The translations under genes were made by a program, and so were the position numbers. Below, piece by piece: positions 1 through 64,000 of a stretch of 64,000 bases of DNA (positions are counted from its first letter, which is position 1; every line of letters begins with the position of its first letter). The DNA is from Pseudomonas sp. BN411 (lineage in GTDB: Bacteria > Pseudomonadota > Gammaproteobacteria > Pseudomonadales > Pseudomonadaceae), in the NCBI RefSeq assembly GCF_029871235.1, contig NZ_SSOM01000069.1, forward strand, positions 62,001-126,000, in the 5' to 3' direction. A model generated the notes under the pieces. It searched no databases, had not been told where the DNA came from, and saw nothing but the letters and a program-made list of their open reading frames with translations.

Positions 1-1
1 G

Positions 2-172
2 TTCGAATCCTCCACCGCCAGTGCCGCCATCCTTCGCTGGGCCGGTCTCGCCGCTGTCCAAACGGTGGACTACAACGCACTACGCGAACGCGATATCGAC
101 CGTCTGGCCGATCAGGTGGAGCAGCACCTGGATACCGGGAGGCTGCGATCACTGTGCGGACTCTCTCTGTAG
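2..172 (+). CDS. cobQ: Cobyric acid synthase, C-terminal end (partial)
   Basis: Only the last 56 codons are in the window; the 5' part lies upstream. The reading frame from base 2 gives a helical C-terminus ([20 protein letters not shown]) followed by a stop at 170-172. CobQ amidates adenosylcobyrinic acid a,c-diamide to adenosylcobyric acid in the cytoplasm. The fragment holds no catalytic motif, so the call rests on the C-terminal wording typical of Pseudomonas CobQ and on the cobU-cobT-cobC-cobS genes that follow directly. The stop codon TAG is part of the first bases (GTAG) of an inverted repeat. Confidence 0.75.
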
Positions 173-228
173 GAGCCAGCTTGCTGGCGAACCTTCGGAC
201 CACCCTTCGCCAGCAAGCTGGCTCCCAC
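169..228. repeat. GTAGGAGC-type inverted repeat
   Basis: Two arms of about 23 bases, beginning GTAGGAGCCAGCTTGCTGG and ending with its reverse complement (GCTCCCAC), are separated by about 14 bases. This is the usual intergenic REP/REPIN-type palindrome of Pseudomonas. It begins inside the cobQ stop codon and ends about 30 bases before cobU. It could act as a transcript-stabilising hairpin or weak terminator between the two genes. A related copy lies at 14081-14143. Confidence 0.8.
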
Positions 229-259
229 GGGCGTGCCCTGCGACCCACGAGGTTTACCG

Positions 260-781
260 ATGCCTGAACTCATCCTCGGCGGAGCCCGCTCCGGCAAGAG
301 CCGGCTGGCAGAGAAGCTGGCAGCTGAAAGCGGCCTCAAGGTCGTCTACATCGCCACCAGCCAGCCGCTGGACGGCGAGATGAGCGCGCGGGTGGCGCAT
401 CACCGCGCCCGCCGCCCCGAGCACTGGGGCTTGGTGGAAGAACCCGTGGAACTCGCCCGCGTGCTGCGCGAAGACGCCGCTGCCGATACCTGCCTGCTGG
501 TGGACTGCCTGACCCTCTGGCTGACCAACCTGCTGATGCTGGACGACCCGGCGCGGCTGGACGAGGAGCGCGAGGCGCTGCTCGGCTGCATCGCCACGCT
601 GCCCGGCCGCGTACTGCTGGTCAGCAATGAAACCGGCCTGGGCGTCGTGCCCCTTGGTGAGCTGACCCGTCGCTATGTCGACGAGGCCGGCTGGCTGCAC
701 CAGGCCCTGGCCGAACGCAGCGAGCGGGTGATCTTCACCGTCGCCGGCCTGCCCATGACTCTCAAGGGAGACCCCCTATGA
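260..781 (+). CDS. cobU: Adenosylcobinamide kinase / adenosylcobinamide-phosphate guanylyltransferase
   Basis: A 173-residue bifunctional enzyme of the cobalamin nucleotide-loop pathway (called CobP in the Pseudomonas denitrificans scheme). It phosphorylates adenosylcobinamide and transfers GMP to give adenosylcobinamide-GDP. The P-loop GGARSGKS is at residues 7-14 and a histidine-rich [10 protein letters not shown] stretch, which holds the guanylylated histidine region in this family, is near residue 45. The chosen start (MPELILGG) follows a GAGG ribosome site and gives the family's normal length. The stop overlaps the cobT start (ATGA at 778-781), indicating translational coupling. Confidence 0.95.
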
Positions 782-1836
782 CTTCACTGCATTGGTGGCA
801 GGCGCCCTGCCAGCCGCTCGATCCGGTGGCCCGCGCCAAGGCCCAGGCCCGCCAGGACCAGCTGACCAAGCCCCGCGGCGCACTCGGCCAACTGGAAGAC
901 CTGGCCATCACCCTGGCTGCCCAGCAAGGGCGTGAACGGCCCGCTGTCGACCGTCCCTGGTTCGCCGTATTCGCCGGCGACCACGGTGTGGTGGAGGAGG
1001 GCGTGTCCGCCTATCCGCAGGCAGTGACCGGCGAGATGCTGCGCAACTTCGTCCGAGGCGGCGCCGCCATCAGCGTGTTGGCCAAAAGCCTCGGCGCCAC
1101 CCTGGAACTGGTGGACCTGGGCACCGCACTGCCGCTGGAACCGCTGCCAGGTGTGCTGCACCTACATGTCGGGGCCGGTACGGCGAACTTCGCCCGTGAG
1201 CCGGCGATGACCGCCGCACAGTGCCTGATTGCCCTGCAGGCGGGGCGTTCGAGCGTCGAGCGCGCCCTGGGCGCCCGTGCCGACCTCTATGTCGGCGGCG
1301 AGATGGGCATCGGCAACACCACCACCGCCAGTGCCCTGGCCTGTGCCCTGCTGGAGCTGCCGGCCACCGCGCTGGCCGGCCCCGGCACCGGGCTGGATGG
1401 CAAGGGCGTGGCGCACAAGATCCAGGTGATAGAGCACGCCCTGGCCTTGCACCGGAAGGACTGTGACAGCCCGCAGGAAACCCTGCGCCGCCTTGGCGGC
1501 TTCGAGGTGGCGGCGTTGACCGGCGCCTACCTCGCCTGCGCCCAGTTGGGCCTGCCAGCCTTGGTGGATGGTTTCATCTGCAGCGTGGCGGCGCTTTGTG
1601 CCGTGCGCCTGAACCCCGCGTGCCGCGAGTGGCTGCTGTTCTCCCATCGTTCCGCCGAGCCCGGTCATGTCGCTGTGCTCGAAGCGCTGGAAGCACAGCC
1701 GCTTCTGGACCTGGGCCTGCGCCTGGGCGAAGGCAGCGGTGCGGCCATCGCCCTGCCGCTGCTGCGCCTGGCCTGTGACCTGCACGGCGGCATGGCCACG
1801 TTCGCCGAAGCTTCCGTGTCGGACCGCCCGGCATGA
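778..1836 (+). CDS. cobT: Nicotinate-nucleotide-dimethylbenzimidazole phosphoribosyltransferase
   Basis: 352 residues, the normal length for CobT. It makes alpha-ribazole-5'-phosphate from nicotinate mononucleotide and dimethylbenzimidazole for the lower ligand of cobalamin. Visible family motifs are [17 protein letters not shown] near residues 65-80, [14 protein letters not shown] near residue 175, and [12 protein letters not shown] near the C-terminus, which carries the conserved catalytic glutamate. It overlaps cobU at its start and cobC at its end by four bases each (ATGA), so the whole set is one operon. Confidence 0.96.
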
Positions 1837-2399
1837 AACTCGACCTCCTGCGCCACGGTGAAACCGAGCTGGGCGGCGGCTTTCGCGGCAGCCTGGACGA
1901 CGCCCTGACCGAAACCGGCTGGGCGCAGATGCGCGCCGGCATCGATGGTGCGGGCCCCTGGGATGTGTTGGTGAGCTCGCCTTTGCAGCGCTGCGCTGCC
2001 TTCGCCCGCGAGCTCGAAGCGCGCCTCGGCCTGCCGCTGAGTTTCGATGCCGACCTGCGCGAACTGCACTTCGGCCAGTGGGAGGGCCGTAGCGCGGCGC
2101 AGCTCATGGAGGATCACGCCGAAGGCCTGGGGCTGTTCTGGAACGACCCCTACAGCTACACGCCGCCGGACGGCGAAACCCTACTGGATTTCGAAACACG
2201 GGTGCTGGCGGCCGGCGAGCGCCTGCGGGAACGCTTCGCCGGCAAGCGGGTGCTGCTGGTCACCCACGGCGGGGTGATCCGCATCCTGGTGGCCCGCGCC
2301 CGGCAACTGCCGCGTAGCCAGCTGATGCAGGTGGAAGTCGCCCACGGCGAGCTGTTCCATCTGGCCTTCGACGAACACGGCCTGCGGGAACGCCCATGA
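1833..2399 (+). CDS. cobC: Alpha-ribazole phosphatase (histidine phosphatase superfamily)
   Basis: 188 residues. Removes the 5'-phosphate of alpha-ribazole phosphate or adenosylcobalamin phosphate in nucleotide-loop assembly. The phosphohistidine motif LRHGE is at residues 5-9 and the second catalytic histidine lies in VTHGGVIR near residue 145. The [13 protein letters not shown] segment is typical of the phosphoglycerate-mutase fold. Its start overlaps the cobT stop and its own stop overlaps the cobS start. A general histidine phosphatase would look similar, but the operon position settles the role. Confidence 0.92.
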
Positions 2400-3127
2400 C
2401 GCCGCTGCTGATCGCCCTGCAGTTCCTCACCCGTCTGCCTGTGCGCCTGCCGGGCATGCCTGAGCCCCGGCAGATCGGCCGCTCGCTGCTCTGGTATCCG
2501 CTGGTAGGCGTGCTGATCGGTGCGCTGCTGCTGGCAGGCGCCTGGCTGTTGGACGGCCGTCCGGTCCTGCTGTCGTCGGCATTGCTGCTGGCGCTCTGGG
2601 TGGGATTGTCCGGTGGCCTGCATCTGGACGGCCTGGCCGATACGGCGGATGCCTGGGTGGGCGGCTACGGTGATCGCGAACGCACCCTGACCATCATGAA
2701 AGACCCCCGCAGCGGACCCATCGCCGTGGTCGTACTGGTGGTGGTGCTGTTGCTCAAGTTCGCCGCGCTGGCGGCGTTGCTGCAGGCAGGGCAGTGGCTG
2801 CCCCTGCTGCTGGCGCCCTGGCTGGCGCGGGGGATGCTGCCGCTGCTGTTCCTCACTACCCCATACGTGCGTCCCGGCGGCCTGGGCCAGGCGCTGGCCG
2901 AACACCTGCCGCGCCGGGAACTTCCGCTGTGGTTGGGTGGGCAGGCGGTGGTGATGCTGGTGCTCGGTTGGGTGGCGTGGATTGCGTTGGTGATGGCGCT
3001 GGTGTTGTCCGGCTGGTTGCGTGGTCGGTTCATCCAGCGGCTGGGGGGAACGACCGGGGATACGGCGGGGGCGATGGTGGAGATTGTGGAGGTGGGGGTG
3101 TTGGTAGTTGTGGCGTTGTTAGCCTGA
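2396..3127 (+). CDS. cobS: Adenosylcobinamide-GDP ribazoletransferase (cobalamin synthase)
   Basis: 243 residues, an inner-membrane enzyme (CobV in Pseudomonas naming) that joins adenosylcobinamide-GDP and alpha-ribazole. Several hydrophobic segments alternate with short loops. The acidic motif HLDGLADTADAWVGG near residues 80-95 and MKDPRSGPI near residue 100 are the conserved cytoplasmic catalytic loops. It is the last gene of the cob operon, overlapping cobC by four bases. A CCCTCACCC-type repeat starts immediately after the stop and may end the transcript. Confidence 0.95.
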   Translation: MTPLLIALQFLTRLPVRLPGMPEPRQIGRSLLWYPLVGVLIGALLLAGAWLLDGRPVLLSSALLLALWVGLSGGLHLDGLADTADAWVGGYGDRERTLTIMKDPRSGPIAVVVLVVVLLLKFAALAALLQAGQWLPLLLAPWLARGMLPLLFLTTPYVRPGGLGQALAEHLPRRELPLWLGGQAVVMLVLGWVAWIALVMALVLSGWLRGRFIQRLGGTTGDTAGAMVEIVEVGVLVVVALLA

Positions 3128-3131
3128 ACTG

Positions 3132-3170
3132 CCCTCACCCCCAGCCCCTCTCCCTGAAAGGGAGAGGGGA
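3132..3170. repeat. CCCTCACCC/GAGAGGGG palindromic repeat, copy 1
   Basis: CCCTCACCCCCAGCCCCTCTCC followed at once by its inverted GGGAGAGGGG half forms a short hairpin with a GAAA-type loop. It starts 4 bases after cobS. Copy 2 (3251-3290) is in the opposite orientation, so the two could fold together into a larger paired structure. Other members are at 21292-21332, 30752-30790 and 57397-57422. Confidence 0.75.
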
Positions 3171-3250
3171 GCTTGTCCGTGCCTTGAGCAATTCCTGTGC
3201 TTGGCCCAACACCGAGTTGCCGGCCAACTCGAAAACGTCAGGCGCGAGTC

Positions 3251-3290
3251 ACCCCTCTCCTCTTCAGGGAGAGGGGCCGGGGGTGAGGGG
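3251..3290. repeat. CCCTCACCC/GAGAGGGG palindromic repeat, copy 2 (inverted)
   Basis: The inverted partner of the 3132-3170 copy: CCCCTCTCC, a short loop, GGAGAGGGG, then GCCGGGGGTGAGGGG. The DUF559 gene reads into it and takes its stop codon and last eight residues from it. Confidence 0.75.
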
Positions 3291-3632
3291 ATTGCCGGGA
3301 AATGCTTCCTCAGCTGCCTGGCGGATCGCTTCCATGACGGGCTCCGTCTGCAGAAAGACATCATGATTCCAGAAGCGCAGAACCCGAAATCCTTTGCTTC
3401 TCAGCCAATCGTCACGCGCCTGGTCCCTGTCGCTCTCCAAGTGCTGTCCGCCATCCAGTTCCACAATCAGCATTCGCTCAAAGCAGATGAAGTCGACGAC
3501 ATAGCGCCCTAAGGGGCGCTGCCGCCGAAACTTCAATCCGAGCAACTGTCGGCTCCGTAGCCGTTGCCATAGCAATCTCTCGGCCTCTGTCTGGCCAGCC
3601 CTGAGTTGACGCGCAAACGCGTGCTTTTCCAT
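3264..3632 (-). CDS. DUF559 domain endonuclease-like protein
   Basis: About 122 residues. It matches the DUF559 family, small proteins with a Vsr/PD-(D/E)xK-like nuclease fold. Visible core: RSRQLLGLKFRRQRPLGRYV, then VDFICFERMLIVELDGGQH (acidic D...E.D pattern) and a C-terminal KGFRVLRFWNHDV. No function is established for the family; a nuclease role is inferred from the fold. The second ATG (3632) is preferred because GGCAGGG then sits at a proper distance; an ATG at 3638 is also in frame. The last eight residues (PLTPGPSP) are translated from the intergenic repeat at 3251-3290, so the native C-terminus has been replaced or extended. Confidence 0.8.
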   Translation of the reverse strand: MEKHAFARQLRAGQTEAERLLWQRLRSRQLLGLKFRRQRPLGRYVVDFICFERMLIVELDGGQHLESDRDQARDDWLRSKGFRVLRFWNHDVFLQTEPVMEAIRQAAEEAFPGNPLTPGPSP

Positions 3633-3714
3633 AAGCATCCCTGCCTGGCAAAAGCTCGATTGTCAGCGCATCTCCATTCGGATTGGTCCGAAAGCCCCCC
3701 GCGACTCCCCCGAT

Positions 3715-5532
3715 CTACTCAAACACAAAATGCTCACTCGCCAGCCCCATCACCGACCCCGTCGGCTTCAGCATCGCCGCCGCGTGCCCTTTGGCGCGGG
3801 GTAGCAGGCGGGCGAAGTAGAAGTCGCTGGTGGCCAGTTTGGCGCGGTAGAAGTCGGTGGATTCCGTGCCGCCTTCGCGCAGCCGCACGCGAGCCGCGCG
3901 CTCCTGCAGGGCCCAGGAATAGGCCAGCGCGGCGTAGCCGGAGTACATCAGGAAGTCGTGGCTGGCGGTGCTGACCAGGTCGCGGTCCTTGCGGGCGCGC
4001 AGGGCGATGCGCAGGGTCAGCCAGTTCCACTCGGCCGCAAGTTTCAGCAGCACCAGGGCGCGGCCGCGCATGGCGGGTTCGGTTTTCAGCAGGTCCACGG
4101 CGAAGCGGGCGATCTGACCGGTGAAGTCGCGCACGGCCTTGCCCTGGGTCATCAGCAGCACCTTGCGGCCCAGCAGGTCGAGGGCCTGGATGCCGGTGGT
4201 GCCTTCGTAGAGGGTGGCGATGCGCGCGTCGCGGACGATCTGTTCCATACCGTGCTCGCGGATGTAGCCGTGGCCGCCGAATACCTGCATGCCAATGTTC
4301 GCGCTTTCCAGGCCCAGTTCGGTCAGGCAGCCCTTGAGGATAGGGGTGAGGAAGCCGAGCTTGTCGTCCCAGTGGGCGCATTGCTGCTCGTCCTTGTGCA
4401 GGATGCCTTCGATCATGCGGTCGGCGTATTGAGTGGCGAGGTAGACCAGTGCGCGGCCGCCTTCGGCCACGGCTTTCTGAGTCAGCAACATGCGCCGCAC
4501 GTCACCGTGGACCATCAGCGGGTCGGCCACCGAGCCGGGCTCCTTGGTGCCGGACAGGGCGCGCATGGAGCGGCGTTCGCGGGCGTAAGCGAGGGCGCCC
4601 TGGTAGGCCAGTTCGGCGGTGGCCACGCCCTGGATGGCGGTGCCGATGCGGGCGCTGTTCATGAAGGTGAACATGCATTCCAGGCCCTTGTTCGGCGGGC
4701 CGATGAGAAAACCGGTGGCGCCGTCGAAGTTCATCACGCAGGTGCTGGAGGCCTTGATGCCCATCTTCTTCTCCAGCGCGCCGCAGCTTACGCCGTTGCG
4801 AGGACCGAGGCCGCCGTCGGCGGGGAGGAATTTGGGCACGATGAACAGGGAGATGCCACGGGTGCCCTTGGGCGCGTCCGGCAGGCGGGCGAGGACGATG
4901 TGCACGATGTTCTCGGTCAGGTCGTGCTCGCCGGAGGAGATGAAGATCTTGGTGCCAGTCAGGGCATAGCTGCCATCGAGGTTGGCCTCGGCACGGGTCT
5001 TCACCTGGCCCAGGTCGGTGCCGCACTGGGGTTCGGTAAGGCACATGGTGCCGCCCCAGCGGCCTTCGGTCAGGGGGACCAGGTAGGTCTGCTTCTGCTC
5101 TTCGGTGCCGTGCTGCATCAGGGTGTTCATGGCGCCCAGGGAGAGGCCGGGGTACATGGAAAACGGCCAGTTGGCGGTGCCGAGCATTTCCTGCTTCAGT
5201 GCGCCCAAGCTCATGGGCAGGCCCTGACCACCGTACTCCACCGGGTGCGACAGGCCTTGCCAGCCACCGGCTACATAGGCGTCGTAGGCTTCCTTGAAGC
5301 CCTTGGGCGTGCGTACTTCGCCGTTCTCCAGGTGGCAGCCTTCCTCGTCGCCAGTGTGGTAGAGCGGGGCGATCACTTCCTCGCAGAGCCGTGCGCATTC
5401 GCCGAGGATGGCTTCGACCATATCCGGCGTGGCCTCGCCACCGTTGGCCAGGGCGCGATAGTGGGCGGGAAAGTCGAAGACTTCATTGAGCAGGAAGCGC
5501 ATGTCGCGCAGCGGGGCTTTGTAGCTGGGCAT
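3715..5532 (-). CDS. Acyl-CoA dehydrogenase, long C-terminal-domain type
   Basis: 605 residues. FAD-dependent alpha,beta-dehydrogenation of an acyl-CoA thioester. The N-terminal helical domain starts MPSYKAPLRDMRFLL, the middle domain has MCLTEPQCGTDLGQVKT (the FAD/substrate contact region) near residue 165 and ISSGEHDL, and the C-terminal domain has GMEQIVRDARIATLYEGTTG, which carries the catalytic-base region. The extra 100-residue C-terminal extension places it with the 600-residue class that includes DmdC-like and PA1284-like enzymes; chain length and substrate cannot be read from sequence. It is transcribed away from the marR gene. The high-GC shadow frame opposite it is not a gene. Confidence 0.92.
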   Translation of the reverse strand: MPSYKAPLRDMRFLLNEVFDFPAHYRALANGGEATPDMVEAILGECARLCEEVIAPLYHTGDEEGCHLENGEVRTPKGFKEAYDAYVAGGWQGLSHPVEYGGQGLPMSLGALKQEMLGTANWPFSMYPGLSLGAMNTLMQHGTEEQKQTYLVPLTEGRWGGTMCLTEPQCGTDLGQVKTRAEANLDGSYALTGTKIFISSGEHDLTENIVHIVLARLPDAPKGTRGISLFIVPKFLPADGGLGPRNGVSCGALEKKMGIKASSTCVMNFDGATGFLIGPPNKGLECMFTFMNSARIGTAIQGVATAELAYQGALAYARERRSMRALSGTKEPGSVADPLMVHGDVRRMLLTQKAVAEGGRALVYLATQYADRMIEGILHKDEQQCAHWDDKLGFLTPILKGCLTELGLESANIGMQVFGGHGYIREHGMEQIVRDARIATLYEGTTGIQALDLLGRKVLLMTQGKAVRDFTGQIARFAVDLLKTEPAMRGRALVLLKLAAEWNWLTLRIALRARKDRDLVSTASHDFLMYSGYAALAYSWALQERAARVRLREGGTESTDFYRAKLATSDFYFARLLPRAKGHAAAMLKPTGSVMGLASEHFVFE

Positions 5533-5684
5533 GGTGACCTCGGCGTGCGTTGATGGCCCGGTTTATACGAGGTCGGACGGGGCGGGAGCCTTGGCAGCGG
5601 CAACGGCTTCGTCTGGCACTTGGGACAATCGGCGGGTGTCCGGCCATCGTTCGTACGCAGCCTTCGATTGACGTCCCGGTTGAT

Positions 5685-5700
5685 GCGGGTATATACACGC
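5685..5700. promoter_or_regulatory. Probable MarR operator at the marR start
   Basis: GCGGGTATATACACGC is a near-perfect palindrome ending four bases before the marR start codon. A perfect version (CGGGTATATACCCG) lies before the MFS gene at 6135-6148. Two matching palindromes in front of a MarR gene and its adjacent transporter are strong circumstantial evidence for autoregulation. There is no clear ribosome site between operator and ATG, so the marR transcript may be short-leadered or leaderless. Confidence 0.7.
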
Positions 5701-5704
5701 ATCC

Positions 5705-6118
5705 ATGTTGCCGACCCAATGCCTCTGTACCAAGCTGCGCCGTGCCACCCGTAACGTGACCCGGCTCTACGACGACGCCCTCGCTGGTGTTGGGGTGAAT
5801 GTCGCCCAGTATTCGCTGCTGAAGAACCTGGCCCGTCTGGACCAGCCGAGCATCACCAGCCTGGCCGAAGCGCTGGGGCTGGATCGCAGCACGCTGGGGC
5901 GCAACCTCAAGGTGCTGGAGGCCAGGGAGCTGGTGCATCTGGAAGGTGGCGAGGACCAGCGCAATCGCCTGGTTTCCCTGACGCCGGCCGGGCGCGCCTG
6001 CCTGGACGAGGCGCTGCAGGCCTGGGAGCAGGTGCAGGTACAGCTGGGGCAACGCATGGGACTGGAGAAGCGGGCAGAGCTGATGGCGCTGCTGGATAAT
6101 CTGGAACAAATCGACTGA
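5705..6118 (+). CDS. MarR family transcriptional regulator
   Basis: 137 residues. A winged-helix domain is visible: SLAEALGLDRSTLGRNLKVL is the recognition helix-turn-helix and EDQRNRLVSLTPAG the wing. The N-terminus LPTQCLCTKLRRATR has two cysteines (residues 6 and 8) close to where OhrR-type MarR proteins keep their peroxide-sensing cysteine; this is suggestive, not proof. It is followed by an MFS exporter gene under a copy of the same palindrome and then a glutathione peroxidase gene, so the likely role is derepression of efflux by a toxic or oxidising ligand. Confidence 0.88.
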   Translation: MLPTQCLCTKLRRATRNVTRLYDDALAGVGVNVAQYSLLKNLARLDQPSITSLAEALGLDRSTLGRNLKVLEARELVHLEGGEDQRNRLVSLTPAGRACLDEALQAWEQVQVQLGQRMGLEKRAELMALLDNLEQID

Positions 6119-6134
6119 TATTTTCGCTGGAATA

Positions 6135-6148
6135 CGGGTATATACCCG
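6135..6148. promoter_or_regulatory. Perfect palindromic operator before the MFS gene
   Basis: CGGGTATATACCCG, a 14-base perfect palindrome, lies 13 bases before the MFS start codon and 17 bases after the marR stop. It matches the element at the marR start. An AAAGGA ribosome site follows it. Confidence 0.75.
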
Positions 6149-6161
6149 CAAAGGATTTTCT

Positions 6162-7366
6162 ATGACTTCGGTATGGCGTACGAGTGGCTGGGTTCTCCTG
6201 GGGGCGTCGCTGATCCTGGCGTTGTCGCTGGGCATTCGCCACGGCTTCGGCCTGTTCCTGGCGCCCATGAGCAGCGAGTTCGGCTGGGGCAGGGAAGTGT
6301 TCGCCTTCGCCATCGCCTTGCAGAACCTCATCTGGGGCCTGGCGCAGCCCTTCACCGGTGCCCTGGCCGACCGCTTCGGCGCGGCTAAGACGGTGATCGT
6401 CGGCGGCGTGCTCTACACCCTGGGGCTGGTGCTGATGGGCTTCTCCGATTCGGCCCTGTCGCTGTCGATCAGCGCCGGCCTGTTCATCGGTATCGGACTG
6501 TCGGGCACTTCGTTCTCGGTGATCTCGGCGTGGTGGGGCGTGCCGTGCCGATGGAGAAGCGCAGCATGGCCATGGGCATCGCCGCGGCTGCCGGTTCCTT
6601 CGGCCAGTTCGCCATGCTGCCCGGCACCCTCGGCCTGATCAGCTGGCTCGGCTGGTCTTCCGCACTGCTGGCGCTGGGGCTGCTGGTGGCGCTGATCGTG
6701 CCGCTGGTGGGGCTGCTCAAGGACAACCCGCCGCCGCCGCAGGCCCATGAACAGAGCCTGGTCGAGGCGCTGCGCGAAGCCACCGGTCATTCGGGCTTCT
6801 GGCTGCTGGCCCTGGGCTTCTTCGTCTGCGGCTTCCAGGTGGTGTTCATTGGTGTGCACCTGCCAGCCTATCTGGTGGACCAGCATCTGCCGGCTTCGGT
6901 GGGCACCACGGTGCTGGCGCTGGTGGGGCTGTTCAACGTGTTCGGCACCTATATCGCCGGCTGGCTCGGCGGCCGCCATGCCAAGCCGAAGCTGCTCACC
7001 GCGCTGTACCTGCTGCGCGGCGTGGTGATCGTGGCCTTCGTCTATTCGCCGCTGACCATCTGGAGCGCCTACGCCTTCGGCATGGCCATGGGGCTGCTGT
7101 GGCTGTCCACCGTTCCCCTGACCAACGGCACCGTCGCAACCCTGTTCGGCGTGCGCAACCTGTCCATGCTCGGTGGTATCGTTTTCCTGTTCCACCAGTT
7201 GGGCGCCTTCCTCGGCGGCTGGCTGGGGGGCTATCTCTATGACCACACGGGCAGTTACGAACTGGTATGGCAGATATCCATCTTCCTCAGTCTGATGGCA
7301 GCGGTGCTGAACTGGCCGGTGCGCGAGCAGCCGGTAGCGCGCCTGCAGCCCGTCGGGACGGCATGA
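6162..7366 (+). pseudogene. MFS transporter with a one-base frameshift
   Basis: The first frame (from 6162) encodes the N-terminal transmembrane helices (MTSVWRTSGWVLLGASLIL and onward) up to GTSFSVISAWWG. The family sequence then continues in another frame as VVGRAVPMEKRSMAMGIAAA to the stop at 7366. The switch is at about 6528-6532 (GGCGTGGTGG), where one extra G would restore a continuous protein of about 401 residues with 12 helices. Either this is a real inactivating deletion or a sequencing or assembly error. The intact protein would be an MFS drug or metabolite exporter controlled by the adjacent MarR. No slippery heptamer is present, so programmed frameshifting is unlikely. Confidence 0.8.
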
Positions 7367-7482
7367 GTCTGCGCCTGGGCTGGATCCTCGGCGCCTTGGC
7401 GGCCGGCCTGCTGCTGGCCCTCGGCTGGTGGGGCTGGCAGCAAGGCGGATTGGCACTGATGCAGTTGGGATTCAATTGCTAG
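7363..7482 (+). CDS. Small single-pass membrane protein, 39 residues
   Basis: MSLRLGWILGALAAGLLLAL followed by GWWGWQQGGLALMQLGFNC. One hydrophobic helix covers residues 6-22, and a short Trp/Gly-rich tail ends in cysteine. The start overlaps the MFS stop (ATGA at 7363-7366), a coupling layout typical of real genes in this window. I do not recognise a family. It may assist or modulate the MFS transporter, as small membrane peptides sometimes do; this is inference. Codon use (G/C third positions) resembles its neighbours. Confidence 0.6.
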   Translation: MSLRLGWILGALAAGLLLALGWWGWQQGGLALMQLGFNC

Positions 7483-7537
7483 TCGGCCTGCCCGGCGGTA
7501 GCGTAGTCAGATAACTCGATCTGCGCCGGAGCCCGCC

Positions 7538-8092
7538 ATGAAAGCCTTGCCCATCCTGTCACTGTCGCTGCTGGCCCTGTTCGGCGGCCAGGCCATGGCC
7601 GCCGAGTGTCCTTCGCTGTTGCAGCACAACCTGCCGCAACTCCGCTCCAAGAACACCATCGATCTCTGCCAGCGCTTCGCCGGCAAGCCGCTGGTGGTGG
7701 TCAACACCGCCAGCCATTGCGGTTTCACCCCGCAGTTCAAGGGCCTGGAGGCGCTCTACAAGCGCTACAAGGACCAGGGGCTCGAAGTGCTGGGCGTGCC
7801 TTCGGACGACTTCAAGCAGGAGGCCGCCTCCAACGAGGAGACCGCCAAGGTCTGCTACGTGAACTACGGCGTGACCTTCGCCATGACCCAGCCTCAGCAC
7901 GTCACGGGCGACGAGGCGACACCGCTCTACAAGGAGCTGATCGCCCAGTCCGGGCAGACGCCGCGCTGGAACTTCTACAAATACGTGGTGGACCGCCAGG
8001 GCAAGGTGATCGCCCACTTTTCCAGCCTGACCAAGCCGGATGACCCCGACCTGCTGAAGGCGGTGGAGCAGGCGCTGGCGAGCCAACCCTGA
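7538..8092 (+). CDS. Periplasmic glutathione peroxidase family protein
   Basis: 184 residues. A signal peptide ends near GGQAMA/AEC. The peroxidatic cysteine is in [12 protein letters not shown] (Cys61), and the family's WNFYKYVV segment supplies the conserved Trp/Asn. Such enzymes reduce hydroperoxides, in bacteria usually with thioredoxin-like reductants. The export signal puts this one in the periplasm, which is less common. It lies downstream of the MarR/MFS pair but has its own spacing of about 55 bases. A strong hairpin terminator follows at 8102-8135. Confidence 0.9.
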
Positions 8093-8101
8093 TCGACAGG
8101 C

Positions 8102-8135
8102 AAAAAAAGCCCGGACTCGTCCGGGCTTTGTTTTT
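8102..8135. terminator. Bidirectional rho-independent terminator
   Basis: AAAAAAAGCCCGGACTCGTC continues into CGGGCTTTGTTTTT: a GC stem (AGCCCGGAC/GTCCGGGCT) with A-tract and T-tract on either side. It separates the converging glutathione peroxidase and fadL-family genes and can work in both directions. Confidence 0.9.
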
Positions 8136-8147
8136 CCTGCTGACTGA

Positions 8148-9416
8148 TCAGAAACGATAGGTCAGCTGCGCACCCAGGCCGTGGGCGCTGTTCTTGTAGG
8201 TGGCGCGATAGGCCCCCTTGCTGGCGTTGACCTGGTTGATGTCGGTGTCTTCTTCCTTCAGGTAGGAGTAGGCGACATCGACGGTCACGTCGTCGTTCGG
8301 GCTCCAGGCGGCACCCAGGCTGAAGATCTTGCGGTCGTCAGTGGGGATGCGCGGCGAACGGAACTCGTTGCGGGCCGGGGACTGGTCGTAGGCCAGGCCG
8401 GCACGCAGGACCCACTGCTGGTTCAGCTTGTAGGCGGCGCCGACGGCATAGGACCAGGTGTCACGCCAGTCCTGTTCTTCGGTGATGGTGCCGAGGGCCG
8501 GGGCCAGCAGGCCGCGAACGCCTTCGTTCTCCACTTTGATCTCTTCCAGGCGGCTCCAGCGGGTCCAGGTGCTGCCGGCGTAGAGGGTCCAGCTGTCGTT
8601 CAGGTCGTGGGTGACGGAGAAGTCGACCGATTCCGGGGTTTCCAGCTCCAGGGAGGCGTCGTACTTACCTGCGGAACTGCCCAGTACCGGGCCGCTGCCG
8701 GAAACGGTGGTGTCGCCTTTCAGCTTGTAATCCACCTTGGAGTGGTAGGTCAGGCCGAAGCGGGTGCGTGCGTCCAGCTCGAAGAGCACGCCGGCGTTGA
8801 AGCCCACTGCGGTGTCATCGCCCTTGACCTTCACCTTGCCGTCGTTGCGGCCCGGGGACAGCGGGTTGAGGACCGCGGAAGTCAGTTCACCGTCGATACG
8901 GTTGATGGTGGGGCCGAAGCCGACCGACAGCTGGTCGTTGATGCGGTAGCTGACCGTGGGCTGCAGGGTGATCACGCGCACTTCGCTCTTGTCGCCGTAA
9001 TAACGGCCGGCGAAGCCGGTTTCGTAGTCGGTGATCAGGCCGAAGGGCACGTACATGCCGAGACCGAAGGACCATTTGTCGTCGATCGGCTTGACGTAAT
9101 AACCCATCGGTACGCCCACGGTGGGAACCATGTCGCCGTCGTTGCTGCCGCCGAAGGTGCCGCGGGCATCGTCGATGTCGGTCCTGGCGAAGATGGCGGC
9201 GGCGCCGACGCTCACCTGCTCGCGCTTGATGCGGGCCATGCCGGCGGGGTTGCCGTACACGGTGGTGGCGTCATCGGCGGAGGACGAACGGCCGGCGAAG
9301 GCGGTACCCATGCCGCTGACGCTTTGCTCGTTGAGGGCAAAGCCAGCGGCCAGGCTGTAGCTGGAAGCGGCGCTGACGGCCAGGGCGAGGGCGGTCTTGA
9401 AGACTCTGCTTATCAC
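8148..9416 (-). CDS. Outer-membrane long-chain fatty acid/hydrophobic transport protein (FadL family)
   Basis: 422 residues with a GTG start (codon 2 ATA) behind a CAGGAG ribosome site. The signal peptide ends at YSLA/AGFALNEQSVSGMGTAFAG, the FadL N-terminal hatch consensus, followed by DDATTVYGNPAGMARI. The remainder has alternating beta-strand composition and ends in LTYRF with terminal Phe, as outer-membrane barrels do. It imports fatty acids or other hydrophobic compounds. The ligand is not predictable, and Pseudomonas genomes carry several paralogues. Confidence 0.93.
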   Translation of the reverse strand: MISRVFKTALALAVSAASSYSLAAGFALNEQSVSGMGTAFAGRSSSADDATTVYGNPAGMARIKREQVSVGAAAIFARTDIDDARGTFGGSNDGDMVPTVGVPMGYYVKPIDDKWSFGLGMYVPFGLITDYETGFAGRYYGDKSEVRVITLQPTVSYRINDQLSVGFGPTINRIDGELTSAVLNPLSPGRNDGKVKVKGDDTAVGFNAGVLFELDARTRFGLTYHSKVDYKLKGDTTVSGSGPVLGSSAGKYDASLELETPESVDFSVTHDLNDSWTLYAGSTWTRWSRLEEIKVENEGVRGLLAPALGTITEEQDWRDTWSYAVGAAYKLNQQWVLRAGLAYDQSPARNEFRSPRIPTDDRKIFSLGAAWSPNDDVTVDVAYSYLKEEDTDINQVNASKGAYRATYKNSAHGLGAQLTYRF

Positions 9417-9577
9417 GGTGAACTCCTGAGCGGTGGTGCAAAGGCCGGCACGCTAACAGGATTCAGGAGGCCTTTCCAGCTTGGCTGTTTTCGGCGAATT
9501 TCTTTGTAAGATTGTCGAACAATATAGAAATTGTCGGTATTTCCGCTGATCGTGCAAATTGCCTGGCACGGTAGTTC

Positions 9578-9593
9578 CTGACTGATCGGTCAG
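9578..9593. promoter_or_regulatory. Palindrome upstream of the fadL-family gene
   Basis: CTGACTGATCGGTCAG has complementary CTGAC/GTCAG ends and overlaps a second dyad (ACTGATCGGTCAGT). It sits just after the stop of the next minus-strand gene and about 160 bases before fadL. It resembles a TetR-type operator but could also be part of a weak hairpin; there is no T-tract. Confidence 0.35.
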
Positions 9594-9596
9594 TGA

Positions 9597-10076
9597 TCAG
9601 GCGACCTGGCTGAGTCCTCCGACATGGCGTTGCCAGGCGTCGATGAAGTCTCTCGGGCTGCCTTCGGGATGGAAGACCTGGCGCCAGATCATGGCCATGC
9701 CGATCAGGTCGTCGGCAGCGGGCAGCACCAGGACGCTCGACTCCACCAGCATCCAGGCGATGGCGGTGGCATAGCGCAGGTTGATGGTCAGCTCCAGGTG
9801 CGGTGCGGCGAGGAAGGCATGTTGGCTGGCCAGCCCGCGGACCTGGCTGGCGAGGTCCGGGTCGAGCGCCAGGTGATGGTCCCAGAGCTGCTGGTGGCGC
9901 TCGTCGCTGATGCCATAGAGGCCGCGTCCGTTGCCGCAGTCCAGGGTGGAGCCCAGTGCCGATTGGCATGCGGCGGCGCCCAGCAGGAGGGTTTCGGCGG
10001 TGGAGGAGGGGCGCTGCAGGTAATGCAACGTCGGTCGTATCACGTGCTGGCGGAGATCGCAGGCGGCTATTCCCAT
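9597..10076 (-). CDS. Conserved hypothetical protein, 159 residues
   Basis: Begins MGIAACDLRQHVIRPTLHYL after a GAGGG ribosome site. No signal peptide or membrane helix. Segments AETLLLGAAACQSALGS, GLYGISDERHQQLWDHHLAL and LELTINLRYATAIAWMLVES suggest a compact helical protein, loosely like small lysozyme-fold or phage-structural proteins, but I cannot name a family with confidence. It lies alone between fadL and sseA on the same strand. Confidence 0.65.
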   Translation of the reverse strand: MGIAACDLRQHVIRPTLHYLQRPSSTAETLLLGAAACQSALGSTLDCGNGRGLYGISDERHQQLWDHHLALDPDLASQVRGLASQHAFLAAPHLELTINLRYATAIAWMLVESSVLVLPAADDLIGMAMIWRQVFHPEGSPRDFIDAWQRHVGGLSQVA

Positions 10077-10261
10077 TTGGCCCTCGCGAAGGGTGCCGGC
10101 GGGGCTGGGGCGTTTTGGCAGCTTCTCGTCGTTCTAGGAAAGAGCCCCACCGGGAGCGGGGTTAGCCGCTCGATTTGAAGTCTAGTGGGAAATTTATGCT
10201 GTAAAGGCCTGTTTTTAAACCGATTCAGGCTTCTGGTTATTGTCTATATAGCTGGCTGTGA

Positions 10262-10313
10262 TTAAAAAACAGCCAGCAGGCAAGGGCCGCAAAGCCCCAT
10301 GCCTGCTGGCTTT
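10262..10313 (-). terminator. Rho-independent terminator after sseA
   Basis: On the minus strand AGCCAGCAGGCA, a loop, and TGCCTGCTGGCT are followed by GTTTTTTAAT. The 12-base stem begins about 8 bases after the sseA stop. Confidence 0.85.
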
Positions 10314-10318
10314 CTGCC

Positions 10319-11173
10319 TTATTCGCCCGTGGCCAGGGGACGGGAAGGGTTGGTGATCCACTCGCTCCAGGAACCGGCATAGAGCCGCGCCAGGGGATAG
10401 CCGGCCAGGCTCAGGGCGAAGAGGTTGTGGCAGGCGGTGACGCCCGAACCGCAGTAGGCCACCACCTCGTCCAGCGGGCGGTCGCCGATCAGGGCGGCAA
10501 AGCGTTGCTTGAGGGCGTCGGCCGGAAGGAATCGGCCGTCGCTGCCGAGATTGTCGGTGAAGGCCGTGCACTGGGCGCCGGGGATATGGCCGGCCACCGG
10601 GTCGATGGGTTCTACCTCGCCCTTGAAGCGCGGCAGGGCGCGGGCGTCCAGCAGGGTCAGGTTCGCATTGCCCAGACGTTGCTGGAGCGCATCGGCATCG
10701 ACCAGCAGGCTGGAATCGGGCTGTCCGGAGAAGGCGCCGGGTTGCGCTGTCGGCGTCACGGCCGTCAGCGGGAGCTCCGCGTCGCGCCAGGCCTTGAGGC
10801 CGCCATCCAGCAGGAACACGCCGTCGCGTTTGCCCAGCCAGGCCAGCAGCCACCAGGCGCGCGCGGCGAAGGCGCCGGGGCCGTCGTCGTAGAGCACAAC
10901 GGTGCTTTCAGCATCAATACCCCAGTTGCGCAGCTTCTCGGTCAGCGCTGTCGGGTCCGGCAGCGGATGGCGGCCGGTCACGCCCTTGGTCACCGGGCCG
11001 GACAGGTCGCGCTCCAGATCGGCAAAGCGAGCCTTGGGAATATGGCTCTCGGCATAGCTGCGCTGGCCGTAGGCCGGATCGTCGAGGGAGAAGCGGCAGT
11101 CGAGGATGACCAGGCCCGGTTCTTCCTGGCGGGCGCTGAGTTGGGCAGGGCTGATGAGTTGTGCGAGCGACAT
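10319..11173 (-). CDS. sseA: 3-mercaptopyruvate sulfurtransferase
   Basis: 284 residues with two rhodanese domains. The second holds the persulfide-forming Cys241 in AYCGSGVTACHN; the CGSGVTA loop is diagnostic of mercaptopyruvate rather than thiosulfate sulfurtransferases. It moves sulfur from 3-mercaptopyruvate, a cysteine transamination product, to cyanide or thiols in the cytoplasm. It follows metC on the same strand, with a GC hairpin between them, and the DecR-like regulator further up, making a cysteine/sulfur neighbourhood. Confidence 0.94.
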   Translation of the reverse strand: MSLAQLISPAQLSARQEEPGLVILDCRFSLDDPAYGQRSYAESHIPKARFADLERDLSGPVTKGVTGRHPLPDPTALTEKLRNWGIDAESTVVLYDDGPGAFAARAWWLLAWLGKRDGVFLLDGGLKAWRDAELPLTAVTPTAQPGAFSGQPDSSLLVDADALQQRLGNANLTLLDARALPRFKGEVEPIDPVAGHIPGAQCTAFTDNLGSDGRFLPADALKQRFAALIGDRPLDEVVAYCGSGVTACHNLFALSLAGYPLARLYAGSWSEWITNPSRPLATGE

Positions 11174-11249
11174 GGCGGGGTCCTTGTCGTGACCATTGTT
11201 GTGGCAAGCATCATAAGGACGCCCGCACAGACTGTCGCGCGCTATCGGC

Positions 11250-11272
11250 GGCGGCGCGGAAGCCGCGCCGCC
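11250..11272 (-). terminator. GC-rich hairpin after metC
   Basis: GGCGGCGCGG, AAG, CCGCGCCGCC: a perfect 10-base stem with a 3-base loop, eight bases beyond the metC stop. No T-tract follows on the minus strand, so it may stabilise the 3' end or pause transcription rather than terminate it fully. Confidence 0.5.
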
Positions 11273-11279
11273 CGTGGGG

Positions 11280-12455
11280 TCAGCGGCAGGCGGCGCGCAG
11301 GCGCTGGAAGCCGGCGTCGAGGTCCGCGATCAGGTCATCCGGATGCTCCAGGCCGATGTGCAGGCGCACCAGCGGGCCATCGGTCTTCCAGGTGGTAGCG
11401 CTGCGGTGGGCGCTGGGATTGGTCAGCAGGATCAAGCTCTCAAAACCGCCCCAGCTGTAACCCATACCGAACAGTTGCATGCCATCGAGCATGGCGCGCA
11501 TCGCCTGTTCGGGCATCGCCTTGAATTCCACGCTGAAGAGACCGCAGGCGCCAGTGAAGTCGCGCTTCCACAGTTCGTGGCCGGGCGCGCCGGGCAAGGC
11601 GGGGTAGAGGATGCGTGCCACTTCCGGCTGCTCGGCTAGCCACTGGGTCACTTTCTCCGCGTTGCGCTGGTGGCGCTCCAGGCGGGTCGAGAGGGTGCGC
11701 AGGCCACGCAGGGCCAGGTAGGCGTCGTCGGCGCTGACCGACAGGCCGAGCTGCTTGTAGAAGCCGCGCACCTGCGGGAAGAGCGCCTCGGTGGTCATGA
11801 TCACGCCCATCAGCACATCCGAGTGGCCGACGATGTACTTGGTGGCGGCATGGATGGAGATATCCACACCGTGCTTGAAGGAGGCGAAATGCACCGGCGT
11901 GCCCCAGGTGTTGTCGATCATCACCAGCGCACCGTGGGCGTGGGCCACTTCGGCGATGCTGGGCACGTCCTGCACTTCGAAGGTCAGCGAGCCGGGCGAT
12001 TCGAGGAACACCACACGGGTGTTGGGACGCATCAGCTCGGCGATGCCGCCGCCGATCAGCGGGTCGTAGTAGGTGGTCTCGATGCCGAAGCGCTTCAGGG
12101 TTTCGTCGCAGAACGCGCGGGTCGGGTCGTACACCGAGTCGGTCATCAGCAGGTGATCACCGGGCTTGAGGGTGGCCAGCAGGGCGGTGGTCAGGGCGCT
12201 CAGGCCGCTAGGGGTGAGCATGGCCCCGTAGGCGCCTTCCAGTTCGGCCAGGGCGGTTTCCAGCGAACGGGTCGTGGGGTTGCCGTGGCGGCCGTAGGTG
12301 TTGAGGGTGCCGTTCTGCGCGTGCAGGGCTTCCACGCTGGGGAAGAGCAGGGTGGAGGCGCGGTAGACCGGGGTGTTCACGGTCCCGCCGACCCGGCCCC
12401 GTTCACGGCCTTCATGGGCCAGCAGCGTTTCGAGATGCAGCTTGCGTTCGTCCAC
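11280..12455 (-). CDS. metC: Cystathionine beta-lyase
   Basis: 391 residues, a PLP enzyme of the Cys/Met-metabolism family. The cofactor lysine is Lys206 in HAATKYIVGHSDVLMG, preceded by VMIDNTWGTP, which carries the conserved Asp. It cleaves cystathionine to homocysteine, pyruvate and ammonia; members also desulfhydrate cysteine. The YRASTLLFPS N-terminus and the SWGGFESL segment support MetC over gamma-synthase types. The gene lies downstream of a DecR-like regulator, with AT-rich palindromes in the gap, which points to cysteine-responsive control. Confidence 0.92.
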   Translation of the reverse strand: MDERKLHLETLLAHEGRERGRVGGTVNTPVYRASTLLFPSVEALHAQNGTLNTYGRHGNPTTRSLETALAELEGAYGAMLTPSGLSALTTALLATLKPGDHLLMTDSVYDPTRAFCDETLKRFGIETTYYDPLIGGGIAELMRPNTRVVFLESPGSLTFEVQDVPSIAEVAHAHGALVMIDNTWGTPVHFASFKHGVDISIHAATKYIVGHSDVLMGVIMTTEALFPQVRGFYKQLGLSVSADDAYLALRGLRTLSTRLERHQRNAEKVTQWLAEQPEVARILYPALPGAPGHELWKRDFTGACGLFSVEFKAMPEQAMRAMLDGMQLFGMGYSWGGFESLILLTNPSAHRSATTWKTDGPLVRLHIGLEHPDDLIADLDAGFQRLRAACR

Positions 12456-12598
12456 CTGGGTGTACCTCTGGATCGGGATAGCGAAATGGAGCAGTGCCTG
12501 CCTGGAGCGGAAGGCGTCCGGGATGGCGAAAAGATTACCGATGGATGCGGGGAATTTCTTTGCTTTGATTTGCTGGGAATACCGGTGAGGTGGAAATA

Positions 12599-12628
12599 AT
12601 TTCTACTGATTTATTTCTAAGTAGAAAT
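12599..12628. promoter_or_regulatory. AT-rich dyads upstream of metC (candidate DecR/Lrp-type operator)
   Basis: ATTTCTAAGTAGAAAT at 12613-12628 is a dyad with 7-base arms, and a further ATTTCTACT half-site lies at 12599-12607, giving nested inverted repeats. The segment is strikingly AT-rich for this genome. It lies in the 203-base gap between the regulator gene and metC, about 145-170 bases before the metC start. Lrp-family proteins bind degenerate AT-rich dyads of this sort. Confidence 0.55.
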
Positions 12629-12658
12629 ATTTTTCAAAAGATGGCGCTGACGGGGAAG

Positions 12659-13135
12659 TCATGAGTCGATGGCCTGCGTCAGGTGGTCCAGGGGCAGCGC
12701 TGTGGTGTGTTTGATCACTTCCATGGCGAAGCCGGAACTGACGTCGGACAGGTCGGCCACCCGTATCAGTCGCTTGTACACCGCGTCATAGCCCTTGATG
12801 TCCGGCACCACGATCTTCAGCAGGTAATCGACGTCGCCGGTCATGCGGTAGATCTCGACGATCTCCGGGATGTCACGGGTGCCTTCGATGAACTGCCGGG
12901 TCCAGTCGTCGCTGTGGCGGCTGGTGCGGATGGTGACGAATACCGTGACCCCGAGCTTGAGACGCTCGGCATCGCAGAGCGCCACCTGCCGGGTGATCAC
13001 GCCGTCCTCGCGCAGCTTCTGCAGGCGCCGCCAGCAGGGCGTGGGGGAGAGGTTCACCGCTTCGGCCAGCTCTGCAAGGGAAATGGAGGCGTCCTGCTGC
13101 AGGAGGGAGATGATCTGCAGGTCTTTCTTGTCCAT
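12659..13135 (-). CDS. Lrp/AsnC family regulator, DecR-like
   Basis: 158 residues. The N-terminal HTH is IISLLQQDASISLAELAEAV followed by NLSPTPCWRRLQKLREDGVI; the C-terminal RAM effector domain follows (VEIYRMTGDVDYLLKIVV) and it ends SSGFAMEVIKHTTALPLDHL. This pattern closely follows E. coli DecR (YbaO), the activator of cysteine detoxification. The start is the ATG of MDKKDLQ. Placement directly upstream of metC and near sseA supports a role in cysteine or sulfur-amino-acid sensing. A leucine-responsive role is less likely. Confidence 0.88.
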   Translation of the reverse strand: MDKKDLQIISLLQQDASISLAELAEAVNLSPTPCWRRLQKLREDGVITRQVALCDAERLKLGVTVFVTIRTSRHSDDWTRQFIEGTRDIPEIVEIYRMTGDVDYLLKIVVPDIKGYDAVYKRLIRVADLSDVSSGFAMEVIKHTTALPLDHLTQAIDS

Positions 13136-13261
13136 GGGCTGGGTCCGTGGCGGGTGCGTTTGGTCAGGAGGCTGGCGGGCCAAGTGTGTCGAAACAATGA
13201 CAATCGGCATCATAAGGTCACCCGTGCATGAAGTCGCGCCGGGAGAAGATGGGAGAGCCCG

Positions 13262-14071
13262 ATGCCAAGCCTGCAAATACTGAGTGAACGTGCCTCGCTG
13301 ATCCGCCGCCTGGGCGTGATCCTGGGGACCTTGTCGGTGGTCCTCTACTACTGCTGCAAGGTTCTGGTACGTGCGCCAATGAAGCGCCTCGACCGCGCCT
13401 GCGTGGACCGCTATACGCGTGCCATGTCGCGCCTGCTGCTGCGCCTGGTACGCATGGACCTGTCGGTGCACGGTGCGATTCCCGACTTCAACGATGGCCG
13501 CCGCTACCTGATCCTCTGCAGCCATTCCAGCCACTACGACATTCCGGCCAGCTTCGTTGCCCTGCCTGGGTCGATCCGCATGCTGGCGAAGAAGGAGCTG
13601 TTCCGCATCCCCTTCCTCGGCCCGGCCATGCGTGCTGCCGAGTTCCCCTCCATCGACCGGCACAACCGCCGCCAGGCCCTGGCGGATCTGGAAACCGCGC
13701 GGCGCATGATGGAGAGCGGCATCGTCCTCTGGGCCGCACCCGAAGGCACCCGCTCCGACGATGGCCGTCTGTTGAAGTTCAAGAAGGGCTGCTTCCATCT
13801 GGCCCTGGATACTGACGCGGTGATCATCCCGGTATCCATTCGTGGCATTCACCGCGTGCTGCCGGCCCGCACCTTCCGCCTGAACCTGGGGCAGAAGGTG
13901 GAAGTGCATGTGGGCGAACCCATCGACGCCAGCCGGTACGACGCGACGCGGCTCGGCGAGCTGATGGCGGATACCCGAGGGCGGATGCAGGGGCTTCTGG
14001 GGCAGGACGTTGGTGACACTACGAGTTCTGTAGAGGCGACTTCCCACCTGCCGCCAGCGCGAGCCTTGTAA
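13262..14071 (+). CDS. Lysophospholipid (1-acylglycerol-3-phosphate) acyltransferase family protein
   Basis: 269 residues. A hydrophobic N-terminal anchor (LGVILGTLSVVLYYCCKVLV) is followed by the PlsC domain. Motif I, H-x4-D, is CSHSSHYDIP near residues 86-91. Motif III is APEGTRS near residue 160, and VIIPVSIRG provides motif IV. It acylates a lysophospholipid or related acceptor at the inner membrane. The family is broad (PlsC, OlsA, lyso-ornithine lipid types) and the acceptor cannot be fixed from sequence. It is transcribed divergently from the DecR-like gene. Confidence 0.88.
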   Translation: MPSLQILSERASLIRRLGVILGTLSVVLYYCCKVLVRAPMKRLDRACVDRYTRAMSRLLLRLVRMDLSVHGAIPDFNDGRRYLILCSHSSHYDIPASFVALPGSIRMLAKKELFRIPFLGPAMRAAEFPSIDRHNRRQALADLETARRMMESGIVLWAAPEGTRSDDGRLLKFKKGCFHLALDTDAVIIPVSIRGIHRVLPARTFRLNLGQKVEVHVGEPIDASRYDATRLGELMADTRGRMQGLLGQDVGDTTSSVEATSHLPPARAL

Positions 14072-14080
14072 GCAGGCAAT

Positions 14081-14143
14081 GTAGGAGCGAGCTTGCTCGC
14101 GAAGCTCTTGAGCTCGCCCGTTCGCGAGCAAGCTCGCTCCTAC
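14081..14143. repeat. GTAGGAGC-type inverted repeat
   Basis: GTAGGAGCGAGCTTGCTCGC, a 22-base spacer, and the inverted GCGAGCAAGCTCGCTCCTAC. Same family as 169-228 with compensating changes in the stem (GAGCGAG instead of GAGCCAG), showing that base pairing rather than sequence is kept. It separates two converging genes and may serve as a bidirectional terminator. Confidence 0.85.
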
Positions 14144-14178
14144 ATGTTCGATGTCCCCGTGAGAGAGCCTTCCGTGCC

Positions 14179-15240
14179 TCAGCGAATCTTCAACTTGCCG
14201 ATCCGGTCATTGTCCAGACTACCCAGGTACAGGTAGTCCCCCACCGGCTTGGCCGACGTGACCATGCGCAGGTGGGTGCCGCTGGTGTCGTGCAGGCTGT
14301 GGACGATCTCGCCTTTCTCGTTCAGTTGCAGCACCAGGCCGTAGGGCACCGGCTTGGGCCAGAACATGCGCGGCAGCTTGGCGATCTGCGCCTTCAGCCA
14401 GGGCTGGGTGTGGAGGAAATCGGCGTCGGCCTTGCGCGGGGTGGGCAGGGCGACCCAGAAGTTGCCCTGGTGGTCGCCCTGGAGGTTGTCCGGCAGGCCC
14501 GGCAGGTTGTCGATGAAGACGTCGTGGGTGCCGGCCTTTTCGCCGCTCAGCCAGTAGCGGGTGATGCGGTAGCGGTAGGTCTCGTTGACCAGCACGAAGT
14601 CCTCGTTGGCCGACAGGGCCACGCCATTGGCGAAGTAGAGGTCCTTGAGCAGCACCTCGGTCTTGCCGGTCACCGGGTCGAAACGCATCAGGCGGCCATG
14701 GGGGCGGGCCTCCAGCAGGTCGAGGAGGTAATCCGGCTGCTGGAACCTGCTGGACGCGTCGGTGAAATAGATGCGGCCGTCCTGGGCGATGTCCAGGTCG
14801 TCGGTAAAGCGGAAGGGCACGCCGTCGGCCTCGGTGGCCAGAACGGTGATCTTGCCTTGCGGGTCGATGCGCAGCAGGCCCTTGTAGGCGTCGCCGACGA
14901 TCAGGTTGCCGGCGGCATCGAAGTCCATGCCCAGCGGGCGGCCGCCCGTTTCGACGAAGGTTTCCACCTCGCCCTTCTCGCTGATGCGCACGATTCGACC
15001 GTCGTGCAGGCCAGCGTAGAGGCGGCCCTGGCCGTCGACAGCGGTGTCTTCCGGTCCGTGTACCTGGCCCTGGGCAACCAGCTCGGCCTTCATCAGGGTG
15101 TCGTTGGGCTCCAGTACGCCGGTCATGGTCGGTGCCTTGGGTGCGTCCCAGGCCAGCGGGTCGATGGGGGAGGGCGTGACGGCGAGGTAGACCGCCACGG
15201 CGGCGATCAGCAGGGCGAGCACGCCCAGCAGCTTCTTCAT
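14179..15240 (-). CDS. SMP-30/strictosidine-synthase-like beta-propeller protein
   Basis: 353 residues. One N-terminal hydrophobic segment (LLGVLALLIAAVAVYLAV) serves as signal anchor. A six-bladed propeller follows, with repeated DG-G-I-YV type strands: GPEDTAVDGQGRLYAGLHDG, RPLGMDFDAAGNLIVGD, FTDDLDIAQDGRIYFTDASS and FANGVALSANEDFVLVNET. This is the pattern of strictosidine synthase/APMAP relatives, many of which are lactonases or arylesterases. Calcium ligands would come from the Glu/Asn/Asp loop positions. The substrate is unknown, and a periplasmic, membrane-tethered location is inferred. Confidence 0.8.
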   Translation of the reverse strand: MKKLLGVLALLIAAVAVYLAVTPSPIDPLAWDAPKAPTMTGVLEPNDTLMKAELVAQGQVHGPEDTAVDGQGRLYAGLHDGRIVRISEKGEVETFVETGGRPLGMDFDAAGNLIVGDAYKGLLRIDPQGKITVLATEADGVPFRFTDDLDIAQDGRIYFTDASSRFQQPDYLLDLLEARPHGRLMRFDPVTGKTEVLLKDLYFANGVALSANEDFVLVNETYRYRITRYWLSGEKAGTHDVFIDNLPGLPDNLQGDHQGNFWVALPTPRKADADFLHTQPWLKAQIAKLPRMFWPKPVPYGLVLQLNEKGEIVHSLHDTSGTHLRMVTSAKPVGDYLYLGSLDNDRIGKLKIR

Positions 15241-15654
15241 CTTCTTGTATCCGTTGAGGTGGGGTGATGGCCGGGGCCTATTGTTCTGCGCGGGCTTTTT
15301 AGCAGCCGCCCGAGGCCGGCGCCAGGGCTGAATGTTGCGCCATCAGACAGACCGCGGTTGACAGTGCAGGGGCGGACTGAGCAGTATCGGTGCCTCGCTT
15401 GATCCAACCGAGCTTTTCAATGTCCGCAATCGCCCACTCCGCCGTATCTGCCCTGGCCCTCCCGGCCCAGGCGTCGGCCTATGGCGTTACCGCGGGCAAG
15501 AAATCCAAGAAACAGTCGCTCATTTGACCGGGGCGCGCTGTCCCGTCAGATGGGCTGACAGGACAGTAGGCGTGAACCGGGTCTTCCCCCCTTCGAATCT
15601 CCTCCCTGCATCCCTCCGACGGTGACTCTGACGGTCAGCCAAAGGAGATCTGCA
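15241..15654. other. 414-base intergenic region with hairpin and a doubtful 35-codon frame
   Basis: No convincing gene. An open frame at 15420-15527 on the plus strand could encode 35 residues with a signal-like stretch (SAVSALALPAQASAYG) and a lysine-rich tail, but it lacks a clear ribosome site. Just after it, at 15538-15566, CTGTCCCGTCAG-ATGGG-CTGACAGGACAG forms a stem matched at 11 of 12 positions. AAAGGAGA at 15641-15648 is the ribosome site of the DapA-like gene. Confidence 0.4.
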
Positions 15655-16509
15655 ATGCCTGTGTTTTCTGGAATCTGGGTTGCCCTGGTGACCCCCTTCA
15701 ACGATGGCGCCATCGACTTCCCCGCCCTGCGCCGCCTGGCCCGGCACCTGCTGGATGAAGGCGTTGCCGGACTGGTGGCCTGCGGCACCACGGGAGAAGC
15801 AGCGGCGCTGTCGAAGGACGAGCAACTGGCGGTGCTGGACGCGCTGCTGGAAGAGGTGCCCGGCGACCGCCTGGTGATGGGGCTGGCGGGTAACAACCTG
15901 GCCGAGCTGCTGGCTTTCCAGCGCGAGGTGCAGCGTCGTCCCATCGCCGGCGTGCTGGTGCCGGCGCCTTACTACATCCGCCCGTCACAGGAAGGCCTGC
16001 TGGCCTGGTTCGGCGCCATCGCCGATGCCTCCAGCGTGCCGGTGATCCTGTATGACATCCCCTACCGCACCGGCGTACGCCTGGAACTGGCCACCCTGCG
16101 CCAGCTCGCCCGCCACCCCCGGATCGTGGCCATCAAGGACTGCGGCGGCAACCCGGAAACCACCCTGGCGCTGATCGCCGACGGCGAGCTGGATGTGCTG
16201 ACCGGCGAAGACGGGCAGATCTTCACCACCCTGTGCATGGGCGGTCGTGGCGCGATCGCGGCGTCGGCGCATATCCACCCGCGCCAGTTCGTGAAAATGG
16301 CCGAATGCATCGGCAAAGGTGAACTTGAGGCCGCGCGTGCGATCTTCCAGAAAATACAGCCTCTGATTCGCTTGGCCTTCGCCGAACCCAATCCGGCCCC
16401 GGTGAAAAGCCTGCTGGCGATGCAGGGGCTGATCCGCGACGAGTTGCGCCAGCCCATGCAACCCAGTTCCGAAGCCCTGTTGCAGCGGCTGCGCACGGAA
16501 CTGGCCTAG
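15655..16509 (+). CDS. Dihydrodipicolinate synthase/N-acetylneuraminate lyase family aldolase (DapA-like)
   Basis: 284 residues, a TIM-barrel class I aldolase. Visible family marks: CGTTGEAAALS near residue 45, YDIPYRTG with the catalytic tyrosine near residue 130, and the Schiff-base lysine in IVAIKDCGG near residue 160. ALVTPF near the N-terminus is typical of 4-hydroxy-tetrahydrodipicolinate synthase. It may be a DapA (lysine biosynthesis) or a paralogue acting on another 2-oxoacid; Pseudomonas has several. There is no lysine gene next to it. The start follows a strong AAAGGAGA site. Confidence 0.85.
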   Translation: MPVFSGIWVALVTPFNDGAIDFPALRRLARHLLDEGVAGLVACGTTGEAAALSKDEQLAVLDALLEEVPGDRLVMGLAGNNLAELLAFQREVQRRPIAGVLVPAPYYIRPSQEGLLAWFGAIADASSVPVILYDIPYRTGVRLELATLRQLARHPRIVAIKDCGGNPETTLALIADGELDVLTGEDGQIFTTLCMGGRGAIAASAHIHPRQFVKMAECIGKGELEAARAIFQKIQPLIRLAFAEPNPAPVKSLLAMQGLIRDELRQPMQPSSEALLQRLRTELA

Positions 16510-16638
16510 GTTATGTACAAAACCTTGGCGCTCGCCCGCCCCCTGCGGACCGGCAGCGGCGGGGCGGGAGTGATGCAAGGCGCGAAGCGATGACCCGGCG
16601 CGATATATACTGCGCGCCACTGATTCAAGGAGAGCCCT

Positions 16639-17766
16639 GTGGCCATCGACATTATCTGGATCCGCGACGACGCTGCGCTGGCCGAACACTGCGCCGTGTG
16701 GCGGCGCCTGCCCTTCGTGGCCCTGGACACCGAGTTCATGCGGGTCGACACCTTCTACCCCAAGGCCGGCCTGGTGCAGGTCGGCGACGGTGAACACGCC
16801 TTCCTCATCGACCCGCTGCTGATTCGCGACTGGTCCCCCTTCGCCGAACTGCTGGAAGACCGGGCTGTACTCAAGGTGCTGCACGCCTGCAGCGAGGACC
16901 TGGAGGTCTTCCTGCGCCTGACCGGTTCCCTGCCGCAGCCGCTGCTGGACACCCAGTTGGCCGCCGGTTACCTCGGCATCGGCTACTCCATGGGCTATTC
17001 GCGTCTGGTGCAGGCGGTCCTCGGCATCGACCTGCCCAAGGACGAAACCCGTTCCGACTGGCTGCAGCGCCCGCTCACCGAGATGCAAGTGCGCTATGCC
17101 GCCGAAGACGCGCAGCACCTGGCCGAGCTCTACGCCGCCCTGGAACCGCGCCTGACCGAGCCCAAGCGCGCCTGGGTGCTGGAAGATGGCGCCGAACTGG
17201 TGGCCAACCTGCGCCGCGAAGTCCTTCCCGAAGAGCTTTACCGCGAAGCCAAGCTGGCCTGGAAGCTTTCTCGTGCCCAGCTCGCCGTGCTGCGCGAGCT
17301 GTGCGCCTGGCGCGAGATTGAAGCGCGCCTGCGCGACCAGCCGCGCAACCGCATCCTGCGTGAGCACAGCCTTTGGCCACTGGCGCGCTTCCAGCCGGAC
17401 AACCTGGTGTCCCTGGCGCGAATCGAGGACATGCACCCGCGCACCGTGCGTCAGGACGGCAATACCCTGCTTAAATTGATCCGCGAGGCCGCCGAGACTC
17501 CGCCCGATCAATGGCCAGAAGCACTGCCCGAGCCGCTGCCGCCGGATGCCTCGCCATTGCTGAAGAAGCTGCGTGCCGTCGGCCATTCCGAAGCCGAACG
17601 CCTCGGAATGGCGCCGGAACTGATGCTGCGCAAGAAGCACCTGGAAGCCCTGCTCAAGAGCGGTTTCCCCGATGGCCCCTACAGCCTGCCCGACGGCCTG
17701 CGTGGCTGGCGCCGCGAGCTGATGGGCCAGGCCCTGCTGGACACCCTGGCCACGGCCGGCCAATGA
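16639..17766 (+). CDS. rnd: Ribonuclease D
   Basis: 375 residues with a GTG start behind AAGGAG. DEDD 3'-5' exonuclease: motif I is ALDTEFMR (residues 33-40), motif II lies in [10 protein letters not shown], and motif III is YAAEDAQHL with the Tyr-x3-Asp pattern. An HRDC domain follows ([20 protein letters not shown]). It trims tRNA and stable RNA 3' ends. The stop overlaps an in-frame ATG at 17763 of the ycgL frame, so rnd and ycgL are co-transcribed. Confidence 0.96.
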
Positions 17767-17813
17767 ACCAATCCGCCGTGCCGTCCGGCACGGCTCGCCC
17801 CACGAGCCCGACC

Positions 17814-18107
17814 ATGAAACGTATCTGCTCCATCTACAAAAGCCCGCGCAAGAACGAGATGTACCTCTACGTCGACAAGCGCGAAGCCCTGAGCCGTGTG
17901 CCCGAAGCCCTGATCGCCGCCTTCGGCGCCCCGCAGCACACCTTTGACCTGGTGCTGACGCCCGAGCGCCAGCTGGCCCGCGAGGACATCAACAAGGTGC
18001 TGGAGAACATCGAGAAGCAGGGCTATCACCTGCAGATGCCGCCGGCCCAGGACGAGTACATCGAGCACCTGCCGGAAGAATTGCTGCGGATGAACGACCC
18101 CATCTGA
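17814..18107 (+). CDS. ycgL: YcgL domain protein
   Basis: 97 residues, [20 protein letters not shown] with the family's central [12 protein letters not shown] and ending [13 protein letters not shown]. YcgL is a small conserved gamma-proteobacterial protein; in Pseudomonas it usually follows rnd. No reaction is firmly established. The start given matches the family's length. An upstream ATG at 17763 would overlap the rnd stop and add 17 residues of low-complexity sequence, and may couple translation to rnd. Confidence 0.9.
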
Positions 18108-19036
18108 TGAAAATCCTCATCGCCGAAGAAGAGTTCGCCCTCTACGCCGACCTGCTGCGCACCCAGACTGGCCTGCAGTTCCATGGCGGCAGCGATGTAG
18201 AGCGCCTGGCGGAGGCCGCGCGGGAATGCCCGGTGTGGCTGGGCGAGCCCGACCTGATGGCGGAGTTGCTGCGCAGGGGCTGCAAGCCGGAGTGGATGCA
18301 GTCGACCTGGGCCGGCATCACCCCGCTGCTGGCCGCCGACCTGCCCCAGGACTACCGGTTGACCCGCGCCGTGGGCATCTTCGGCCAGGTGATGGCCGAG
18401 TACGTCCTCACCTACCTGCTGGCCCATCAGCGGCAGCTGTTCTCGCGGGCCGCCGCCCAGGCCGAGAAACGCTGGGACAACCGCCTGCCGCGCAGCCTCG
18501 AAGGCAAGCGCGTGCTGATCGTCGGCAGCGGCGATATCGGCCAGAGTGTGGCCGGCTTCCTCGAACCCTTCGGCGTGGAGCTCCACGGCATTGCCCGCGA
18601 GCCGCGCCCGCTGGAACCTTTCGAGCGGGTCTTCGGCATGGAGGCGCTGACCGATCAGGTGGCCTGGGCCGATTGCGTGGTGAACCTGCTGCCGGATACC
18701 CCGACCACCCGCGACATCTACCACGCGGCGACTTTCGCCTGCATGCGCCCGACCGCCCTGTTCATCAATGCCGGACGCGGCGTGGCGGTGGTGGAGCACG
18801 ACCTGGTGGCGGCACTGCAGGCCGGCCAGCTGGCGGCGGCGGTGATCGACGTCTGTCGCGAAGAGCCGTTGCCCGCCTGGCACCCGTTCTGGAACGCGCC
18901 CAACCTGCTGGTCACCGGCCACAGCTCGGCACCCACGCTGCCCAGCGCCATGGCCCGGCTGTTCGTCGACAACCTCAACCACTACCAGGCGGGCGAACCG
19001 TTGCGCGGGCAGGTCAATTTCGAGCGCGGCTACTGA
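18107..19036 (+). CDS. D-isomer-specific 2-hydroxyacid dehydrogenase (GhrA-like)
   Basis: 309 residues. The NAD(P)-binding Rossmann motif is LIVGSGDIGQSVAGFL near residue 140. NLLPDTPTTRDIY and FINAGRGVAVVEHDLV carry the substrate-site region, and LPAWHPFWNAPNLLVTGH holds the catalytic histidine. The HPFW-x-(A/H)PN wording is typical of the glyoxylate/hydroxypyruvate reductase GhrA class. The start overlaps the ycgL stop by one base (TGATG), so it belongs to the rnd-ycgL operon. Confidence 0.9.
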   Translation: MKILIAEEEFALYADLLRTQTGLQFHGGSDVERLAEAARECPVWLGEPDLMAELLRRGCKPEWMQSTWAGITPLLAADLPQDYRLTRAVGIFGQVMAEYVLTYLLAHQRQLFSRAAAQAEKRWDNRLPRSLEGKRVLIVGSGDIGQSVAGFLEPFGVELHGIAREPRPLEPFERVFGMEALTDQVAWADCVVNLLPDTPTTRDIYHAATFACMRPTALFINAGRGVAVVEHDLVAALQAGQLAAAVIDVCREEPLPAWHPFWNAPNLLVTGHSSAPTLPSAMARLFVDNLNHYQAGEPLRGQVNFERGY

Positions 19037-19129
19037 GTTCGCCGCGCTGTAACCGACGGTCAGCTATGCTTGGCCGATACCCTGTACCCGACTAGACTAC
19101 GCGCCCCCCGAACCAACCCCCCGCACGCC

Positions 19130-19579
19130 ATGGCCGCCAAAGTCGAACCTTTCTGGAAGCGCAAGACCCTCGCACAGCTCGATCAGGAAGAGTGGGAATC
19201 CCTCTGCGACGGCTGCGGCCTGTGCTGCCTGCAGAAGCTCGAAGACGAGGACGACGGCAGCGTCTATTACACGCGTATCGCCTGCAAGCTGCTGGACCTG
19301 AAGACCTGCCGCTGCACCGATTACGCCAATCGCCGCAAGTTCGTCGCCGACTGCATCCAGCTCACCCCGGCCCAGGCCGACGAGTTCCAATGGCTGCCGC
19401 CCACCTGCGGTTATCGCCTGGTGGCTGAGGGCAAGGACCTGCCGCCCTGGCACCACCTGGTCTGCAATGACCCCGAAGCGGTGCACAAGACGGGTATCTC
19501 CCAATCCGGTCGCATGCTCAGCGAGAACAGCGTCTCCGAGGATGATTGGGAGGACTATCTGATTTTCCGCGCTGGCTAG
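19130..19579 (+). CDS. UPF0260/YcgN family cysteine-cluster protein
   Basis: 149 residues with the start at [17 protein letters not shown], matching family length; an upstream in-frame ATG at 19070 gives an unlikely extension. Cysteines are arranged [12 protein letters not shown], then [23 protein letters not shown] and CND, consistent with a metal or Fe-S-binding CxxCxxCC family (zinc/iron-chelating domain). The function is not established. It is commonly found after the rnd-ycgL group in Pseudomonas. Confidence 0.9.
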
Positions 19580-19703
19580 CAGGCAGTTGCAAGCTGGCGC
19601 GTCGCTCACGTTTTCAACGTGCTGCAGGGGTGGTAACGGATCAAATCGCCACCTTTCGAGTCTCAGGGACTGATCGTCACACCCACCAAGGAAGCCATTC
19701 TCG

Positions 19704-20927
19704 ATGTCCGCCCGTTCCCAGCTCGTGCTGTCCACCGTCCTGCTCACCCTGAGCGCCCCCTTGTGGGCGGCGAAGAAGGTCGATCTCGACTATCAGGTGC
19801 GCTTTCTGCCCGAGAGCGACCAGGCGGAAGTCAATGTGGTGCTGGAGAAGGGTGACGGCGTGCGCAGCCTGCGCTTCGACCTGGGCGACAAGGGCTACTA
19901 CAGCGACTTCAAGGCCAGCGGCACCTGGAACCAGGAAGACCCGGGCCACGGCACCTGGGTGCCCGGCAAGGGCAAGGCCAGCCTCAGTTACAAGGTGCGC
20001 ATCAGCCATCCCCGTGGCGACGGCCGCTTCGACGCCCGCATGACCCCGGACTGGGCATTGCTGCGTGGTGACGACCTGGTGCCGGCGGCACGCCTGGACA
20101 TGGTGGAAGGCGTCGACCTGGTGGCGCGCCTGCAGTTCGAACTGCCCAGCGGCTGGCAGTCGGTGGAAACCGGTTGGCCGCGCATCGGCAAAAACCGTTT
20201 CCGCATCGACAATCCCGAGCGCATGCTCGATCGCCCCACCGGCTGGATCCTCGCCGGCAAGCTGGGCAGCCGCCGGGTCACCCTGGGTACGACCGACGTC
20301 ACCGTCAGCGCCCCGGTGGGCGAAGGCATGCGGCGCATGGACATCCTGACCATGCTCACCTTCGTCTGGCCCCATGCCCAGGAAGTCTTCCCCCGCGAGC
20401 CGGGCAAGCTGCTGATCGTCGGCGCCAACGACCCCATGTGGCGCGGCGGCCTGTCGGCACCCAACTCGTTCTTCATGCACTCGGGGCGCCCGATGGTGAG
20501 CGAGAACGGCACCAGCTCCCTGGTGCATGAGCTGGTGCACGTGCTCAGCCGGATCAGCGATACCGACCGCAGTGACTGGATCAGCGAAGGGGTGGCCGAG
20601 TACTACGCCATCGAACTGCTGCGCCGCTCAGGTGGCCTGGGCGACGACCGCTACGAGGCGATCCGCGGGCAGCTGCGCCAGTGGAGCAAGAAGGTGGATA
20701 GCCTGCGCGGCGAACATGCCAGCGGCGCCATCACCGCCCGTGCCGTACTGCTGCTGCAGGACCTGGACAAGGAAATCCGCCTGCGCACCGACGGCAAGCA
20801 CTCCATGGACGACGTCGCCCGCGGCCTGATGCGCCTGGACAAGGCCAGCACCAAGGACTTCATCGAAATCACCGAGAACATCATGGGCGGCGCGTCGGAC
20901 GTGCTGGATACCAAGCTGTTGCGTTAA
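19704..20927 (+). CDS. Exported M61/M1-like zinc metallopeptidase
   Basis: 407 residues. A signal peptide ends at LSAPLWA/AKK. The N-terminal half is beta-rich, and the C-terminal half carries the gluzincin motif SLVHELVHVLSR (zinc ligands His275 and His279, catalytic Glu276) followed by DWISEGVAEYYA, where Glu295 is the expected third ligand. This is the HExxH...NEG-A pattern of M1 and M61 peptidases, with Ser replacing Asn before EG. The canonical M1 GAMEN motif is absent, so M61 or a relative is more likely. The substrate is unknown and the enzyme should be periplasmic. Confidence 0.75.
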   Translation: MSARSQLVLSTVLLTLSAPLWAAKKVDLDYQVRFLPESDQAEVNVVLEKGDGVRSLRFDLGDKGYYSDFKASGTWNQEDPGHGTWVPGKGKASLSYKVRISHPRGDGRFDARMTPDWALLRGDDLVPAARLDMVEGVDLVARLQFELPSGWQSVETGWPRIGKNRFRIDNPERMLDRPTGWILAGKLGSRRVTLGTTDVTVSAPVGEGMRRMDILTMLTFVWPHAQEVFPREPGKLLIVGANDPMWRGGLSAPNSFFMHSGRPMVSENGTSSLVHELVHVLSRISDTDRSDWISEGVAEYYAIELLRRSGGLGDDRYEAIRGQLRQWSKKVDSLRGEHASGAITARAVLLLQDLDKEIRLRTDGKHSMDDVARGLMRLDKASTKDFIEITENIMGGASDVLDTKLLR

Positions 20928-21291
20928 GCATTGCTGGAACGTCCTAGTCCCGGCTGCTTACCGAGTTCTGCGGATGTATCTGGTTTCGCCTTCCCAGGCG
21001 AGTCCCTTTTTCAAACGTCGGAATGCCGCCCACAAAAAGGAACCAAAACGCTTGCCCCTGCATTCGGCCCCGGCTTCGCCGGGGTTCCCTCCCTTCATCG
21101 TTGCGCCGGGGGCACGGCGAGAGGGGCCATCCATGGCCCCACACGCCTCTCGCGGCATCCATGCCGCTCGTCCCCCTCTGCAACGATTTCGCTCGGCCTC
21201 CTGAAGGGGCGGAGTCCCCGCCCCACCTATTTCGCTCAGTTTCAGGCGGTGTATGGGCTTCAGGATTGTTTTAGCCGCGCCGACGCGAGTC

Positions 21292-21332
21292 ACCCCTCGC
21301 CCGCCTGCGGGAGAGGGGCCGGGGGTGAGGGG
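21292..21332. repeat. CCCTCACCC/GAGAGGGG palindromic repeat, copy 3
   Basis: ACCCCTCGCCCGCCTGCGGGAGAGGGG then CCGGGGGTGAGGGG. Same family as 3132-3170 and 30752-30790; the inner CCCGCCTGCGGG forms the hairpin tip. Confidence 0.75.
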
Positions 21333-21370
21333 GGCGGGCTGGCGCGAAAGTCTGGAAGGCCTGCGTTGGA

Positions 21371-21412
21371 AGGGGCTGCTGCGAAACCCCTGGCGAATGA
21401 ATTCGCCCCTAC
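21371..21412. repeat. GCGAATGAATTCGCCCC element, half copy
   Basis: AGGGGCTGCTGCGAAACCCC forms a small hairpin and leads into GCGAATGAATTCGCCCCTAC, the right-hand end of the composite element seen complete at 50012-50106. The left end is missing here. Confidence 0.7.
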
Positions 21413-21437
21413 ACGCATTGGTCCGTCGCCAATCGGG

Positions 21438-22133
21438 TTACATCTCCCCCCTTCGTCCGCTCAGCAGCTCCAGCATGGCCGCCGCCGTGGGCTCGGACGA
21501 CGCCGGGTTCTGCCCGGTGATCAGGTTGCCGTCGGCAACCACATGGGGCTGCCAGTCCGCCACCTTGGAGAAGTGGCCGCCCTTTTCCTTCAATTCGTCC
21601 TCCAGCAGGAAGGGCACCACGTCGGCCAGGCCGACGGCGGTTTCCTCGGAGTTGGAGAAGCCGGTCACCGCGTTGCCCTGCACCAGCGGCGCGCCGTCCG
21701 GCGCCTTGGCGTTGAGCAGTACCGCCGGCGCGTGGCAAACGGCGCCGACGGGTTTGCCGGCAGCGTAGAAGGCTTCGACCATCACGATGGAATGCAGGTC
21801 GTCCACCAGGTCCCACATCGGGCCGTGGCCGCCGGGGTAGAAGAGGGCGTCGTAGTCGCCAGGCTGCAGGCCGGCCAGCATATGGGTGTTGGCGAGCGCC
21901 CGACGGGCTTCGTCATCGTCGCGAAAGCGGTGGGTCGCTTCGGTCTGCGCCTCCGGGTCGTCGCTCTTCGGGTCCAGCGGTGGGTGGCCGCCCTTGGGGG
22001 AAGCCAGCACCACCTCGGCGCCGGCATCGCGGAACGCGAAGTAGGGGGCGGCGAACTCCTCCAGCCAGAAACCGGTCTTCTTGCCGGTGTTGCCCAGCTG
22101 ATCATGGGAGGTCAGTACCATGAGGATCTTCAT
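21438..22133 (-). CDS. DJ-1/PfpI family protein (type 1 glutamine amidotransferase-like, Hsp31 type)
   Basis: 231 residues. The nucleophile elbow is VGAVCHAPAVLL with Cys133. FYPGGHGPMWDL precedes it, and an internal SPKGGHPPLDP is typical of the Hsp31/YDR533C-like branch, which includes glyoxalase III and deglycase-type enzymes. It probably handles methylglyoxal or damaged thiols, but specificity is uncertain. An ATG at 22133 gives the family's length. Confidence 0.85.
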   Translation of the reverse strand: MKILMVLTSHDQLGNTGKKTGFWLEEFAAPYFAFRDAGAEVVLASPKGGHPPLDPKSDDPEAQTEATHRFRDDDEARRALANTHMLAGLQPGDYDALFYPGGHGPMWDLVDDLHSIVMVEAFYAAGKPVGAVCHAPAVLLNAKAPDGAPLVQGNAVTGFSNSEETAVGLADVVPFLLEDELKEKGGHFSKVADWQPHVVADGNLITGQNPASSEPTAAAMLELLSGRRGEM

Positions 22134-22174
22134 CGTGATCTCCTTGCAGACTCGGTTTCGAACGGCCCGGCGGG

Positions 22175-22549
22175 CTATTCCTCGCGCTTCAACAGGTCGC
22201 CGATAGCGGCGAATGCCTTGTAGGTGGCGCGCGGTCCCTGCCGCGCGCCGGGTTGTTCTTCGCTGTGCCACTGCTGGTCGGTGTAGCGGGAGTGCTCGTT
22301 GTCATGACAGTAGAGACAGAGCAGCTCCCAGTTCGAGCCGTCGGCCGGATTGTTGTCATGGTTGTGATCGCGGTGGTGCACGGTAAGTTCGGACAGGCGC
22401 TTGCCGCTGAACTCGCGACCGCAACGGGTGCAGATCCACGGAAACAGCTTCAGCGCCTGCTCCCGATAGCTGTGTTCGCGCCGTTTGCGTTCGTCGGCGA
22501 GCAATTTGTCCAGCTTGCCGGTCGGCGTCGCCGACGGTCCCGTACTCAT
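22175..22549 (-). CDS. yajD: HNH nuclease family protein, YajD-like
   Basis: 124 residues. The HNH core is visible: CTRCGREFSGKRLSEL, then VHHRDHNHDNNPADGSNW, then LLCLYCHDNEHSRY. Four cysteines in two CxxC pairs hold a structural zinc, and HHRDH...N...H form the catalytic set. This is the widely conserved YajD family; no biological substrate is established. It lies upstream of the DJ-1 gene on the same strand with a 41-base gap, so the two may be co-transcribed. Confidence 0.88.
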   Translation of the reverse strand: MSTGPSATPTGKLDKLLADERKRREHSYREQALKLFPWICTRCGREFSGKRLSELTVHHRDHNHDNNPADGSNWELLCLYCHDNEHSRYTDQQWHSEEQPGARQGPRATYKAFAAIGDLLKREE

Positions 22550-22682
22550 CTTTCGCTCCCGTGCCTGAACCTGTGAAAAGTCTAGTTGCGAGGACGCCGG
22601 ATCGCTGGCATCCCGTCGCGTCGGGAAGCGTCCGATCCGGCGGGAACTAGACTGGTTTCAGTGATGAGCAGGAGGCCGCATC

Positions 22683-23009
22683 ATGACTCGCTCCCGAATT
22701 CCTCTTCTCCTGGCGCTGGCCCTGATCGCCGGTGGGGCGCTGGCGCAGAATCCCCCTCTGCTGCGGGCGCCGCTGCAGGCGCCGGCAGGAGCACCCGGTA
22801 CGGCAAATCCGCAGCCGTACCCGCAAGTGGTGCCGCGCGCGGTCACCAGCCCGTCGCCGCAGAGCGGAAGTCCGCAATTGATGAAGCGTCCAGACCAGGA
22901 ACAGCGCCTGCGCGAGTCCCTGGAGCAGCGCGACCAGCCCATTCCGGTGCTGGAGCAGCAACTGGAGCGCAACTCCAAGGGGCTTGGGACCAGCACCGGC
23001 AATCCCTGA
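22683..23009 (+). CDS. Small exported Pro/Gln-rich hypothetical protein
   Basis: 108 residues. The signal peptide RIPLLLALALIAGGALA ends before QNPPLLRAPLQAP. The mature part is low-complexity, rich in Pro, Gln, Ser and Arg, and has a short charged helix (RPDQEQRLRESLEQRDQPIP) that could be a coiled coil. No family recognised. AGGAGG lies near the start. The stop touches the converging oligopeptidase gene with no spare bases. Confidence 0.65.
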   Translation: MTRSRIPLLLALALIAGGALAQNPPLLRAPLQAPAGAPGTANPQPYPQVVPRAVTSPSPQSGSPQLMKRPDQEQRLRESLEQRDQPIPVLEQQLERNSKGLGTSTGNP

Positions 23010-25046
23010 TCAGTTACCGGAAAGGCCCAGCACCTTGAGCAGGAAGGCGTATTCCAGCGCCACGTCGCGCAGCGCCTGGTAGCGGCCGCTCATGCCGCCG
23101 TGGCCGGCGCCGAGGTCGGTCTTGAGCAGCAGCGGGTTGCTGTCGGTGCGCGTTGCGCGCAGGCGGGCCACCCACTTGGCCGCTTCCCAGTACTGCACAC
23201 GGCTGTCGTTGTAGCCGGCCACCACGAGCATCGCCGGATAGGCCTGGGCGCGGACGTTTTCGTAGGGCGCATAACCCTTGATCCGCTCGAATACCTCGGG
23301 GTCGTTCGGGTCGCCCCATTCGTCGTACTCGGTCACAGTCAGCGGCAGGTCGGGGTTCTGCATGGTGTTCAGCACATCCACGAACGGTACTTCGGCGATG
23401 GCCGCGGCGAAGAGTTCGGGGCGCAGGTTGAGCACCGCCCCGATCAGCAGGCCACCGGCGCTGCCACCGCTGACGGCCAACTGCGCCCGGCTGGTGTAGC
23501 CCTCGGCGATCAGGTGTTCGGCGCAGGCGATGAAGTCGCCGAAGGTGTTGGCCTTGTGCTCCAGCTTGCCAGCGCGGTACCAGGCTTCGCCCAGCTCACC
23601 GCCGCCGCGCACATGGGCGATGGCGAAGACGAAGCCGCGATCCAGCAGGCTCAGTCGCGCATGGGAGAACCAGGGGTCGAGGCTCTCGCCGTAGGCGCCG
23701 TAGCCATAGAGGTAGAGCGGGGCGGGCTTGCCCAGGGCTTCGCGGCGGGCCACCAGGCTGATGGGAACGCGCGTGCCGTCCGCCGCCGTCGCCCAGAGAC
23801 GCTGGCTGACATAGGCATCGGCATCAAACGGGCCTTCCACCGGGGTTTCTTTCAGCACTTTCTGCTCGCCGCTGGCCAGTTCCAGCTGGCGAACCTGGGC
23901 CGGGCGATTCAGGGCTTCGTAGCGCAGGCGAACGAACGGGCTGTCGAACTCCAGGTTGTCCTGCACGTAAAGGCTGTAGGCAGCGTCCGGCAGTTGCAGC
24001 GGGTAGGGCGCGGCGCCTTCCGGGTGCACCTGGACGATGGGCAGGCCGCCTTCGCGCAGGCTGAGGACGAAACCGCCGGCGTTCAGGCTGATGCCCTCCA
24101 GCATGCGGGCCTCGTCGTGGGCGATCAGTTCCTGCCAGTGCGCGCGGGTGGGTTCTCTCTCGGTGGCGTGGTAGAGGGCGAAGTTGATGCCGGTCTGGTT
24201 GCTGCGCAGCAGCCAGGCCCATTGCCCGTTCAGCCTGCCGTGGTCGGCGTAGTACTCGTGGTTTTCCTCGCGCGGTGCCAGGCAGGTCCAGCTGCCTTCA
24301 GGCGTCTCGGCATCCAGCACCCAGGTTTCGCTGGTGGTCTTGCTGTTCAGCAGCAGGATCAGTTGGCGCTCGGAACTGGCGCGATAGCAGTGGAGGAAGA
24401 AGCGGCCGTCGCCTTCCTCGAACACCTGGATGGCGCCGGCTTCGCCCAGGCGATGGCGGTGCAGGCGGTGCGGGCGGTGGGTGTCGTCCAGTTCGCCGAA
24501 GAACAGGGTGGCGCTGTCATTGGCCCAGGTCATGCTGCCGTCGCACTGCTCGAAAGGCAGGGCGGTCACCTCACCGCTGGCCAGTTCCTTGACGAACAGC
24601 TGGTAGATCTCGTCGCCGCTGGTGTCCAGGCTGTAGGCCAGGCGCGCGTGGTCGGGGCTGACGCTGAAGGCGCCGATGGAGAGGAAGCCGCCGGCCGCCA
24701 GCTCGTTCGGGTCCAGCAGCAGCTCCTCGGCCGCCGTGTCCGGGGTCAGGGAACCGTCCGCCGGACGCGGGCAGCGGTAATGGCGCCCGTACTCGTCGCC
24801 GGTGGTGGTGCGCTGGTAGTAGAGCCAGGGGCCCCAGGGCACCGGCAGGGACAGGTCGGTCTCGCGGATGCGGCCCTTGATCTCCTGGAACAGCGTCTCG
24901 CGGAGCTCCTTCTGGTCGGCCAGTTCGGTTTCCAGCCAGGCGTTCTCCGCTTCGAGGTGGGCGAGTACCTCGGGAGCGTCGCGCTCTTCCAGCCAGCGGT
25001 AGGGGTCGTCACCGGGTTCGATGCGGGCGATGGGGACTTGGGACAT
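23010..25046 (-). CDS. ptrB: Oligopeptidase B (S9 prolyl oligopeptidase family)
   Basis: 678 residues from MSQVPIARIEPG (an ATG six bases further up is also in frame; GAG spacing favours this one). The N-terminal propeller is followed by the alpha/beta-hydrolase domain: catalytic serine in AVSGGSAGGLLIG, aspartate in VVAGYNDSRVQYWEA, and histidine in GAGHGGMSGRY. It cleaves short peptides after basic residues. RGGGELGEAWYRAGK is the typical S9A segment. The long frame on the opposite strand is a GC shadow. Confidence 0.93.
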   Translation of the reverse strand: MSQVPIARIEPGDDPYRWLEERDAPEVLAHLEAENAWLETELADQKELRETLFQEIKGRIRETDLSLPVPWGPWLYYQRTTTGDEYGRHYRCPRPADGSLTPDTAAEELLLDPNELAAGGFLSIGAFSVSPDHARLAYSLDTSGDEIYQLFVKELASGEVTALPFEQCDGSMTWANDSATLFFGELDDTHRPHRLHRHRLGEAGAIQVFEEGDGRFFLHCYRASSERQLILLLNSKTTSETWVLDAETPEGSWTCLAPREENHEYYADHGRLNGQWAWLLRSNQTGINFALYHATEREPTRAHWQELIAHDEARMLEGISLNAGGFVLSLREGGLPIVQVHPEGAAPYPLQLPDAAYSLYVQDNLEFDSPFVRLRYEALNRPAQVRQLELASGEQKVLKETPVEGPFDADAYVSQRLWATAADGTRVPISLVARREALGKPAPLYLYGYGAYGESLDPWFSHARLSLLDRGFVFAIAHVRGGGELGEAWYRAGKLEHKANTFGDFIACAEHLIAEGYTSRAQLAVSGGSAGGLLIGAVLNLRPELFAAAIAEVPFVDVLNTMQNPDLPLTVTEYDEWGDPNDPEVFERIKGYAPYENVRAQAYPAMLVVAGYNDSRVQYWEAAKWVARLRATRTDSNPLLLKTDLGAGHGGMSGRYQALRDVALEYAFLLKVLGLSGN

Positions 25047-25147
25047 GGGCATTCTCGAAGGCAGGCCGGGCGGCGACGGCAGGAGCGCCGGAACCGCGAA
25101 AAGCGTTTATCATAAGCGCCCTTTTGCCAGCCTTGCCACGGACGCCA

Positions 25148-25627
25148 ATGACTGAACACGACTACCTGCTCGCCTGGTCCGCCTACGGAGTGGCTGCGCT
25201 TGGCTGCCTGTTGGTGTGGTTCCGCATGACCGGCTGGATGTGGCGCTGGCTGCGTGAGCCCCTGCGGTTGCTGGTAGCGGTCCTGTTGCTGACCCCGACC
25301 ATCGTCGACCCGGCCAAGGACCAGTTCGCCCCGGCCGTGGCCATCACCGCCCTGGACGTCGTGTTCAAGGTCGGCAACAACGCCTGGAAGGCGGCGCTGG
25401 ACCTGACCATGTACAGCATCATCGCCCTGACCCTGTACCTGGTGTTCGCCGCTATTCGCTGGCCCATCGAGAACAAGCTCAAGGCACGCCGCGCCGAGCG
25501 CGAGGCCGCACAACAGGCCGATGAAGAGCCGACCCTGCGTGAAGTCATGCGCGACGGCCGGCCCGAAGCCGATACCCGCCTTGATCAGAACGGCGACCGC
25601 CGCCTGCGAATCGAACCTCGCCTGTAA
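25148..25627 (+). CDS. Conserved membrane protein, 159 residues
   Basis: Starts MTEHDYLLAWSAYGVAALGC. Three hydrophobic stretches are visible (about residues 8-28, 38-53 and 85-105), followed by a charged cytoplasmic tail (KARRAEREAAQQADEEPTLR). The family is unnamed as far as I can recognise. It is divergent from ptrB and lies just upstream of the HIT gene on the same strand, a spacing compatible with co-transcription. Confidence 0.78.
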   Translation: MTEHDYLLAWSAYGVAALGCLLVWFRMTGWMWRWLREPLRLLVAVLLLTPTIVDPAKDQFAPAVAITALDVVFKVGNNAWKAALDLTMYSIIALTLYLVFAAIRWPIENKLKARRAEREAAQQADEEPTLREVMRDGRPEADTRLDQNGDRRLRIEPRL

Positions 25628-25691
25628 CGCCGGGGCCTTGCAGCCTGGGCACGACACGTTCAGCATGAGCCATTCCCGTGAAGGAGCGCCC

Positions 25692-26138
25692 ATGGACTGT
25701 GTGTTCTGTGCCATCGCCGCTGGCAGGCTGCCGGCCCATCTGCTGCATGAAGACGAGCATTTCCTGGTGCTGCTGGACATCTACCCGCTACGGCCGGCTC
25801 ATGTGCTGGTCGTCAGCCGCGAACACGCTCCCTTGCTCACTGATCTCTCCGCCGACGCCCGCGACCGCCTGCTCGCGCTGACTGCGCGCTTGAGCCAGGC
25901 CCTGCGCTGGGCCGGCTACGGACGCGAGGGCATCAACCTGCTGGTCAACGACGGCCCGGCCTCCAACCAGCACGTGCCGCACCTGCATCTGCACCTGATA
26001 CCCCGTCGCCGTGGCGACCTTGCCGGCCTGCTCTGGCGAGCCCTGACCCGCTTCCTGCCCCTTGGCCGCTCTGCTGTGCAGGCGCGACTGGTACGCGAAG
26101 CCGAACAATTGAAAAACGCCCTGAAGCTGGAATTCTGA
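25692..26138 (+). CDS. HIT family hydrolase
   Basis: 148 residues. The histidine triad HVPHLHLHLIPR lies near residues 93-104, and the CVFCAIAAGRLPAHLL N-terminus carries the CxxC often seen in bacterial HIT proteins. It hydrolyses or transfers nucleotide phosphoramidates or dinucleotides; the substrate is undetermined. AAGGAG at 25681-25686 is the ribosome site. It ends 3 bases before the YafJ gene, so the two form an operon. Confidence 0.9.
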   Translation: MDCVFCAIAAGRLPAHLLHEDEHFLVLLDIYPLRPAHVLVVSREHAPLLTDLSADARDRLLALTARLSQALRWAGYGREGINLLVNDGPASNQHVPHLHLHLIPRRRGDLAGLLWRALTRFLPLGRSAVQARLVREAEQLKNALKLEF

Positions 26139-26141
26139 ACC

Positions 26142-26915
26142 ATGTGCGAATTGCTTGGCATGAGCGCCAACGTCCCCACCGATATCGTTTTCAGCTTCAC
26201 CGGCCTGATGCAGCGCGGCGGCGGCACCGGTCCGCACCGCGATGGCTGGGGTATCGGCTTCTATGAAGGGCGCGGCCTGCGTCTGTTCCAGGACCCGTCG
26301 GCCAGCGTCGAATCCGAAGTGGCGCGCCTGGTGCAGCGCTATCCGATCAAGAGCGAGACGGTGATCGGGCATATCCGCCAGGCCAACGTCGGCAAGGTCT
26401 GCCTGTCCAACACCCATCCCTTCGTGCGCGAACTCTGGGGCCGCAACTGGTGCTTCGCGCACAACGGTCAACTGGCCGGTTTCGAGCCGCCGAAAGGCTT
26501 CTACAGCCCCGTAGGCGACACCGACAGCGAAGCCGCCTTTTGCGACCTGCTGAATCGGGTGCGCGGTGCCTTCCCTGAACCGGTGATGGCGGAAATCCTC
26601 CTGCCGGTGCTGATCCAGGCCTGCTTCGAGTTCCGCCAGAAGGGGGTGTTCAACTGCCTGCTGAGCGACGGCGACTGGCTGTTCAGCTTCTGCTCCACCA
26701 AGCTCGCCCACATTACCCGTCGCGCGCCGTTCGGCCCCGCACGCCTGAAGGACGCCGACCTCACCGTGGACTTCCAGGCCGAAACCACGCCCAACGATGT
26801 GGTCACGGTGATCGCCACCGAGCCTCTGACCGACAACGAAACCTGGAACATCTACCAGCCGGGCGAGTGGATCCTCTGGCGCCGTGGCGAGATCGTCACG
26901 CAGGGCCGGACCTGA
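26142..26915 (+). CDS. Class II glutamine amidotransferase, YafJ-like
   Basis: 257 residues. After Met removal the N-terminal nucleophile is Cys2 ([19 protein letters not shown]). Supporting Ntn-hydrolase motifs are [12 protein letters not shown] near residue 30, [10 protein letters not shown] near residue 77 and [11 protein letters not shown] near residue 103. The acceptor reaction is unknown for YafJ proteins. It sits three bases after the HIT gene. Confidence 0.92.
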
Positions 26916-27043
26916 CCCGTAGAGCAGGCCAACCAAAGTCACCTTTCCCTGGACGGCCGTGGTCATGCGGCTCACGGGGAATGGATTCTACGATTGGGCG
27001 TGGCTCGTCGAACCGAAATGTTTCACAGTGCGCAACCAGGCAC

Positions 27044-27075
27044 TTGACTCTGTCCCTAGGGGCAGACCCTAGGCT
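27044..27075 (+). promoter_or_regulatory. MerR-type promoter before the SDR gene
   Basis: A -35-like TTGACT at 27044-27049 and -10-like TAGGCT at 27070-27075 are 20 bases apart, too far for ordinary sigma-70 activity but typical of MerR-activated promoters. The spacer contains the dyad CTGTCCCTAGGGGCAG (27050-27065, 14 of 16 positions symmetric). A MerR gene lies at the far end of the SDR gene. Confidence 0.7.
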
Positions 27076-27106
27076 GACGCTACCTTTTATGCAGGGAGCG
27101 CTTCAG

Positions 27107-28093
27107 ATGAATGGGTTGTGTCTGGTCACAGGGGCCAATGGCCATCTCGGCAATACACTCGTGCGCACGCTGGTAGCGCGTGGGGAAAGGGTGCGGGCGG
27201 GGGTACGCGATCTGAGCGACCGCTCGGCCTTTGCCGGGCTCGATTGCGAGCTGGTGTATACCGAGTTGCAGGATAAACAGGCGCTTCTGCAAGCGTTGCA
27301 CGGGGTGGAGGTGCTGTATCAGGTCGCCGCGGTGTTCCGCCATTGGGCGCGCGATCCGCAGGCGGAAATCGTGGTGCCCAACGTCGAAGGCACCCGGAAT
27401 GTCCTGGAGGCAGCCGCCGAGGCGGGTGTGAAGCGAGTGGTCTATGTCAGTTCGGTCGCCGCAGTAGGGCACAACGGTCAGCCACTGAGCGAGGAGCACT
27501 GGAACGATGAGCCGGACAATGCCTACTACCGCTCCAAGATACTCGCCGAGCAATTGGCCTGGGAGGTTGCGCGGCGCCTGGGGCTCGATCTGGTGGTAGT
27601 GCTGCCGTCGGCCATGGTTGGTCCGAATGCACAACGGCTGACCGATACGATGAATTTTCTTGAGGCAGTGGCGGATCGACAAGTACCGCTCGATCCTGGC
27701 TTCCACTTCAACTTTGTCGACGTGCGCGACGTGGCCGAAGGGTTGATTCAGGCCGCCGAACGAGGGCGTGCAGGTGAGCGATATATCCTCGCCAACGAAC
27801 ATTCGTCTCCGCTGCAGGCACTGGTCGAGGCCGCCAACGCGATGAGCCCGGGCCATCGCCTTCCGCCGCCCGCGCCGCGCTGGCTTCTGTTGTCCCTGGC
27901 CTGGTTGCAGGAACGCTGGGCGCAGTTGACCGGCCGCCCGGCCAGACTACTGGTCAGCCAGGTGCGGCTGTTTCATGGGGTACGTCAGGAGTACAACATC
28001 GCCAAGGCACGGGCCGAACTGGGTTATCGGCCGCGACCGCCCGCCCAGGCGTTGCGCGAGGCCTTCGACTTCCTGCGGGAGCGCCCGAGCTAA
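27107..28093 (+). CDS. NAD(P)-dependent extended SDR (dihydroflavonol-4-reductase-like)
   Basis: 328 residues. The cofactor motif VTGANGHLGNT is at residues 7-17, the SDR active site is VYVSSVAAVG with DNAYYRSKILAE (Tyr-x3-Lys), and HFNFVDVRDVAEG is the extended-SDR strand. Relatives reduce aldehydes, ketones or lactols, or act in steroid or hopanoid pathways. The promoter has MerR spacing, and the gene converges with and overlaps a MerR gene by four bases. A stress-induced carbonyl reductase is a reasonable guess. Confidence 0.85.
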   Translation: MNGLCLVTGANGHLGNTLVRTLVARGERVRAGVRDLSDRSAFAGLDCELVYTELQDKQALLQALHGVEVLYQVAAVFRHWARDPQAEIVVPNVEGTRNVLEAAAEAGVKRVVYVSSVAAVGHNGQPLSEEHWNDEPDNAYYRSKILAEQLAWEVARRLGLDLVVVLPSAMVGPNAQRLTDTMNFLEAVADRQVPLDPGFHFNFVDVRDVAEGLIQAAERGRAGERYILANEHSSPLQALVEAANAMSPGHRLPPPAPRWLLLSLAWLQERWAQLTGRPARLLVSQVRLFHGVRQEYNIAKARAELGYRPRPPAQALREAFDFLRERPS

Positions 28094-28470
28094 CTGCGGC
28101 ACTGTTGCTGCGGCTGCTCGGAGAACAGCCGGGAGACTTCCTGCTTGAGCTCCACCAGGCGAGCGTCAAGGGCGTGCAGTTCTGCGATCTGCGCCTGTAC
28201 TTGCAGGCGCTTCAGCTCGATACCCGCGCTCGCCAACTCCAGTGGGAAGCGCCGTTGACGCTGTTTCTCCGCAAGTAGTTCGCCCATTTCTGCCAGCTTG
28301 AAGCCTGCCGATTGGGCTACCCGAATCAGCCGCACTATATCCACATGATGCGGCGTATAGACGCGATAGCGGCCCTGGCGTGGCGGCGCCTCAAACAGCC
28401 CCAGTTCCTCGTACAGGCGGATCGCCTTGGGTGTGCAGCCGGTCAACTTGGCGAGCTTTCCGATATACAT
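28090..28470 (-). CDS. MerR family transcriptional regulator
   Basis: 126 residues. The N-terminal winged helix IGKLAKLTGCTPKAIRLYEE is followed by LGLFEAPPRQGRYRVYTP, then a long dimerisation helix ending in a Gln-rich, single-Cys tail (EQPQQQCRS). It lacks the paired cysteine metal site of CueR and the Fe-S cluster cysteines of SoxR, so a metal or redox-cluster role is not supported. It is the best candidate regulator of the adjacent SDR gene. Confidence 0.88.
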   Translation of the reverse strand: MYIGKLAKLTGCTPKAIRLYEELGLFEAPPRQGRYRVYTPHHVDIVRLIRVAQSAGFKLAEMGELLAEKQRQRRFPLELASAGIELKRLQVQAQIAELHALDARLVELKQEVSRLFSEQPQQQCRS

Positions 28471-28546
28471 GGCAGGTTTCTCATCCGTGAGGGGCTCGAT
28501 TGCAAGCGCGGCATCTCGCTGGAGGTTGGTCGGGTTCCTGCCGCAC

Positions 28547-29041
28547 TCAGGACTCGCGGCCGTGAGCCGCCGCGGCCAACTGCCCGGTGTCTACCCGGAC
28601 GAAGACGGAATCGCCAACGGCGGTCAGCAGCTCTCCCGCATAGACCTCGCAGATCACCCGGGTCTTGCGGCCCGCTTCACCCTCAAGCCGGGCACGCAGC
28701 AGCAGCGGCACGCCCATGGGCGTCGGCTTGATGAACTTGATGCCGAGATTGCCGGTGACGCACTCGATGCGTGGCAGGCTGCCGGGTTCGCGGCCCTCGT
28801 CACGGTAGTGGTAGGCCATGGCGGTCCAGTTGGAGTGGCAGTCCACCAGCATGGCGATCAGCCCGCCATACACCAGGTCCGGCCAGCCGCAGTACTTGGC
28901 ATCCGGCACGTGTTCGGCCACGACGTGTACGCCGTCCTCGTGCCAGCGGCTCTTGATTTGCAGGCCGTGATGGTTGCGGCCGCCACAGCCGTAGCAGACG
29001 CCGTCTGGCGCGGCGATGTCCTGCAGGGAGATGTCTTGCAT
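28547..29041 (-). CDS. PaaI-family hotdog thioesterase
   Basis: 164 residues. VCYGCGGRNHHGLQI near the N-terminus and GWPDLVYGGLIAMLVDCHSN form the hotdog central helix with the conserved Gly-Gly and acidic position. LGIKFIKPTPMG is the strand after it. It hydrolyses acyl-CoA thioesters; the substrate is unknown. It precedes the MerR gene on the same strand at 76 bases. Confidence 0.82.
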   Translation of the reverse strand: MQDISLQDIAAPDGVCYGCGGRNHHGLQIKSRWHEDGVHVVAEHVPDAKYCGWPDLVYGGLIAMLVDCHSNWTAMAYHYRDEGREPGSLPRIECVTGNLGIKFIKPTPMGVPLLLRARLEGEAGRKTRVICEVYAGELLTAVGDSVFVRVDTGQLAAAAHGRES

Positions 29042-29121
29042 GATCGGCTCGTTTCCAGGAAATAAGCGCCAAGCCTAGCGGCTTTGGCAACAAAGCAGAA
29101 CGGGCCCCGCAGGGCCCGTTC

Positions 29122-30300
29122 TCATTTCGACAGAAACTTCATTCCATCCTCCAATCCCTGCAGAGTCAGCGGGAACATCTGCTCGTTGATCAGCTCGCGG
29201 ACGATGTTGGTGGAGGCGGTGTAGTTCCAGGTGTCCTTGGGGTAGGGGTTGATCCAGATGAGTTTCTTGTACTTCTCCATGAAGCGCTTCATCCAGACGT
29301 AGCCCGGCTCTTCGTTCCAGTGTTCGACGCTGCCGCCGGCCTGGGTGATCTCGTAGGGCGCCATGGCGGCGTCGCCGACGAAGACCACTTTGTAGTCCGG
29401 GCCGTACTTGTGCAGCAGGTCGAGGGTGGAGGTGCGCTCGGAGGTGCGGCGCAGGTTGTTCTTCCACACGGACTCATAGACGAAGTTGTGGAAGTAGAAG
29501 TACTCCAGGTGCTTGAACTCGGTCTTGCACGCCGAGAAGAGCTCTTCGCAGACCTTCACGTGGGCGTCCATGGAGCCGCCGATATCCAGCAGCAGGAGCA
29601 GCTTCACGGTGTTGCGGCGTTCCGGGCGCATCTGGATGTTGAGCAGGCCGGCGTCGCGGGCGGTGTGGTCGATGGTGCCGTCCAGGTCCAGCTCTTCCGC
29701 AGCACCCTCGCGGGCGAACTTGCGCAGGCGACGCAGGGCGACCTTGATGTTGCGGGTCCCCAGTTCCACCTGATCGTCGAGGTTCTTGTACTCACGCTGG
29801 TCCCAGACCTTCACGGCCCGGCCCTGACGCTTGCCGGCATCGCCCACGCGGATGCCTTCGGGGTTGAAGCCGCCGGAGCCGAAGGGGCTGGTGCCGCCGG
29901 TGCCGATCCACTTGTTGCCGCCGGCGTGGCGTTCCTTCTGCTCTTCGAGGCGCTTCTTGAACTCCTCTATCAGCTTGTCCAGGCCGCCGAGGGACTGGAT
30001 CTGCGCACGCTCCTCGTCGGTGAGCATGCGTTCGAACTCCTTGCGCAGCCATTCCTCGGGAATCAGCGCCTGGAGGTAGTCGTCGAGCTTCTCCAGGCCC
30101 TTGAAGTAGGCGGAGAAGGCGCGGTCGAACTTGTCGAAATGGCGCTCGTCCTTGACCAGCACCGTGCGGGCGAGGAAGTAGAACTCGTCCATGTCGGCGA
30201 ACACCACGTTGTGCTTCAACGCGTTGATCAGGTCCAGCAGCTCGCGTACCGACACCGGCACCTTGGCTGCGCGCATTTCGTTGAACAGGTTGAGCAGCAT
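29122..30300 (-). CDS. VWA domain protein, CoxE-like
   Basis: 392 residues. The N-terminal part is helical (LINALKHNVVFADMDEFYFL). The C-terminal half is a von Willebrand A domain with the MIDAS-type start LLLLLDIGGSMDAHVK (DxGGS, where many have DxSxS) and VVFVGDAAMAPYEI. It normally works with a MoxR AAA+ ATPase as a chaperone pair for metalloenzyme maturation or stress tolerance. The partner ATPase lies upstream, separated only by a GFA-family gene. Confidence 0.88.
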   Translation of the reverse strand: MLLNLFNEMRAAKVPVSVRELLDLINALKHNVVFADMDEFYFLARTVLVKDERHFDKFDRAFSAYFKGLEKLDDYLQALIPEEWLRKEFERMLTDEERAQIQSLGGLDKLIEEFKKRLEEQKERHAGGNKWIGTGGTSPFGSGGFNPEGIRVGDAGKRQGRAVKVWDQREYKNLDDQVELGTRNIKVALRRLRKFAREGAAEELDLDGTIDHTARDAGLLNIQMRPERRNTVKLLLLLDIGGSMDAHVKVCEELFSACKTEFKHLEYFYFHNFVYESVWKNNLRRTSERTSTLDLLHKYGPDYKVVFVGDAAMAPYEITQAGGSVEHWNEEPGYVWMKRFMEKYKKLIWINPYPKDTWNYTASTNIVRELINEQMFPLTLQGLEDGMKFLSK

Positions 30301-30328
30301 GGCTGCACCCTCATCTATCTGTTGGTTC

Positions 30329-30724
30329 TCAGGAGCGGGGCTCCTGGGGCAGGCCGTCGGCGATGGCGTACCAGTCGGCCTTGGATTCCGGGTAGATGTG
30401 CTTCTGCGGGATCGGGCCCAGCGGTGAGTCCAGCGTGCCCAGGGCGACCGAAACCCAGTCGGGATGGGCGTTTTCGCTGTACCACTGCAAGGTGGAACCG
30501 CACTGCCGGCAGAAGGTCCGGGTCACGCCGGGGGAGGAGTGGAACCGGGCCAACGCGTCCTCACCCTGCACCAGGCGGAAGGCGCTCCAGCGCACGTTGC
30601 CATAGGTGCCGAACGCCGCCCCGTGGCCCTTGCGGCACTGGCTGCAATGGCAATGGGTGGCGGAGTTGATGGGCGCGTCGATCTCGTACTTCACCGCACC
30701 GCACAGGCAACTGCCGTGGTGCAT
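30329..30724 (-). CDS. GFA family zinc-binding protein
   Basis: 131 residues. Cysteines follow the glutathione-dependent formaldehyde-activating enzyme (Gfa/CENP-V) pattern: GSCLCGAVKYEI, HCHCSQCRKGHGAAFG, and FCRQCGSTLQWY. These bind two zinc ions. Most members have no proven formaldehyde activity. It lies between the MoxR and VWA genes on the same strand and may have been inserted there. Confidence 0.88.
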   Translation of the reverse strand: MHHGSCLCGAVKYEIDAPINSATHCHCSQCRKGHGAAFGTYGNVRWSAFRLVQGEDALARFHSSPGVTRTFCRQCGSTLQWYSENAHPDWVSVALGTLDSPLGPIPQKHIYPESKADWYAIADGLPQEPRS

Positions 30725-30751
30725 GGCTGGTCTCCTAAGTGGGCGGGATTA

Positions 30752-30790
30752 CCCTCACCCCCGGCCCCTCTCCCGCAAGCGGGAGAGGGG
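30752..30790. repeat. CCCTCACCC/GAGAGGGG palindromic repeat, copy 4
   Basis: CCCTCACCCCCGGCCCCTCTCCCG, short CAAG loop, then CGGGAGAGGGGAGG. It lies between the GFA gene start and the moxR stop, breaking what would otherwise be a tight gene group. Confidence 0.8.
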
Positions 30791-30797
30791 AGGTTTG

Positions 30798-31643
30798 TCA
30801 GCGGCTAGCGCGGCGGCTCATGAAGGCCAGGCGCTCCAGCAGCTGCACATCCTGCTCGTTTTTCACCAGGGCGCCGGCCAGAGGCGGGATGGCCTTGGTG
30901 GGATCGCGCTCGCGCAGTACGGCTTCGCCGATGTTGTCGGCCATCAGCAGCTTCAGCCAGTCCACCAGCTCGGAGGTGGAGGGCTTCTTCTTCAGGCCCG
31001 GTACCTTGCGCACGTCGAAGAACACGTCCAGCGCCTCGGATACCAGCGAGTTGCTGATGTTCGGGTAGTGCACGTCGACGATCTTCTGCAGGGTGTCGCG
31101 ATCCGGGAAGGCGATGTAGTGGAAGAAGCAGCGGCGCAGGAAGGCGTCCGGCAGCTCTTTCTCGTTGTTGGAGGTGATGATGATGATCGGGCGCTGCTTG
31201 GCCTTGATGGTCTCGTTGGTCTCGTAAACGTAGAACTCCATCTTGTCGAGTTCCTGCAGCAGGTCGTTCGGGAACTCGATGTCGGCCTTGTCGATCTCGT
31301 CGATCAGCAGGATCACGCGCTCTTCGGACTCGAACGCCTCCCACAGCTTGCCTTTCTTGATGTAGTTGCGAACGTCGTGGACCTTGTCGGAATTCAGCTG
31401 GGAATCCCGCAGGCGGCTCACCGCGTCGTACTCGTACAGGCCCTGGTGTGCCTTGGTGGTGGACTTGATGTGCCAGGTGATCAGCCTGGCGCCGAAGGAC
31501 TCGGCCAGTTGCTCAGCCAGCATGGTCTTGCCGGTACCTGGCTCGCCCTTGACCAGCAGCGGGCGCTGCAGGGTGATGGCGGCGTTCACCGCGAGCTTGA
31601 GGTCGTCGGTGGCGACGTAGGACTGGGTGCCTTCGAACTTCAT
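30798..31643 (-). CDS. MoxR-type AAA+ ATPase
   Basis: 281 residues. Walker A is VKGEPGTGKTMLAEQL near residues 35-50 and Walker B is VILLIDEIDKADIEF. Sensor 1 is IIITSNNEKELPDAFLRRC. It probably remodels a client complex together with the VWA protein encoded downstream. The client is not evident from neighbours. The start MKFEGTQSYVATDDLKLAV is conserved in this subfamily. Confidence 0.93.
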   Translation of the reverse strand: MKFEGTQSYVATDDLKLAVNAAITLQRPLLVKGEPGTGKTMLAEQLAESFGARLITWHIKSTTKAHQGLYEYDAVSRLRDSQLNSDKVHDVRNYIKKGKLWEAFESEERVILLIDEIDKADIEFPNDLLQELDKMEFYVYETNETIKAKQRPIIIITSNNEKELPDAFLRRCFFHYIAFPDRDTLQKIVDVHYPNISNSLVSEALDVFFDVRKVPGLKKKPSTSELVDWLKLLMADNIGEAVLRERDPTKAIPPLAGALVKNEQDVQLLERLAFMSRRASR

Positions 31644-31750
31644 CAGGGAATCCTCGGACGTATCACTCCGGTTGGAAAACCGGACGGTTCAGTATTTGGG
31701 AAAGGGCTGACTATAACGCGGGCACAAGTCGACTGTGAACGCAGAACCTT

Positions 31751-31767
31751 CATTCAGTCACTGAATG
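31751..31767. promoter_or_regulatory. 17-base perfect palindrome upstream of cysK
   Basis: CATTCAGTCACTGAATG, with a single central C, is centred about 108 bases before cysK and about 116 bases before the divergent moxR start. Symmetry and position suggest a dimeric regulator site. I do not recognise it as a CysB site, which is usually less symmetric. Confidence 0.4.
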
Positions 31768-31866
31768 GCAGGAATGCCCTCTGTCCGACCCGGGGAGCGC
31801 TGGACGCTGCCCTGGCACCGCCTTAGGCTTGCGGCTCCTTTTTCCCGCCATGACAAGGATTCCGCC

Positions 31867-32841
31867 ATGAGCCGCATCTTCGCAGACAACTCGCAAGCCA
31901 TCGGCAACACGCCCCTGGTGCGCATCAACCACCTGGGGCCGCGCGGTGTGACCATCCTCGCCAAGATCGAGGGTCGCAACCCGGCCTATTCGGTGAAGTG
32001 CCGCATCGGCGCCAGCATGAGCTGGGATGCGGAAGCCTCCGGCCGCCTCAAGCCGGGCATGACCCTGGTGGAGCCCACCTCCGGCAACACTGGCATCGGC
32101 CTGGCCTTCGTTGCCGCGGCCCGTGGCTACAAGCTGATCCTCACCATGCCCGCTTCCATGAGCCTGGAGCGTCGCAAGGTGCTGAAGGCCCTGGGCGCCG
32201 AACTGGTGCTGACCGAGCCGGCCAAGGGAATGAAGGGCGCCATCGAGAAAGCCAACGAACTGGCGGCCGCCAACCCCGAGCAATACCTGCTGCTGCAACA
32301 GTTCGAGAACCCGGCCAACCCGGCGATCCACGAGAAGACCACCGGCCCGGAAATCTGGAACGACACCGACGGAGCCGTGGATGTGCTGGTGGCCGGCGTG
32401 GGCACCGGCGGCACCATCACCGGCGTGTCCCGCTACATCAAGCAGACCTGCGGCAAGCCGATCCTCTCGGTGGCGGTGGAGCCGGTTTCGTCCCCGGTCA
32501 TCACCCAGACCCTGGCCGGCGAAGAAGTGAAGCCCAGCCCGCATAAGATCCAGGGCATCGGCGCCGGTTTCGTGCCGAAGAACCTCGACCTGACCCTGGT
32601 CGACCGCGTCGAGCAGAGCACCGACGACGAGGCCAAGGCCCTGGCCCTGCGCCTGATGCGTGAGGAAGGCATCCTCTGCGGAATTTCCTCCGGCGCCGCC
32701 ATGGCGGTGGCTGTGCGCCTGGCCGAGCGCCCGGAAATGCAGGGCAAGACCATCGTGGTGATCCTGCCGGACTCGGGTGAGCGCTATCTCTCCAGCATGC
32801 TGTTCGACGGCCTGTTCACCGAGCAGGAACTGCAACAGTAG
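31867..32841 (+). CDS. cysK: Cysteine synthase A (O-acetylserine sulfhydrylase)
   Basis: 324 residues, the length of the Pseudomonas CysK. The PLP lysine is in [14 protein letters not shown] near residue 44, the phosphate loop is [11 protein letters not shown] near residue 70, and [12 protein letters not shown] holds the cofactor phosphate. It forms cysteine from O-acetylserine and sulfide. The last codons and the TAG stop (32839-32841) run into a GTAGGTTG repeat; a second copy of the last 18 bases of the gene with the repeat lies 113 bases downstream. Confidence 0.95.
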
Positions 32842-33032
32842 GTTGGTCCGAGCCCCGCGAGGCCCAACGTTCAGTCCGTGGGGCTGGCACTGTTGGGCTT
32901 CGCTGCGCTCTGCCACAACCTACGTGAGCTCCTGAGCAGGAACTCCAACAGTAGGTTGGTCCGAGCTCCGCGAGGCCCAACGTTCAGAGGGTGGGCCTCG
33001 CACTGTTGGGCTTCGCTACGCTCTGCCACAAC

Positions 33033-33036
<4 letters not shown>
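32821..33036. repeat. Tandem duplication with two GTAGGTTG palindromic elements
   Basis: The element GTAGGTTGGTCCGAG...CCACAACCTAC occurs at 32838-32923 and again at 32951-33036. Each has inverted ends and internal AGGCCCAACGTTCAG / CACTGTTGGGCTTCGCT arms. The duplicated unit also includes the 3' end of cysK (GAGCAGGAACTGCAACAG, repeated at 32934 with one change), giving a 113-base period. The outer ends provide the stop codons of both converging genes. Confidence 0.85.
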
Positions 33037-35988
<2,952 letters not shown>

Positions 35989-36013
35989 TCACGTGCGCGC
36001 CTGAAAGCGCCTT

Positions 36014-36099
36014 GTGGGGGCGAATTCATTCGCAAAGCAGGCCGTAGGCCGGCCAAGGGGGCTGCTGCGCAGCCCATAGAGAATGAATTCGCCCGCCCA
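36014..36099. repeat. GTGGGGGCGAATTCATTCGC composite element
   Basis: Left end GTGGGGGCGAATTCATTCGC, inner hairpins GCAGGCCGTAGGCCGGC and GGGCTGCTGCGCAGCCC, and a degenerate right end GAATGAATTCGCCCGCCCA. Lies between the orphan binding-protein gene and the convergent EamA gene. Confidence 0.8.
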
Positions 36100-36125
36100 G
36101 GTTCATGGAAGATTTTTGTCGGACC

Positions 36126-37034
36126 TTACCCCGCCGATTTCGCCGCAGCCGGCACCGCCGCCGGCTTGAGCACCAGCCACAGCGCCAGGGCGATCAGCAC
36201 GCCGCCTTGCAGGTGCGCCATCGATACCGACTCCCCGAGCAGCAGCACACCCCAGAACACGCCGAAGGGCGGGATCAGGAAGGTCACGGTCATGGTCTTC
36301 ACCGGGCCGACATTGGCGATCAGGCGGAAGTAGAGAATGTAGGCGAACGAGGTGCAGACGAACCCCAGCGCCGCGAGGGCCAGCCAGGTACCGGGTTGCA
36401 GCAGGGGTTCCAGCGGCATGCTCGGGGCATCCCAGGCGAACACCGGCACCAGGCACAGGGTGGCGCCGATCTGGCAACCCAGCGCCACCATGCCGCTGTC
36501 CATGCCACCGGCCTCGGTGATCCAGCGCTTGGTCATGAAGCCGGCGAAGCCGTAGCAGGTGGTCGCCACCAGGCAGGCCGCCGCGCCCCAGAGCAACTGC
36601 GCGTCGAAGGCTACCGGCCCGGTGCGGGTCAGTACTGCAACACCCGCCAGCCCCAGCAACACGCCACCCGCCTTGGTGCCGGTGAGTTTCTCGCTGAAGA
36701 ACAGCGCGCCGATCAAAACCCCCATCAGCGGTGTGGTGGCGTTGAAGATGGCCGAGTAGCCGGCCGGCAGCACCTTGGCCGCCAGGGCGTACATCGCTGC
36801 CGGAACGCCCGAGCTGACGATGCCGATCACCAATGTCTTGCCCAGCTTGCCGCGAAAGTCCCAGTTGCTGCGCAGCACAGCCAGGATCACCGCCAGGCCG
36901 ATGGCCGACAGAAGCACCCGCAGGAAGGCCGTGGGCAGCGCGCCGATTTCCGGCACCAGCATGCGGATGAACAGGAAGCTGGCACCCCAGATGGCGGCGA
37001 GGCTCAGCAGGCGGACGAGGTCGGCGGGTTTCAT
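36126..37034 (-). CDS. EamA/DMT superfamily transporter
   Basis: 302 residues, two EamA repeats and about ten hydrophobic helices. The first repeat begins LLSLAAIWGASFLFIRMLVP and includes SAIFNATTPLMGVLIGALFF; the second begins LLWGAAACLVATTCYGFAGF and ends in PPFGVFWGVLLLGE. It probably exports a metabolite or amino acid. It starts at the ATG of MKPADLVRL. Confidence 0.9.
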   Translation of the reverse strand: MKPADLVRLLSLAAIWGASFLFIRMLVPEIGALPTAFLRVLLSAIGLAVILAVLRSNWDFRGKLGKTLVIGIVSSGVPAAMYALAAKVLPAGYSAIFNATTPLMGVLIGALFFSEKLTGTKAGGVLLGLAGVAVLTRTGPVAFDAQLLWGAAACLVATTCYGFAGFMTKRWITEAGGMDSGMVALGCQIGATLCLVPVFAWDAPSMPLEPLLQPGTWLALAALGFVCTSFAYILYFRLIANVGPVKTMTVTFLIPPFGVFWGVLLLGESVSMAHLQGGVLIALALWLVLKPAAVPAAAKSAG

Positions 37035-37166
37035 GGCAGGCTCCGGGCGGTGGAGCCGGCAAGATGCGCCGCCCGGGAAGGCGGCGCAATCCACAACTTG
37101 CTTTCAAATTGGCGGAACAGTTTTTCGGGGCAGGGCGGGGGATCGCCCCCACAACAGCAACAGCTA

Positions 37167-37898
37167 TCAGAAGCTCTTGCTCACGCTCGCCACCCAGGTC
37201 GCCGTGCAGACATCGGTGAAGCCGTAGTTGCTGGCGCATTCGGCCTCGGAGAGGTCGGTGTCGATGTAGGAGAGGCCCCAGGTGACGCCGACGAAGTCCC
37301 GGGTCAGCTTCGCCTCCCACTCGTGGTAGCTGTCGGTGCTGTCGCCATTGGTGGACCAGAACATCGGGTCCTTGAAGTCCATCCGTCCGTAGCGCAGTTC
37401 CAGGCCGACTTCCAGGGGCAGGCTGGTCTGATAGCCGACGTAGGTGTAGAGCGCGTCCTGGTCTTCGCCGAACACCGTGGAGGCGTCATTGGAGTAGTAG
37501 GCCGCCAGTTGGAATCCATAGGCACCGAGGATGGCGTAGACCTCGCTCTGGTTGAACTGGCTTTCCTTCGGATAGCTGTACTTGATGTAGCCGAGGTCCA
37601 GGTTCACCTCGTCGGTGGCCTGCCAGTACCAGCCGGCGTAGTAGTCCACTTCCTGGCGGGTTTTCAGGCCAAAGCCGAAATCCACGTTCGAGGTCCAGGC
37701 CCCGGCGTAGAGACCGCTGCTGTGCAGCAGTGTGGCTCCGGCCTGGGCAGCGGGATCGTTCTGGGTCTGGGAAATGCCTCGGGTGCGGTAGTCGCTGGCG
37801 AGGTTCAGGTCGATCTGCAGGGCGAAGTCGTCATTCAGTTGCACGGCCTGACAGGCGAGCGGGGCCAGGGTGAGGGCGAGGAGCGTGATGCGGCGCAT
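37167..37898 (-). CDS. TorF-family putative porin, module copy 1
   Basis: 243 residues. A signal peptide (LLALTLAPLACQA) is followed by VQLNDDFALQIDLNLASDYR and TRGISQTQNDPAAQ, the TorF N-terminal signature, then alternating beta-strands ending in VASVSKSF with terminal Phe, as in outer-membrane barrels. About four-fifths of positions match the copy at 40979-41710 by eye, without gaps. The leader contains CACAACAACGG. It lies 104 bases downstream of the amidohydrolase gene on the same strand. Confidence 0.88.
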   Translation of the reverse strand: MRRITLLALTLAPLACQAVQLNDDFALQIDLNLASDYRTRGISQTQNDPAAQAGATLLHSSGLYAGAWTSNVDFGFGLKTRQEVDYYAGWYWQATDEVNLDLGYIKYSYPKESQFNQSEVYAILGAYGFQLAAYYSNDASTVFGEDQDALYTYVGYQTSLPLEVGLELRYGRMDFKDPMFWSTNGDSTDSYHEWEAKLTRDFVGVTWGLSYIDTDLSEAECASNYGFTDVCTATWVASVSKSF

Positions 37899-38002
37899 GG
37901 TGTTTCCCGTTGTTGTGATTGTTATGGCAGATGCGGGCAAGGCTCCGCCCGGCCCCCGGCATTGCGCCGGGAGCAGGGCGTGGAGCGGGAGGAGCTGGGT
38001 GC

Positions 38003-39748
38003 TTAGAGCGGGGCGCTGAAGACCTCGCGGCCAGCGAAGTAGGTCTTGAGGACGCGGGTTTCGGCCAGGTCCTTGTCATCGACGCTGAGCACGTCGCGGT
38101 CGAGGATGATGAAGTCGGCTTGCTTGCCGGCGCTGAGCGAGCCGATCCGCTGTTCCAGGCCGATGGTGCGGGCGGCGTTCAGGGTGTAGGCCTGGAGCAT
38201 GGTTTCCCGGTCGATGCGCTCGTCGGCATTGAGCACGCCTTTCGGACCTTCGCGGCTGATGGCCTGGTGGATCGCCTGCCAGGGGTTGGGCGAGGACACA
38301 GGCCAGTCGCTGGCGCCAGCGATGGTCGCGCCCTGTTGCAGCAGAGAGTGGGCCGGGTACTGGTAGCGGAAGGCGAAGGCGCTGACGTAGGGCTTGACCA
38401 TGTCCAGGGTGTACTCGTCGCCCGAGGCCCAGAGCAACTGCATGGAGGCGATCACATCCAGCGGCTTGAAGCGGGCGAACTCCTTCGGATTCACCAGTTG
38501 CAGGTGGGTGATCGAGTGGGTGATGCCGCTCTGGCGATCCTTGCGCGCCTGCTCGATGCCGTTGAGGGATTCACGCACCGCGCGGTCACCGATGGCGTGG
38601 ATGTGCACCAGCCAGCCACGGGCATCCGCCGCGCTCACCAGCTCGCCGAAATGCGCCGGGTCGATCAGCAGCTCACCTTTCTTCTGCGAGTTGTTGTACG
38701 GGTCGATCAGCGCCGCGCTCTGCGCCGGGTATTCCAGTACGCCGTCAGCGAACACCTTGATGCCGGGCAGGGTCAGGTTGGGGATGCCCTGGAAGCGCTG
38801 GCGCACCTTGTCGAGGGTGTCGAGGTCAGCGGGTCGACTCTTCGGGTTGGCCACCAGCAGGGCGGCGATGTGGGCGCTCAGCTCGCCCTTGTCGGCCAGC
38901 GCCTTGTAGGCTGGCAGCACGCCGACGGACTTCTCGGTGGGCTTGAGCGCGAAGATCGCTTCGCCCGGCGCGGCGTTGGCGGCCGGGTCCATCCAGGCGG
39001 TGATGCCCTGGCTGTTGTTGTACTTCACCGCGGCCTCGCCGGCGCGCAGCAGCTCATCGGCGCTGGCTGGCGGCATGGCGGCGGCGATGCGGTCCCAGCC
39101 GGCATCCACCACGAAACCGTTGGGCTTGCCGTCCTTGCTGGTGCCCACGGTGCCCCGTTCGGCTTCCGGCAGGGAAGCGACCAGCGCGGCGTTCACCCCG
39201 GCGCGGTCGAGCATGGCCTGGTTGGCCCAGCCGGTGTGGTGATCGCTGCCCATGAACACCACCGGCACCTTCGCCCACTCTCCGTTGTTGAAGATGCTCC
39301 CCAGTTCCTCGGCCTTGCTCCAGTAGGTGGAGCTCACGCCGGCCACGCTGAGCACGTCGCCATGGCGGGCGGTGCCGTCGTCGCGCCAACCGCGCAGGCG
39401 TTTTTCCAGATCCGCCAGGGCTACGTTCTCTTCGCTGTCGAGGTTGGCCGCGGTCATTTCCAGGCCGCCGAAGATGGCGTGGGAGTGGGTATCGATCAGC
39501 CCCGGCAGCAGGCGCTTGCCCGCCAGGTCGATGACCTGGGTGGACGCATCGGCCAGGGCCTTGATTTCGGCGTCGGTGCCCACCTTCAGCACCTTACCGT
39601 TTTCGACCGCCATGGCTTGTGCCGAGGGTTGGGAAGGGTCGGCGGTATACAGCTTGCCGTTGAGCAGCACCAGATCGGCGGCCGCCATGGAATCCATCGA
39701 GGAAAAAGCCAGCGACATGGCCAGCAGGGTGGGCGTGAAGCCTTTCAT
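38003..39748 (-). CDS. Exported amidohydrolase (YtcJ-like), module copy 1
   Basis: 581 residues. A signal peptide (TLLAMSLAFSSMDSMAA) precedes the mature ADLVLLNGKLYTADP. Metal-binding motif DTHSHAIFGG has His88 and His90; further ligand regions are LPGIKVFADG, LVHIHAIGDRAV, SITHLQLVNP and GASDWPVSSPNPW, as in the YtcJ/N-substituted-formamide-deformylase group. It should hydrolyse an amide or related C-N bond in the periplasm; substrate unknown. AATAAAAA, an exact AAnAAnAA motif, sits 15 bases before the start. A paralogue lies at 41815-43557. Confidence 0.88.
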   Translation of the reverse strand: MKGFTPTLLAMSLAFSSMDSMAAADLVLLNGKLYTADPSQPSAQAMAVENGKVLKVGTDAEIKALADASTQVIDLAGKRLLPGLIDTHSHAIFGGLEMTAANLDSEENVALADLEKRLRGWRDDGTARHGDVLSVAGVSSTYWSKAEELGSIFNNGEWAKVPVVFMGSDHHTGWANQAMLDRAGVNAALVASLPEAERGTVGTSKDGKPNGFVVDAGWDRIAAAMPPASADELLRAGEAAVKYNNSQGITAWMDPAANAAPGEAIFALKPTEKSVGVLPAYKALADKGELSAHIAALLVANPKSRPADLDTLDKVRQRFQGIPNLTLPGIKVFADGVLEYPAQSAALIDPYNNSQKKGELLIDPAHFGELVSAADARGWLVHIHAIGDRAVRESLNGIEQARKDRQSGITHSITHLQLVNPKEFARFKPLDVIASMQLLWASGDEYTLDMVKPYVSAFAFRYQYPAHSLLQQGATIAGASDWPVSSPNPWQAIHQAISREGPKGVLNADERIDRETMLQAYTLNAARTIGLEQRIGSLSAGKQADFIILDRDVLSVDDKDLAETRVLKTYFAGREVFSAPL

Positions 39749-39762
39749 TGGGAATCCCCTTG

Positions 39763-39770
39763 TTTTTATT
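39763..39770 (-). promoter_or_regulatory. AAnAAnAA (Hfq/Crc) motif before amidohydrolase 1
   Basis: AATAAAAA on the minus strand, immediately upstream of the ribosome site AAGGGGA. It matches the Hfq/Crc catabolite-activity motif. Confidence 0.5.
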
Positions 39771-39854
39771 GATCTGGCAGCGAGACTAGCGGCTGGCCCG
39801 GGCTGGCAGAACGCCCGAAATGTGCAAAACCTTTTTTCCGGAATGGCAAAACCC

Positions 39855-40772
39855 ATGGATAAGCTCGGCGCCATCAGCATGTTCGTCGCCACGGCGGATC
39901 ACGGCAGTTTCAGCCGTGCCGCCGAGCATCTGGGCAAGACCCCTTCGGCCCTGACCAAGGCCGTCAGCCATCTGGAAGATGACCTCGGCGTGCTGCTGTT
40001 CGAGCGCAGTACCCGGCGCACGGTGCTGACCGAGGCCGGGCGGGTCTACCTGGAAACCGCCCGGCAGGTGCTGCAGCGTTTGCAGGACGTGGGGGAGGAG
40101 GTGGGCCAGTTGCAGCACGGCCTGCATGGCAGCCTGCGGCTAACGGCGCCGCTCGCTTTCGGGAGGGCCTTTCTCGATGACGTTTGCGTCGGTTTTCTCG
40201 CCGAGTACCCACAGATTCGCCTGCGGGTGGACCTGTCCGACGACTTCGTCGATCTGGTGGAGTCCGGCTACGACCTCGCATTGCGAGAGGGCCGCAGCGA
40301 CCAGCCGGGGATGATCGCCAGGGCGGTCGGGAGCAATCGCCTGGCCCTGTGCGCCAGCCCGACCTACCTCGCCCGCAACCCGACGCCGGTGACGCCGGAA
40401 ACCCTCGACCAGCACGACTGGCTGCTCTATTACCACGCCGCCCTGGATCGCACCTGGTGGTGGGTGGAACGTGACGGACAGCGCCTGAGCCTGCCCAGGC
40501 CGCCGACGCCGCGCATGGACAGCGACAACCACGACCTGTTGATGGCCAGCGCCCTGGCTGGTGTCGGCCTCTACCATGTGCCGCTGTGGAGTGCCGCCCC
40601 CTATCTCGCCGATGGTCGGCTGGTGCGCCTGATGGCCGACTATGAGATCGACCCCGACGTCTTCGGCGCGCAGATCCTCGCCGTCTACCCCAGCCACCGC
40701 CGCGCCACCGGCAAGGTGCTGGCGTTCATCGACTACCTGGCCGGTTTTCTTGCGGAGCGCGGGTTGGCGTGA
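39855..40772 (+). CDS. LysR-type regulator, module copy 1
   Basis: 305 residues from MDKLGAISMFVATADHGSFS; an ATG 12 bases earlier is in frame but the paralogue starts at the same MDKL. HTH: SRAAEHLGKTPSALTKAVSH. The effector domain follows (GSLRLTAPLAFGRAFLDDVC). It is divergent from the amidohydrolase-porin pair and probably controls it. The gap before it shares patches (TCTGGC, GGCAGAA) with the gap before the second LysR gene. Confidence 0.9.
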   Translation: MDKLGAISMFVATADHGSFSRAAEHLGKTPSALTKAVSHLEDDLGVLLFERSTRRTVLTEAGRVYLETARQVLQRLQDVGEEVGQLQHGLHGSLRLTAPLAFGRAFLDDVCVGFLAEYPQIRLRVDLSDDFVDLVESGYDLALREGRSDQPGMIARAVGSNRLALCASPTYLARNPTPVTPETLDQHDWLLYYHAALDRTWWWVERDGQRLSLPRPPTPRMDSDNHDLLMASALAGVGLYHVPLWSAAPYLADGRLVRLMADYEIDPDVFGAQILAVYPSHRRATGKVLAFIDYLAGFLAERGLA

Positions 40773-40808
40773 AGGATTGGTGCTGATTGCCTGTGGGGGA
40801 GATTACCT

Positions 40809-40902
40809 GTGGGGGCGAATTCATTCGCTAAGCAGTCCGCAGGACTGCCCTTTGACGCCTGAGGGAGCACTGCGTGCTCCTTGGCGAATGAATTCGCCCC
40901 AC
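40809..40902. repeat. GTGGGGGCGAATTCATTCGC composite element
   Basis: Complete copy with inner hairpins GCAGTCCGCAGGACTGC and GGAGCACTGCGTGCTCC and right end GCGAATGAATTCGCCCCACA. It lies exactly between the two porin-amidohydrolase-LysR modules. Confidence 0.85.
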
Positions 40903-40978
40903 ACGGTCCACCGTCGGAGTCAGGTGCCACACCGATGGTGGAAATGAAGAGCGATTTCCACCCTACCAAGGCAGCCCT

Positions 40979-41710
40979 CTAGAAACGCTTGCTCACGCTC
41001 GCCACCCAGGTCGAACTGCACACATCGGTGAAGCCGTAGTAGCTCGCGCACTCCGACTCGGAGAGATCGGTGTCGATGTAGGCGAGGCCCCAGGTGACGC
41101 CGACGAAGTCGCGGGTCAGCTTGGCTTCCCACTCGTGATAGGCGTCGGAGCTTTCGCCCTGGGCGGACCAGAACAGCGGGTCCTTGAAGTCATTGCGCCC
41201 GTAACGCAGCTTCAGGCCCACATCCAGGGGCAGGGTGTTCTCGTAGCTGACGTAGCTGTAGAAGGTGTCCTGCTTCTCGCCGATCAGGTTCTTCGCGTCA
41301 TTGGAGTATTGGGCGCCGAGCTTGAAGCCGTATGCACCGAGGATGGCGTAGGCCTCGCTCTGGTTGAACTGGCCTTCCTTCGGGTAGCTGTACTTGATGT
41401 AGCCGAGGTCCAGGTTCACCTCGTCGGTGGCCTGCCAGTACCAGCCGGCGTAGTAATCCACTTCCTGGCGGGTCTTGAGGCCAAAGCCGAAGTCCACGTT
41501 CGAGGTCCATACGCCGGCGTAGAGCCCGCTGCTGTGCAGCAGGGTGGCGCTGGCCTGGGCCGCTGGATCGTTCTGGGTCTGGGAGATGCCGCGGGTGCGG
41601 TAGTCGCTGAGCAGGGCGAGATCGACCTGCAGGGAGAATTCGTCGTTCAGTTCAATGGCCTGGCAGGCGAGCGGAGCCAGGGCGAGCGCTAGGAAGGTGA
41701 AGCGTTTCAT
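40979..41710 (-). CDS. TorF-family putative porin, module copy 2
   Basis: 243 residues, the same length as copy 1. Signal peptide MKRFTFLALALAPLACQA, then IELNDEFSLQVDLALLSDYR and TRGISQTQNDPAAQ. The core from VDFGFGLKTRQEVDYYAGWY onward is nearly unchanged; differences cluster in segments likely to be surface loops (KNLIGEKQD against TVFGEDQD; AQGESSDA against TNGDSTDS). Such clustering suggests divergence in ligand or exposure while the barrel is kept. The leader again contains CACAACAACGG. Confidence 0.88.
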   Translation of the reverse strand: MKRFTFLALALAPLACQAIELNDEFSLQVDLALLSDYRTRGISQTQNDPAAQASATLLHSSGLYAGVWTSNVDFGFGLKTRQEVDYYAGWYWQATDEVNLDLGYIKYSYPKEGQFNQSEAYAILGAYGFKLGAQYSNDAKNLIGEKQDTFYSYVSYENTLPLDVGLKLRYGRNDFKDPLFWSAQGESSDAYHEWEAKLTRDFVGVTWGLAYIDTDLSESECASYYGFTDVCSSTWVASVSKRF

Positions 41711-41814
41711 CGAGGGTTTCCCGTTGTTGTGATTGTTCGGGCAGATGCAGGCAAGGCTCCGCCAACCCCCGCCAAGTGGCGGGGGATGAGTGCGGAGCAG
41801 GTGGTTACTGGTCG

Positions 41815-43557
41815 TTAGAGAGAGGCGTTGAAGACTTCACGGCCGGCGAACCAGGTTTTCAGTACCTGGGTGTCACGCAGGGCTTCGGGCTCGACCTGGA
41901 ACACGTCGCGGTCCAGCAGGATCAGGTCCGCCTGCTTGCCGGGCGCGAGCGAACCGATCTGCTTGTCGAGACCAATGGTGCGGGCGGAGTTGAGGGTGTA
42001 GGCCTGGAACATCGTCTCGCGGTCGATCTCCTCGTCCGCATTCAGCACGCCCTTGGGCCCCTTGCGGCTGACCGCCTGGTAGATGGCTTTCCAGGGTTCG
42101 GGGGTGGTCACCGGCCAGTCGCTGGCGCCGGAAATGGTCGCTCCATTCTTCAGCAGCGAACGGGCCGGGTACTGGTACTGGAAGGCCATCGCGCTGATGT
42201 AGGGCTGCACCAGGTCGATGCTGACCTCATCGGCGCTAGCCCAGTAGAGCTGCATGGAAGCGATCACACCGAGCGGCTTGAAACGGGCGAATTCCTTCGG
42301 GTTGACCATCTGCAGGTGGGTGACCGAGTGGGCGATGCCGCTCTGACGGTCCTTGCGCGCCTGCTCGATGCCGTTCAGGGATTCGCGCACCGCGCGGTCG
42401 CCGATGGCATGGACATGCACCAGCCAGCCACGGGCGTCGGCCGCGCTGACCAATTCGCCGAAGTGCGCGGGGTCGATCAGCAGCTCGCCACGCTTGTTCG
42501 AATTCTTGTAGGGATCGAGCATCGCCGCAGTCTGTGCTGGAACTTCGGCTACCCCATCGGCGAAGACCTTGATGCCGGGCAGGGTGAGGTTGGGCACGCC
42601 CTGGAACTGCTGGCGCACCTTGTCCAGGGTGTCGAGGTCGGCGGGACGGCTCTTCGGGTTGGCCACCAGCAGGGCGGCGACGTGGGCGGTCAGCTCACCC
42701 TTCTCGGCCAGTGCCTTGTAGGCCGGCAACACACCCAAGGTCTGGGCGGTGGGTTTGAAGTCGAACAGAGGCTCGCCCGGCGCGGCGTTGGCCGCCGGGT
42801 CCATCCAGGCGGTGATGCCCAGGCTGAGGTTGTAGCGCAGTGCCGAGCGGGCGGCTTTCAGCAGTTGATCGGCGGTAGCCGGTGGCAGCTGCGCCATCAC
42901 CGGGTCCAGGCCGGCGTCGGCGAGAAAACCATTGGGCTGGCCATCGTCGTGATGACCGATGGTGGCCTGCGCCTCGCCCTTCAAACTCTTCACCAGGGCG
43001 GCGTCGACGCCGGCGCGTTTCAGCATCGCCCGGTTGGCCCAACCGGTGTGGTGGTCCCAGCCCATGAAGAAGATCGGCACCTCGGCCCATTCGCCCTGGT
43101 TGAAGCGCTGTTCCAGCTCAGCCACCTCGCCCCAGGCGGCCGACGGCATGCCGCTGACGCTGAGCACATCGCCATGCCGCGCCTTGCCGTTGTCGCGCCA
43201 CTGGCGCAGGCGCTGCTCCAGTTCCGCCGCAGGGATCAACTGCCCGCCGAGGCTGGCCGAATCCAGTTCCAGCCCGCCGAAGATGGCGTGGGAATGGGAG
43301 TCGATGAAGCCCGGCATCAGCACCTTGCCGCCGAGGTCGATCACCTGGGTACCGGATTCCTTGAGTTTCAGTACGTCATCGTTGCTGCCGACAGCGCGAA
43401 CCTTGCCGTCTTCCACGGCCACGGCCTGTTGCAGGGCCTGGCCGGGTTCGGCGGTGTAGACCTTGGCGTTGTGCAGGATGAGATCGACCGCCGCGAAGCT
43501 TTCCATTGAGGAACAAGCCAGCGCGACGGCCAGTAGGGTAGGGGCGAAGGTTTTCAT
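41815..43557 (-). CDS. Exported amidohydrolase (YtcJ-like), module copy 2
   Basis: 580 residues, colinear with 38003-39748. Signal peptide TLLAVALACSSMESFAA, metal motif DSHSHAIFGG, LPGIKVFADG, LVHVHAIGDRAV, SVTHLQMVNP and GASDWPVTTPEPW are all kept, so both copies look catalytically intact. Divergence is strongest around residues 95-130 and 190-240. AACAAGAA, an exact AAnAAnAA motif, lies just before the start. The 105-base gap to the porin gene matches copy 1 closely. Confidence 0.88.
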   Translation of the reverse strand: MKTFAPTLLAVALACSSMESFAAVDLILHNAKVYTAEPGQALQQAVAVEDGKVRAVGSNDDVLKLKESGTQVIDLGGKVLMPGFIDSHSHAIFGGLELDSASLGGQLIPAAELEQRLRQWRDNGKARHGDVLSVSGMPSAAWGEVAELEQRFNQGEWAEVPIFFMGWDHHTGWANRAMLKRAGVDAALVKSLKGEAQATIGHHDDGQPNGFLADAGLDPVMAQLPPATADQLLKAARSALRYNLSLGITAWMDPAANAAPGEPLFDFKPTAQTLGVLPAYKALAEKGELTAHVAALLVANPKSRPADLDTLDKVRQQFQGVPNLTLPGIKVFADGVAEVPAQTAAMLDPYKNSNKRGELLIDPAHFGELVSAADARGWLVHVHAIGDRAVRESLNGIEQARKDRQSGIAHSVTHLQMVNPKEFARFKPLGVIASMQLYWASADEVSIDLVQPYISAMAFQYQYPARSLLKNGATISGASDWPVTTPEPWKAIYQAVSRKGPKGVLNADEEIDRETMFQAYTLNSARTIGLDKQIGSLAPGKQADLILLDRDVFQVEPEALRDTQVLKTWFAGREVFNASL

Positions 43558-43571
43558 CGGGTGATTTCCGG

Positions 43572-43579
43572 TTCTTGTT
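43572..43579 (-). promoter_or_regulatory. AAnAAnAA (Hfq/Crc) motif before amidohydrolase 2
   Basis: AACAAGAA on the minus strand at the same relative place as in module copy 1, although the surrounding leader sequence has diverged. Confidence 0.5.
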
Positions 43580-43664
43580 GGTCTGGCGGTGAGCCTAACC
43601 AAGCCGGTGAAGCGGCAGAATGCTATGTTCTCGCACAACTTTTGTGCCGAACCGGAACAGATAG

Positions 43665-44579
43665 ATGGACAAGCTCAGCGCGCTCACCATGTTCGTCGCC
43701 ACTGCCGAATACGGCAGCTTCAGCCGCGCCGCCGAACAGCTGGGCAAGACGCCCTCGGCCTTGACCAAAGCGGTAGGGCATTTGGAAAACGAGCTGGGCG
43801 TGCGGCTGTTCGAACGCACCACCCGACGCATGGCGCTGACCGAAGCCGGGCATATCTACCTGGAGGGCGCCCGGCAGGCGTTGATGCAACTGCAACTGGC
43901 CGGCGAGGAAGTGGACCAGTTGCAGCACGAACTGCGTGGCACGCTGCGCCTTACCGCGCCGCCATCCTTCGGCCCGGCGTTTCTCAACGAGGTCTGTTGC
44001 CGCTTCATGGATGCCCACCCCCAGGTGCGCCTGGAGGTGGACCTGAACGACGCCTTCGTCGACCTGATCGACGGTGGCTACGACCTCGCCCTGCGCGATG
44101 GCCCCACCGACCTGCCGGGGCTGATTGCAAGGCCGCTGACGGAGAACCGCATCTACCTGTGCGGTAGCCCCGGTTATCTGGAGCGCAAAGGGTTGCCGGT
44201 GACCCTGGAAACCTACCTGCAGCATGACTGGCTGATCTTCCAGCACCCTCTGCTCCACCGGCACTTCTGGTGGCTGTGGCGCGACGGCGAGCGCATACGC
44301 TTGCCGCAACCCGTGCCCAGGATGGCCAGCGATAACTACGACTTCCTGCTCGCCTGCCTGCTGGCCGGCCACGGTTTGCAGGTGCTTCCGCGCTGGAGTG
44401 CGGCGCCCTATCTGGCCAACGGCCAACTCGTGCGCGTGATGACCGACTACGAGTTGGAGCCCGACGCCTTCGGCCCCTGGGTTCATGTCCTCTACCTGGC
44501 CCACCGCCGCCGCACCCGCAAGGTTCGGGTGTTTATCGAGATGCTGGAGGGGTACATACGGGAGAAGGGGATTGCCTGA
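43665..44579 (+). CDS. LysR-type regulator, module copy 2
   Basis: 304 residues, MDKLSALTMFVATAEYGSFS with HTH SRAAEQLGKTPSALTKAVGH nearly identical to copy 1. The effector domain diverges more (for example LMQLQLAGEEVDQLQHELRG). The near-identical recognition helix suggests that both regulators could read the same operator while sensing different ligands. Divergent from amidohydrolase 2. Confidence 0.9.
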   Translation: MDKLSALTMFVATAEYGSFSRAAEQLGKTPSALTKAVGHLENELGVRLFERTTRRMALTEAGHIYLEGARQALMQLQLAGEEVDQLQHELRGTLRLTAPPSFGPAFLNEVCCRFMDAHPQVRLEVDLNDAFVDLIDGGYDLALRDGPTDLPGLIARPLTENRIYLCGSPGYLERKGLPVTLETYLQHDWLIFQHPLLHRHFWWLWRDGERIRLPQPVPRMASDNYDFLLACLLAGHGLQVLPRWSAAPYLANGQLVRVMTDYELEPDAFGPWVHVLYLAHRRRTRKVRVFIEMLEGYIREKGIA

Positions 44580-44596
44580 CTGCGTGACTCCACATT

Positions 44597-44691
44597 GTGG
44601 GGGCGATTTCAATCGCTAAGCAGGCCACAGGCCTGCCCTTTCGGCTAAAGGGGGTAGCTACGCCACCCATGGCGAATGAATTCGCCCCTAC
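44597..44691. repeat. GTGGGGGCGAATTCATTCGC composite element (variant left end)
   Basis: The left end is GTGGGGGCGATTTCAATCGC, with two changes that keep its own small palindrome (GCGATTTCAATCGC). Inner hairpins are GCAGGCCACAGGCCTGC and GGGTAGCTACGCCACCC; the right end is GCGAATGAATTCGCCCCTAC. It lies between the second LysR gene and aceK. Confidence 0.8.
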
Positions 44692-44750
44692 AACGCGCAA
44701 TTTTTTCTGGATAAGCTCGCCTTTCCCGTTTCCGCAGCCGAGACATCAAC

Positions 44751-46487
44751 ATGGCGCAGCAATGGCCGGCCGAAGGCATCGCCCGACTGATCCTCGAAGG
44801 GTTCGACGACTACCGTGAGCATTTCCGCCAGATCACCGATGGCGCCCGCGCCCGCTTCGAGGAGGCACAGTGGCAGGCCACGCAGCTTGCGGCGGCCGAG
44901 CGGATTGCTCTCTATGAGATAAAGGTCGGTGAAACCAGCGAACGGCTGAGCGCGGCCTACGCGGTGGATGAACTGCTGGACGTGCAGCTCTGGCCGCTGG
45001 TGAAAAGCGCCTACATCGGCCTGATCGACCTGCGCCTCGACGATGAACTGTCCGAGACCTGGTACAACTCGATTTTCTGCAGCCTGTTCAGCCACGACCT
45101 GATCAGCGACGGCTGCATGTTCATCCACACCACCCGGCCTTCGCTACGGGCCCACGAGCGTGCGCCCCAGACCCGCAGCTACCACCCCGCAGGCCGGCTG
45201 CATGCGGCGCTCTCGGCGGTGCTCGATGACTTCCGTTTCGACGTGCCCTACGACGACCGCGCCGGCGACCTGGAACGCCTCGAAACCCAGCTGCGCGAGA
45301 ACCTGCCGGACTGGGTCTGCAAGGACCCGGAACTGTGCATCGAACTCTTCGCCTCGCCGCTGTACCGCAACAAGGGCGCGTACCTGGTGGGGCGCATCTA
45401 CACCCGCGACGAGCAATGGCCGCTGGTGCTGCCGCTGCTGCACCGCGAGGGCCGCGGCATCCAGGCCGACGCCGTGATCACCGACGAAGCGGAAGTGTCG
45501 ATCATCTTCTCCTTCACCCGTTCCTACTTCATGGTGGACGTGGCCGTGCCCGCCGAGTTCGTCGGCTTCCTCAAGCGCATCCTGCCGGGCAAGCACATCG
45601 CCGAGCTGTACACCTCCATCGGCTTCTACAAGCACGGCAAGTCGGAGTTCTACCGCGCGCTGATCAATCACCTGGCCAACACCGACGACCGCTTCATCAT
45701 GGCGCCCGGCGTGCGCGGCATGGTGATGAGCGTATTCACGCTGCCGGGCTTCAATACCGTGTTCAAGATCATCAAGGACCGTTTCGCCCACGCCAAGACG
45801 GTGGATCGCAACACCGTGATCGAGAAGTACCGCCTGGTGAAGAACGTCGATCGGGTAGGGCGCATGGCCGATACCCAGGAGTTCGCCGACTTCCGCTTCC
45901 CCAGGTCCAAGTTCGAGCCGGATTGCCTGGCCGAACTGCTGGAGGTGGCGCCGTCCACCGTAGCGCTGGAGGGCGATGTGGTGCTCATCCGCCACTGCTG
46001 GACCGAGCGCCGCATGACCCCGCTGAACATCTACCTGGAAAGCGCCAGCGACGCCCAGGTGCACGAGGCGCTCTACGACTACGGCCTGGCCATCAAGCAG
46101 CTGGCGGCAGCGAACATCTTCCCCGGCGACATGCTGCTGAAGAACTTCGGCGTCACCCGCCACGGCCGCGTGGTGTTCTACGACTACGACGAGATCTGCT
46201 ACCTCACCGAGGTGAACTTCCGCGTCATCCCGCCGCCGCGTTACCCGGAGGACGAGATGTCCGCCGAGCCCTGGTATTCGGTGGCGCCCAACGACGTATT
46301 CCCCGAGGAATTCCCGCGCTTCCTCTTCGCCGACATCGGTCAGCGCCGGCTGTTCGCCAAGCTCCATGGCGAGCTCTATGACGCCGAGTACTGGAAGACC
46401 CTGCAGGCCGCCATCCGCTCCGGCAAGGTGATCGACGTCTTCCCCTACAGGCGCCAGGAACGAGAACTCACCGAGGCCATCCAGTAA
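44751..46487 (+). CDS. aceK: Isocitrate dehydrogenase kinase/phosphatase
   Basis: 578 residues, the normal AceK length. Bifunctional control of isocitrate dehydrogenase at the TCA/glyoxylate branch. The ATP-binding segment [18 protein letters not shown] near residue 320 and [20 protein letters not shown] with YDEICYL (kinase-type catalytic Asp) near residue 475 are visible. There is no aceA or aceB here; in Pseudomonas aceK is commonly separate. It is followed after five bases by an AraC-type regulator on the same strand. Confidence 0.96.
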
Positions 46488-46492
46488 GGATC

Positions 46493-47512
46493 ATGGTCGA
46501 GCACACCTTCTCCCGCGCCACCTGGCTGAACTCGCTGCACATGTCGGCGCTCACCGTGGCGCTGCTGCAGGAAGAGGGCATCGCTGCCTGCGATCTGCTG
46601 GCCGGCAGTGGCATCAGCGAACAGGACCTCGCCGAACTGCAAAAGCTGGTCAACCCCGAGCAGGAGCAGCAGGTCTACGCCAACGCCGCGCGCCTGGCGC
46701 CGCGCCCGGCCATGGGCCTGGCCCTTGGTCTGCGCACCCGCATTTCCGCCTACGGCCTGCTGGGCTACGCCATGCTGTCCGCGCCCACCTTCGGCGAGGC
46801 CCTGCGCGTCGGCCTGAGCTACCCGGTGCTGCTGGGTACCTACTTCCGCCTGGCGCTGGAGCAGGATGGCGACATCGCCTGGCTCACCGCCACCGGCTAC
46901 AGCGAGGACGAGTCGCTACGGGCGTTCAACACCGAAGTCTGCCTGGGCTCGCTCAAGGTCACCTTCGCCGACCTGCTGGGCCAGCCCCTGCCGCTGCACG
47001 CGGTGCAGGTGGACTATCCCTCCGGCAGCGGCATGGCGCGGCCCTATGCACGGGGATTCGGTTGCCCGGTGAGCTTCGGCGCCAACCGCAGCGCCATCGG
47101 TTTCGACGCTGCCTGGCTGACCCGCCGCCTGCCGCTCGCCGACCCGGTGACCCACAAGGAAATGCTCGAACAATGCCGCCGGCAGAACGTCGAGTTCGCC
47201 GCCCGCCGCGCCTGGCTGGAACGGGTGCGCGGCCTGCTCGCCGCCCGCCTGGCCGACCCGCCGGGGCTGGAGGAACTGGCGAAGCAGATGAACTGTTCCT
47301 CGCGCAGCCTGCGTCGCCACCTGGCCCAGCAGCAGACCAGCTACCAGCAACTGCTGGACGAACTGCGCTTCACCCGCGCCAAGGAAATGCTCCAGCAGGG
47401 CGACATCCCCATCTACCGCATCGCCGAGGCGCTCGGCTTCAGCGAAACTGCCAGCCTGCGCCACGCCTTCCAGCGCTGGAGCGGCCAGCCGCCGAGCCAT
47501 TTCCGGGGGTAG
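46493..47512 (+). CDS. AraC family regulator with arabinose-binding-like N-terminal domain
   Basis: 339 residues. The N-terminal Arabinose_bd-type domain (ISAYGLLGYAMLSAPTFGEA near residue 85) is followed by a C-terminal double HTH: LEELAKQMNCSSRSLRRHLA and IYRIAEALGFSETASLRHAF ending in QRWSGQPPSHFRG. This is the OruR/ArgR-like architecture of Pseudomonas. It lies between aceK and the acetylpolyamine amidohydrolase gene; the latter has tandem TGGCC half-sites upstream, so local control is plausible. Confidence 0.9.
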   Translation: MVEHTFSRATWLNSLHMSALTVALLQEEGIAACDLLAGSGISEQDLAELQKLVNPEQEQQVYANAARLAPRPAMGLALGLRTRISAYGLLGYAMLSAPTFGEALRVGLSYPVLLGTYFRLALEQDGDIAWLTATGYSEDESLRAFNTEVCLGSLKVTFADLLGQPLPLHAVQVDYPSGSGMARPYARGFGCPVSFGANRSAIGFDAAWLTRRLPLADPVTHKEMLEQCRRQNVEFAARRAWLERVRGLLAARLADPPGLEELAKQMNCSSRSLRRHLAQQQTSYQQLLDELRFTRAKEMLQQGDIPIYRIAEALGFSETASLRHAFQRWSGQPPSHFRG

Positions 47513-47604
47513 TGGAGGGGAGTAGGGAGAACCTGTGGGGGCGATTTCAATCGCAATGCGGACCGCAGGTCCGCCCTCTCTGGTGTTGGATTGGCGCCAT
47601 GGCT

Positions 47605-47707
47605 CGTAAGTTGGGCCGGGCGGCGTTCCGCGAGCGCAGCGAAGCCCAACAGCGGAGTCATCGGCGGGCCAGGATGTTGGGCTTCGCGTAGCTCAGCCAC
47701 AACCTAC
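47605..47707. repeat. GTAGGTTG-type palindromic element
   Basis: CGTAAGTTGGGC at one end and CACAACCTACGG at the other, with inner GCAGCGAAGCCCAACA and TGTTGGGCTTCGCG arms. Same family as the two copies after cysK. Confidence 0.75.
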
Positions 47708-47743
47708 GGGGCTAGCGAAATGCAGCGAAGTGGAAGGGGTTGC

Positions 47744-47781
47744 TGGCCATTGAAGTTGGCCATATTGATCCCCTATTGGCC
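47744..47781 (+). promoter_or_regulatory. Direct TGGCC half-sites upstream of the acetylpolyamine amidohydrolase gene
   Basis: TGGCCAT at 47744-47750 and 47757-47763 and TGGCC at 47777-47781, spaced 13 and 20 bases. AraC-family activators bind such direct repeats. The adjacent AraC gene is the natural candidate. Confidence 0.4.
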
Positions 47782-47831
47782 GCCCGAACCTCTGCGCAAA
47801 TACCCCCGATCCCCCACAGAATCCAACCACC

Positions 47832-47839
47832 AATAACAA
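47832..47839 (+). promoter_or_regulatory. AAnAAnAA (Hfq/Crc) motif before the acetylpolyamine amidohydrolase gene
   Basis: AATAACAA lies 21 bases before the start codon, next to the GATGAGG ribosome site, a position where Hfq/Crc binding would block translation. Confidence 0.5.
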
Positions 47840-47860
47840 GACCCGGATGAGGTGCCCTCC

Positions 47861-48901
47861 ATGCTGACCGTCTATAGCGACGATCACCGTCTCCACTTTG
47901 GCCAGTCGGAACTGGTCGACGGCAAGCTCCAGCCCTGTTTCGAAATGCCCAGCCGTGCGGACACCGTGCTGGCGCGGGTTCGCCAGCAGGAAATCGGTGA
48001 AGTCATCGAGCCGAAGGACTTCGGCCTGGAGCCCATCCTGCGGGTGCATGACGCTGCCTACGTGGAGTTCCTCAAGGGTGCCTGGGCCCGCTGGGCCGCC
48101 GAAGGCCACAGCTGCGACATGCTGCCCAGCACCTTCCCGGCGCGCCGCCTGCGCCGCGACGGCCCGATTCCTACCGCGCTGCATGGCCAGCTCGGCCATT
48201 ACTGCTTCGACACCGAGGCGCCCATCACCGCCGGCACCTGGCAGGCCGTGTACAGCTCCGCCCAGGTGGCGCTGACCGCCCAGGACCATATGCGCCAGGG
48301 CGCCAACACCGCCTTCGCCCTTTGCCGTCCGCCGGGACACCACGCCGGCAGCGACTTCATGGGCGGTTACTGCTTCTTCAACAACGCCGCCATCGTCACC
48401 CAGGCCTTCCTCGACCAGGGCGCGAAGCGCGTGGCGATCCTCGACGTCGACTACCACCACGGTAACGGCACCCAGGAGCTGTTCTACGAGCGCAGCGACG
48501 TGCTCTTCGCCTCGATCCATGGCGACCCGCTGGTGGAATACCCCTACTACCTGGGCCATGCCGACGAGCGCGGCGAAGGCGAGGGAGCCGGCTTCAACCA
48601 CAACTACCCGCTGCCCCACGGCACCGGTTGGGACGGCTGGTCCGCCGCTCTGGACGATGCCTGCCGCAAGATCGCTGCCTACGCGCCGGACGCGCTGGTG
48701 ATCTCCCTCGGCGTGGACACCTACAAGGACGACCCCATCTCCAAGTTCAAGCTGGACTCGCCGGACTACATCCGCATGGGCCAGCGCATCGCCGCACTGG
48801 GCCTGCCGACCCTGTTCATCATGGAAGGCGGCTACGCGGTGGAGGCCATCGGCGTGAACGCGGTGAACGTGCTGCAAGGCTACGAAGGGGCCGCCCGATG
48901 A
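47861..48901 (+). CDS. aphA: Acetylpolyamine amidohydrolase (histone-deacetylase family)
   Basis: 346 residues. Zinc and charge-relay motifs of the HDAC fold: CRPPGHHAGSDFMGGYCFFN, AILDVDYHHGNGTQELF and SLGVDTYKDDPISKF, with the transition-state tyrosine in MEGGYAVEAIGVN. It deacetylates N-acetylputrescine or acetylcadaverine-type substrates in the cytoplasm. The gene after it starts inside its stop codon (ATGA) and encodes a polyamine-binding protein. The pair matches P. aeruginosa PA1409-PA1410 as I remember them. Confidence 0.93.
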   Translation: MLTVYSDDHRLHFGQSELVDGKLQPCFEMPSRADTVLARVRQQEIGEVIEPKDFGLEPILRVHDAAYVEFLKGAWARWAAEGHSCDMLPSTFPARRLRRDGPIPTALHGQLGHYCFDTEAPITAGTWQAVYSSAQVALTAQDHMRQGANTAFALCRPPGHHAGSDFMGGYCFFNNAAIVTQAFLDQGAKRVAILDVDYHHGNGTQELFYERSDVLFASIHGDPLVEYPYYLGHADERGEGEGAGFNHNYPLPHGTGWDGWSAALDDACRKIAAYAPDALVISLGVDTYKDDPISKFKLDSPDYIRMGQRIAALGLPTLFIMEGGYAVEAIGVNAVNVLQGYEGAAR

Positions 48902-49983
48902 AAGCCCGCATCCTGCTGGCGGGGGCCCTGCTGGGCGCTTCGCTGAACGCTGTCGCCGAGCCTGAAGTACGCATCTACAACTGGTTCGACTACATCGGCC
49001 CGAACACCCTGAAGGACTTCCAGGCCGCCTCTGGCATCAAGCCCCAGTACGACGTCTACGACAGCAACGAAGTGCTGGAGGCCAAGCTGCTCTCCGGCCA
49101 TTCCGGCTACGACCTGGTGGTGCCCAGCGACGGCTTCCTGCCCAACTACATGAAGGCTGGCGTGTTCCAGCCGCTGGACAAGAGCAAGCTGCCCAACTGG
49201 AAGAACCTCAACCCGGCGCTGCTCAAGGTGCTGGCCGCCAAGGACCCGGGCAACCAGTACGTGATGCCCTACATGTGGGGCACCAACGGCATCGCCTACA
49301 ACGTCGACAAGGTGAAGGCGGTGCTGGGCGAGAACGCGCCGGTGGACTCCTGGGAGCTGATCTTCAACCCGGACAACCTGGCCAAGCTCAAGCAGTGCGG
49401 CGTGGCCTTCCTCGACTCGCCCACCGAGGTGATCCCGGAAGTGCTGCACTACCTGGGCCTGTCGCCCAACAGCCGCAACCCCGAGGACTACGAGAAGGCG
49501 GAGGCGCTGCTGGCCAAACTCCGGCCGAACATCACCTACTTCAGCTCCTCGAAGTTCGTCACCGACCTCGCCAACGGTGAAGTCTGCGTGGCCCTGGCCT
49601 GGTCGGGCGGTGCCATGCAGGCCGCCGCCCGTGCGAAGGAAGCCGGCAATGGGGTGAAGGTGGAGTACCGCATTCCCAAGGAAGGCACCGCGGCCTGGTT
49701 CGATGTGCTGGCCATTCCGAAGGACGCGAAGAACGTCGAGCAGGCCCATGCCTTCCTCAACTACCTGCTGCAGCCCGAAGTCGTCGCGCCTATCTCCGAC
49801 CACGTGGCCTACGCCAACCCCAACCAGGCGGCCGATGCGTTGACCTCGGCCGAGCTGCGCGACAACCCCAACGTCTACCCGCCCGCCGAGGTGCAGGCCA
49901 AGCTGTTCTCGGTGGAGATGCTGCCGCCGAAGCTGGAACGCATCCGTACCCGCACCTGGACCAAGATCAAGACGGGGACCTAG
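48898..49983 (+). CDS. Polyamine ABC transporter substrate-binding protein coupled to aphA
   Basis: 361 residues. A signal peptide ends [40 protein letters not shown] and VVVPSDGFLPNYM match the PotF group. It overlaps aphA by four bases, implying that it collects acetylated or free polyamines for the deacetylase pathway. No permease or ATPase gene is next to it. It resembles 34903-36014's gene in length and wording but is clearly diverged. Confidence 0.92.
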   Translation: MKARILLAGALLGASLNAVAEPEVRIYNWFDYIGPNTLKDFQAASGIKPQYDVYDSNEVLEAKLLSGHSGYDLVVPSDGFLPNYMKAGVFQPLDKSKLPNWKNLNPALLKVLAAKDPGNQYVMPYMWGTNGIAYNVDKVKAVLGENAPVDSWELIFNPDNLAKLKQCGVAFLDSPTEVIPEVLHYLGLSPNSRNPEDYEKAEALLAKLRPNITYFSSSKFVTDLANGEVCVALAWSGGAMQAAARAKEAGNGVKVEYRIPKEGTAAWFDVLAIPKDAKNVEQAHAFLNYLLQPEVVAPISDHVAYANPNQAADALTSAELRDNPNVYPPAEVQAKLFSVEMLPPKLERIRTRTWTKIKTGT

Positions 49984-50011
49984 ATACGCTCCGCGTTGGT
50001 GCCTGCCTTTT

Positions 50012-50106
50012 GTGGGGGCGAATTCATTCGCGAAGGGCTGCGTAGCAGCCCCTCAACCTCAATGGGGCAGGCCTTCGGCCTGCTTAGCGAATGAATTCGC
50101 CCCCAC
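50012..50106. repeat. GTGGGGGCGAATTCATTCGC composite element, complete
   Basis: Best-preserved copy: left end GTGGGGGCGAATTCATTCGC, hairpin GGGCTGCGTAGCAGCCC, then hairpin GCAGGCCTTCGGCCTGC, then the exact inverse right end. The minus-strand MFS gene reads 15 codons into it before its stop. Confidence 0.9.
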
Positions 50107-51246
50107 AGATTTCCGATCCCGAGTCCCTATCATCAATCCTCCCGCCAGCATCAATCCCGCGCCTGCTACATAGAGCGCGGGTTGCAGATCGCCGCTGAAA
50201 TTGCTGCTGGCAGCCGCCAGCAGCGGGCCGGCCAGTTGCCCCAGGGCGAAGGCGGCGGTCAGCAGGCCGACGTTACGGCTATGGCCCTGAGGGTCCAGTT
50301 CGCGGGCGTACTGCATCACCAGTTGCATGCCGGCAAGGAAGGGGCCGCCGCTGAGGATCACACCCAGAACCAGTCCAGCCATGCCCGGTAGCGCGCAGGC
50401 GAGGGTGCCCGCAGCCTGCAGCCAGAGCGCGATCACCAGCCAGCGGCGCGCGCCTCCGGGACGCTGGCGGCGCAGGCTGACCAGCAGAACACCGAGCGCA
50501 GCCGCCAGGCCGAAGGCCGGCCAGAACAGGTCCGCCTGCCATTGGCCATGAAAACGCGCGGCGGCCATCTGCGACAGGAAGGTGGCAGGAATGATGTAAC
50601 CCAGGCCCACCAGGCCATAGGCAGCAAGCAGCGCATACAGGGCGCGCGGCCGCTGTCGGACGGGTTGGCTCGCCGCCACGGTGGTCGCTTGCGGGTGGGG
50701 CAGCAGCGGATGGGTAACCAGGGTCAGCAGCAGGGCCAGAACGCCGAAGGCCAGCCAGAGCATGGCCGAGCCCTGGCCTTGCAGGTTCAGTTCCAGGGCC
50801 AGCAAGCCGGTCAGCATCACCCCGAAGGCTGGGCCGGCGAAAACCAGGCTGCCCAGGCGCGGCCTGTTGGCCTCGGCAGCAAGGCGTTGGCTGAGGCCGG
50901 TGACCACCACCAGCACCCAGGCGCTGGTCACCCCCAGGACGAAGCGCAGCAGCACGTGGGGCCAGAAGCCTTCGGTCAGTACCGATGCCAGGGTCAGCAG
51001 CACGGTGGCCCAGAGGCCCAGCATCAGGCGCAACCGTGCCTGTCGCGGAGAGCTGGCGTAGAAGGCGTCCAGGGCGCCGACCAGGTAGCCCAGGTAGTTG
51101 GCGGCGGCTACCAGGCCGGCACCGGTGAGGCTCACCTGGCCTTCGGCGATCAGATGCGGGAGCAGCGGAGTTAGCGCGAAACGCCCGACGCCCATGGCGA
51201 CGAGCAGGGCAAGGAAACAGGCGAGCAGGCGGATCAGCGTTGGCAT
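50059..51246 (-). CDS. MFS transporter, YbfB/YjiJ type
   Basis: 395 residues from MPTLIRLLACFLALLVAMGV, with GRFALTPLLPHLIAEGQVSL typical of the YbfB group and 12 hydrophobic segments. The last 15 residues (VGANSFAKQAEGLPH) come entirely from the composite repeat at 50012-50106, so the original end was lost or extended. Divergent from a LysR gene, which probably regulates it. Substrate unknown. Confidence 0.88.
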   Translation of the reverse strand: MPTLIRLLACFLALLVAMGVGRFALTPLLPHLIAEGQVSLTGAGLVAAANYLGYLVGALDAFYASSPRQARLRLMLGLWATVLLTLASVLTEGFWPHVLLRFVLGVTSAWVLVVVTGLSQRLAAEANRPRLGSLVFAGPAFGVMLTGLLALELNLQGQGSAMLWLAFGVLALLLTLVTHPLLPHPQATTVAASQPVRQRPRALYALLAAYGLVGLGYIIPATFLSQMAAARFHGQWQADLFWPAFGLAAALGVLLVSLRRQRPGGARRWLVIALWLQAAGTLACALPGMAGLVLGVILSGGPFLAGMQLVMQYARELDPQGHSRNVGLLTAAFALGQLAGPLLAAASSNFSGDLQPALYVAGAGLMLAGGLMIGTRDRKSVGANSFAKQAEGLPH

Positions 51247-51319
51247 GTGAAGGCTCCGGTGCTGGTCATCGGAATTCCATGCTAGGGGCTGGATGTGTTC
51301 AATAAAAACGAATAAAAAA

Positions 51320-51333
51320 GAACGCATGTGTTC
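51320..51333. promoter_or_regulatory. Dyad in the MFS/LysR intergenic region
   Basis: GAACGCATGTGTTC is symmetric at 12 of 14 positions, and a further GTGTTC lies at 51295-51300, 20 bases before it. The region is AT-rich and sits between divergent promoters, as expected for a LysR binding site. Confidence 0.45.
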
Positions 51334-51355
51334 TCTTTAATTGAATGGATAATTC

Positions 51356-52225
51356 ATGGAACTCAGCCAGCTCCGCATCTTCCAGGCCGTGGCCGAGGAA
51401 GGCTCCATCACGCGCGCCGCGACGCGCCTGCACCGGGTGCCGTCGAACCTGTCCACGCGCCTCAGGCAACTGGAGGAGAGCCTGGGCGTGGAGCTGTTTC
51501 TCCGCGAACGCCAGCGTCTCACCCTGTCACCTGCGGGCAAGGTGATGCTGGGCTACGCCGAGCGCATGTTCGCCCTGCAGGCCGAGGCCGAGGCCGCCCT
51601 GCGCGGTGGTGAACCAGCGGGGGATTTCGTCATCGGTTCCATGTTCAGTACTGCCGCCATCCACTTGCCGCCCATTCTCGTGCGCTACCACCGCACCTGG
51701 CCCTCGGTGAACCTGCAGGTGCAAACCGCGCCCAGCGGTGAATTGCTCGATGGCCTGCTCAGTGGCCGCCTGGATGCCGCCCTGGTGGATGGTCCGGTGG
51801 AGTTCGCCGAGCTGGATGGCCTGCCGCTGTTCGAGGAGGAAATGGTGCTGATCACCGAGGCCGCCCACGGTCCGGTGAAATCGGCCCAGGACGTGGCCGG
51901 GCTGGAGGTGTTCGCCTTCCGCCAGAGCTGCTCCTACCGCCGTCGCCTGGAGGGCTGGTTCGTGGCCTCGCGGGTGCCCATGTCGCCGCCCATGGAGATC
52001 GAGTCCTACCACAGCATGCTGGCCTGCGTGATCGCCGGTGGCGGCATCGCGCTCGTGCCGCGTTCGATGCTGAACAGCCTGCCGGGCCGTGAAGAGGTGC
52101 GAGTGCATGAACTGGGTGCGCCATTCGATCGCGCCACGACCTGGCTGATGTGGCGCAAGGGCATGCTCGGGGCGAACCTGCGCGCCTGGATCGACCTGCA
52201 GCAGGGGCGTCTTGAGGCGTCGTGA
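51356..52225 (+). CDS. LysR-type transcriptional regulator
   Basis: 289 residues. HTH: ITRAATRLHRVPSNLSTRLR within MELSQLRIFQAVAEEGS. The effector domain starts near GDFVIGSMFSTAAIHLPPIL. It has the C-terminal layout of CysB/NodD-type regulators. Divergent from the YbfB-type MFS gene, 109 bases apart. In P. aeruginosa a LysR gene (PA1413) sits at the same place before PA1414, as I recall. Confidence 0.9.
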   Translation: MELSQLRIFQAVAEEGSITRAATRLHRVPSNLSTRLRQLEESLGVELFLRERQRLTLSPAGKVMLGYAERMFALQAEAEAALRGGEPAGDFVIGSMFSTAAIHLPPILVRYHRTWPSVNLQVQTAPSGELLDGLLSGRLDAALVDGPVEFAELDGLPLFEEEMVLITEAAHGPVKSAQDVAGLEVFAFRQSCSYRRRLEGWFVASRVPMSPPMEIESYHSMLACVIAGGGIALVPRSMLNSLPGREEVRVHELGAPFDRATTWLMWRKGMLGANLRAWIDLQQGRLEAS

Positions 52226-52256
52226 GAGCGAATCTGGTTTCGCTTTTTCACCGGTA

Positions 52257-52289
52257 CGTAGGGTCCTGGTGCGCACGGCGCACCCTACG
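52257..52289. repeat. CGTAGGGTGCGC-type palindrome
   Basis: CGTAGGGT, CCTG, GTGCGCACGGCGCAC and CCTACG form an imperfect hairpin after the LysR stop, a common Pseudomonas intergenic palindrome that may end the transcript. Confidence 0.6.
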
Positions 52290-52403
52290 GGAGAGTTCTT
52301 GGTCGCTGGGGAGAGAAGTGAGATACATCGGCAATTGCACCGGAGTTTCAGTAAGTAAGCGCCGATCCTCCGGTAAGACGTTTCTCGGATACCGTTCAGC
52401 GGT

Positions 52404-52444
52404 TTGATTCAGATCAGTAGGAAATTTCCGGGCGAGCGTATTTT
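52404..52444 (+). promoter_or_regulatory. Anr/FNR-type promoter of the SicX-like locus
   Basis: TTGATTCAGATCAG at 52404-52417 matches the Anr consensus TTGAT-N4-ATCAA except for the last base. A -10 TATTTT lies at 52439-52444. With a start near 52451 the Anr site is centred at about -41, the class II activator position. The locus should therefore be induced by low oxygen. Confidence 0.75.
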
Positions 52445-52450
52445 GGATCT

Positions 52451-52530
52451 TGCCCGGAGCAACTAAGCTCCAGACGAGGGTGGCCCAAGAAGCACGGGCC
52501 ACCCGACCATCGTCCCAGGAAAGGGGGTAA
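52451..52530 (+). ncRNA. sicX: Structured leader / putative SicX-like small RNA
   Basis: Between the Anr-type promoter and the 45-residue ORF lie two stem-loops: GGAGC-AACTAA-GCTCC (52456-52471) and a long stem with GGGTGGCCC/GGGCCACCC (52478-52504), extended by GACGA/TCGTC (52473-52514). In P. aeruginosa the oxygen-responsive small RNA SicX comes from the 5' region of PA1414, controlled by Anr. Position, promoter and small ORF fit that. The exact RNA ends are not determined here, and sequence identity with SicX was not checked. Confidence 0.6.
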
Positions 52531-52533
52531 AGC

Positions 52534-52671
52534 ATGAAAAAGCGGCTAGAAGCGTGGATGTGGCAATTGGGTGTCGCGCTGGGCCTGATCGAGGCACCGC
52601 GCCTGCAACCCATTCCGGTCCGAAGTGAAGAGCAGCGTCGCCTCGCCGAGCAACGCCGCTTGAGGAAGTAA
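52534..52671 (+). CDS. Small protein, 45 residues, PA1414-like
   Basis: MKKRLEAWMWQLGVALGLIE then APRLQPIPVRSEEQRRLAEQ and a basic end. It has an amphipathic N-terminal helix, a proline-containing link, and a charged C-terminal helix. A very strong ribosome site (AGGAAAGGGGG) precedes the ATG. The function is unknown. Its strong leader and Anr-type promoter mark it as a real, highly expressed low-oxygen gene. It converges with the MBL hydrolase gene five bases further on. Confidence 0.8.
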   Translation: MKKRLEAWMWQLGVALGLIEAPRLQPIPVRSEEQRRLAEQRRLRK

Positions 52672-52676
52672 CCGGC

Positions 52677-53402
52677 TTACTCGTGAGCGCGTAGCCAGTT
52701 GTCTGCCAACTCGCGCAGGCGCTCACCGGAGAAACTGGGGAAGTGACCGCCGTGGACGGTGCGCACCGGAAGGTCGCGCAGCCGTGCGAGGCTCTTCGCG
52801 TAATCATCCAGATTCGAGTGGTAGGCGTTATCGATCAGCGGGCCGTCGTAGATGATGTCGCCGCTGAACAGCGTCTGCGTCTTCGCTTCCCACAGGCTGA
52901 TGCCGCCCGGTGAATGGCCGGGGGTATGCAGCACCTCCAGCACCCGATCCCCCAGATCCAGTACATCCCCCTCATCGATCAGCCGCGTCGCTGGCGCCGC
53001 CTTCACGCGGTATTCGGCATAGCACAGCGGGCAGTCCGGGTGCGCCTCGAACATCTCGTCGCCGACATAGTCCTTCGCCAGGGTGTTTTCCCCCGTGGGC
53101 GTGGCCAGGATGTCCGCTTCCGCCGGATGGACCAGGCGCTCGGGGAATTCGTGATGCCCGGCGATATGGTCGAAGTGGGTGTGGCTGGCCACCGCCAGCA
53201 GCGGGCGCTGGGTGAGCCAGGGCAACTGTTCGCGCAGGCTGACGACGCCGGATCCGGAGTCGATCAGCAGGTCCTTGTCGCGGCCCTGCACATGCCAGAG
53301 GTTGCAGCGGTAGAAGGGCCGCACGAATGGCTCACTGATCAGGCTGATGCCGTCGTAGCAGTGCTCGACTTCGAACCACTGGTCGCGGCTGACGATTTTC
53401 AT
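52677..53402 (-). CDS. MBL-fold metallo-hydrolase
   Basis: 241 residues. The zinc-binding signature is ASHTHFDHIAGHHEF (HxHxDH), followed by VLHTPGHSPGGISLW, LFSGDIIYDG and VRTVHGGHFPSF, so the full dinuclear site is present. It is a glyoxalase II/lactonase-like hydrolase of unknown substrate. It lies downstream of the SSS-aldolase-ABC group on the same strand but is separated from it by a terminator and a composite repeat. Confidence 0.9.
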   Translation of the reverse strand: MKIVSRDQWFEVEHCYDGISLISEPFVRPFYRCNLWHVQGRDKDLLIDSGSGVVSLREQLPWLTQRPLLAVASHTHFDHIAGHHEFPERLVHPAEADILATPTGENTLAKDYVGDEMFEAHPDCPLCYAEYRVKAAPATRLIDEGDVLDLGDRVLEVLHTPGHSPGGISLWEAKTQTLFSGDIIYDGPLIDNAYHSNLDDYAKSLARLRDLPVRTVHGGHFPSFSGERLRELADNWLRAHE

Positions 53403-53456
53403 CGGGGGAGCTCCGTGCCGGTTGATACCACGTGGCTGACTGTGGGGCGGAAATCT

Positions 53457-53549
53457 GTGGGGGCGAATTCATTCGCGATGGGCGGCGTAGCCGCCCCTGG
53501 ATGGTCCAGGCAGACCTGCGGTCTGCATAGCGAATGAATTCGCCCCCAC
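53457..53549. repeat. GTGGGGGCGAATTCATTCGC composite element, complete
   Basis: Intact left and right ends, with inner hairpins GGGCGGCGTAGCCGCCC and GCAGACCTGCGGTCTGC. Sits upstream of the MBL gene. Confidence 0.88.
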
Positions 53550-53591
53550 GGAAGAGCCATCCTTTCAGCCTAGACGCAGCACCATGGGGAA

Positions 53592-53627
53592 TAAAAAAAG
53601 CCCCGGTCGGCAATGCCGATCCGGGGC
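53592..53627 (-). terminator. Rho-independent terminator after the SSS gene
   Basis: On the minus strand GCCCCGGATCGGCATTGCC and GACCGGGGC form a long stem followed by TTTTTTTAT. It closes the aldolase-SSS transcript. Confidence 0.9.
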
Positions 53628-53665
53628 CGGGAAAGGCCGCCTCCGGGGAGAGGCGGCAGTGCATA

Positions 53666-55045
53666 TCAGGCCAGTTCGCCGGCAGTTTCCGAACGACGGG
53701 ACAGCAGGCTGACCACCACGAAGCTCACAGCGCCGATAGCCAGGCTGTAGTAGATCGGGGTGTTGGCTTCCAGGCCGTCGGTGAACATGAACACCAGGGC
53801 GGTGATGCAGCCCAGGCTCATGCTGGCGATGGCGCCTGCGGTGGTGGCGCGCTTCCAGTAGATGGCACCCAGCAGCGGGATCAGCATGCCGCCGACCAGC
53901 AGGTTGTAGGCCAGGGTCAGGGCGCCGAGCACGTCGTTGACGATGAGCGCGATGACCAGCACGGCGATGCCGGTGAGCAGGGTGAACAGGCGGGTCATGC
54001 CGAGGCTGGATTCCTTGCCGCCACGCAGCTTGGGCAGCAGGTCTTCGGTGATGGTGGTGGAGGCGGCGAGCAGGCCGGCGCTGGCGGTGGACATCATCGC
54101 GGCCAGGGCAGCGGCGATCACCAGGCCACGGATGCCGTCCGGCAGCGAAGCCTGGACGATGGCGGCGAAGGCGTTGTTGACGTTGTCCAGATCAGGCAGC
54201 AGCACCTTGGCGCACATGCCGATCAGGGCACCCACCAGGCCGTAGATCACGCAGTAGACACCGGCAACGGTGCCCGCGTACTTCGCAACGCCCTCGCTGC
54301 GCGCGGTGAACACGCGCTGCCAGATGTCCTGGCCGATGAGGATGCCGAAGAAGTAGATCAGGAAGTAGGTGATGATCGTGTCGTAGCCGATGGTGGTGAA
54401 GTTGAAGGCGGTTTCCGGCAGCTTCGCCACCAGCTCGTCCCAGCCACCCACGCGGTACAGGCAGATCGGCAGCAGCAGGAACATCAGGCCGACGGTCTTG
54501 ATGATGAACTGCACGATGTCGGTCAGGGTCAGGGACCACATGCCGCCGATGGTGGAGTAGACCACGACCACGCCGCCGCCGAGCAGCACGGACACCCAGA
54601 AGGGCAGGCCGAACAGCACTTCCATGACGGTGCCGATGGCGAGGGTGGAGACCACGCCGATCATCAGCGCATAGGCGAACATGATCACCGCGCTGGCCTG
54701 GCGCGCCATCGGGTTGTAGCGACGCTCCAGGATCTGCGTAACGGTGAAGATGCGCAGTTTCAGCAGCGGCTTGGCCAGGAACAGGTTGAGCACGATGATG
54801 CCCGCGCCCAGTGCGGCGCAGAGCCAGAAACCGGAAATGCCGTGGACGTAGCCCAGGCGCACGGTGCCAACGGTGGACGCACCGCCGAGGACGGTGGCGG
54901 CCATGGTGCCCATGTAGAAGGCCGGGCCGAGGTTACGGCCAGCCACCAGGAACTCCTCATGGGACTTGGCGCGGCGCATGCCGTACCAGCCAAGCAGCAG
55001 CATGCCGGCGGCATAGATCAGTACTACGAAAATATCCAAAGCCAT
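53666..55045 (-). CDS. Sodium:solute symporter (SSS family)
   Basis: 459 residues and about 13 hydrophobic segments. MALDIFVVLIYAAGMLLLGW, GWYGMRRAKSHEEFLVAGRN, and GPAFYMGTMAATVLGGASTV with GYVHGISGFWL match the SSS family's first helices and sodium-site region. AACAACAA, an exact AAnAAnAA motif, lies 19 bases before the start. A related symporter (PA1418) accompanies gbuA in P. aeruginosa, so guanidinobutyrate or a related organic ion is a reasonable substrate; this is inference. Confidence 0.92.
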   Translation of the reverse strand: MALDIFVVLIYAAGMLLLGWYGMRRAKSHEEFLVAGRNLGPAFYMGTMAATVLGGASTVGTVRLGYVHGISGFWLCAALGAGIIVLNLFLAKPLLKLRIFTVTQILERRYNPMARQASAVIMFAYALMIGVVSTLAIGTVMEVLFGLPFWVSVLLGGGVVVVYSTIGGMWSLTLTDIVQFIIKTVGLMFLLLPICLYRVGGWDELVAKLPETAFNFTTIGYDTIITYFLIYFFGILIGQDIWQRVFTARSEGVAKYAGTVAGVYCVIYGLVGALIGMCAKVLLPDLDNVNNAFAAIVQASLPDGIRGLVIAAALAAMMSTASAGLLAASTTITEDLLPKLRGGKESSLGMTRLFTLLTGIAVLVIALIVNDVLGALTLAYNLLVGGMLIPLLGAIYWKRATTAGAIASMSLGCITALVFMFTDGLEANTPIYYSLAIGAVSFVVVSLLSRRSETAGELA

Positions 55046-55063
55046 TACAGGTCTCTCTTTCTA

Positions 55064-55071
55064 TTGTTGTT
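55064..55071 (-). promoter_or_regulatory. AAnAAnAA (Hfq/Crc) motif before the SSS gene
   Basis: AACAACAA, followed by TAGAAAGAGAGA as ribosome site. Exact match to the Hfq/Crc target motif. Confidence 0.55.
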
Positions 55072-55153
55072 GCCGCGGTTCGCAAGGCCGCGACAGGTGT
55101 TGCAAGGCGCGCAACGCTTCACACTGCGCCGTTTCAAAGCAATCCTGCTTTTC

Positions 55154-55876
55154 CTACTCCTTGTATTCGGGGCACTCCCTTTCGAGCTTTCTCAGCCAGG
55201 CTTCCCAGACCAGCTGGCGCTGCCATTCGCAGGCCTGGAACTGTTCGCAGGCGTGCGCGCTGAGCTCGTCGGACATCTCACGGATGCCGCGCAGGGTGGA
55301 GGCGGCGACTTGTATCTCGCACGCCTTGTTCAGGTAGTACATGACGTAGAAGGCGTCGGCGACGCTGGCGCCGACGCTGAGCAGGCCGTGGTGGCGCAGC
55401 ATCAGGGCGATGTTGTCGCCGAGGGAGTCCACCAGGCGATCGCGCTCGCCCAGGTCCAGGGCGATGCCTTCATAGGTGTGATAGCCGACCCGCTGATGGA
55501 ACTCGGCGCTGATCTGGTTCAGCTGGGCCAGGCCGTTGTCCGCCGCGGCCACCGCCATGCCCGCCAGGGTATGGGTGTGGATCACGCAGTGGGCATCGGC
55601 GCGGGCCATGTGCACGGCACTGTGGATGGTGAAGCCGGCGATGTTGTAGTCGGCGTTGCCTTCCACCACGCGACCGTGCATGTCGACCACGATCAGGTCG
55701 CTGGCGCGGATTTCTTCGAACATCAGCCCGAACGGGTTGATCAGAAAACGCGGCTCAACGCCTGGCAGGCGCACCGAGAAGTGGGTGTAGAGGGTGTCGT
55801 CCCAGCCGAACAGGGCGGCCAGCCGGTAGGCGGCCGCCAGGTCCCGGCGCAGGATGGCTTCGTTCTGTGCGTTCAT
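55154..55876 (-). CDS. Class II aldolase/adducin family protein
   Basis: 240 residues. The fold's zinc ligands are visible as CVIHTHTLAGMAV (two His) and LMLRHHGLLSVG (third His); LYTHFSVRLPG and INPFGLMFEEI are the phosphate-loop and early strands of the family. Members include sugar-phosphate aldolases, decarboxylases and dehydratase-like enzymes; the precise reaction is open. It overlaps the ABC ATPase stop by one base (TGATG), so it is tied to the transporter operon. Confidence 0.88.
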   Translation of the reverse strand: MNAQNEAILRRDLAAAYRLAALFGWDDTLYTHFSVRLPGVEPRFLINPFGLMFEEIRASDLIVVDMHGRVVEGNADYNIAGFTIHSAVHMARADAHCVIHTHTLAGMAVAAADNGLAQLNQISAEFHQRVGYHTYEGIALDLGERDRLVDSLGDNIALMLRHHGLLSVGASVADAFYVMYYLNKACEIQVAASTLRGIREMSDELSAHACEQFQACEWQRQLVWEAWLRKLERECPEYKE

Positions 55877-56607
55877 CAGTGACGGATCTGCGAAAGGAAG
55901 GCCCGGGTACGCGGGTGCTGTGGGTTGTCGAAGAACGCGGCCGGGGTGGCGGTTTCCACGATCTGGCCGGCGTCCATGAACACCACGCGGTCGGCTACCT
56001 TGCGCGCGAAGCCCATCTCATGGGTCACGCAGAGCATGGTCATACCGTCCTGGGCCAGCTCGGTCATCACTTCCAGCACTTCACCAACCATTTCCGGGTC
56101 CAGCGCCGAGGTGGGTTCGTCGAACAGCATCACCTTGGGGTTCATGCACAGGGCACGGGCGATGGCCACGCGCTGTTGCTGGCCGCCGGAAAGCTGGCCG
56201 GGCTTCTTGTGCGCCTGGGAGCCGATGTGCACGCGATTGAGGTAGCGCAGGGCCAGTTCCTCGGCTTGCTTGCGGCTCATTCCACGGACCTTCATCGGCG
56301 CCAGGGTGCAGTTCTCCAGCACCGTCAGGTGGGGGAACAGGTTGAAGTTCTGGAACACCATGCCCACTTCACGGCGCACGTGGTCGCTGCCGGACTTGGT
56401 GGAAATGTCCTGCTCTTCCACCGTGATGGTGCCGGTGTCATGGGGGTTGAGGCGGTTGATGCAGCGGATCAGGGTCGACTTGCCGGAGCCCGAAGGGCCG
56501 CAGATGACGATCTTCTCGCCCTGGCGCACGGAGAGGTTGATGCCCTGCAGCACCTGAAAATCCTCGTAGCGCTTGCCGACGTTCTGCAGACGGATGATTT
56601 CGTTCAT
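55876..56607 (-). CDS. Amino-acid-type ABC transporter ATP-binding protein
   Basis: 243 residues. Walker A is [15 protein letters not shown] near residue 35, the signature is [16 protein letters not shown], and Walker B is [20 protein letters not shown]. It matches the GlnQ/HisP class that pairs with family-3 binding proteins. It sits directly between permease and aldolase genes with 10-base and 1-base junctions. Confidence 0.94.
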
Positions 56608-56617
56608 GTCGCTCTCC

Positions 56618-57361
56618 TCAGATACGGCGCATACGAGCCAGGGTGCGTTGCACCAGGCCGACGGATTTGCTGCTGGTGCCGGTGTGGGAATCCCACGCCA
56701 GGCGCCGTTCGAGGCCGCTTTGCATCCAGGTCAGGGTGTAGACCATGACGAGGTAGTAGACGAGGGCGACGGCGTAGTACTCGGAGAACTGGAAGGTGGT
56801 GGAGACCGTTTGCGAGGTCACCGCCATCAGTTCCTGCAGGGAAATCACCGAGGCCAGCGAGGTGATCTTCAGCAGGGTGATGAATTCGTTGGCAGTCGGC
56901 GGCACGGCGATGCGCGCGGCCTGCGGCATGATGACGTAGCGGAAGATGTGCCAGCGCGACAGGCCCAGTGCGTGGCCGGCGGCGTACTGGCCCTTGTCCA
57001 CGGCTTTCAGCGCGGCGCGGTTGATTTCCACCTGGTAGGCGGCTTCGTTGATCGACAGCGCGATCCAGGCGGCGATGAAGGGGGTGAACCACTCTTCACG
57101 GAACACCGGGAAGAACTGCGGCAGGGCGTTCCACACGAACAGCAGTTGCAGCAGGGTCGGGGCGCCACGGAACACGCTGAGCACACCGCGCAGGGTGGTG
57201 CGCCAGGTGCTCGGCGGGCCGTCCAGGGCCAGGGCGCAGGGAATGGAAATCAGGATGCCGACGGAATGGGAAACCAGGGCCAGCACCAGGGTGATGCAGG
57301 CGCCGCGGAAGAAGTGCCAGGACGTCAGGGCGTCCCAGAAGACAGTCACATCGAAGTTCAT
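56618..57361 (-). CDS. Amino-acid-type ABC transporter permease
   Basis: 247 residues and about five helices. The EAA loop is [20 protein letters not shown] followed by [20 protein letters not shown] and IMPQA. It belongs to the HisM/GlnP group. It is the sole permease subunit here, so it should act as a homodimer. It is followed closely by the ATPase gene. Confidence 0.93.
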
Positions 57362-57396
57362 GTACGTGTCCTGCGTGAATGAAAGCGTGCCGTAGC

Positions 57397-57422
57397 ACCC
57401 TCTCCCGCAAGCGAGAGAGGGG
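57397..57422. repeat. CCCTCTCCC/GAGAGGGG short repeat
   Basis: CACCCTCTCCCGCAAGCGAGAGAGG, a shortened member of the CCCTCACCC family, between the binding-protein stop and the permease start. It could lower permease expression relative to the binding protein. Confidence 0.6.
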
Positions 57423-57439
57423 CGGGGCGTTGGCCTTGC

Positions 57440-58264
57440 TTACTGCGCGGCGGTTTCCAGGTTGGCTGGATCGAGCTTCCATTTCTCGGCGATGGCCTTG
57501 AGGGTTCCATCGGCCTTCAGAGCAGACACGGCGTCCTGAACGGCCTGCTTGTCTTCCGGGTTCGGACGCATGTACGCGCCGAAGATGTCCTTCTCGGGGA
57601 AGGCGTAAAGGGTCTTGAACTGGCCGGGGGTCTGCAGTTCGCGATAGGCCAGTTCGGTGTCCTGGGACAGGCCGGCGGCGGCGCGGCCTACGAGTACCTG
57701 CTGGGCCACGTCGCTACCTTTCGGGTAGGTCTGCAGGGTGGCCGGAGTCTTGCCGGCGGCCTTCAGCTGCTCGTTGAGCTTTTCCATGATGGTCACGTAG
57801 CGGGTGCCGGACTGCACCGCTACTACCTTGCCCGACAGGTCATCCAGGGTGTTCAGCTTGAGGTCGCTCTTGCCGCTGCCGAAGACGATGGTCGCGCTGG
57901 CGAGGTAGGCCACGGCATGCAGCTTCTGGGTGCGCTCGGGGGTAATCAGGGTACCGCTGATGACTGCGTCGCAGCGCTGGGCGTCCAGACCCGGCAGCAG
58001 GCCGGTGAACTCGGTGACGATGAAGCGCGGCTTCACACCCCAGTGCTTGGCCAGGGCGCGGATCAGGTCCGCATCGAAGCCGCTGGGCTCGCGGTCACCG
58101 GTCTTCTCGAAGAACTCCAGCGGCGGGAAGGTCGGATCGGAACAGACCTGGAAACTTCCCGAGCCCACGAACGAGGGCTTGCTGTCGGCGGCCATGGCAC
58201 CACCACTCAGGGTGGCGGCGAACAGGCCGGCGAGGGCGAACAGTTTCAGCGGACGATTGCTCAT
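57440..58264 (-). CDS. Family 3 substrate-binding protein of an amino-acid-type ABC transporter
   Basis: 274 residues starting MSNRPLKLFALAGLFAATLS behind GAAGGAG. The signal peptide ends GGAMA/ADSK. FQVCSDPTFPPLEFFEKTGD then EPSGFDADLIRALAKHWGVK is the SBP_bac_3 signature, and TAEKWKLDP-type wording closes it. The leader has AACAACAA at 58295-58302. Ligand unknown; genetic linkage to gbuA suggests a guanidino or amino compound. Confidence 0.93.
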   Translation of the reverse strand: MSNRPLKLFALAGLFAATLSGGAMAADSKPSFVGSGSFQVCSDPTFPPLEFFEKTGDREPSGFDADLIRALAKHWGVKPRFIVTEFTGLLPGLDAQRCDAVISGTLITPERTQKLHAVAYLASATIVFGSGKSDLKLNTLDDLSGKVVAVQSGTRYVTIMEKLNEQLKAAGKTPATLQTYPKGSDVAQQVLVGRAAAGLSQDTELAYRELQTPGQFKTLYAFPEKDIFGAYMRPNPEDKQAVQDAVSALKADGTLKAIAEKWKLDPANLETAAQ

Positions 58265-58294
58265 CGGTAACTCCTTCAAGGCGTATTGCAGTGG

Positions 58295-58302
58295 TTGTTG
58301 TT
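58295..58302 (-). promoter_or_regulatory. AAnAAnAA (Hfq/Crc) motif before the ABC binding-protein gene
   Basis: AACAACAA within ACAACAACAACC, 31 bases before the start codon. Exact motif but further from the ribosome site than in the other leaders. Confidence 0.45.
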
Positions 58303-58336
58303 GTAGGCAGTCGCAATAAAGTGGAGCTATTTCGTG

Positions 58337-59857
58337 TTACGCAGCTTCAGGGGAACCCTGAACGGCGGATGCTTGGGAAGTCTTCGAGGGGACCCAGCGA
58401 GGGCCCTTGGGACCGTAGACGGCGGCCGGTTCCGGGAAGATCGCCAGCAGTACCAGGTACAGCAGGGCGGCCGTGCCCAGAGTGACCGGCAGGCTGATAT
58501 CGATGCCACCGGCCAGCTCGCCCAGCGGGCCGACGAATTGGCCCGGGAGGTTTACAAAGCATAGGCCCACCACGGCACTCGGGATCCAGGCGCCCATGCC
58601 GCGCCAGTTCCAGCCGTTGGTGAACCAGTAGCGGCCACCGGACAGGCCACGGGTGAAGACCTGCAGGTCGTCCGGGCAGTAGAAGCCGCGGCGGATGATC
58701 AGGCCGAGGATCATGATCACCATCCAGGGACTGGTGCAGGTGATGATCAGCACGGCGAAGGTGGAGACGCTCTGCACCAGGTTGAAGGCGAAGCGGCCGA
58801 TGAAGATGAAGCCGATGGACAGCACGCCGATCATCACGGTGGCCTGCACACGGTTGAGCAGGCGCGGGAAGACCGAGGACATGTCCAGGCCAGTGCCGTA
58901 GAGCGAAGTGGTGCCGGTGGACATGCCGCCGATCACGGCAATCAGGCACACCGGCAGGAAGAACCAGGCCGGGGATACGGCCAGCAGGCCGCCGACATAG
59001 TTGTTCTGCGCGATGTAGTCCGGGGCCTGTACGGCAACGATGGTCGCGGTGACCAGGCCGAACAGGAAGGGAATCAGGGTGGCGAACTGCGCGGCGACAA
59101 CGGCCAGCATGATGCGCTGCTTCGAGGTTTCGCGCGGGATGTAGCGCGACCAGTCGCCGAGGAAGGCGCCGAAGGAAACCGGGTTGCTCATGGCCAGCAG
59201 GGCGGCGCCGATGAAGGCGGCCCAGAAGCCTTCCTGGCCGAGGTTCACGGAACCGGCGTAGGAGGCGTCGAACGGGCCGGCGAAGGCGAAGATGCCCAGC
59301 AGGAACATGACGCTGGCGGCCCACACGGCGACCTTGTTCACCAGCAGCATGAAGCGGAAACCATAGATGCACACCGCCAGTACCAGCACGGCGAACAGGC
59401 CGTAGGCCAGGCCCAGGGTCAGGTCGGTTTCCGGCAGGTCGAACAGGCGCTTGGCGCCGCCCACCAGGGCGTCACCGGAGCTCCAGACCGACAGCGAGAA
59501 GAACGCGATGGCAGTGAGCAGGGAGAGGAAGGAGCCAACGATACGACCATGCACGCCGAAGTGGGCGCCCGACGACACCGCGTTGTTGGTGCCGTTGAGC
59601 GCGCCGAACACGCCCATGGGGGCGAGGATCAGCGAACCTACCAGCACGCCCAGCAGGATGGCCCAGAAGCCCGCCTCGAAGGAGAGGCCGAAGAGCACCG
59701 GGAAGCTGCCGAGTACAGCGGTGGCGAAGGTGTTTGCGCCGCCGAAGATCAGGCGGAACAGGTCCAGGGGGCCGGCATCCCGCTCGTTGTCGGGGATCTG
59801 CTCGACACCGTGTGTCTCTATTCGGGTAATTGCGTGATCGTTGTTGTTGTTATGCAT
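58337..59857 (-). CDS. NCS1 family (cytosine/purine/allantoin-type) permease
   Basis: 506 residues and 12 hydrophobic segments. FRLIFGGANTFATAVLGSFP and PVSFGAFLGDWSRYIPRETS are the typical NCS1 helix 1 and helix 6-7 regions. It starts MHNNNNDHAITRIETHGVEQ; the four Asn codons AAC AAC AAC AAC form an exact AAnAAnAA motif inside the reading frame. In P. aeruginosa the gbuA neighbour PA1419 is such a transporter, so guanidinobutyrate or a purine-breakdown product is a likely substrate. Confidence 0.92.
   Translation of the reverse strand: MHNNNNDHAITRIETHGVEQIPDNERDAGPLDLFRLIFGGANTFATAVLGSFPVLFGLSFEAGFWAILLGVLVGSLILAPMGVFGALNGTNNAVSSGAHFGVHGRIVGSFLSLLTAIAFFSLSVWSSGDALVGGAKRLFDLPETDLTLGLAYGLFAVLVLAVCIYGFRFMLLVNKVAVWAASVMFLLGIFAFAGPFDASYAGSVNLGQEGFWAAFIGAALLAMSNPVSFGAFLGDWSRYIPRETSKQRIMLAVVAAQFATLIPFLFGLVTATIVAVQAPDYIAQNNYVGGLLAVSPAWFFLPVCLIAVIGGMSTGTTSLYGTGLDMSSVFPRLLNRVQATVMIGVLSIGFIFIGRFAFNLVQSVSTFAVLIITCTSPWMVIMILGLIIRRGFYCPDDLQVFTRGLSGGRYWFTNGWNWRGMGAWIPSAVVGLCFVNLPGQFVGPLGELAGGIDISLPVTLGTAALLYLVLLAIFPEPAAVYGPKGPRWVPSKTSQASAVQGSPEAA
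59841..59848 (-). promoter_or_regulatory. AAnAAnAA (Hfq/Crc) motif inside the start of the NCS1 gene
   Basis: AACAACAA formed by the Asn codons 3-6, within 20 bases after the ATG, where Hfq/Crc binding would still block initiation. Confidence 0.5.
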
Positions 59858-59881
59858 TTCTTACTCTCCCAGGGAGCCTTG

Positions 59882-60286
59882 TCAGGTCGGCGGCAGATGC
59901 GCCGGCATGGCCGACAAGTGCTCGTGACAGGCCAACCAGTGGCCTTCTTCTTGTTGCCGACGGAAAACGATGGTTTCCCGCTCGCGGCTTTCTATGTCTT
60001 CACCCTGGATGCGCAGGCGCGTGGCGACGTCGTGGTAGAAAATCGCCACGTCGCCCTGCAGGCACACCACGGGGTTGAGGGATTGGCACGCCAGCACCTC
60101 GAAACCATCGCGCTGCCAGCTTTCCCACAGCTCGCGATAGGCCGCGCGGTTGGGCAGCGGCTTATCGCAGGTGTGGAAGACGAAGCTGGCGTCTTCACTG
60201 AAGGCAGCGAAGTAGGCTTCGGTATCGTTCGCGGCGAAGGCGGCCACCAGCTTGCTGGCGGCCTCCAGGACTTGTTGCTCGCTCAT
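59882..60286 (-). CDS. NTF2-like (SnoaL/DUF4440-type) protein
   Basis: 134 residues from MSEQQVLEAASKLVAAFAAN. The cone-shaped NTF2 fold is suggested by DTEAYFAAFSEDASFVFHTC, NRAAYRELWESW, DVAIFYHDVATRLRIQGEDI and ETIVFRRQQEEGHWLACHEH. Catalytic function unproven; such proteins may be small isomerases or binding proteins. It lies between the NCS1 permease gene and gbuA in the same direction, as PA1420 does in P. aeruginosa. Confidence 0.85.
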   Translation of the reverse strand: MSEQQVLEAASKLVAAFAANDTEAYFAAFSEDASFVFHTCDKPLPNRAAYRELWESWQRDGFEVLACQSLNPVVCLQGDVAIFYHDVATRLRIQGEDIESRERETIVFRRQQEEGHWLACHEHLSAMPAHLPPT

Positions 60287-60294
60287 GCCCGGAC

Positions 60295-61254
60295 TCAACG
60301 GCGCTCAACGCCCGGCAGGACGCAGAGCATTTCGTAGAGCAGGTTGGCGCCCAGCAGCGAGGTGTTGCCGGTGGTGTCGTAAGGCGGGGAGACTTCGACC
60401 AGGTCGCAGCCGATGACGTCCAGACCCTGGCAGCCACGGATGATTTCCATCGCCTGGATGGTGGTCAGGCCGCCGATTTCCGGGGTGCCGGTACCGGGCG
60501 CCCAGGCCGGGTCGATGCCGTCGATGTCGAAGGAGAGGTAAACCGGGCCGCCGCCGACTTTCTCGCGGACTTCGGCCATCAGCGGAGCCAGCGACTTGTG
60601 CCAGCACTCTTCGGCCTGCACCACGCGGAAGCCCTGCTTGCGGCTCCAGTTGAAGTCTTCGGCGGTGTAGCCCTGGGCGCGCAGGCCGATCTGCACCACG
60701 CGTTCGCAATCCAGCAGGCCTTCTTCCACAGCGCGGCGGAAGGTGGTGCCGTGGGCGATCTTCTCGCCGAACATGTTGTCGTTGACGTCAGCGTGGGCGT
60801 CGATGTGCACCAGGCCTACCTTGCCGTGCACCTTGTTGATGGCACGCAGGATCGGCAGGGTGATGGTGTGGTCGCCGCCCAGGGTCAGCGGGACGATGCC
60901 GTGGCCGAGGATGCGGTCGTATTCCTGCTCGATGATGCGCACGGCTTCCAGCAGGTTGAAGGTGTTGATGGCCACGTCGCCGATGTCGGCCACGTTCAGC
61001 GAATCGAAGGGGGCAGCGCCGGTCGCCATGTTGTACGGGCGGATCATTACCGATTCGGCGCGGATCTGGCGCGGGCCGAAGCGGGTACCGGAACGCAGGG
61101 AGGTGCCGATGTCCAGCGGAACGCCAACGAAGGCAGCGTCCAGGGCATTGAGTTCTTCAGGGGATTGGATGTGCGGCAGACGCATCATGGTGGCGATACC
61201 GCCGAAACGGGGCATCTCATTGCCGCCCAGGGGCTGATGGAGTTTTTTGTCCAC
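60295..61254 (-). CDS. gbuA: Guanidinobutyrase (agmatinase/ureohydrolase family)
   Basis: 319 residues with a GTG start. Dinuclear Mn motifs: LTLGGDHTITLP, LVHIDAHADVND and YLSFDIDGIDPAWAPGTGTP. It hydrolyses 4-guanidinobutyrate to 4-aminobutyrate and urea. Choice of guanidinobutyrase over agmatinase rests on length, the MPRFGGIATMMRLP N-terminus and synteny with PA1421 next to the LysR gene and NCS1 permease. The leader has CACAACAAC, close to the Hfq/Crc motif. Confidence 0.9.
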   Translation of the reverse strand: MDKKLHQPLGGNEMPRFGGIATMMRLPHIQSPEELNALDAAFVGVPLDIGTSLRSGTRFGPRQIRAESVMIRPYNMATGAAPFDSLNVADIGDVAINTFNLLEAVRIIEQEYDRILGHGIVPLTLGGDHTITLPILRAINKVHGKVGLVHIDAHADVNDNMFGEKIAHGTTFRRAVEEGLLDCERVVQIGLRAQGYTAEDFNWSRKQGFRVVQAEECWHKSLAPLMAEVREKVGGGPVYLSFDIDGIDPAWAPGTGTPEIGGLTTIQAMEIIRGCQGLDVIGCDLVEVSPPYDTTGNTSLLGANLLYEMLCVLPGVERR

Positions 61255-61410
61255 GGGGTGGCCTCACGGTTGTTGTGGTTGTAGGTAGTGGGCGGATTCT
61301 GGTGACAGTGCCATCACGAACAAATCGCTGGCGGCAAATAATTACTTCAAGGATTTCTAAACTATCGGGAGCGGGTACACTGCCGCGGCTGGTGGAAAAC
61401 GCCGGCTCTT

Positions 61411-61507
61411 GTGGGGGCGAATTCATTCGCAAAGGGACGCGCAGCGGCCCCATGAGAAATTGCATTGGCAGACCTGCGGCCTGCTCAGCGAATGAATTCG
61501 CCCCCAC
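61411..61507. repeat. GTGGGGGCGAATTCATTCGC composite element, complete
   Basis: Intact outer ends; inner hairpin GCAGACCTGCGGCCTGC and a decayed GGGACGCGCAGCGGCCCC. It lies inside the divergent gbuA-gbuR promoter region, unusual for an element otherwise found at 3' ends. Confidence 0.85.
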
Positions 61508-61549
61508 AGGAAGGGACCCGGCATCGTTCTCGGCCAATCTGGAGCCCCC

Positions 61550-62443
61550 ATGTCCACCGCCATGCCCGACCTGAAACTCCTGCGTATCTTCGCCAGCGTG
61601 GTCCGCAACCAGGGTTTTGCCGCTGCGCAGCAGGAGCTGAACCTCTCCACTTCGGCCATCAGCACCTACATGAGCCAGCTGGAAGGCGCAGTCGGCCTGA
61701 CCCTCTGCCATCGCGGGCGCGGTGGATTCAGCCTGACCAGCAAGGGCGAGCTGTACTACCAGGAAACCCTGCGCCTGCTGGGCGAACTGGAAAGCTTCGA
61801 GCGCTACTCCGCGTCCCTCAAGGGCGAGCTGCGCGGCACGCTGAACCTGGGCGTGCTCGACTCCACCGTGGGCGATCCGTCGCTGCCGCTGGCCGAGGTG
61901 ATCGGCGCCTACAGCCAGGAACACGCGGCGGTGCACCTGCACCTCTCGGTGATGAGCCCCTATGACCTGCAGCTGGGTGTGCTGGACAACCGCCTGGACC
62001 TTGCCATCGGCGCCTTCTCCACGCGCATGAACGGCCTGGTCTACCAGCCGCTCTACCGCGAGCAGCACTGGCTCTACTGCAGCGAGCGGCACCCGCTGTA
62101 CAGCGAACGGCGCATCCCCGCTGAACTCATCACGCAGCAGCGCATGGTGGGACGTGGTTACTGGAGCCAGGCGGAATTGGCGCGCCACGGCTTCAAGCAC
62201 AGCGCGGCAACGGTGGAGTCCATGGAGGCGCAGCTGATCCTGGTGCTGTCCGGTGCCTACATCGGTTACCTGCCGGAGCACTACGCTCACCCCTGGGTGG
62301 AGCAGAAGCGCCTGCGCGCCTTGCTGCCGGCCACCTTCGGCTACCAGGCGCCGTTCTCCATGATCCTGCGCCGTGGCCGCGCCAAGGAGCCGCTGATCCT
62401 CACGTTCCGCGACCTCCTGCGAGCCCAGTTGAACCTGCGCTGA
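61550..62443 (+). CDS. gbuR: LysR-type regulator of the guanidinobutyrase locus
   Basis: 297 residues. HTH: FAAAQQELNLSTSAISTYMS within MPDLKLLRIFASVVRNQG. The effector domain begins near GTLNLGVLDSTVGDPSLPLA. Divergent from gbuA and expected to activate it in response to 4-guanidinobutyrate, as PA1422 does. An ATG four codons downstream (MPDLKLL) is an alternative start. Confidence 0.88.
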   Translation: MSTAMPDLKLLRIFASVVRNQGFAAAQQELNLSTSAISTYMSQLEGAVGLTLCHRGRGGFSLTSKGELYYQETLRLLGELESFERYSASLKGELRGTLNLGVLDSTVGDPSLPLAEVIGAYSQEHAAVHLHLSVMSPYDLQLGVLDNRLDLAIGAFSTRMNGLVYQPLYREQHWLYCSERHPLYSERRIPAELITQQRMVGRGYWSQAELARHGFKHSAATVESMEAQLILVLSGAYIGYLPEHYAHPWVEQKRLRALLPATFGYQAPFSMILRRGRAKEPLILTFRDLLRAQLNLR

Positions 62444-62581
62444 AGTTCGCAGATTTTTTGAGAGGCGTGTCACATTGTTGATGGGATAACCCCACTCCGT
62501 TCATGGGCTTGAAAGGCGCCGTGCTAGACCTTTTTTACCGGCGAGTAATGGCAAAGCGCCCATGCACAGGAGTGGTCAGCC

Positions 62582-64000
62582 ATGCGTCAGAATCTGCCCG
62601 TGACCCAACGGGAGCGTACGTTCAGTGCCGATGAAAGGCTGATTTCCACCACCGACCTCAACAGCAAGATCACCTACTGCAACGACGCCTTCGTCGCCAT
62701 CAGCGGCTTCACCCGCGAAGAGCTGCTCGGGCAGCCCCACAACATCGTCCGCCACCCCGACATGCCGCCTCCGGTATTCGCCCACATGTGGGAGACCCTC
62801 AAGCAGGGCAAGCCCTGGATGGGGCTGGTGAAGAACCGCTCGAAGAACGGTGATTTCTACTGGGTCAGCGCCTACGTCACGCCGGTCTACGAAGACGGCC
62901 GGATGATCGGCTACGAGTCGGTGCGCTCCCTGCCCAGCCGCGACCAGGTGGCCCGTGCAGACGCCCTCTATGCGCGCCTGCGTGCCGGCAAGTCGCCGGT
63001 GCCTCGGCTGGAATACTGGACCTACGATTTCATGCGTTCCTGGCCGGTGATCCTCGCCACCCTGGTGCTGGTGGCCGGCAATCTGTTGCTGCAAGGCTGG
63101 CCATCGTTGGTGCTGACCCTGGCGACCATGCTCGCCTTGGGCTCCTTCCAGCTGTACCGCTACCGGCAGACCATTCGCCGCACCCTGGCCGAGCATCCCA
63201 AGGCATTCACCAGTGGCCTGGTGGCCCTGACCTACACCGACAGCCGGGGCGCCCAGGCCTTGCTGGACATGGCCATGATCAGCGAGGAAGCGCGCCTGCA
63301 GACCGCCCTCACGCGCCTGGAGGATGCGGGCGAAAGCGTCAAGCAGCGTGCCGCAGAGGCGGCGCGGCTATCCCGTTCGGAGGCCGAACTGCTGGAACAG
63401 CAACGTAATGAGACGGACCAGTCGGCCACGGCCATCAACGAGATGGCAGCGACTATCCAGGAGGTCTCCCACAACGTCAGCCACACCGCACACGCCGCCG
63501 AGGAAGCCGAACGCTTGGCACGCCAGGGCAACGACCTGGCCGGCGAATGCCTGGGCGCCATGCGCCACATGGCCGAGGCGGTGAGCGAGATCGGTCGCGC
63601 GGTGCATGACCTTGCCGAGTCCACCCACTCCATCGGCAGCGTAGCGGACGTGATCACCGCCATTGCCGAGCAGACCAACCTGCTGGCGCTCAATGCCGCC
63701 ATCGAGGCGGCTCGGGCCGGCGAGCAGGGCAGGGGCTTTGCCGTGGTGGCCGATGAGGTGCGCACCCTGGCTTCGCGCACCCGGCAGTCCACCGAGCAGA
63801 TCCACGAGATCATCGCCTCCCTGCGTGCCGGCGCCGAACGTGCCGTGGCCACCGCCAGCCGTGGCGAGGTCATCTCCCGCGACAGCGTGGACAGCGTGCA
63901 GGCCGTGCGCGAAGCCCTGGAAGGCATCAGCCAGGCGGTGACCCGCATTACCGGCATGAGCCAGCAGATGGCCGCCGCGTCCGAGCAGCAGAGCCATGTG
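62582..64000 (+). CDS. aer: Aerotaxis-type methyl-accepting chemoreceptor (partial)
   Basis: 473 codons are present; the 3' end is outside the window. N-terminal PAS domain: [40 protein letters not shown] and [10 protein letters not shown], the Aer FAD-binding PAS pattern. A hydrophobic hairpin follows ([34 protein letters not shown]), then the MCP signalling domain with [20 protein letters not shown]. BdlA lacks this membrane hairpin, so Aer is the better name. Its role is energy or oxygen taxis, with the protein at the inner membrane. Confidence 0.9.

Follow-up and report, generated by a model that had tools for sequence, protein, structure and literature searches.

Two adjacent porin, amidohydrolase and LysR gene sets in a Pseudomonas genome are probably separately switched modules whose genes differ in age

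Substrate-specific outer-membrane channels encoded with catabolic genes include OprD, Tsx and CymA, and the TorF porins described here would likewise be dedicated channels, their genes standing alongside catabolic ones. In Escherichia coli nanCMS, the NanC porin, NanM and NanS are placed under NanR. Its logic is like that of the parallel, separately switched modules proposed here, but in our locus the enzyme is a metal amidohydrolase, the regulator belongs to the LysR type, and two modules with different predicted switches lie side by side. The 12-strand KdgM/NanC porins, which have their own Pfam family, are like our porin model in fold, whereas the porins here are TorF/Gcw_chp proteins by sequence. 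On the enzyme side, most Amidohydro_3 enzymes are uncharacterised, as a preprint states for the superfamily (PMC13081902). It describes BwBSH1/2 of Bilophila as secreted, metal-dependent bile salt hydrolases of the Amidohydro_3/YtcJ-like family, cleaving an N-acyl amide with five metal ligands plus a lysine (PMC13081902). Family, ligands and lysine are common to them and to Ami1 and Ami2, as secretion and amide cleavage would be, but BwBSH1 is a 101 kDa protein with an extra C-terminal domain, absent from the 581- and 580-residue enzymes here, and the passages on these hydrolases name no porin or LysR partner (PMC13081902). It also places the N-substituted formamide deformylase NfdA in PF07969 (PMC13081902). 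NfdA has its Pfam family in common with Ami1 and Ami2, which would likewise cleave amides. To our knowledge, no porin is linked to NfdA. A further paper, PMC11992082, names NfdA in its reference list only. Among the papers listed by keyword searches of the open-access literature, no description of a porin/amidohydrolase/LysR set was found.

The window, a stretch of 64,000 nucleotides from Pseudomonas sp. BN411, carries two such sets between aceK, on the lys2 side, and eamA, on the por1 side (Table 1). The coordinates and protein lengths (243/243, 581/580 and 305/304 residues) reproduce the sequence-only reading, which had described two sets in the same order, orientation and spacing. The gap between enzyme and porin genes is 104 nt in both modules, and that between lys and ami is 106 and 107 nt in modules 1 and 2. 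Full-length amino acid identity between copies 1 and 2, far above chance, is 81.5% for the porin, 70.3% for the amidohydrolase and 61.8% for LysR. That reading had also placed a composite repeat exactly between the copies; this element turned out to be a dispersed REP pair, not specific to the modules. Its pattern gives 184+191 matches genome-wide, where a control pattern gives 0; some of the 184+191 overlap at a single site. In the window there are 14 matches, including the one behind lys2. A special repeat as mediator of duplication was therefore rejected.

Table 1. Features of the two-module array and its borders (positions in the window)
Feature	Position	Strand	Remark
eamA: EamA-family permease (PF00892)	36126..37094	-	72 nt 3' of por1 stop
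por1: TorF-family putative porin, 243 aa	37167..37898	-	TIGR02001 155.9 bits
ami1: Amidohydro_3 metal hydrolase, type 1, putatively exported, 581 aa	38003..39748	-	PF07969 1.6e-73
Predicted LysR1 operator, type-1 palindrome	39824..39838	.	this form once in genome
lys1: LysR-type regulator (305 aa), gene divergent from ami1	39855..40772	+	PF00126 + PF03466
REP pair (inverted repeat), dispersed	40812..40900	.	pattern matches genome-wide
por2: TorF-family putative porin, 243 aa	40979..41710	-	TIGR02001 152.1 bits
ami2: Amidohydro_3 metal hydrolase, type 2, putatively exported, 580 aa	41815..43557	-	PF07969 1.2e-77
Predicted LysR2 operator GCACAANNNTTGTGC	43633..43647	.	sole copy in genome
lys2: LysR-type regulator (304 aa), gene divergent from ami2	43665..44579	+	PF00126 + PF03466
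REP pair 3' of lys2, before aceK; array boundary	44600..44688	.	pattern match

The sequence-only reading had missed eamA, which lies directly 3' of por1. Six terminator-like sites were found, none of them between por1 and eamA, which share a strand; the frequency of such sites in 36000-44800 is at chance level. The same interval holds 0 sigma-70 consensus sites, and no RNA element reaches the gathering score in 33000-50500. We think that ami1, por1 and eamA probably form one operon.

Both enzymes match Amidohydro_3 far above the gathering score of 29.7 bits (Ami1, 249 bits over residues 71-577; Ami2, 263 bits over 71-576), and hydrophobic N-terminal leaders were recognised on both by eye. Their metal motifs are intact, as had been claimed: H88, H90, H171, K331, H382, H384, H415 and D481 are invariant in 88/88 enzymes, with roles (the HxH, Lys, His and Asp set plus an auxiliary His) assigned by homology. 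Ami1 was modelled with a pLDDT of 90.8, and the structural neighbours of the enzyme (VIA-align) include imidazolonepropionases and amide-toxin hydrolases such as ochratoxinase. The structure alignment took 52 of the 88 enzymes, and type-specific residues were located by predicted strand ends only.

The porins exceed the TIGR02001 cut-off of 47.15 bits (Table 1) and score 106 and 106.9 bits with PF09694, against a threshold of 24. The AF2 model of Por1 has 12 strands (pLDDT 87.1), and the predicted fold is a narrow KdgM/NanC-like barrel. By sequence, PF09694 alone was reported at E up to 0.001, with no KdgM/NanC family match. A profile of 36 porins found no PDB relatives, its sole match being a sugar kinase at E 0.94. 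The C-terminal aromatic residue, F243, is conserved in at least 90% of these 36 rows; the structure alignment took 36 of the 46 porins. The earlier impression that the two porins differ mainly in loops did not hold, as 25/141 strand and 16/84 non-strand residues differ (p=0.86), with one long hairpin (residues 129-160) holding 15/45 differences.

The association of the three genes recurs in relatives, which supports the proposed three-gene module. Of 57 close homologues of the TorF porin, 44 are encoded immediately behind this enzyme, and LysR diverges from 79/86 enzymes examined outside the window. By enzyme type, with labels assigned from trees and neighbourhoods, a divergent LysR accompanies 23/24 of type 1, 14/14 of type 2, 28/28 of type 3 and 8/8 of type 4; for the minor types the figures are 5/5 (2p), 1/3 (type 5), 0/2 (1x) and 0/2 (2q). 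The label 2p includes one genome, G130 (locus L141), whose enzyme takes a basal position on the type-1/4/5 side and whose LysR takes one on the type-2/3 side. A TorF porin was not found beside the enzyme at 5 type-2p, 2 type-2q and 27/28 type-3 loci; in the lone type-3 exception, G080, it lies behind the permease. The same genome contains a third locus, missed by the sequence-only reading, arranged as LysR-ami3-AAT/C45-MHS(-BCCT) (G000:C40). This locus and its relatives share with the tandem modules the enzyme and LysR families, the divergent layout and the footprint region. Unlike the tandem modules, they have no TorF porin and carry instead a second hydrolase, of the Ntn type, and an MFS permease.

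The inner-membrane permease also differs by lineage: EamA here, and MHS-type MFS, NCS1 or PotABCD-type ABC systems in relatives. EamA follows the porin outside the genus too (L039/L139, from one strain, and L144). In loci L142 and L143 a second amidohydrolase gene joins those of enzyme and porin in one run on a single strand, followed in L142 by an NCS1-type (cytosine/purine/allantoin) permease. These two runs, and the imidazolonepropionases among the structural neighbours, would suit a cyclic amide or ureide as substrate in place of a linear N-acyl amine. Yet an AAT hydrolase, from a family known for linear amides, accompanies type 3, and a classical amidase occurs at one locus. We regard a cyclic substrate as rather doubtful. 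A polyamine substrate was rejected and kept as a lead: PotF/PotD-like neighbours occur in 7/32 contexts and 1/20 controls (p=0.10), where the proteins used as references had been taken from these very loci and the 32 contexts were hand-chosen, one per lineage and setting, several having been fetched for porin hits. An exported hydrolase with its own LysR and with relatives such as ochratoxinase might also serve detoxification or signal quenching, destroying a harmful amide (an antibiotic or N-acyl signal), with the porin incidental. We consider this improbable, since a dedicated porin would raise entry of the compound, and relatives with permeases and a second amide hydrolase fit use of the products.

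Was the module duplicated in place? Like order, orientation and spacing, the high identity of the porins and the adjoining of the pair in the same order in 8/18 genus genomes would all agree with a local tandem duplication of the whole set in this lineage, followed by divergence. However, Ami2 is closer to the distant Ami3 (74.8%) than to Ami1 (70.3%), and LysR2 to LysR3 (74.3%) than to LysR1 (61.8%); in turn, Ami1 is 76-78% and LysR1 about 75% identical to type-1 proteins of other lineages. Copies 1 and 2 fall in separate clades, an outcome that the sequence-only reading had itself named as speaking against local duplication. AU tests of its hypothesis, the genus's copies 1+2 as one clade, gave p=1.5e-5 for the enzyme (88 rows) and 5.6e-42 for LysR (82 rows), on quick LG+G4 trees that used no mixture model and predated the test. 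Moreover, dS differs between the enzyme, LysR and porin genes, and module order is reversed in B genomes relative to A genomes, a swap for which unequal crossing-over was considered as a possible cause. The AU tests thus reject local duplication of the whole module as far as enzyme and LysR are concerned, and we give it hardly any credence; of the earlier claim of duplication followed by specialisation, the porin alone is compatible with a local origin. Row numbers are those left after removal of identical ones: 88 of 91 enzymes, 82 of 85 LysRs and 46 of 48 porins. In genome G001, considered as a candidate for an empty site, aceK lies near the start of its contig (base 402).

For the porins, duplication within the genus is favoured (support 100/99), and the AU test leaves the alternative topology unrejected; the porin DNA tree holds 41 rows, five distant porins being left out. 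This unrejected, enzyme-like topology would also fit an ancient duplication of whole modules, porins included, with later gene conversion homogenising the porins alone, and the type-1 enzyme with a por2-like porin in genome G002 is a sign of exchange. Against such a history, no TorF porin was found at the type-2p, type-2q and nearly all type-3 loci counted above. Porin dS is at orthologue level, and the same-genome value (0.41) is hardly below the cross-genome value (0.45), which argues against strong ongoing conversion. We hold ancient duplication with conversion to be possible, at rather low probability. To judge from the trees and identities, the enzyme and LysR pairs are probably old paralogues that came to be neighbours between aceK and eamA, and the porin was most likely copied between modules within the genus.

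Both regulators contain HTH_1 and LysR_substrate domains and diverge from the enzyme gene. Alignment bears out the near-identity of their recognition helices (KTPSALTKAVSHLE and KTPSALTKAVGHLE) noticed earlier; the helices are common to both types, and the wing residues differ between them. Each divergent promoter has a palindrome that occurs once in the genome. The palindromes of the two types, GCAAAA…TTTTGC and GCACAA…TTGTGC, are one symmetric base apart; in types 1 and 2 the conserved palindrome lies some 16-32 nt 5' of lys, whereas 4/5 type-2p loci lack it. As predicted operators and LysR wings have both diverged, the two modules probably respond to different compounds independently. Specialisation of the two copies is plausible, given their type-specific residues and distinct predicted operators.

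On the gene anatomy, trees, linkage, conserved catalytic residues and operator footprints, we moderately favour a reading of the sets as LysR-switched scavenging units, each with its own operator, built on old enzyme/LysR pairs to which the porin was copied later; substrate class, cleavage in vivo, transport direction and operator use are what we infer from these data. The 12-strand TorF porin would admit a small amide- or ureide-type compound, which the exported binuclear-metal Amidohydro_3 enzyme would cleave in the periplasm. The product would then cross the inner membrane through a lineage-specific permease, EamA being the candidate here. The divergent LysR would sense substrate or product and, through a palindromic operator of its own, switch on the operon of enzyme and porin. 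Each set would thereby import, cut and sense a compound of its own, probably a different amide-type nutrient. It is tempting, although we offer this only tentatively, to propose an undescribed pseudomonad platform, in which a conserved core of LysR and exported amidohydrolase has acquired a TorF porin time and again and exchanged its inner-membrane permease (EamA, MHS, NCS1, PotABCD). Several paralogues in one cell would each serve a different amide, kept apart by a symmetric change of one operator base that the LysR wing would read.

We know of no assigned substrates for TorF porins. As each porin is tightly linked to a sensor and an enzyme, finding a single inducer would point to the substrate that the three have in common. 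Adjacent modules with common recognition helices, different wings and predicted operators one base apart offer a natural setting in which to test what insulates LysR paralogues from each other. Moreover, porin, enzyme and LysR differ in age here, a warning that similar sets standing in tandem may not have arisen by tandem duplication.

All six genes of the tandem modules lie where the sequence-only reading had placed them. Copies 1 and 2 carry porins of 243 and 243 aa, exported amidohydrolases of 581 and 580 aa and LysR regulators of 305 and 304 aa, with protein identities of 81.5%, 70.3% and 61.8%, respectively. Direct repeats at a near-constant spacing of 3809-3814 bases run across parts of them, and DNA identity between the copies is uneven along the module. 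In each pair dN is low relative to dS (NG86 dN/dS: porin 0.108/0.391, enzyme 0.217/0.649, LysR 0.287/0.772), thus indicating purifying selection throughout. The EamA permease gene starts 72 nt behind por1, with no terminator-like site between them. Since eamA follows por1 immediately, in the same orientation, and ends the array in 16 of the 18 genomes of the genus (it was not found in G004 or G001), it is probably a fourth module gene. REP matches in the window amount to 14, of which 12 make up six facing pairs and two stand alone; the genome holds several hundred pattern matches.

Features of the module region and REP positions in the window
Feature	Position	Strand
PotF-like solute-binding gene	34900-36000	
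eamA (permease)	36126-37094	-
por1 (TorF-family putative porin)	37167-37898	-
ami1 (amidohydrolase)	38003-39748	-
lys1 (LysR)	39855-40772	+
por2	40979-41710	-
ami2	41815-43557	-
lys2	43665-44579	+
Stretch with PotF-like solute-binding coding sequence and the gene in the next row	47852-49983	
Histone-deacetylase-fold (acetylpolyamine amidohydrolase-like) gene	47852-48901	
REP elements	21393, 36017, 40812, 44600, 47538, 50015, 53460, 61414	

The same reading explained the pair by local duplication, and our trees (44 loci plus stretches of further genomes) indicate that this is wrong for two of the three genes, the enzyme and the LysR. In both the enzyme (88 rows) and LysR (82 rows) trees, type-1 copies, such as copy 1, join relatives in P. 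viridiflava, P. turukhanskensis, P. brassicacearum and others, while type-2 copies, such as copy 2, group with type 3. A single clade for copies 1 and 2 of the genus is rejected (AU p 1.51e-5 for the enzyme, 5.57e-42 for LysR). The genome also encodes a third enzyme (65% identity to ami1) that has a divergent LysR of its own and is followed by genes for an AAT-family hydrolase, an MFS permease and a BCCT transporter. Copy 2 resembles this third locus (74.8% enzyme, 74.3% LysR identity) more than it does the adjacent copy 1. A search with por1 found no TorF porin in the genome beyond the tandem pair. In the porin tree (41 rows), the por1 and por2 sequences of the crown genomes fall into a single clade (22 rows, support 100/99), to which neither the single porins of reverse-order genomes nor those of other lineages belong. 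Mean dS between porin paralogues is 0.41 (8 genomes), the level between orthologues (0.40); the enzyme gives 0.60 against 0.42-0.43 and LysR 0.76 against 0.55-0.58, so that synonymous divergence places the enzyme and LysR splits before that of the porin. Copying of the porin between modules is thus likely, although not proven, since an enzyme-like history for the porin gave AU p values of 0.154, 0.155 and 0.093.

Eight of the 18 genus genomes (G000, this genome, and G003, G005, G006, G010, G012, G013 and G015) share the order aceK, module 2 with porin, module 1 with porin, eamA. In G007 some 70 kb of a single contig separate the modules (L130, L131), module 2 adjoining aceK and module 1 eamA, which looks as though something had come in between. 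Three genomes (G004, G009, G017) have the reverse order, aceK being followed by module 1 with its porin and then by module 2, which lacks the porin, with eamA next in G009 and G017. The locus of G008 is broken over contigs, a porin-less module 2 standing beside eamA. Module 2 only is present in G011 and G016, and module 1 only in G002 and G014; neither was found in G001. In G002 the type-1 enzyme adjoins a por2-like porin (L129:7222-7959), a sign of exchange between modules. The reverse-order genomes are at the base of the aceK tree, whose bootstrap had not stabilised. In the enzyme and LysR trees, however, their module 2 falls within the crown clade, which points to transfer or conversion.

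Comparison of 81 divergent lys-ami intergenic stretches, including both from the window, revealed a palindrome common to types 1 and 2, some 16-32 nt upstream of lys: GCAAAA-N3-TTTTGC in type 1 (one left base altered in this window and its closest relatives) and GCACAA-N3-TTGTGC in type 2. At the fourth half-site position the pair is A/T in 25/25 type-1 loci, and C/G in 11 and T/G in 4 of 15 type-2 loci. In 54/81 loci the match extends to 9 or 10 of the 10 fixed bases, and none of 200 letter shuffles gave more than 2 such loci; this measures conservation, not binding, because the motif was derived from these same sequences, related by descent. Type 3 is mixed, and the palindrome is missing from 4/5 type-2p loci. 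Both predicted window operators are single-copy in the genome. Both types share the LysR recognition helix, but at positions 52, 56 and 57, in the presumed wing, type 1 and types 2/3 have no residue in common; type 2p is less clean, with S52, as in type 1, in 4/5. Given type-specific predicted operators and distinct wing residues despite a common helix, the regulators are likely to be two switches with little cross-talk.

The proposal that porin, amidohydrolase and LysR form a module stands. Across 148 family genomes (TorF homologues at E up to 1e-60, enzymes at E up to 1e-180), 57 TorF homologues occur in 43 genomes, and 44 of them lie directly behind an enzyme, with 104-209 nt between the matched end of the one and the matched start of the other; of 74 enzymes in 38 genomes, 44 have such a porin and 30 do not. 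Type 4, in another genus, shows lys-ami-porin in 8/8 loci read, and an enzyme match at 77-100% identity in 20/25 genomes of that genus. Near type-3 enzymes, an AAT hydrolase is found in 27/28 cases and what we take to be an MHS permease in 28/28. One locus (L142:4376-10515) lines up, on a single strand, a pair of amidohydrolases with a TorF porin and an NCS1 permease; another (L145:3-9811) runs through presumed PotABCD-like ABC genes (provisional names, like MHS), an amidase, a type-2-like enzyme, an AAT hydrolase and an OprD porin. At L066:31-12630 and L140:5529-12518 a divergent type-1 enzyme has a chemoreceptor-like gene, an S15-type acylase and a TorF-like porin close by; L066 adds a second Amidohydro_3 and a PotF-like protein. 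The surroundings of the window's modules look polyamine-related, with PotF-like genes on both sides and the acetylpolyamine amidohydrolase-like gene nearby; the link to the modules is not significant.

In the literature searched we found no description of this gene set. The nearest described logic is that of E. coli nanCMS, a porin, mutarotase and O-acetyl esterase under NanR (PMC3658417). We regard the paired modules as genuine and conserved, a variation on a known kind of system. From the porin-enzyme linkage, the varied permease partners and EamA behind por1, we propose that a compound, at a guess an amide or ureide, would enter via the TorF porin and be cut in the periplasm by the amidohydrolase, the product leaving through a permease swappable between lineages, while LysR would sense and then activate.
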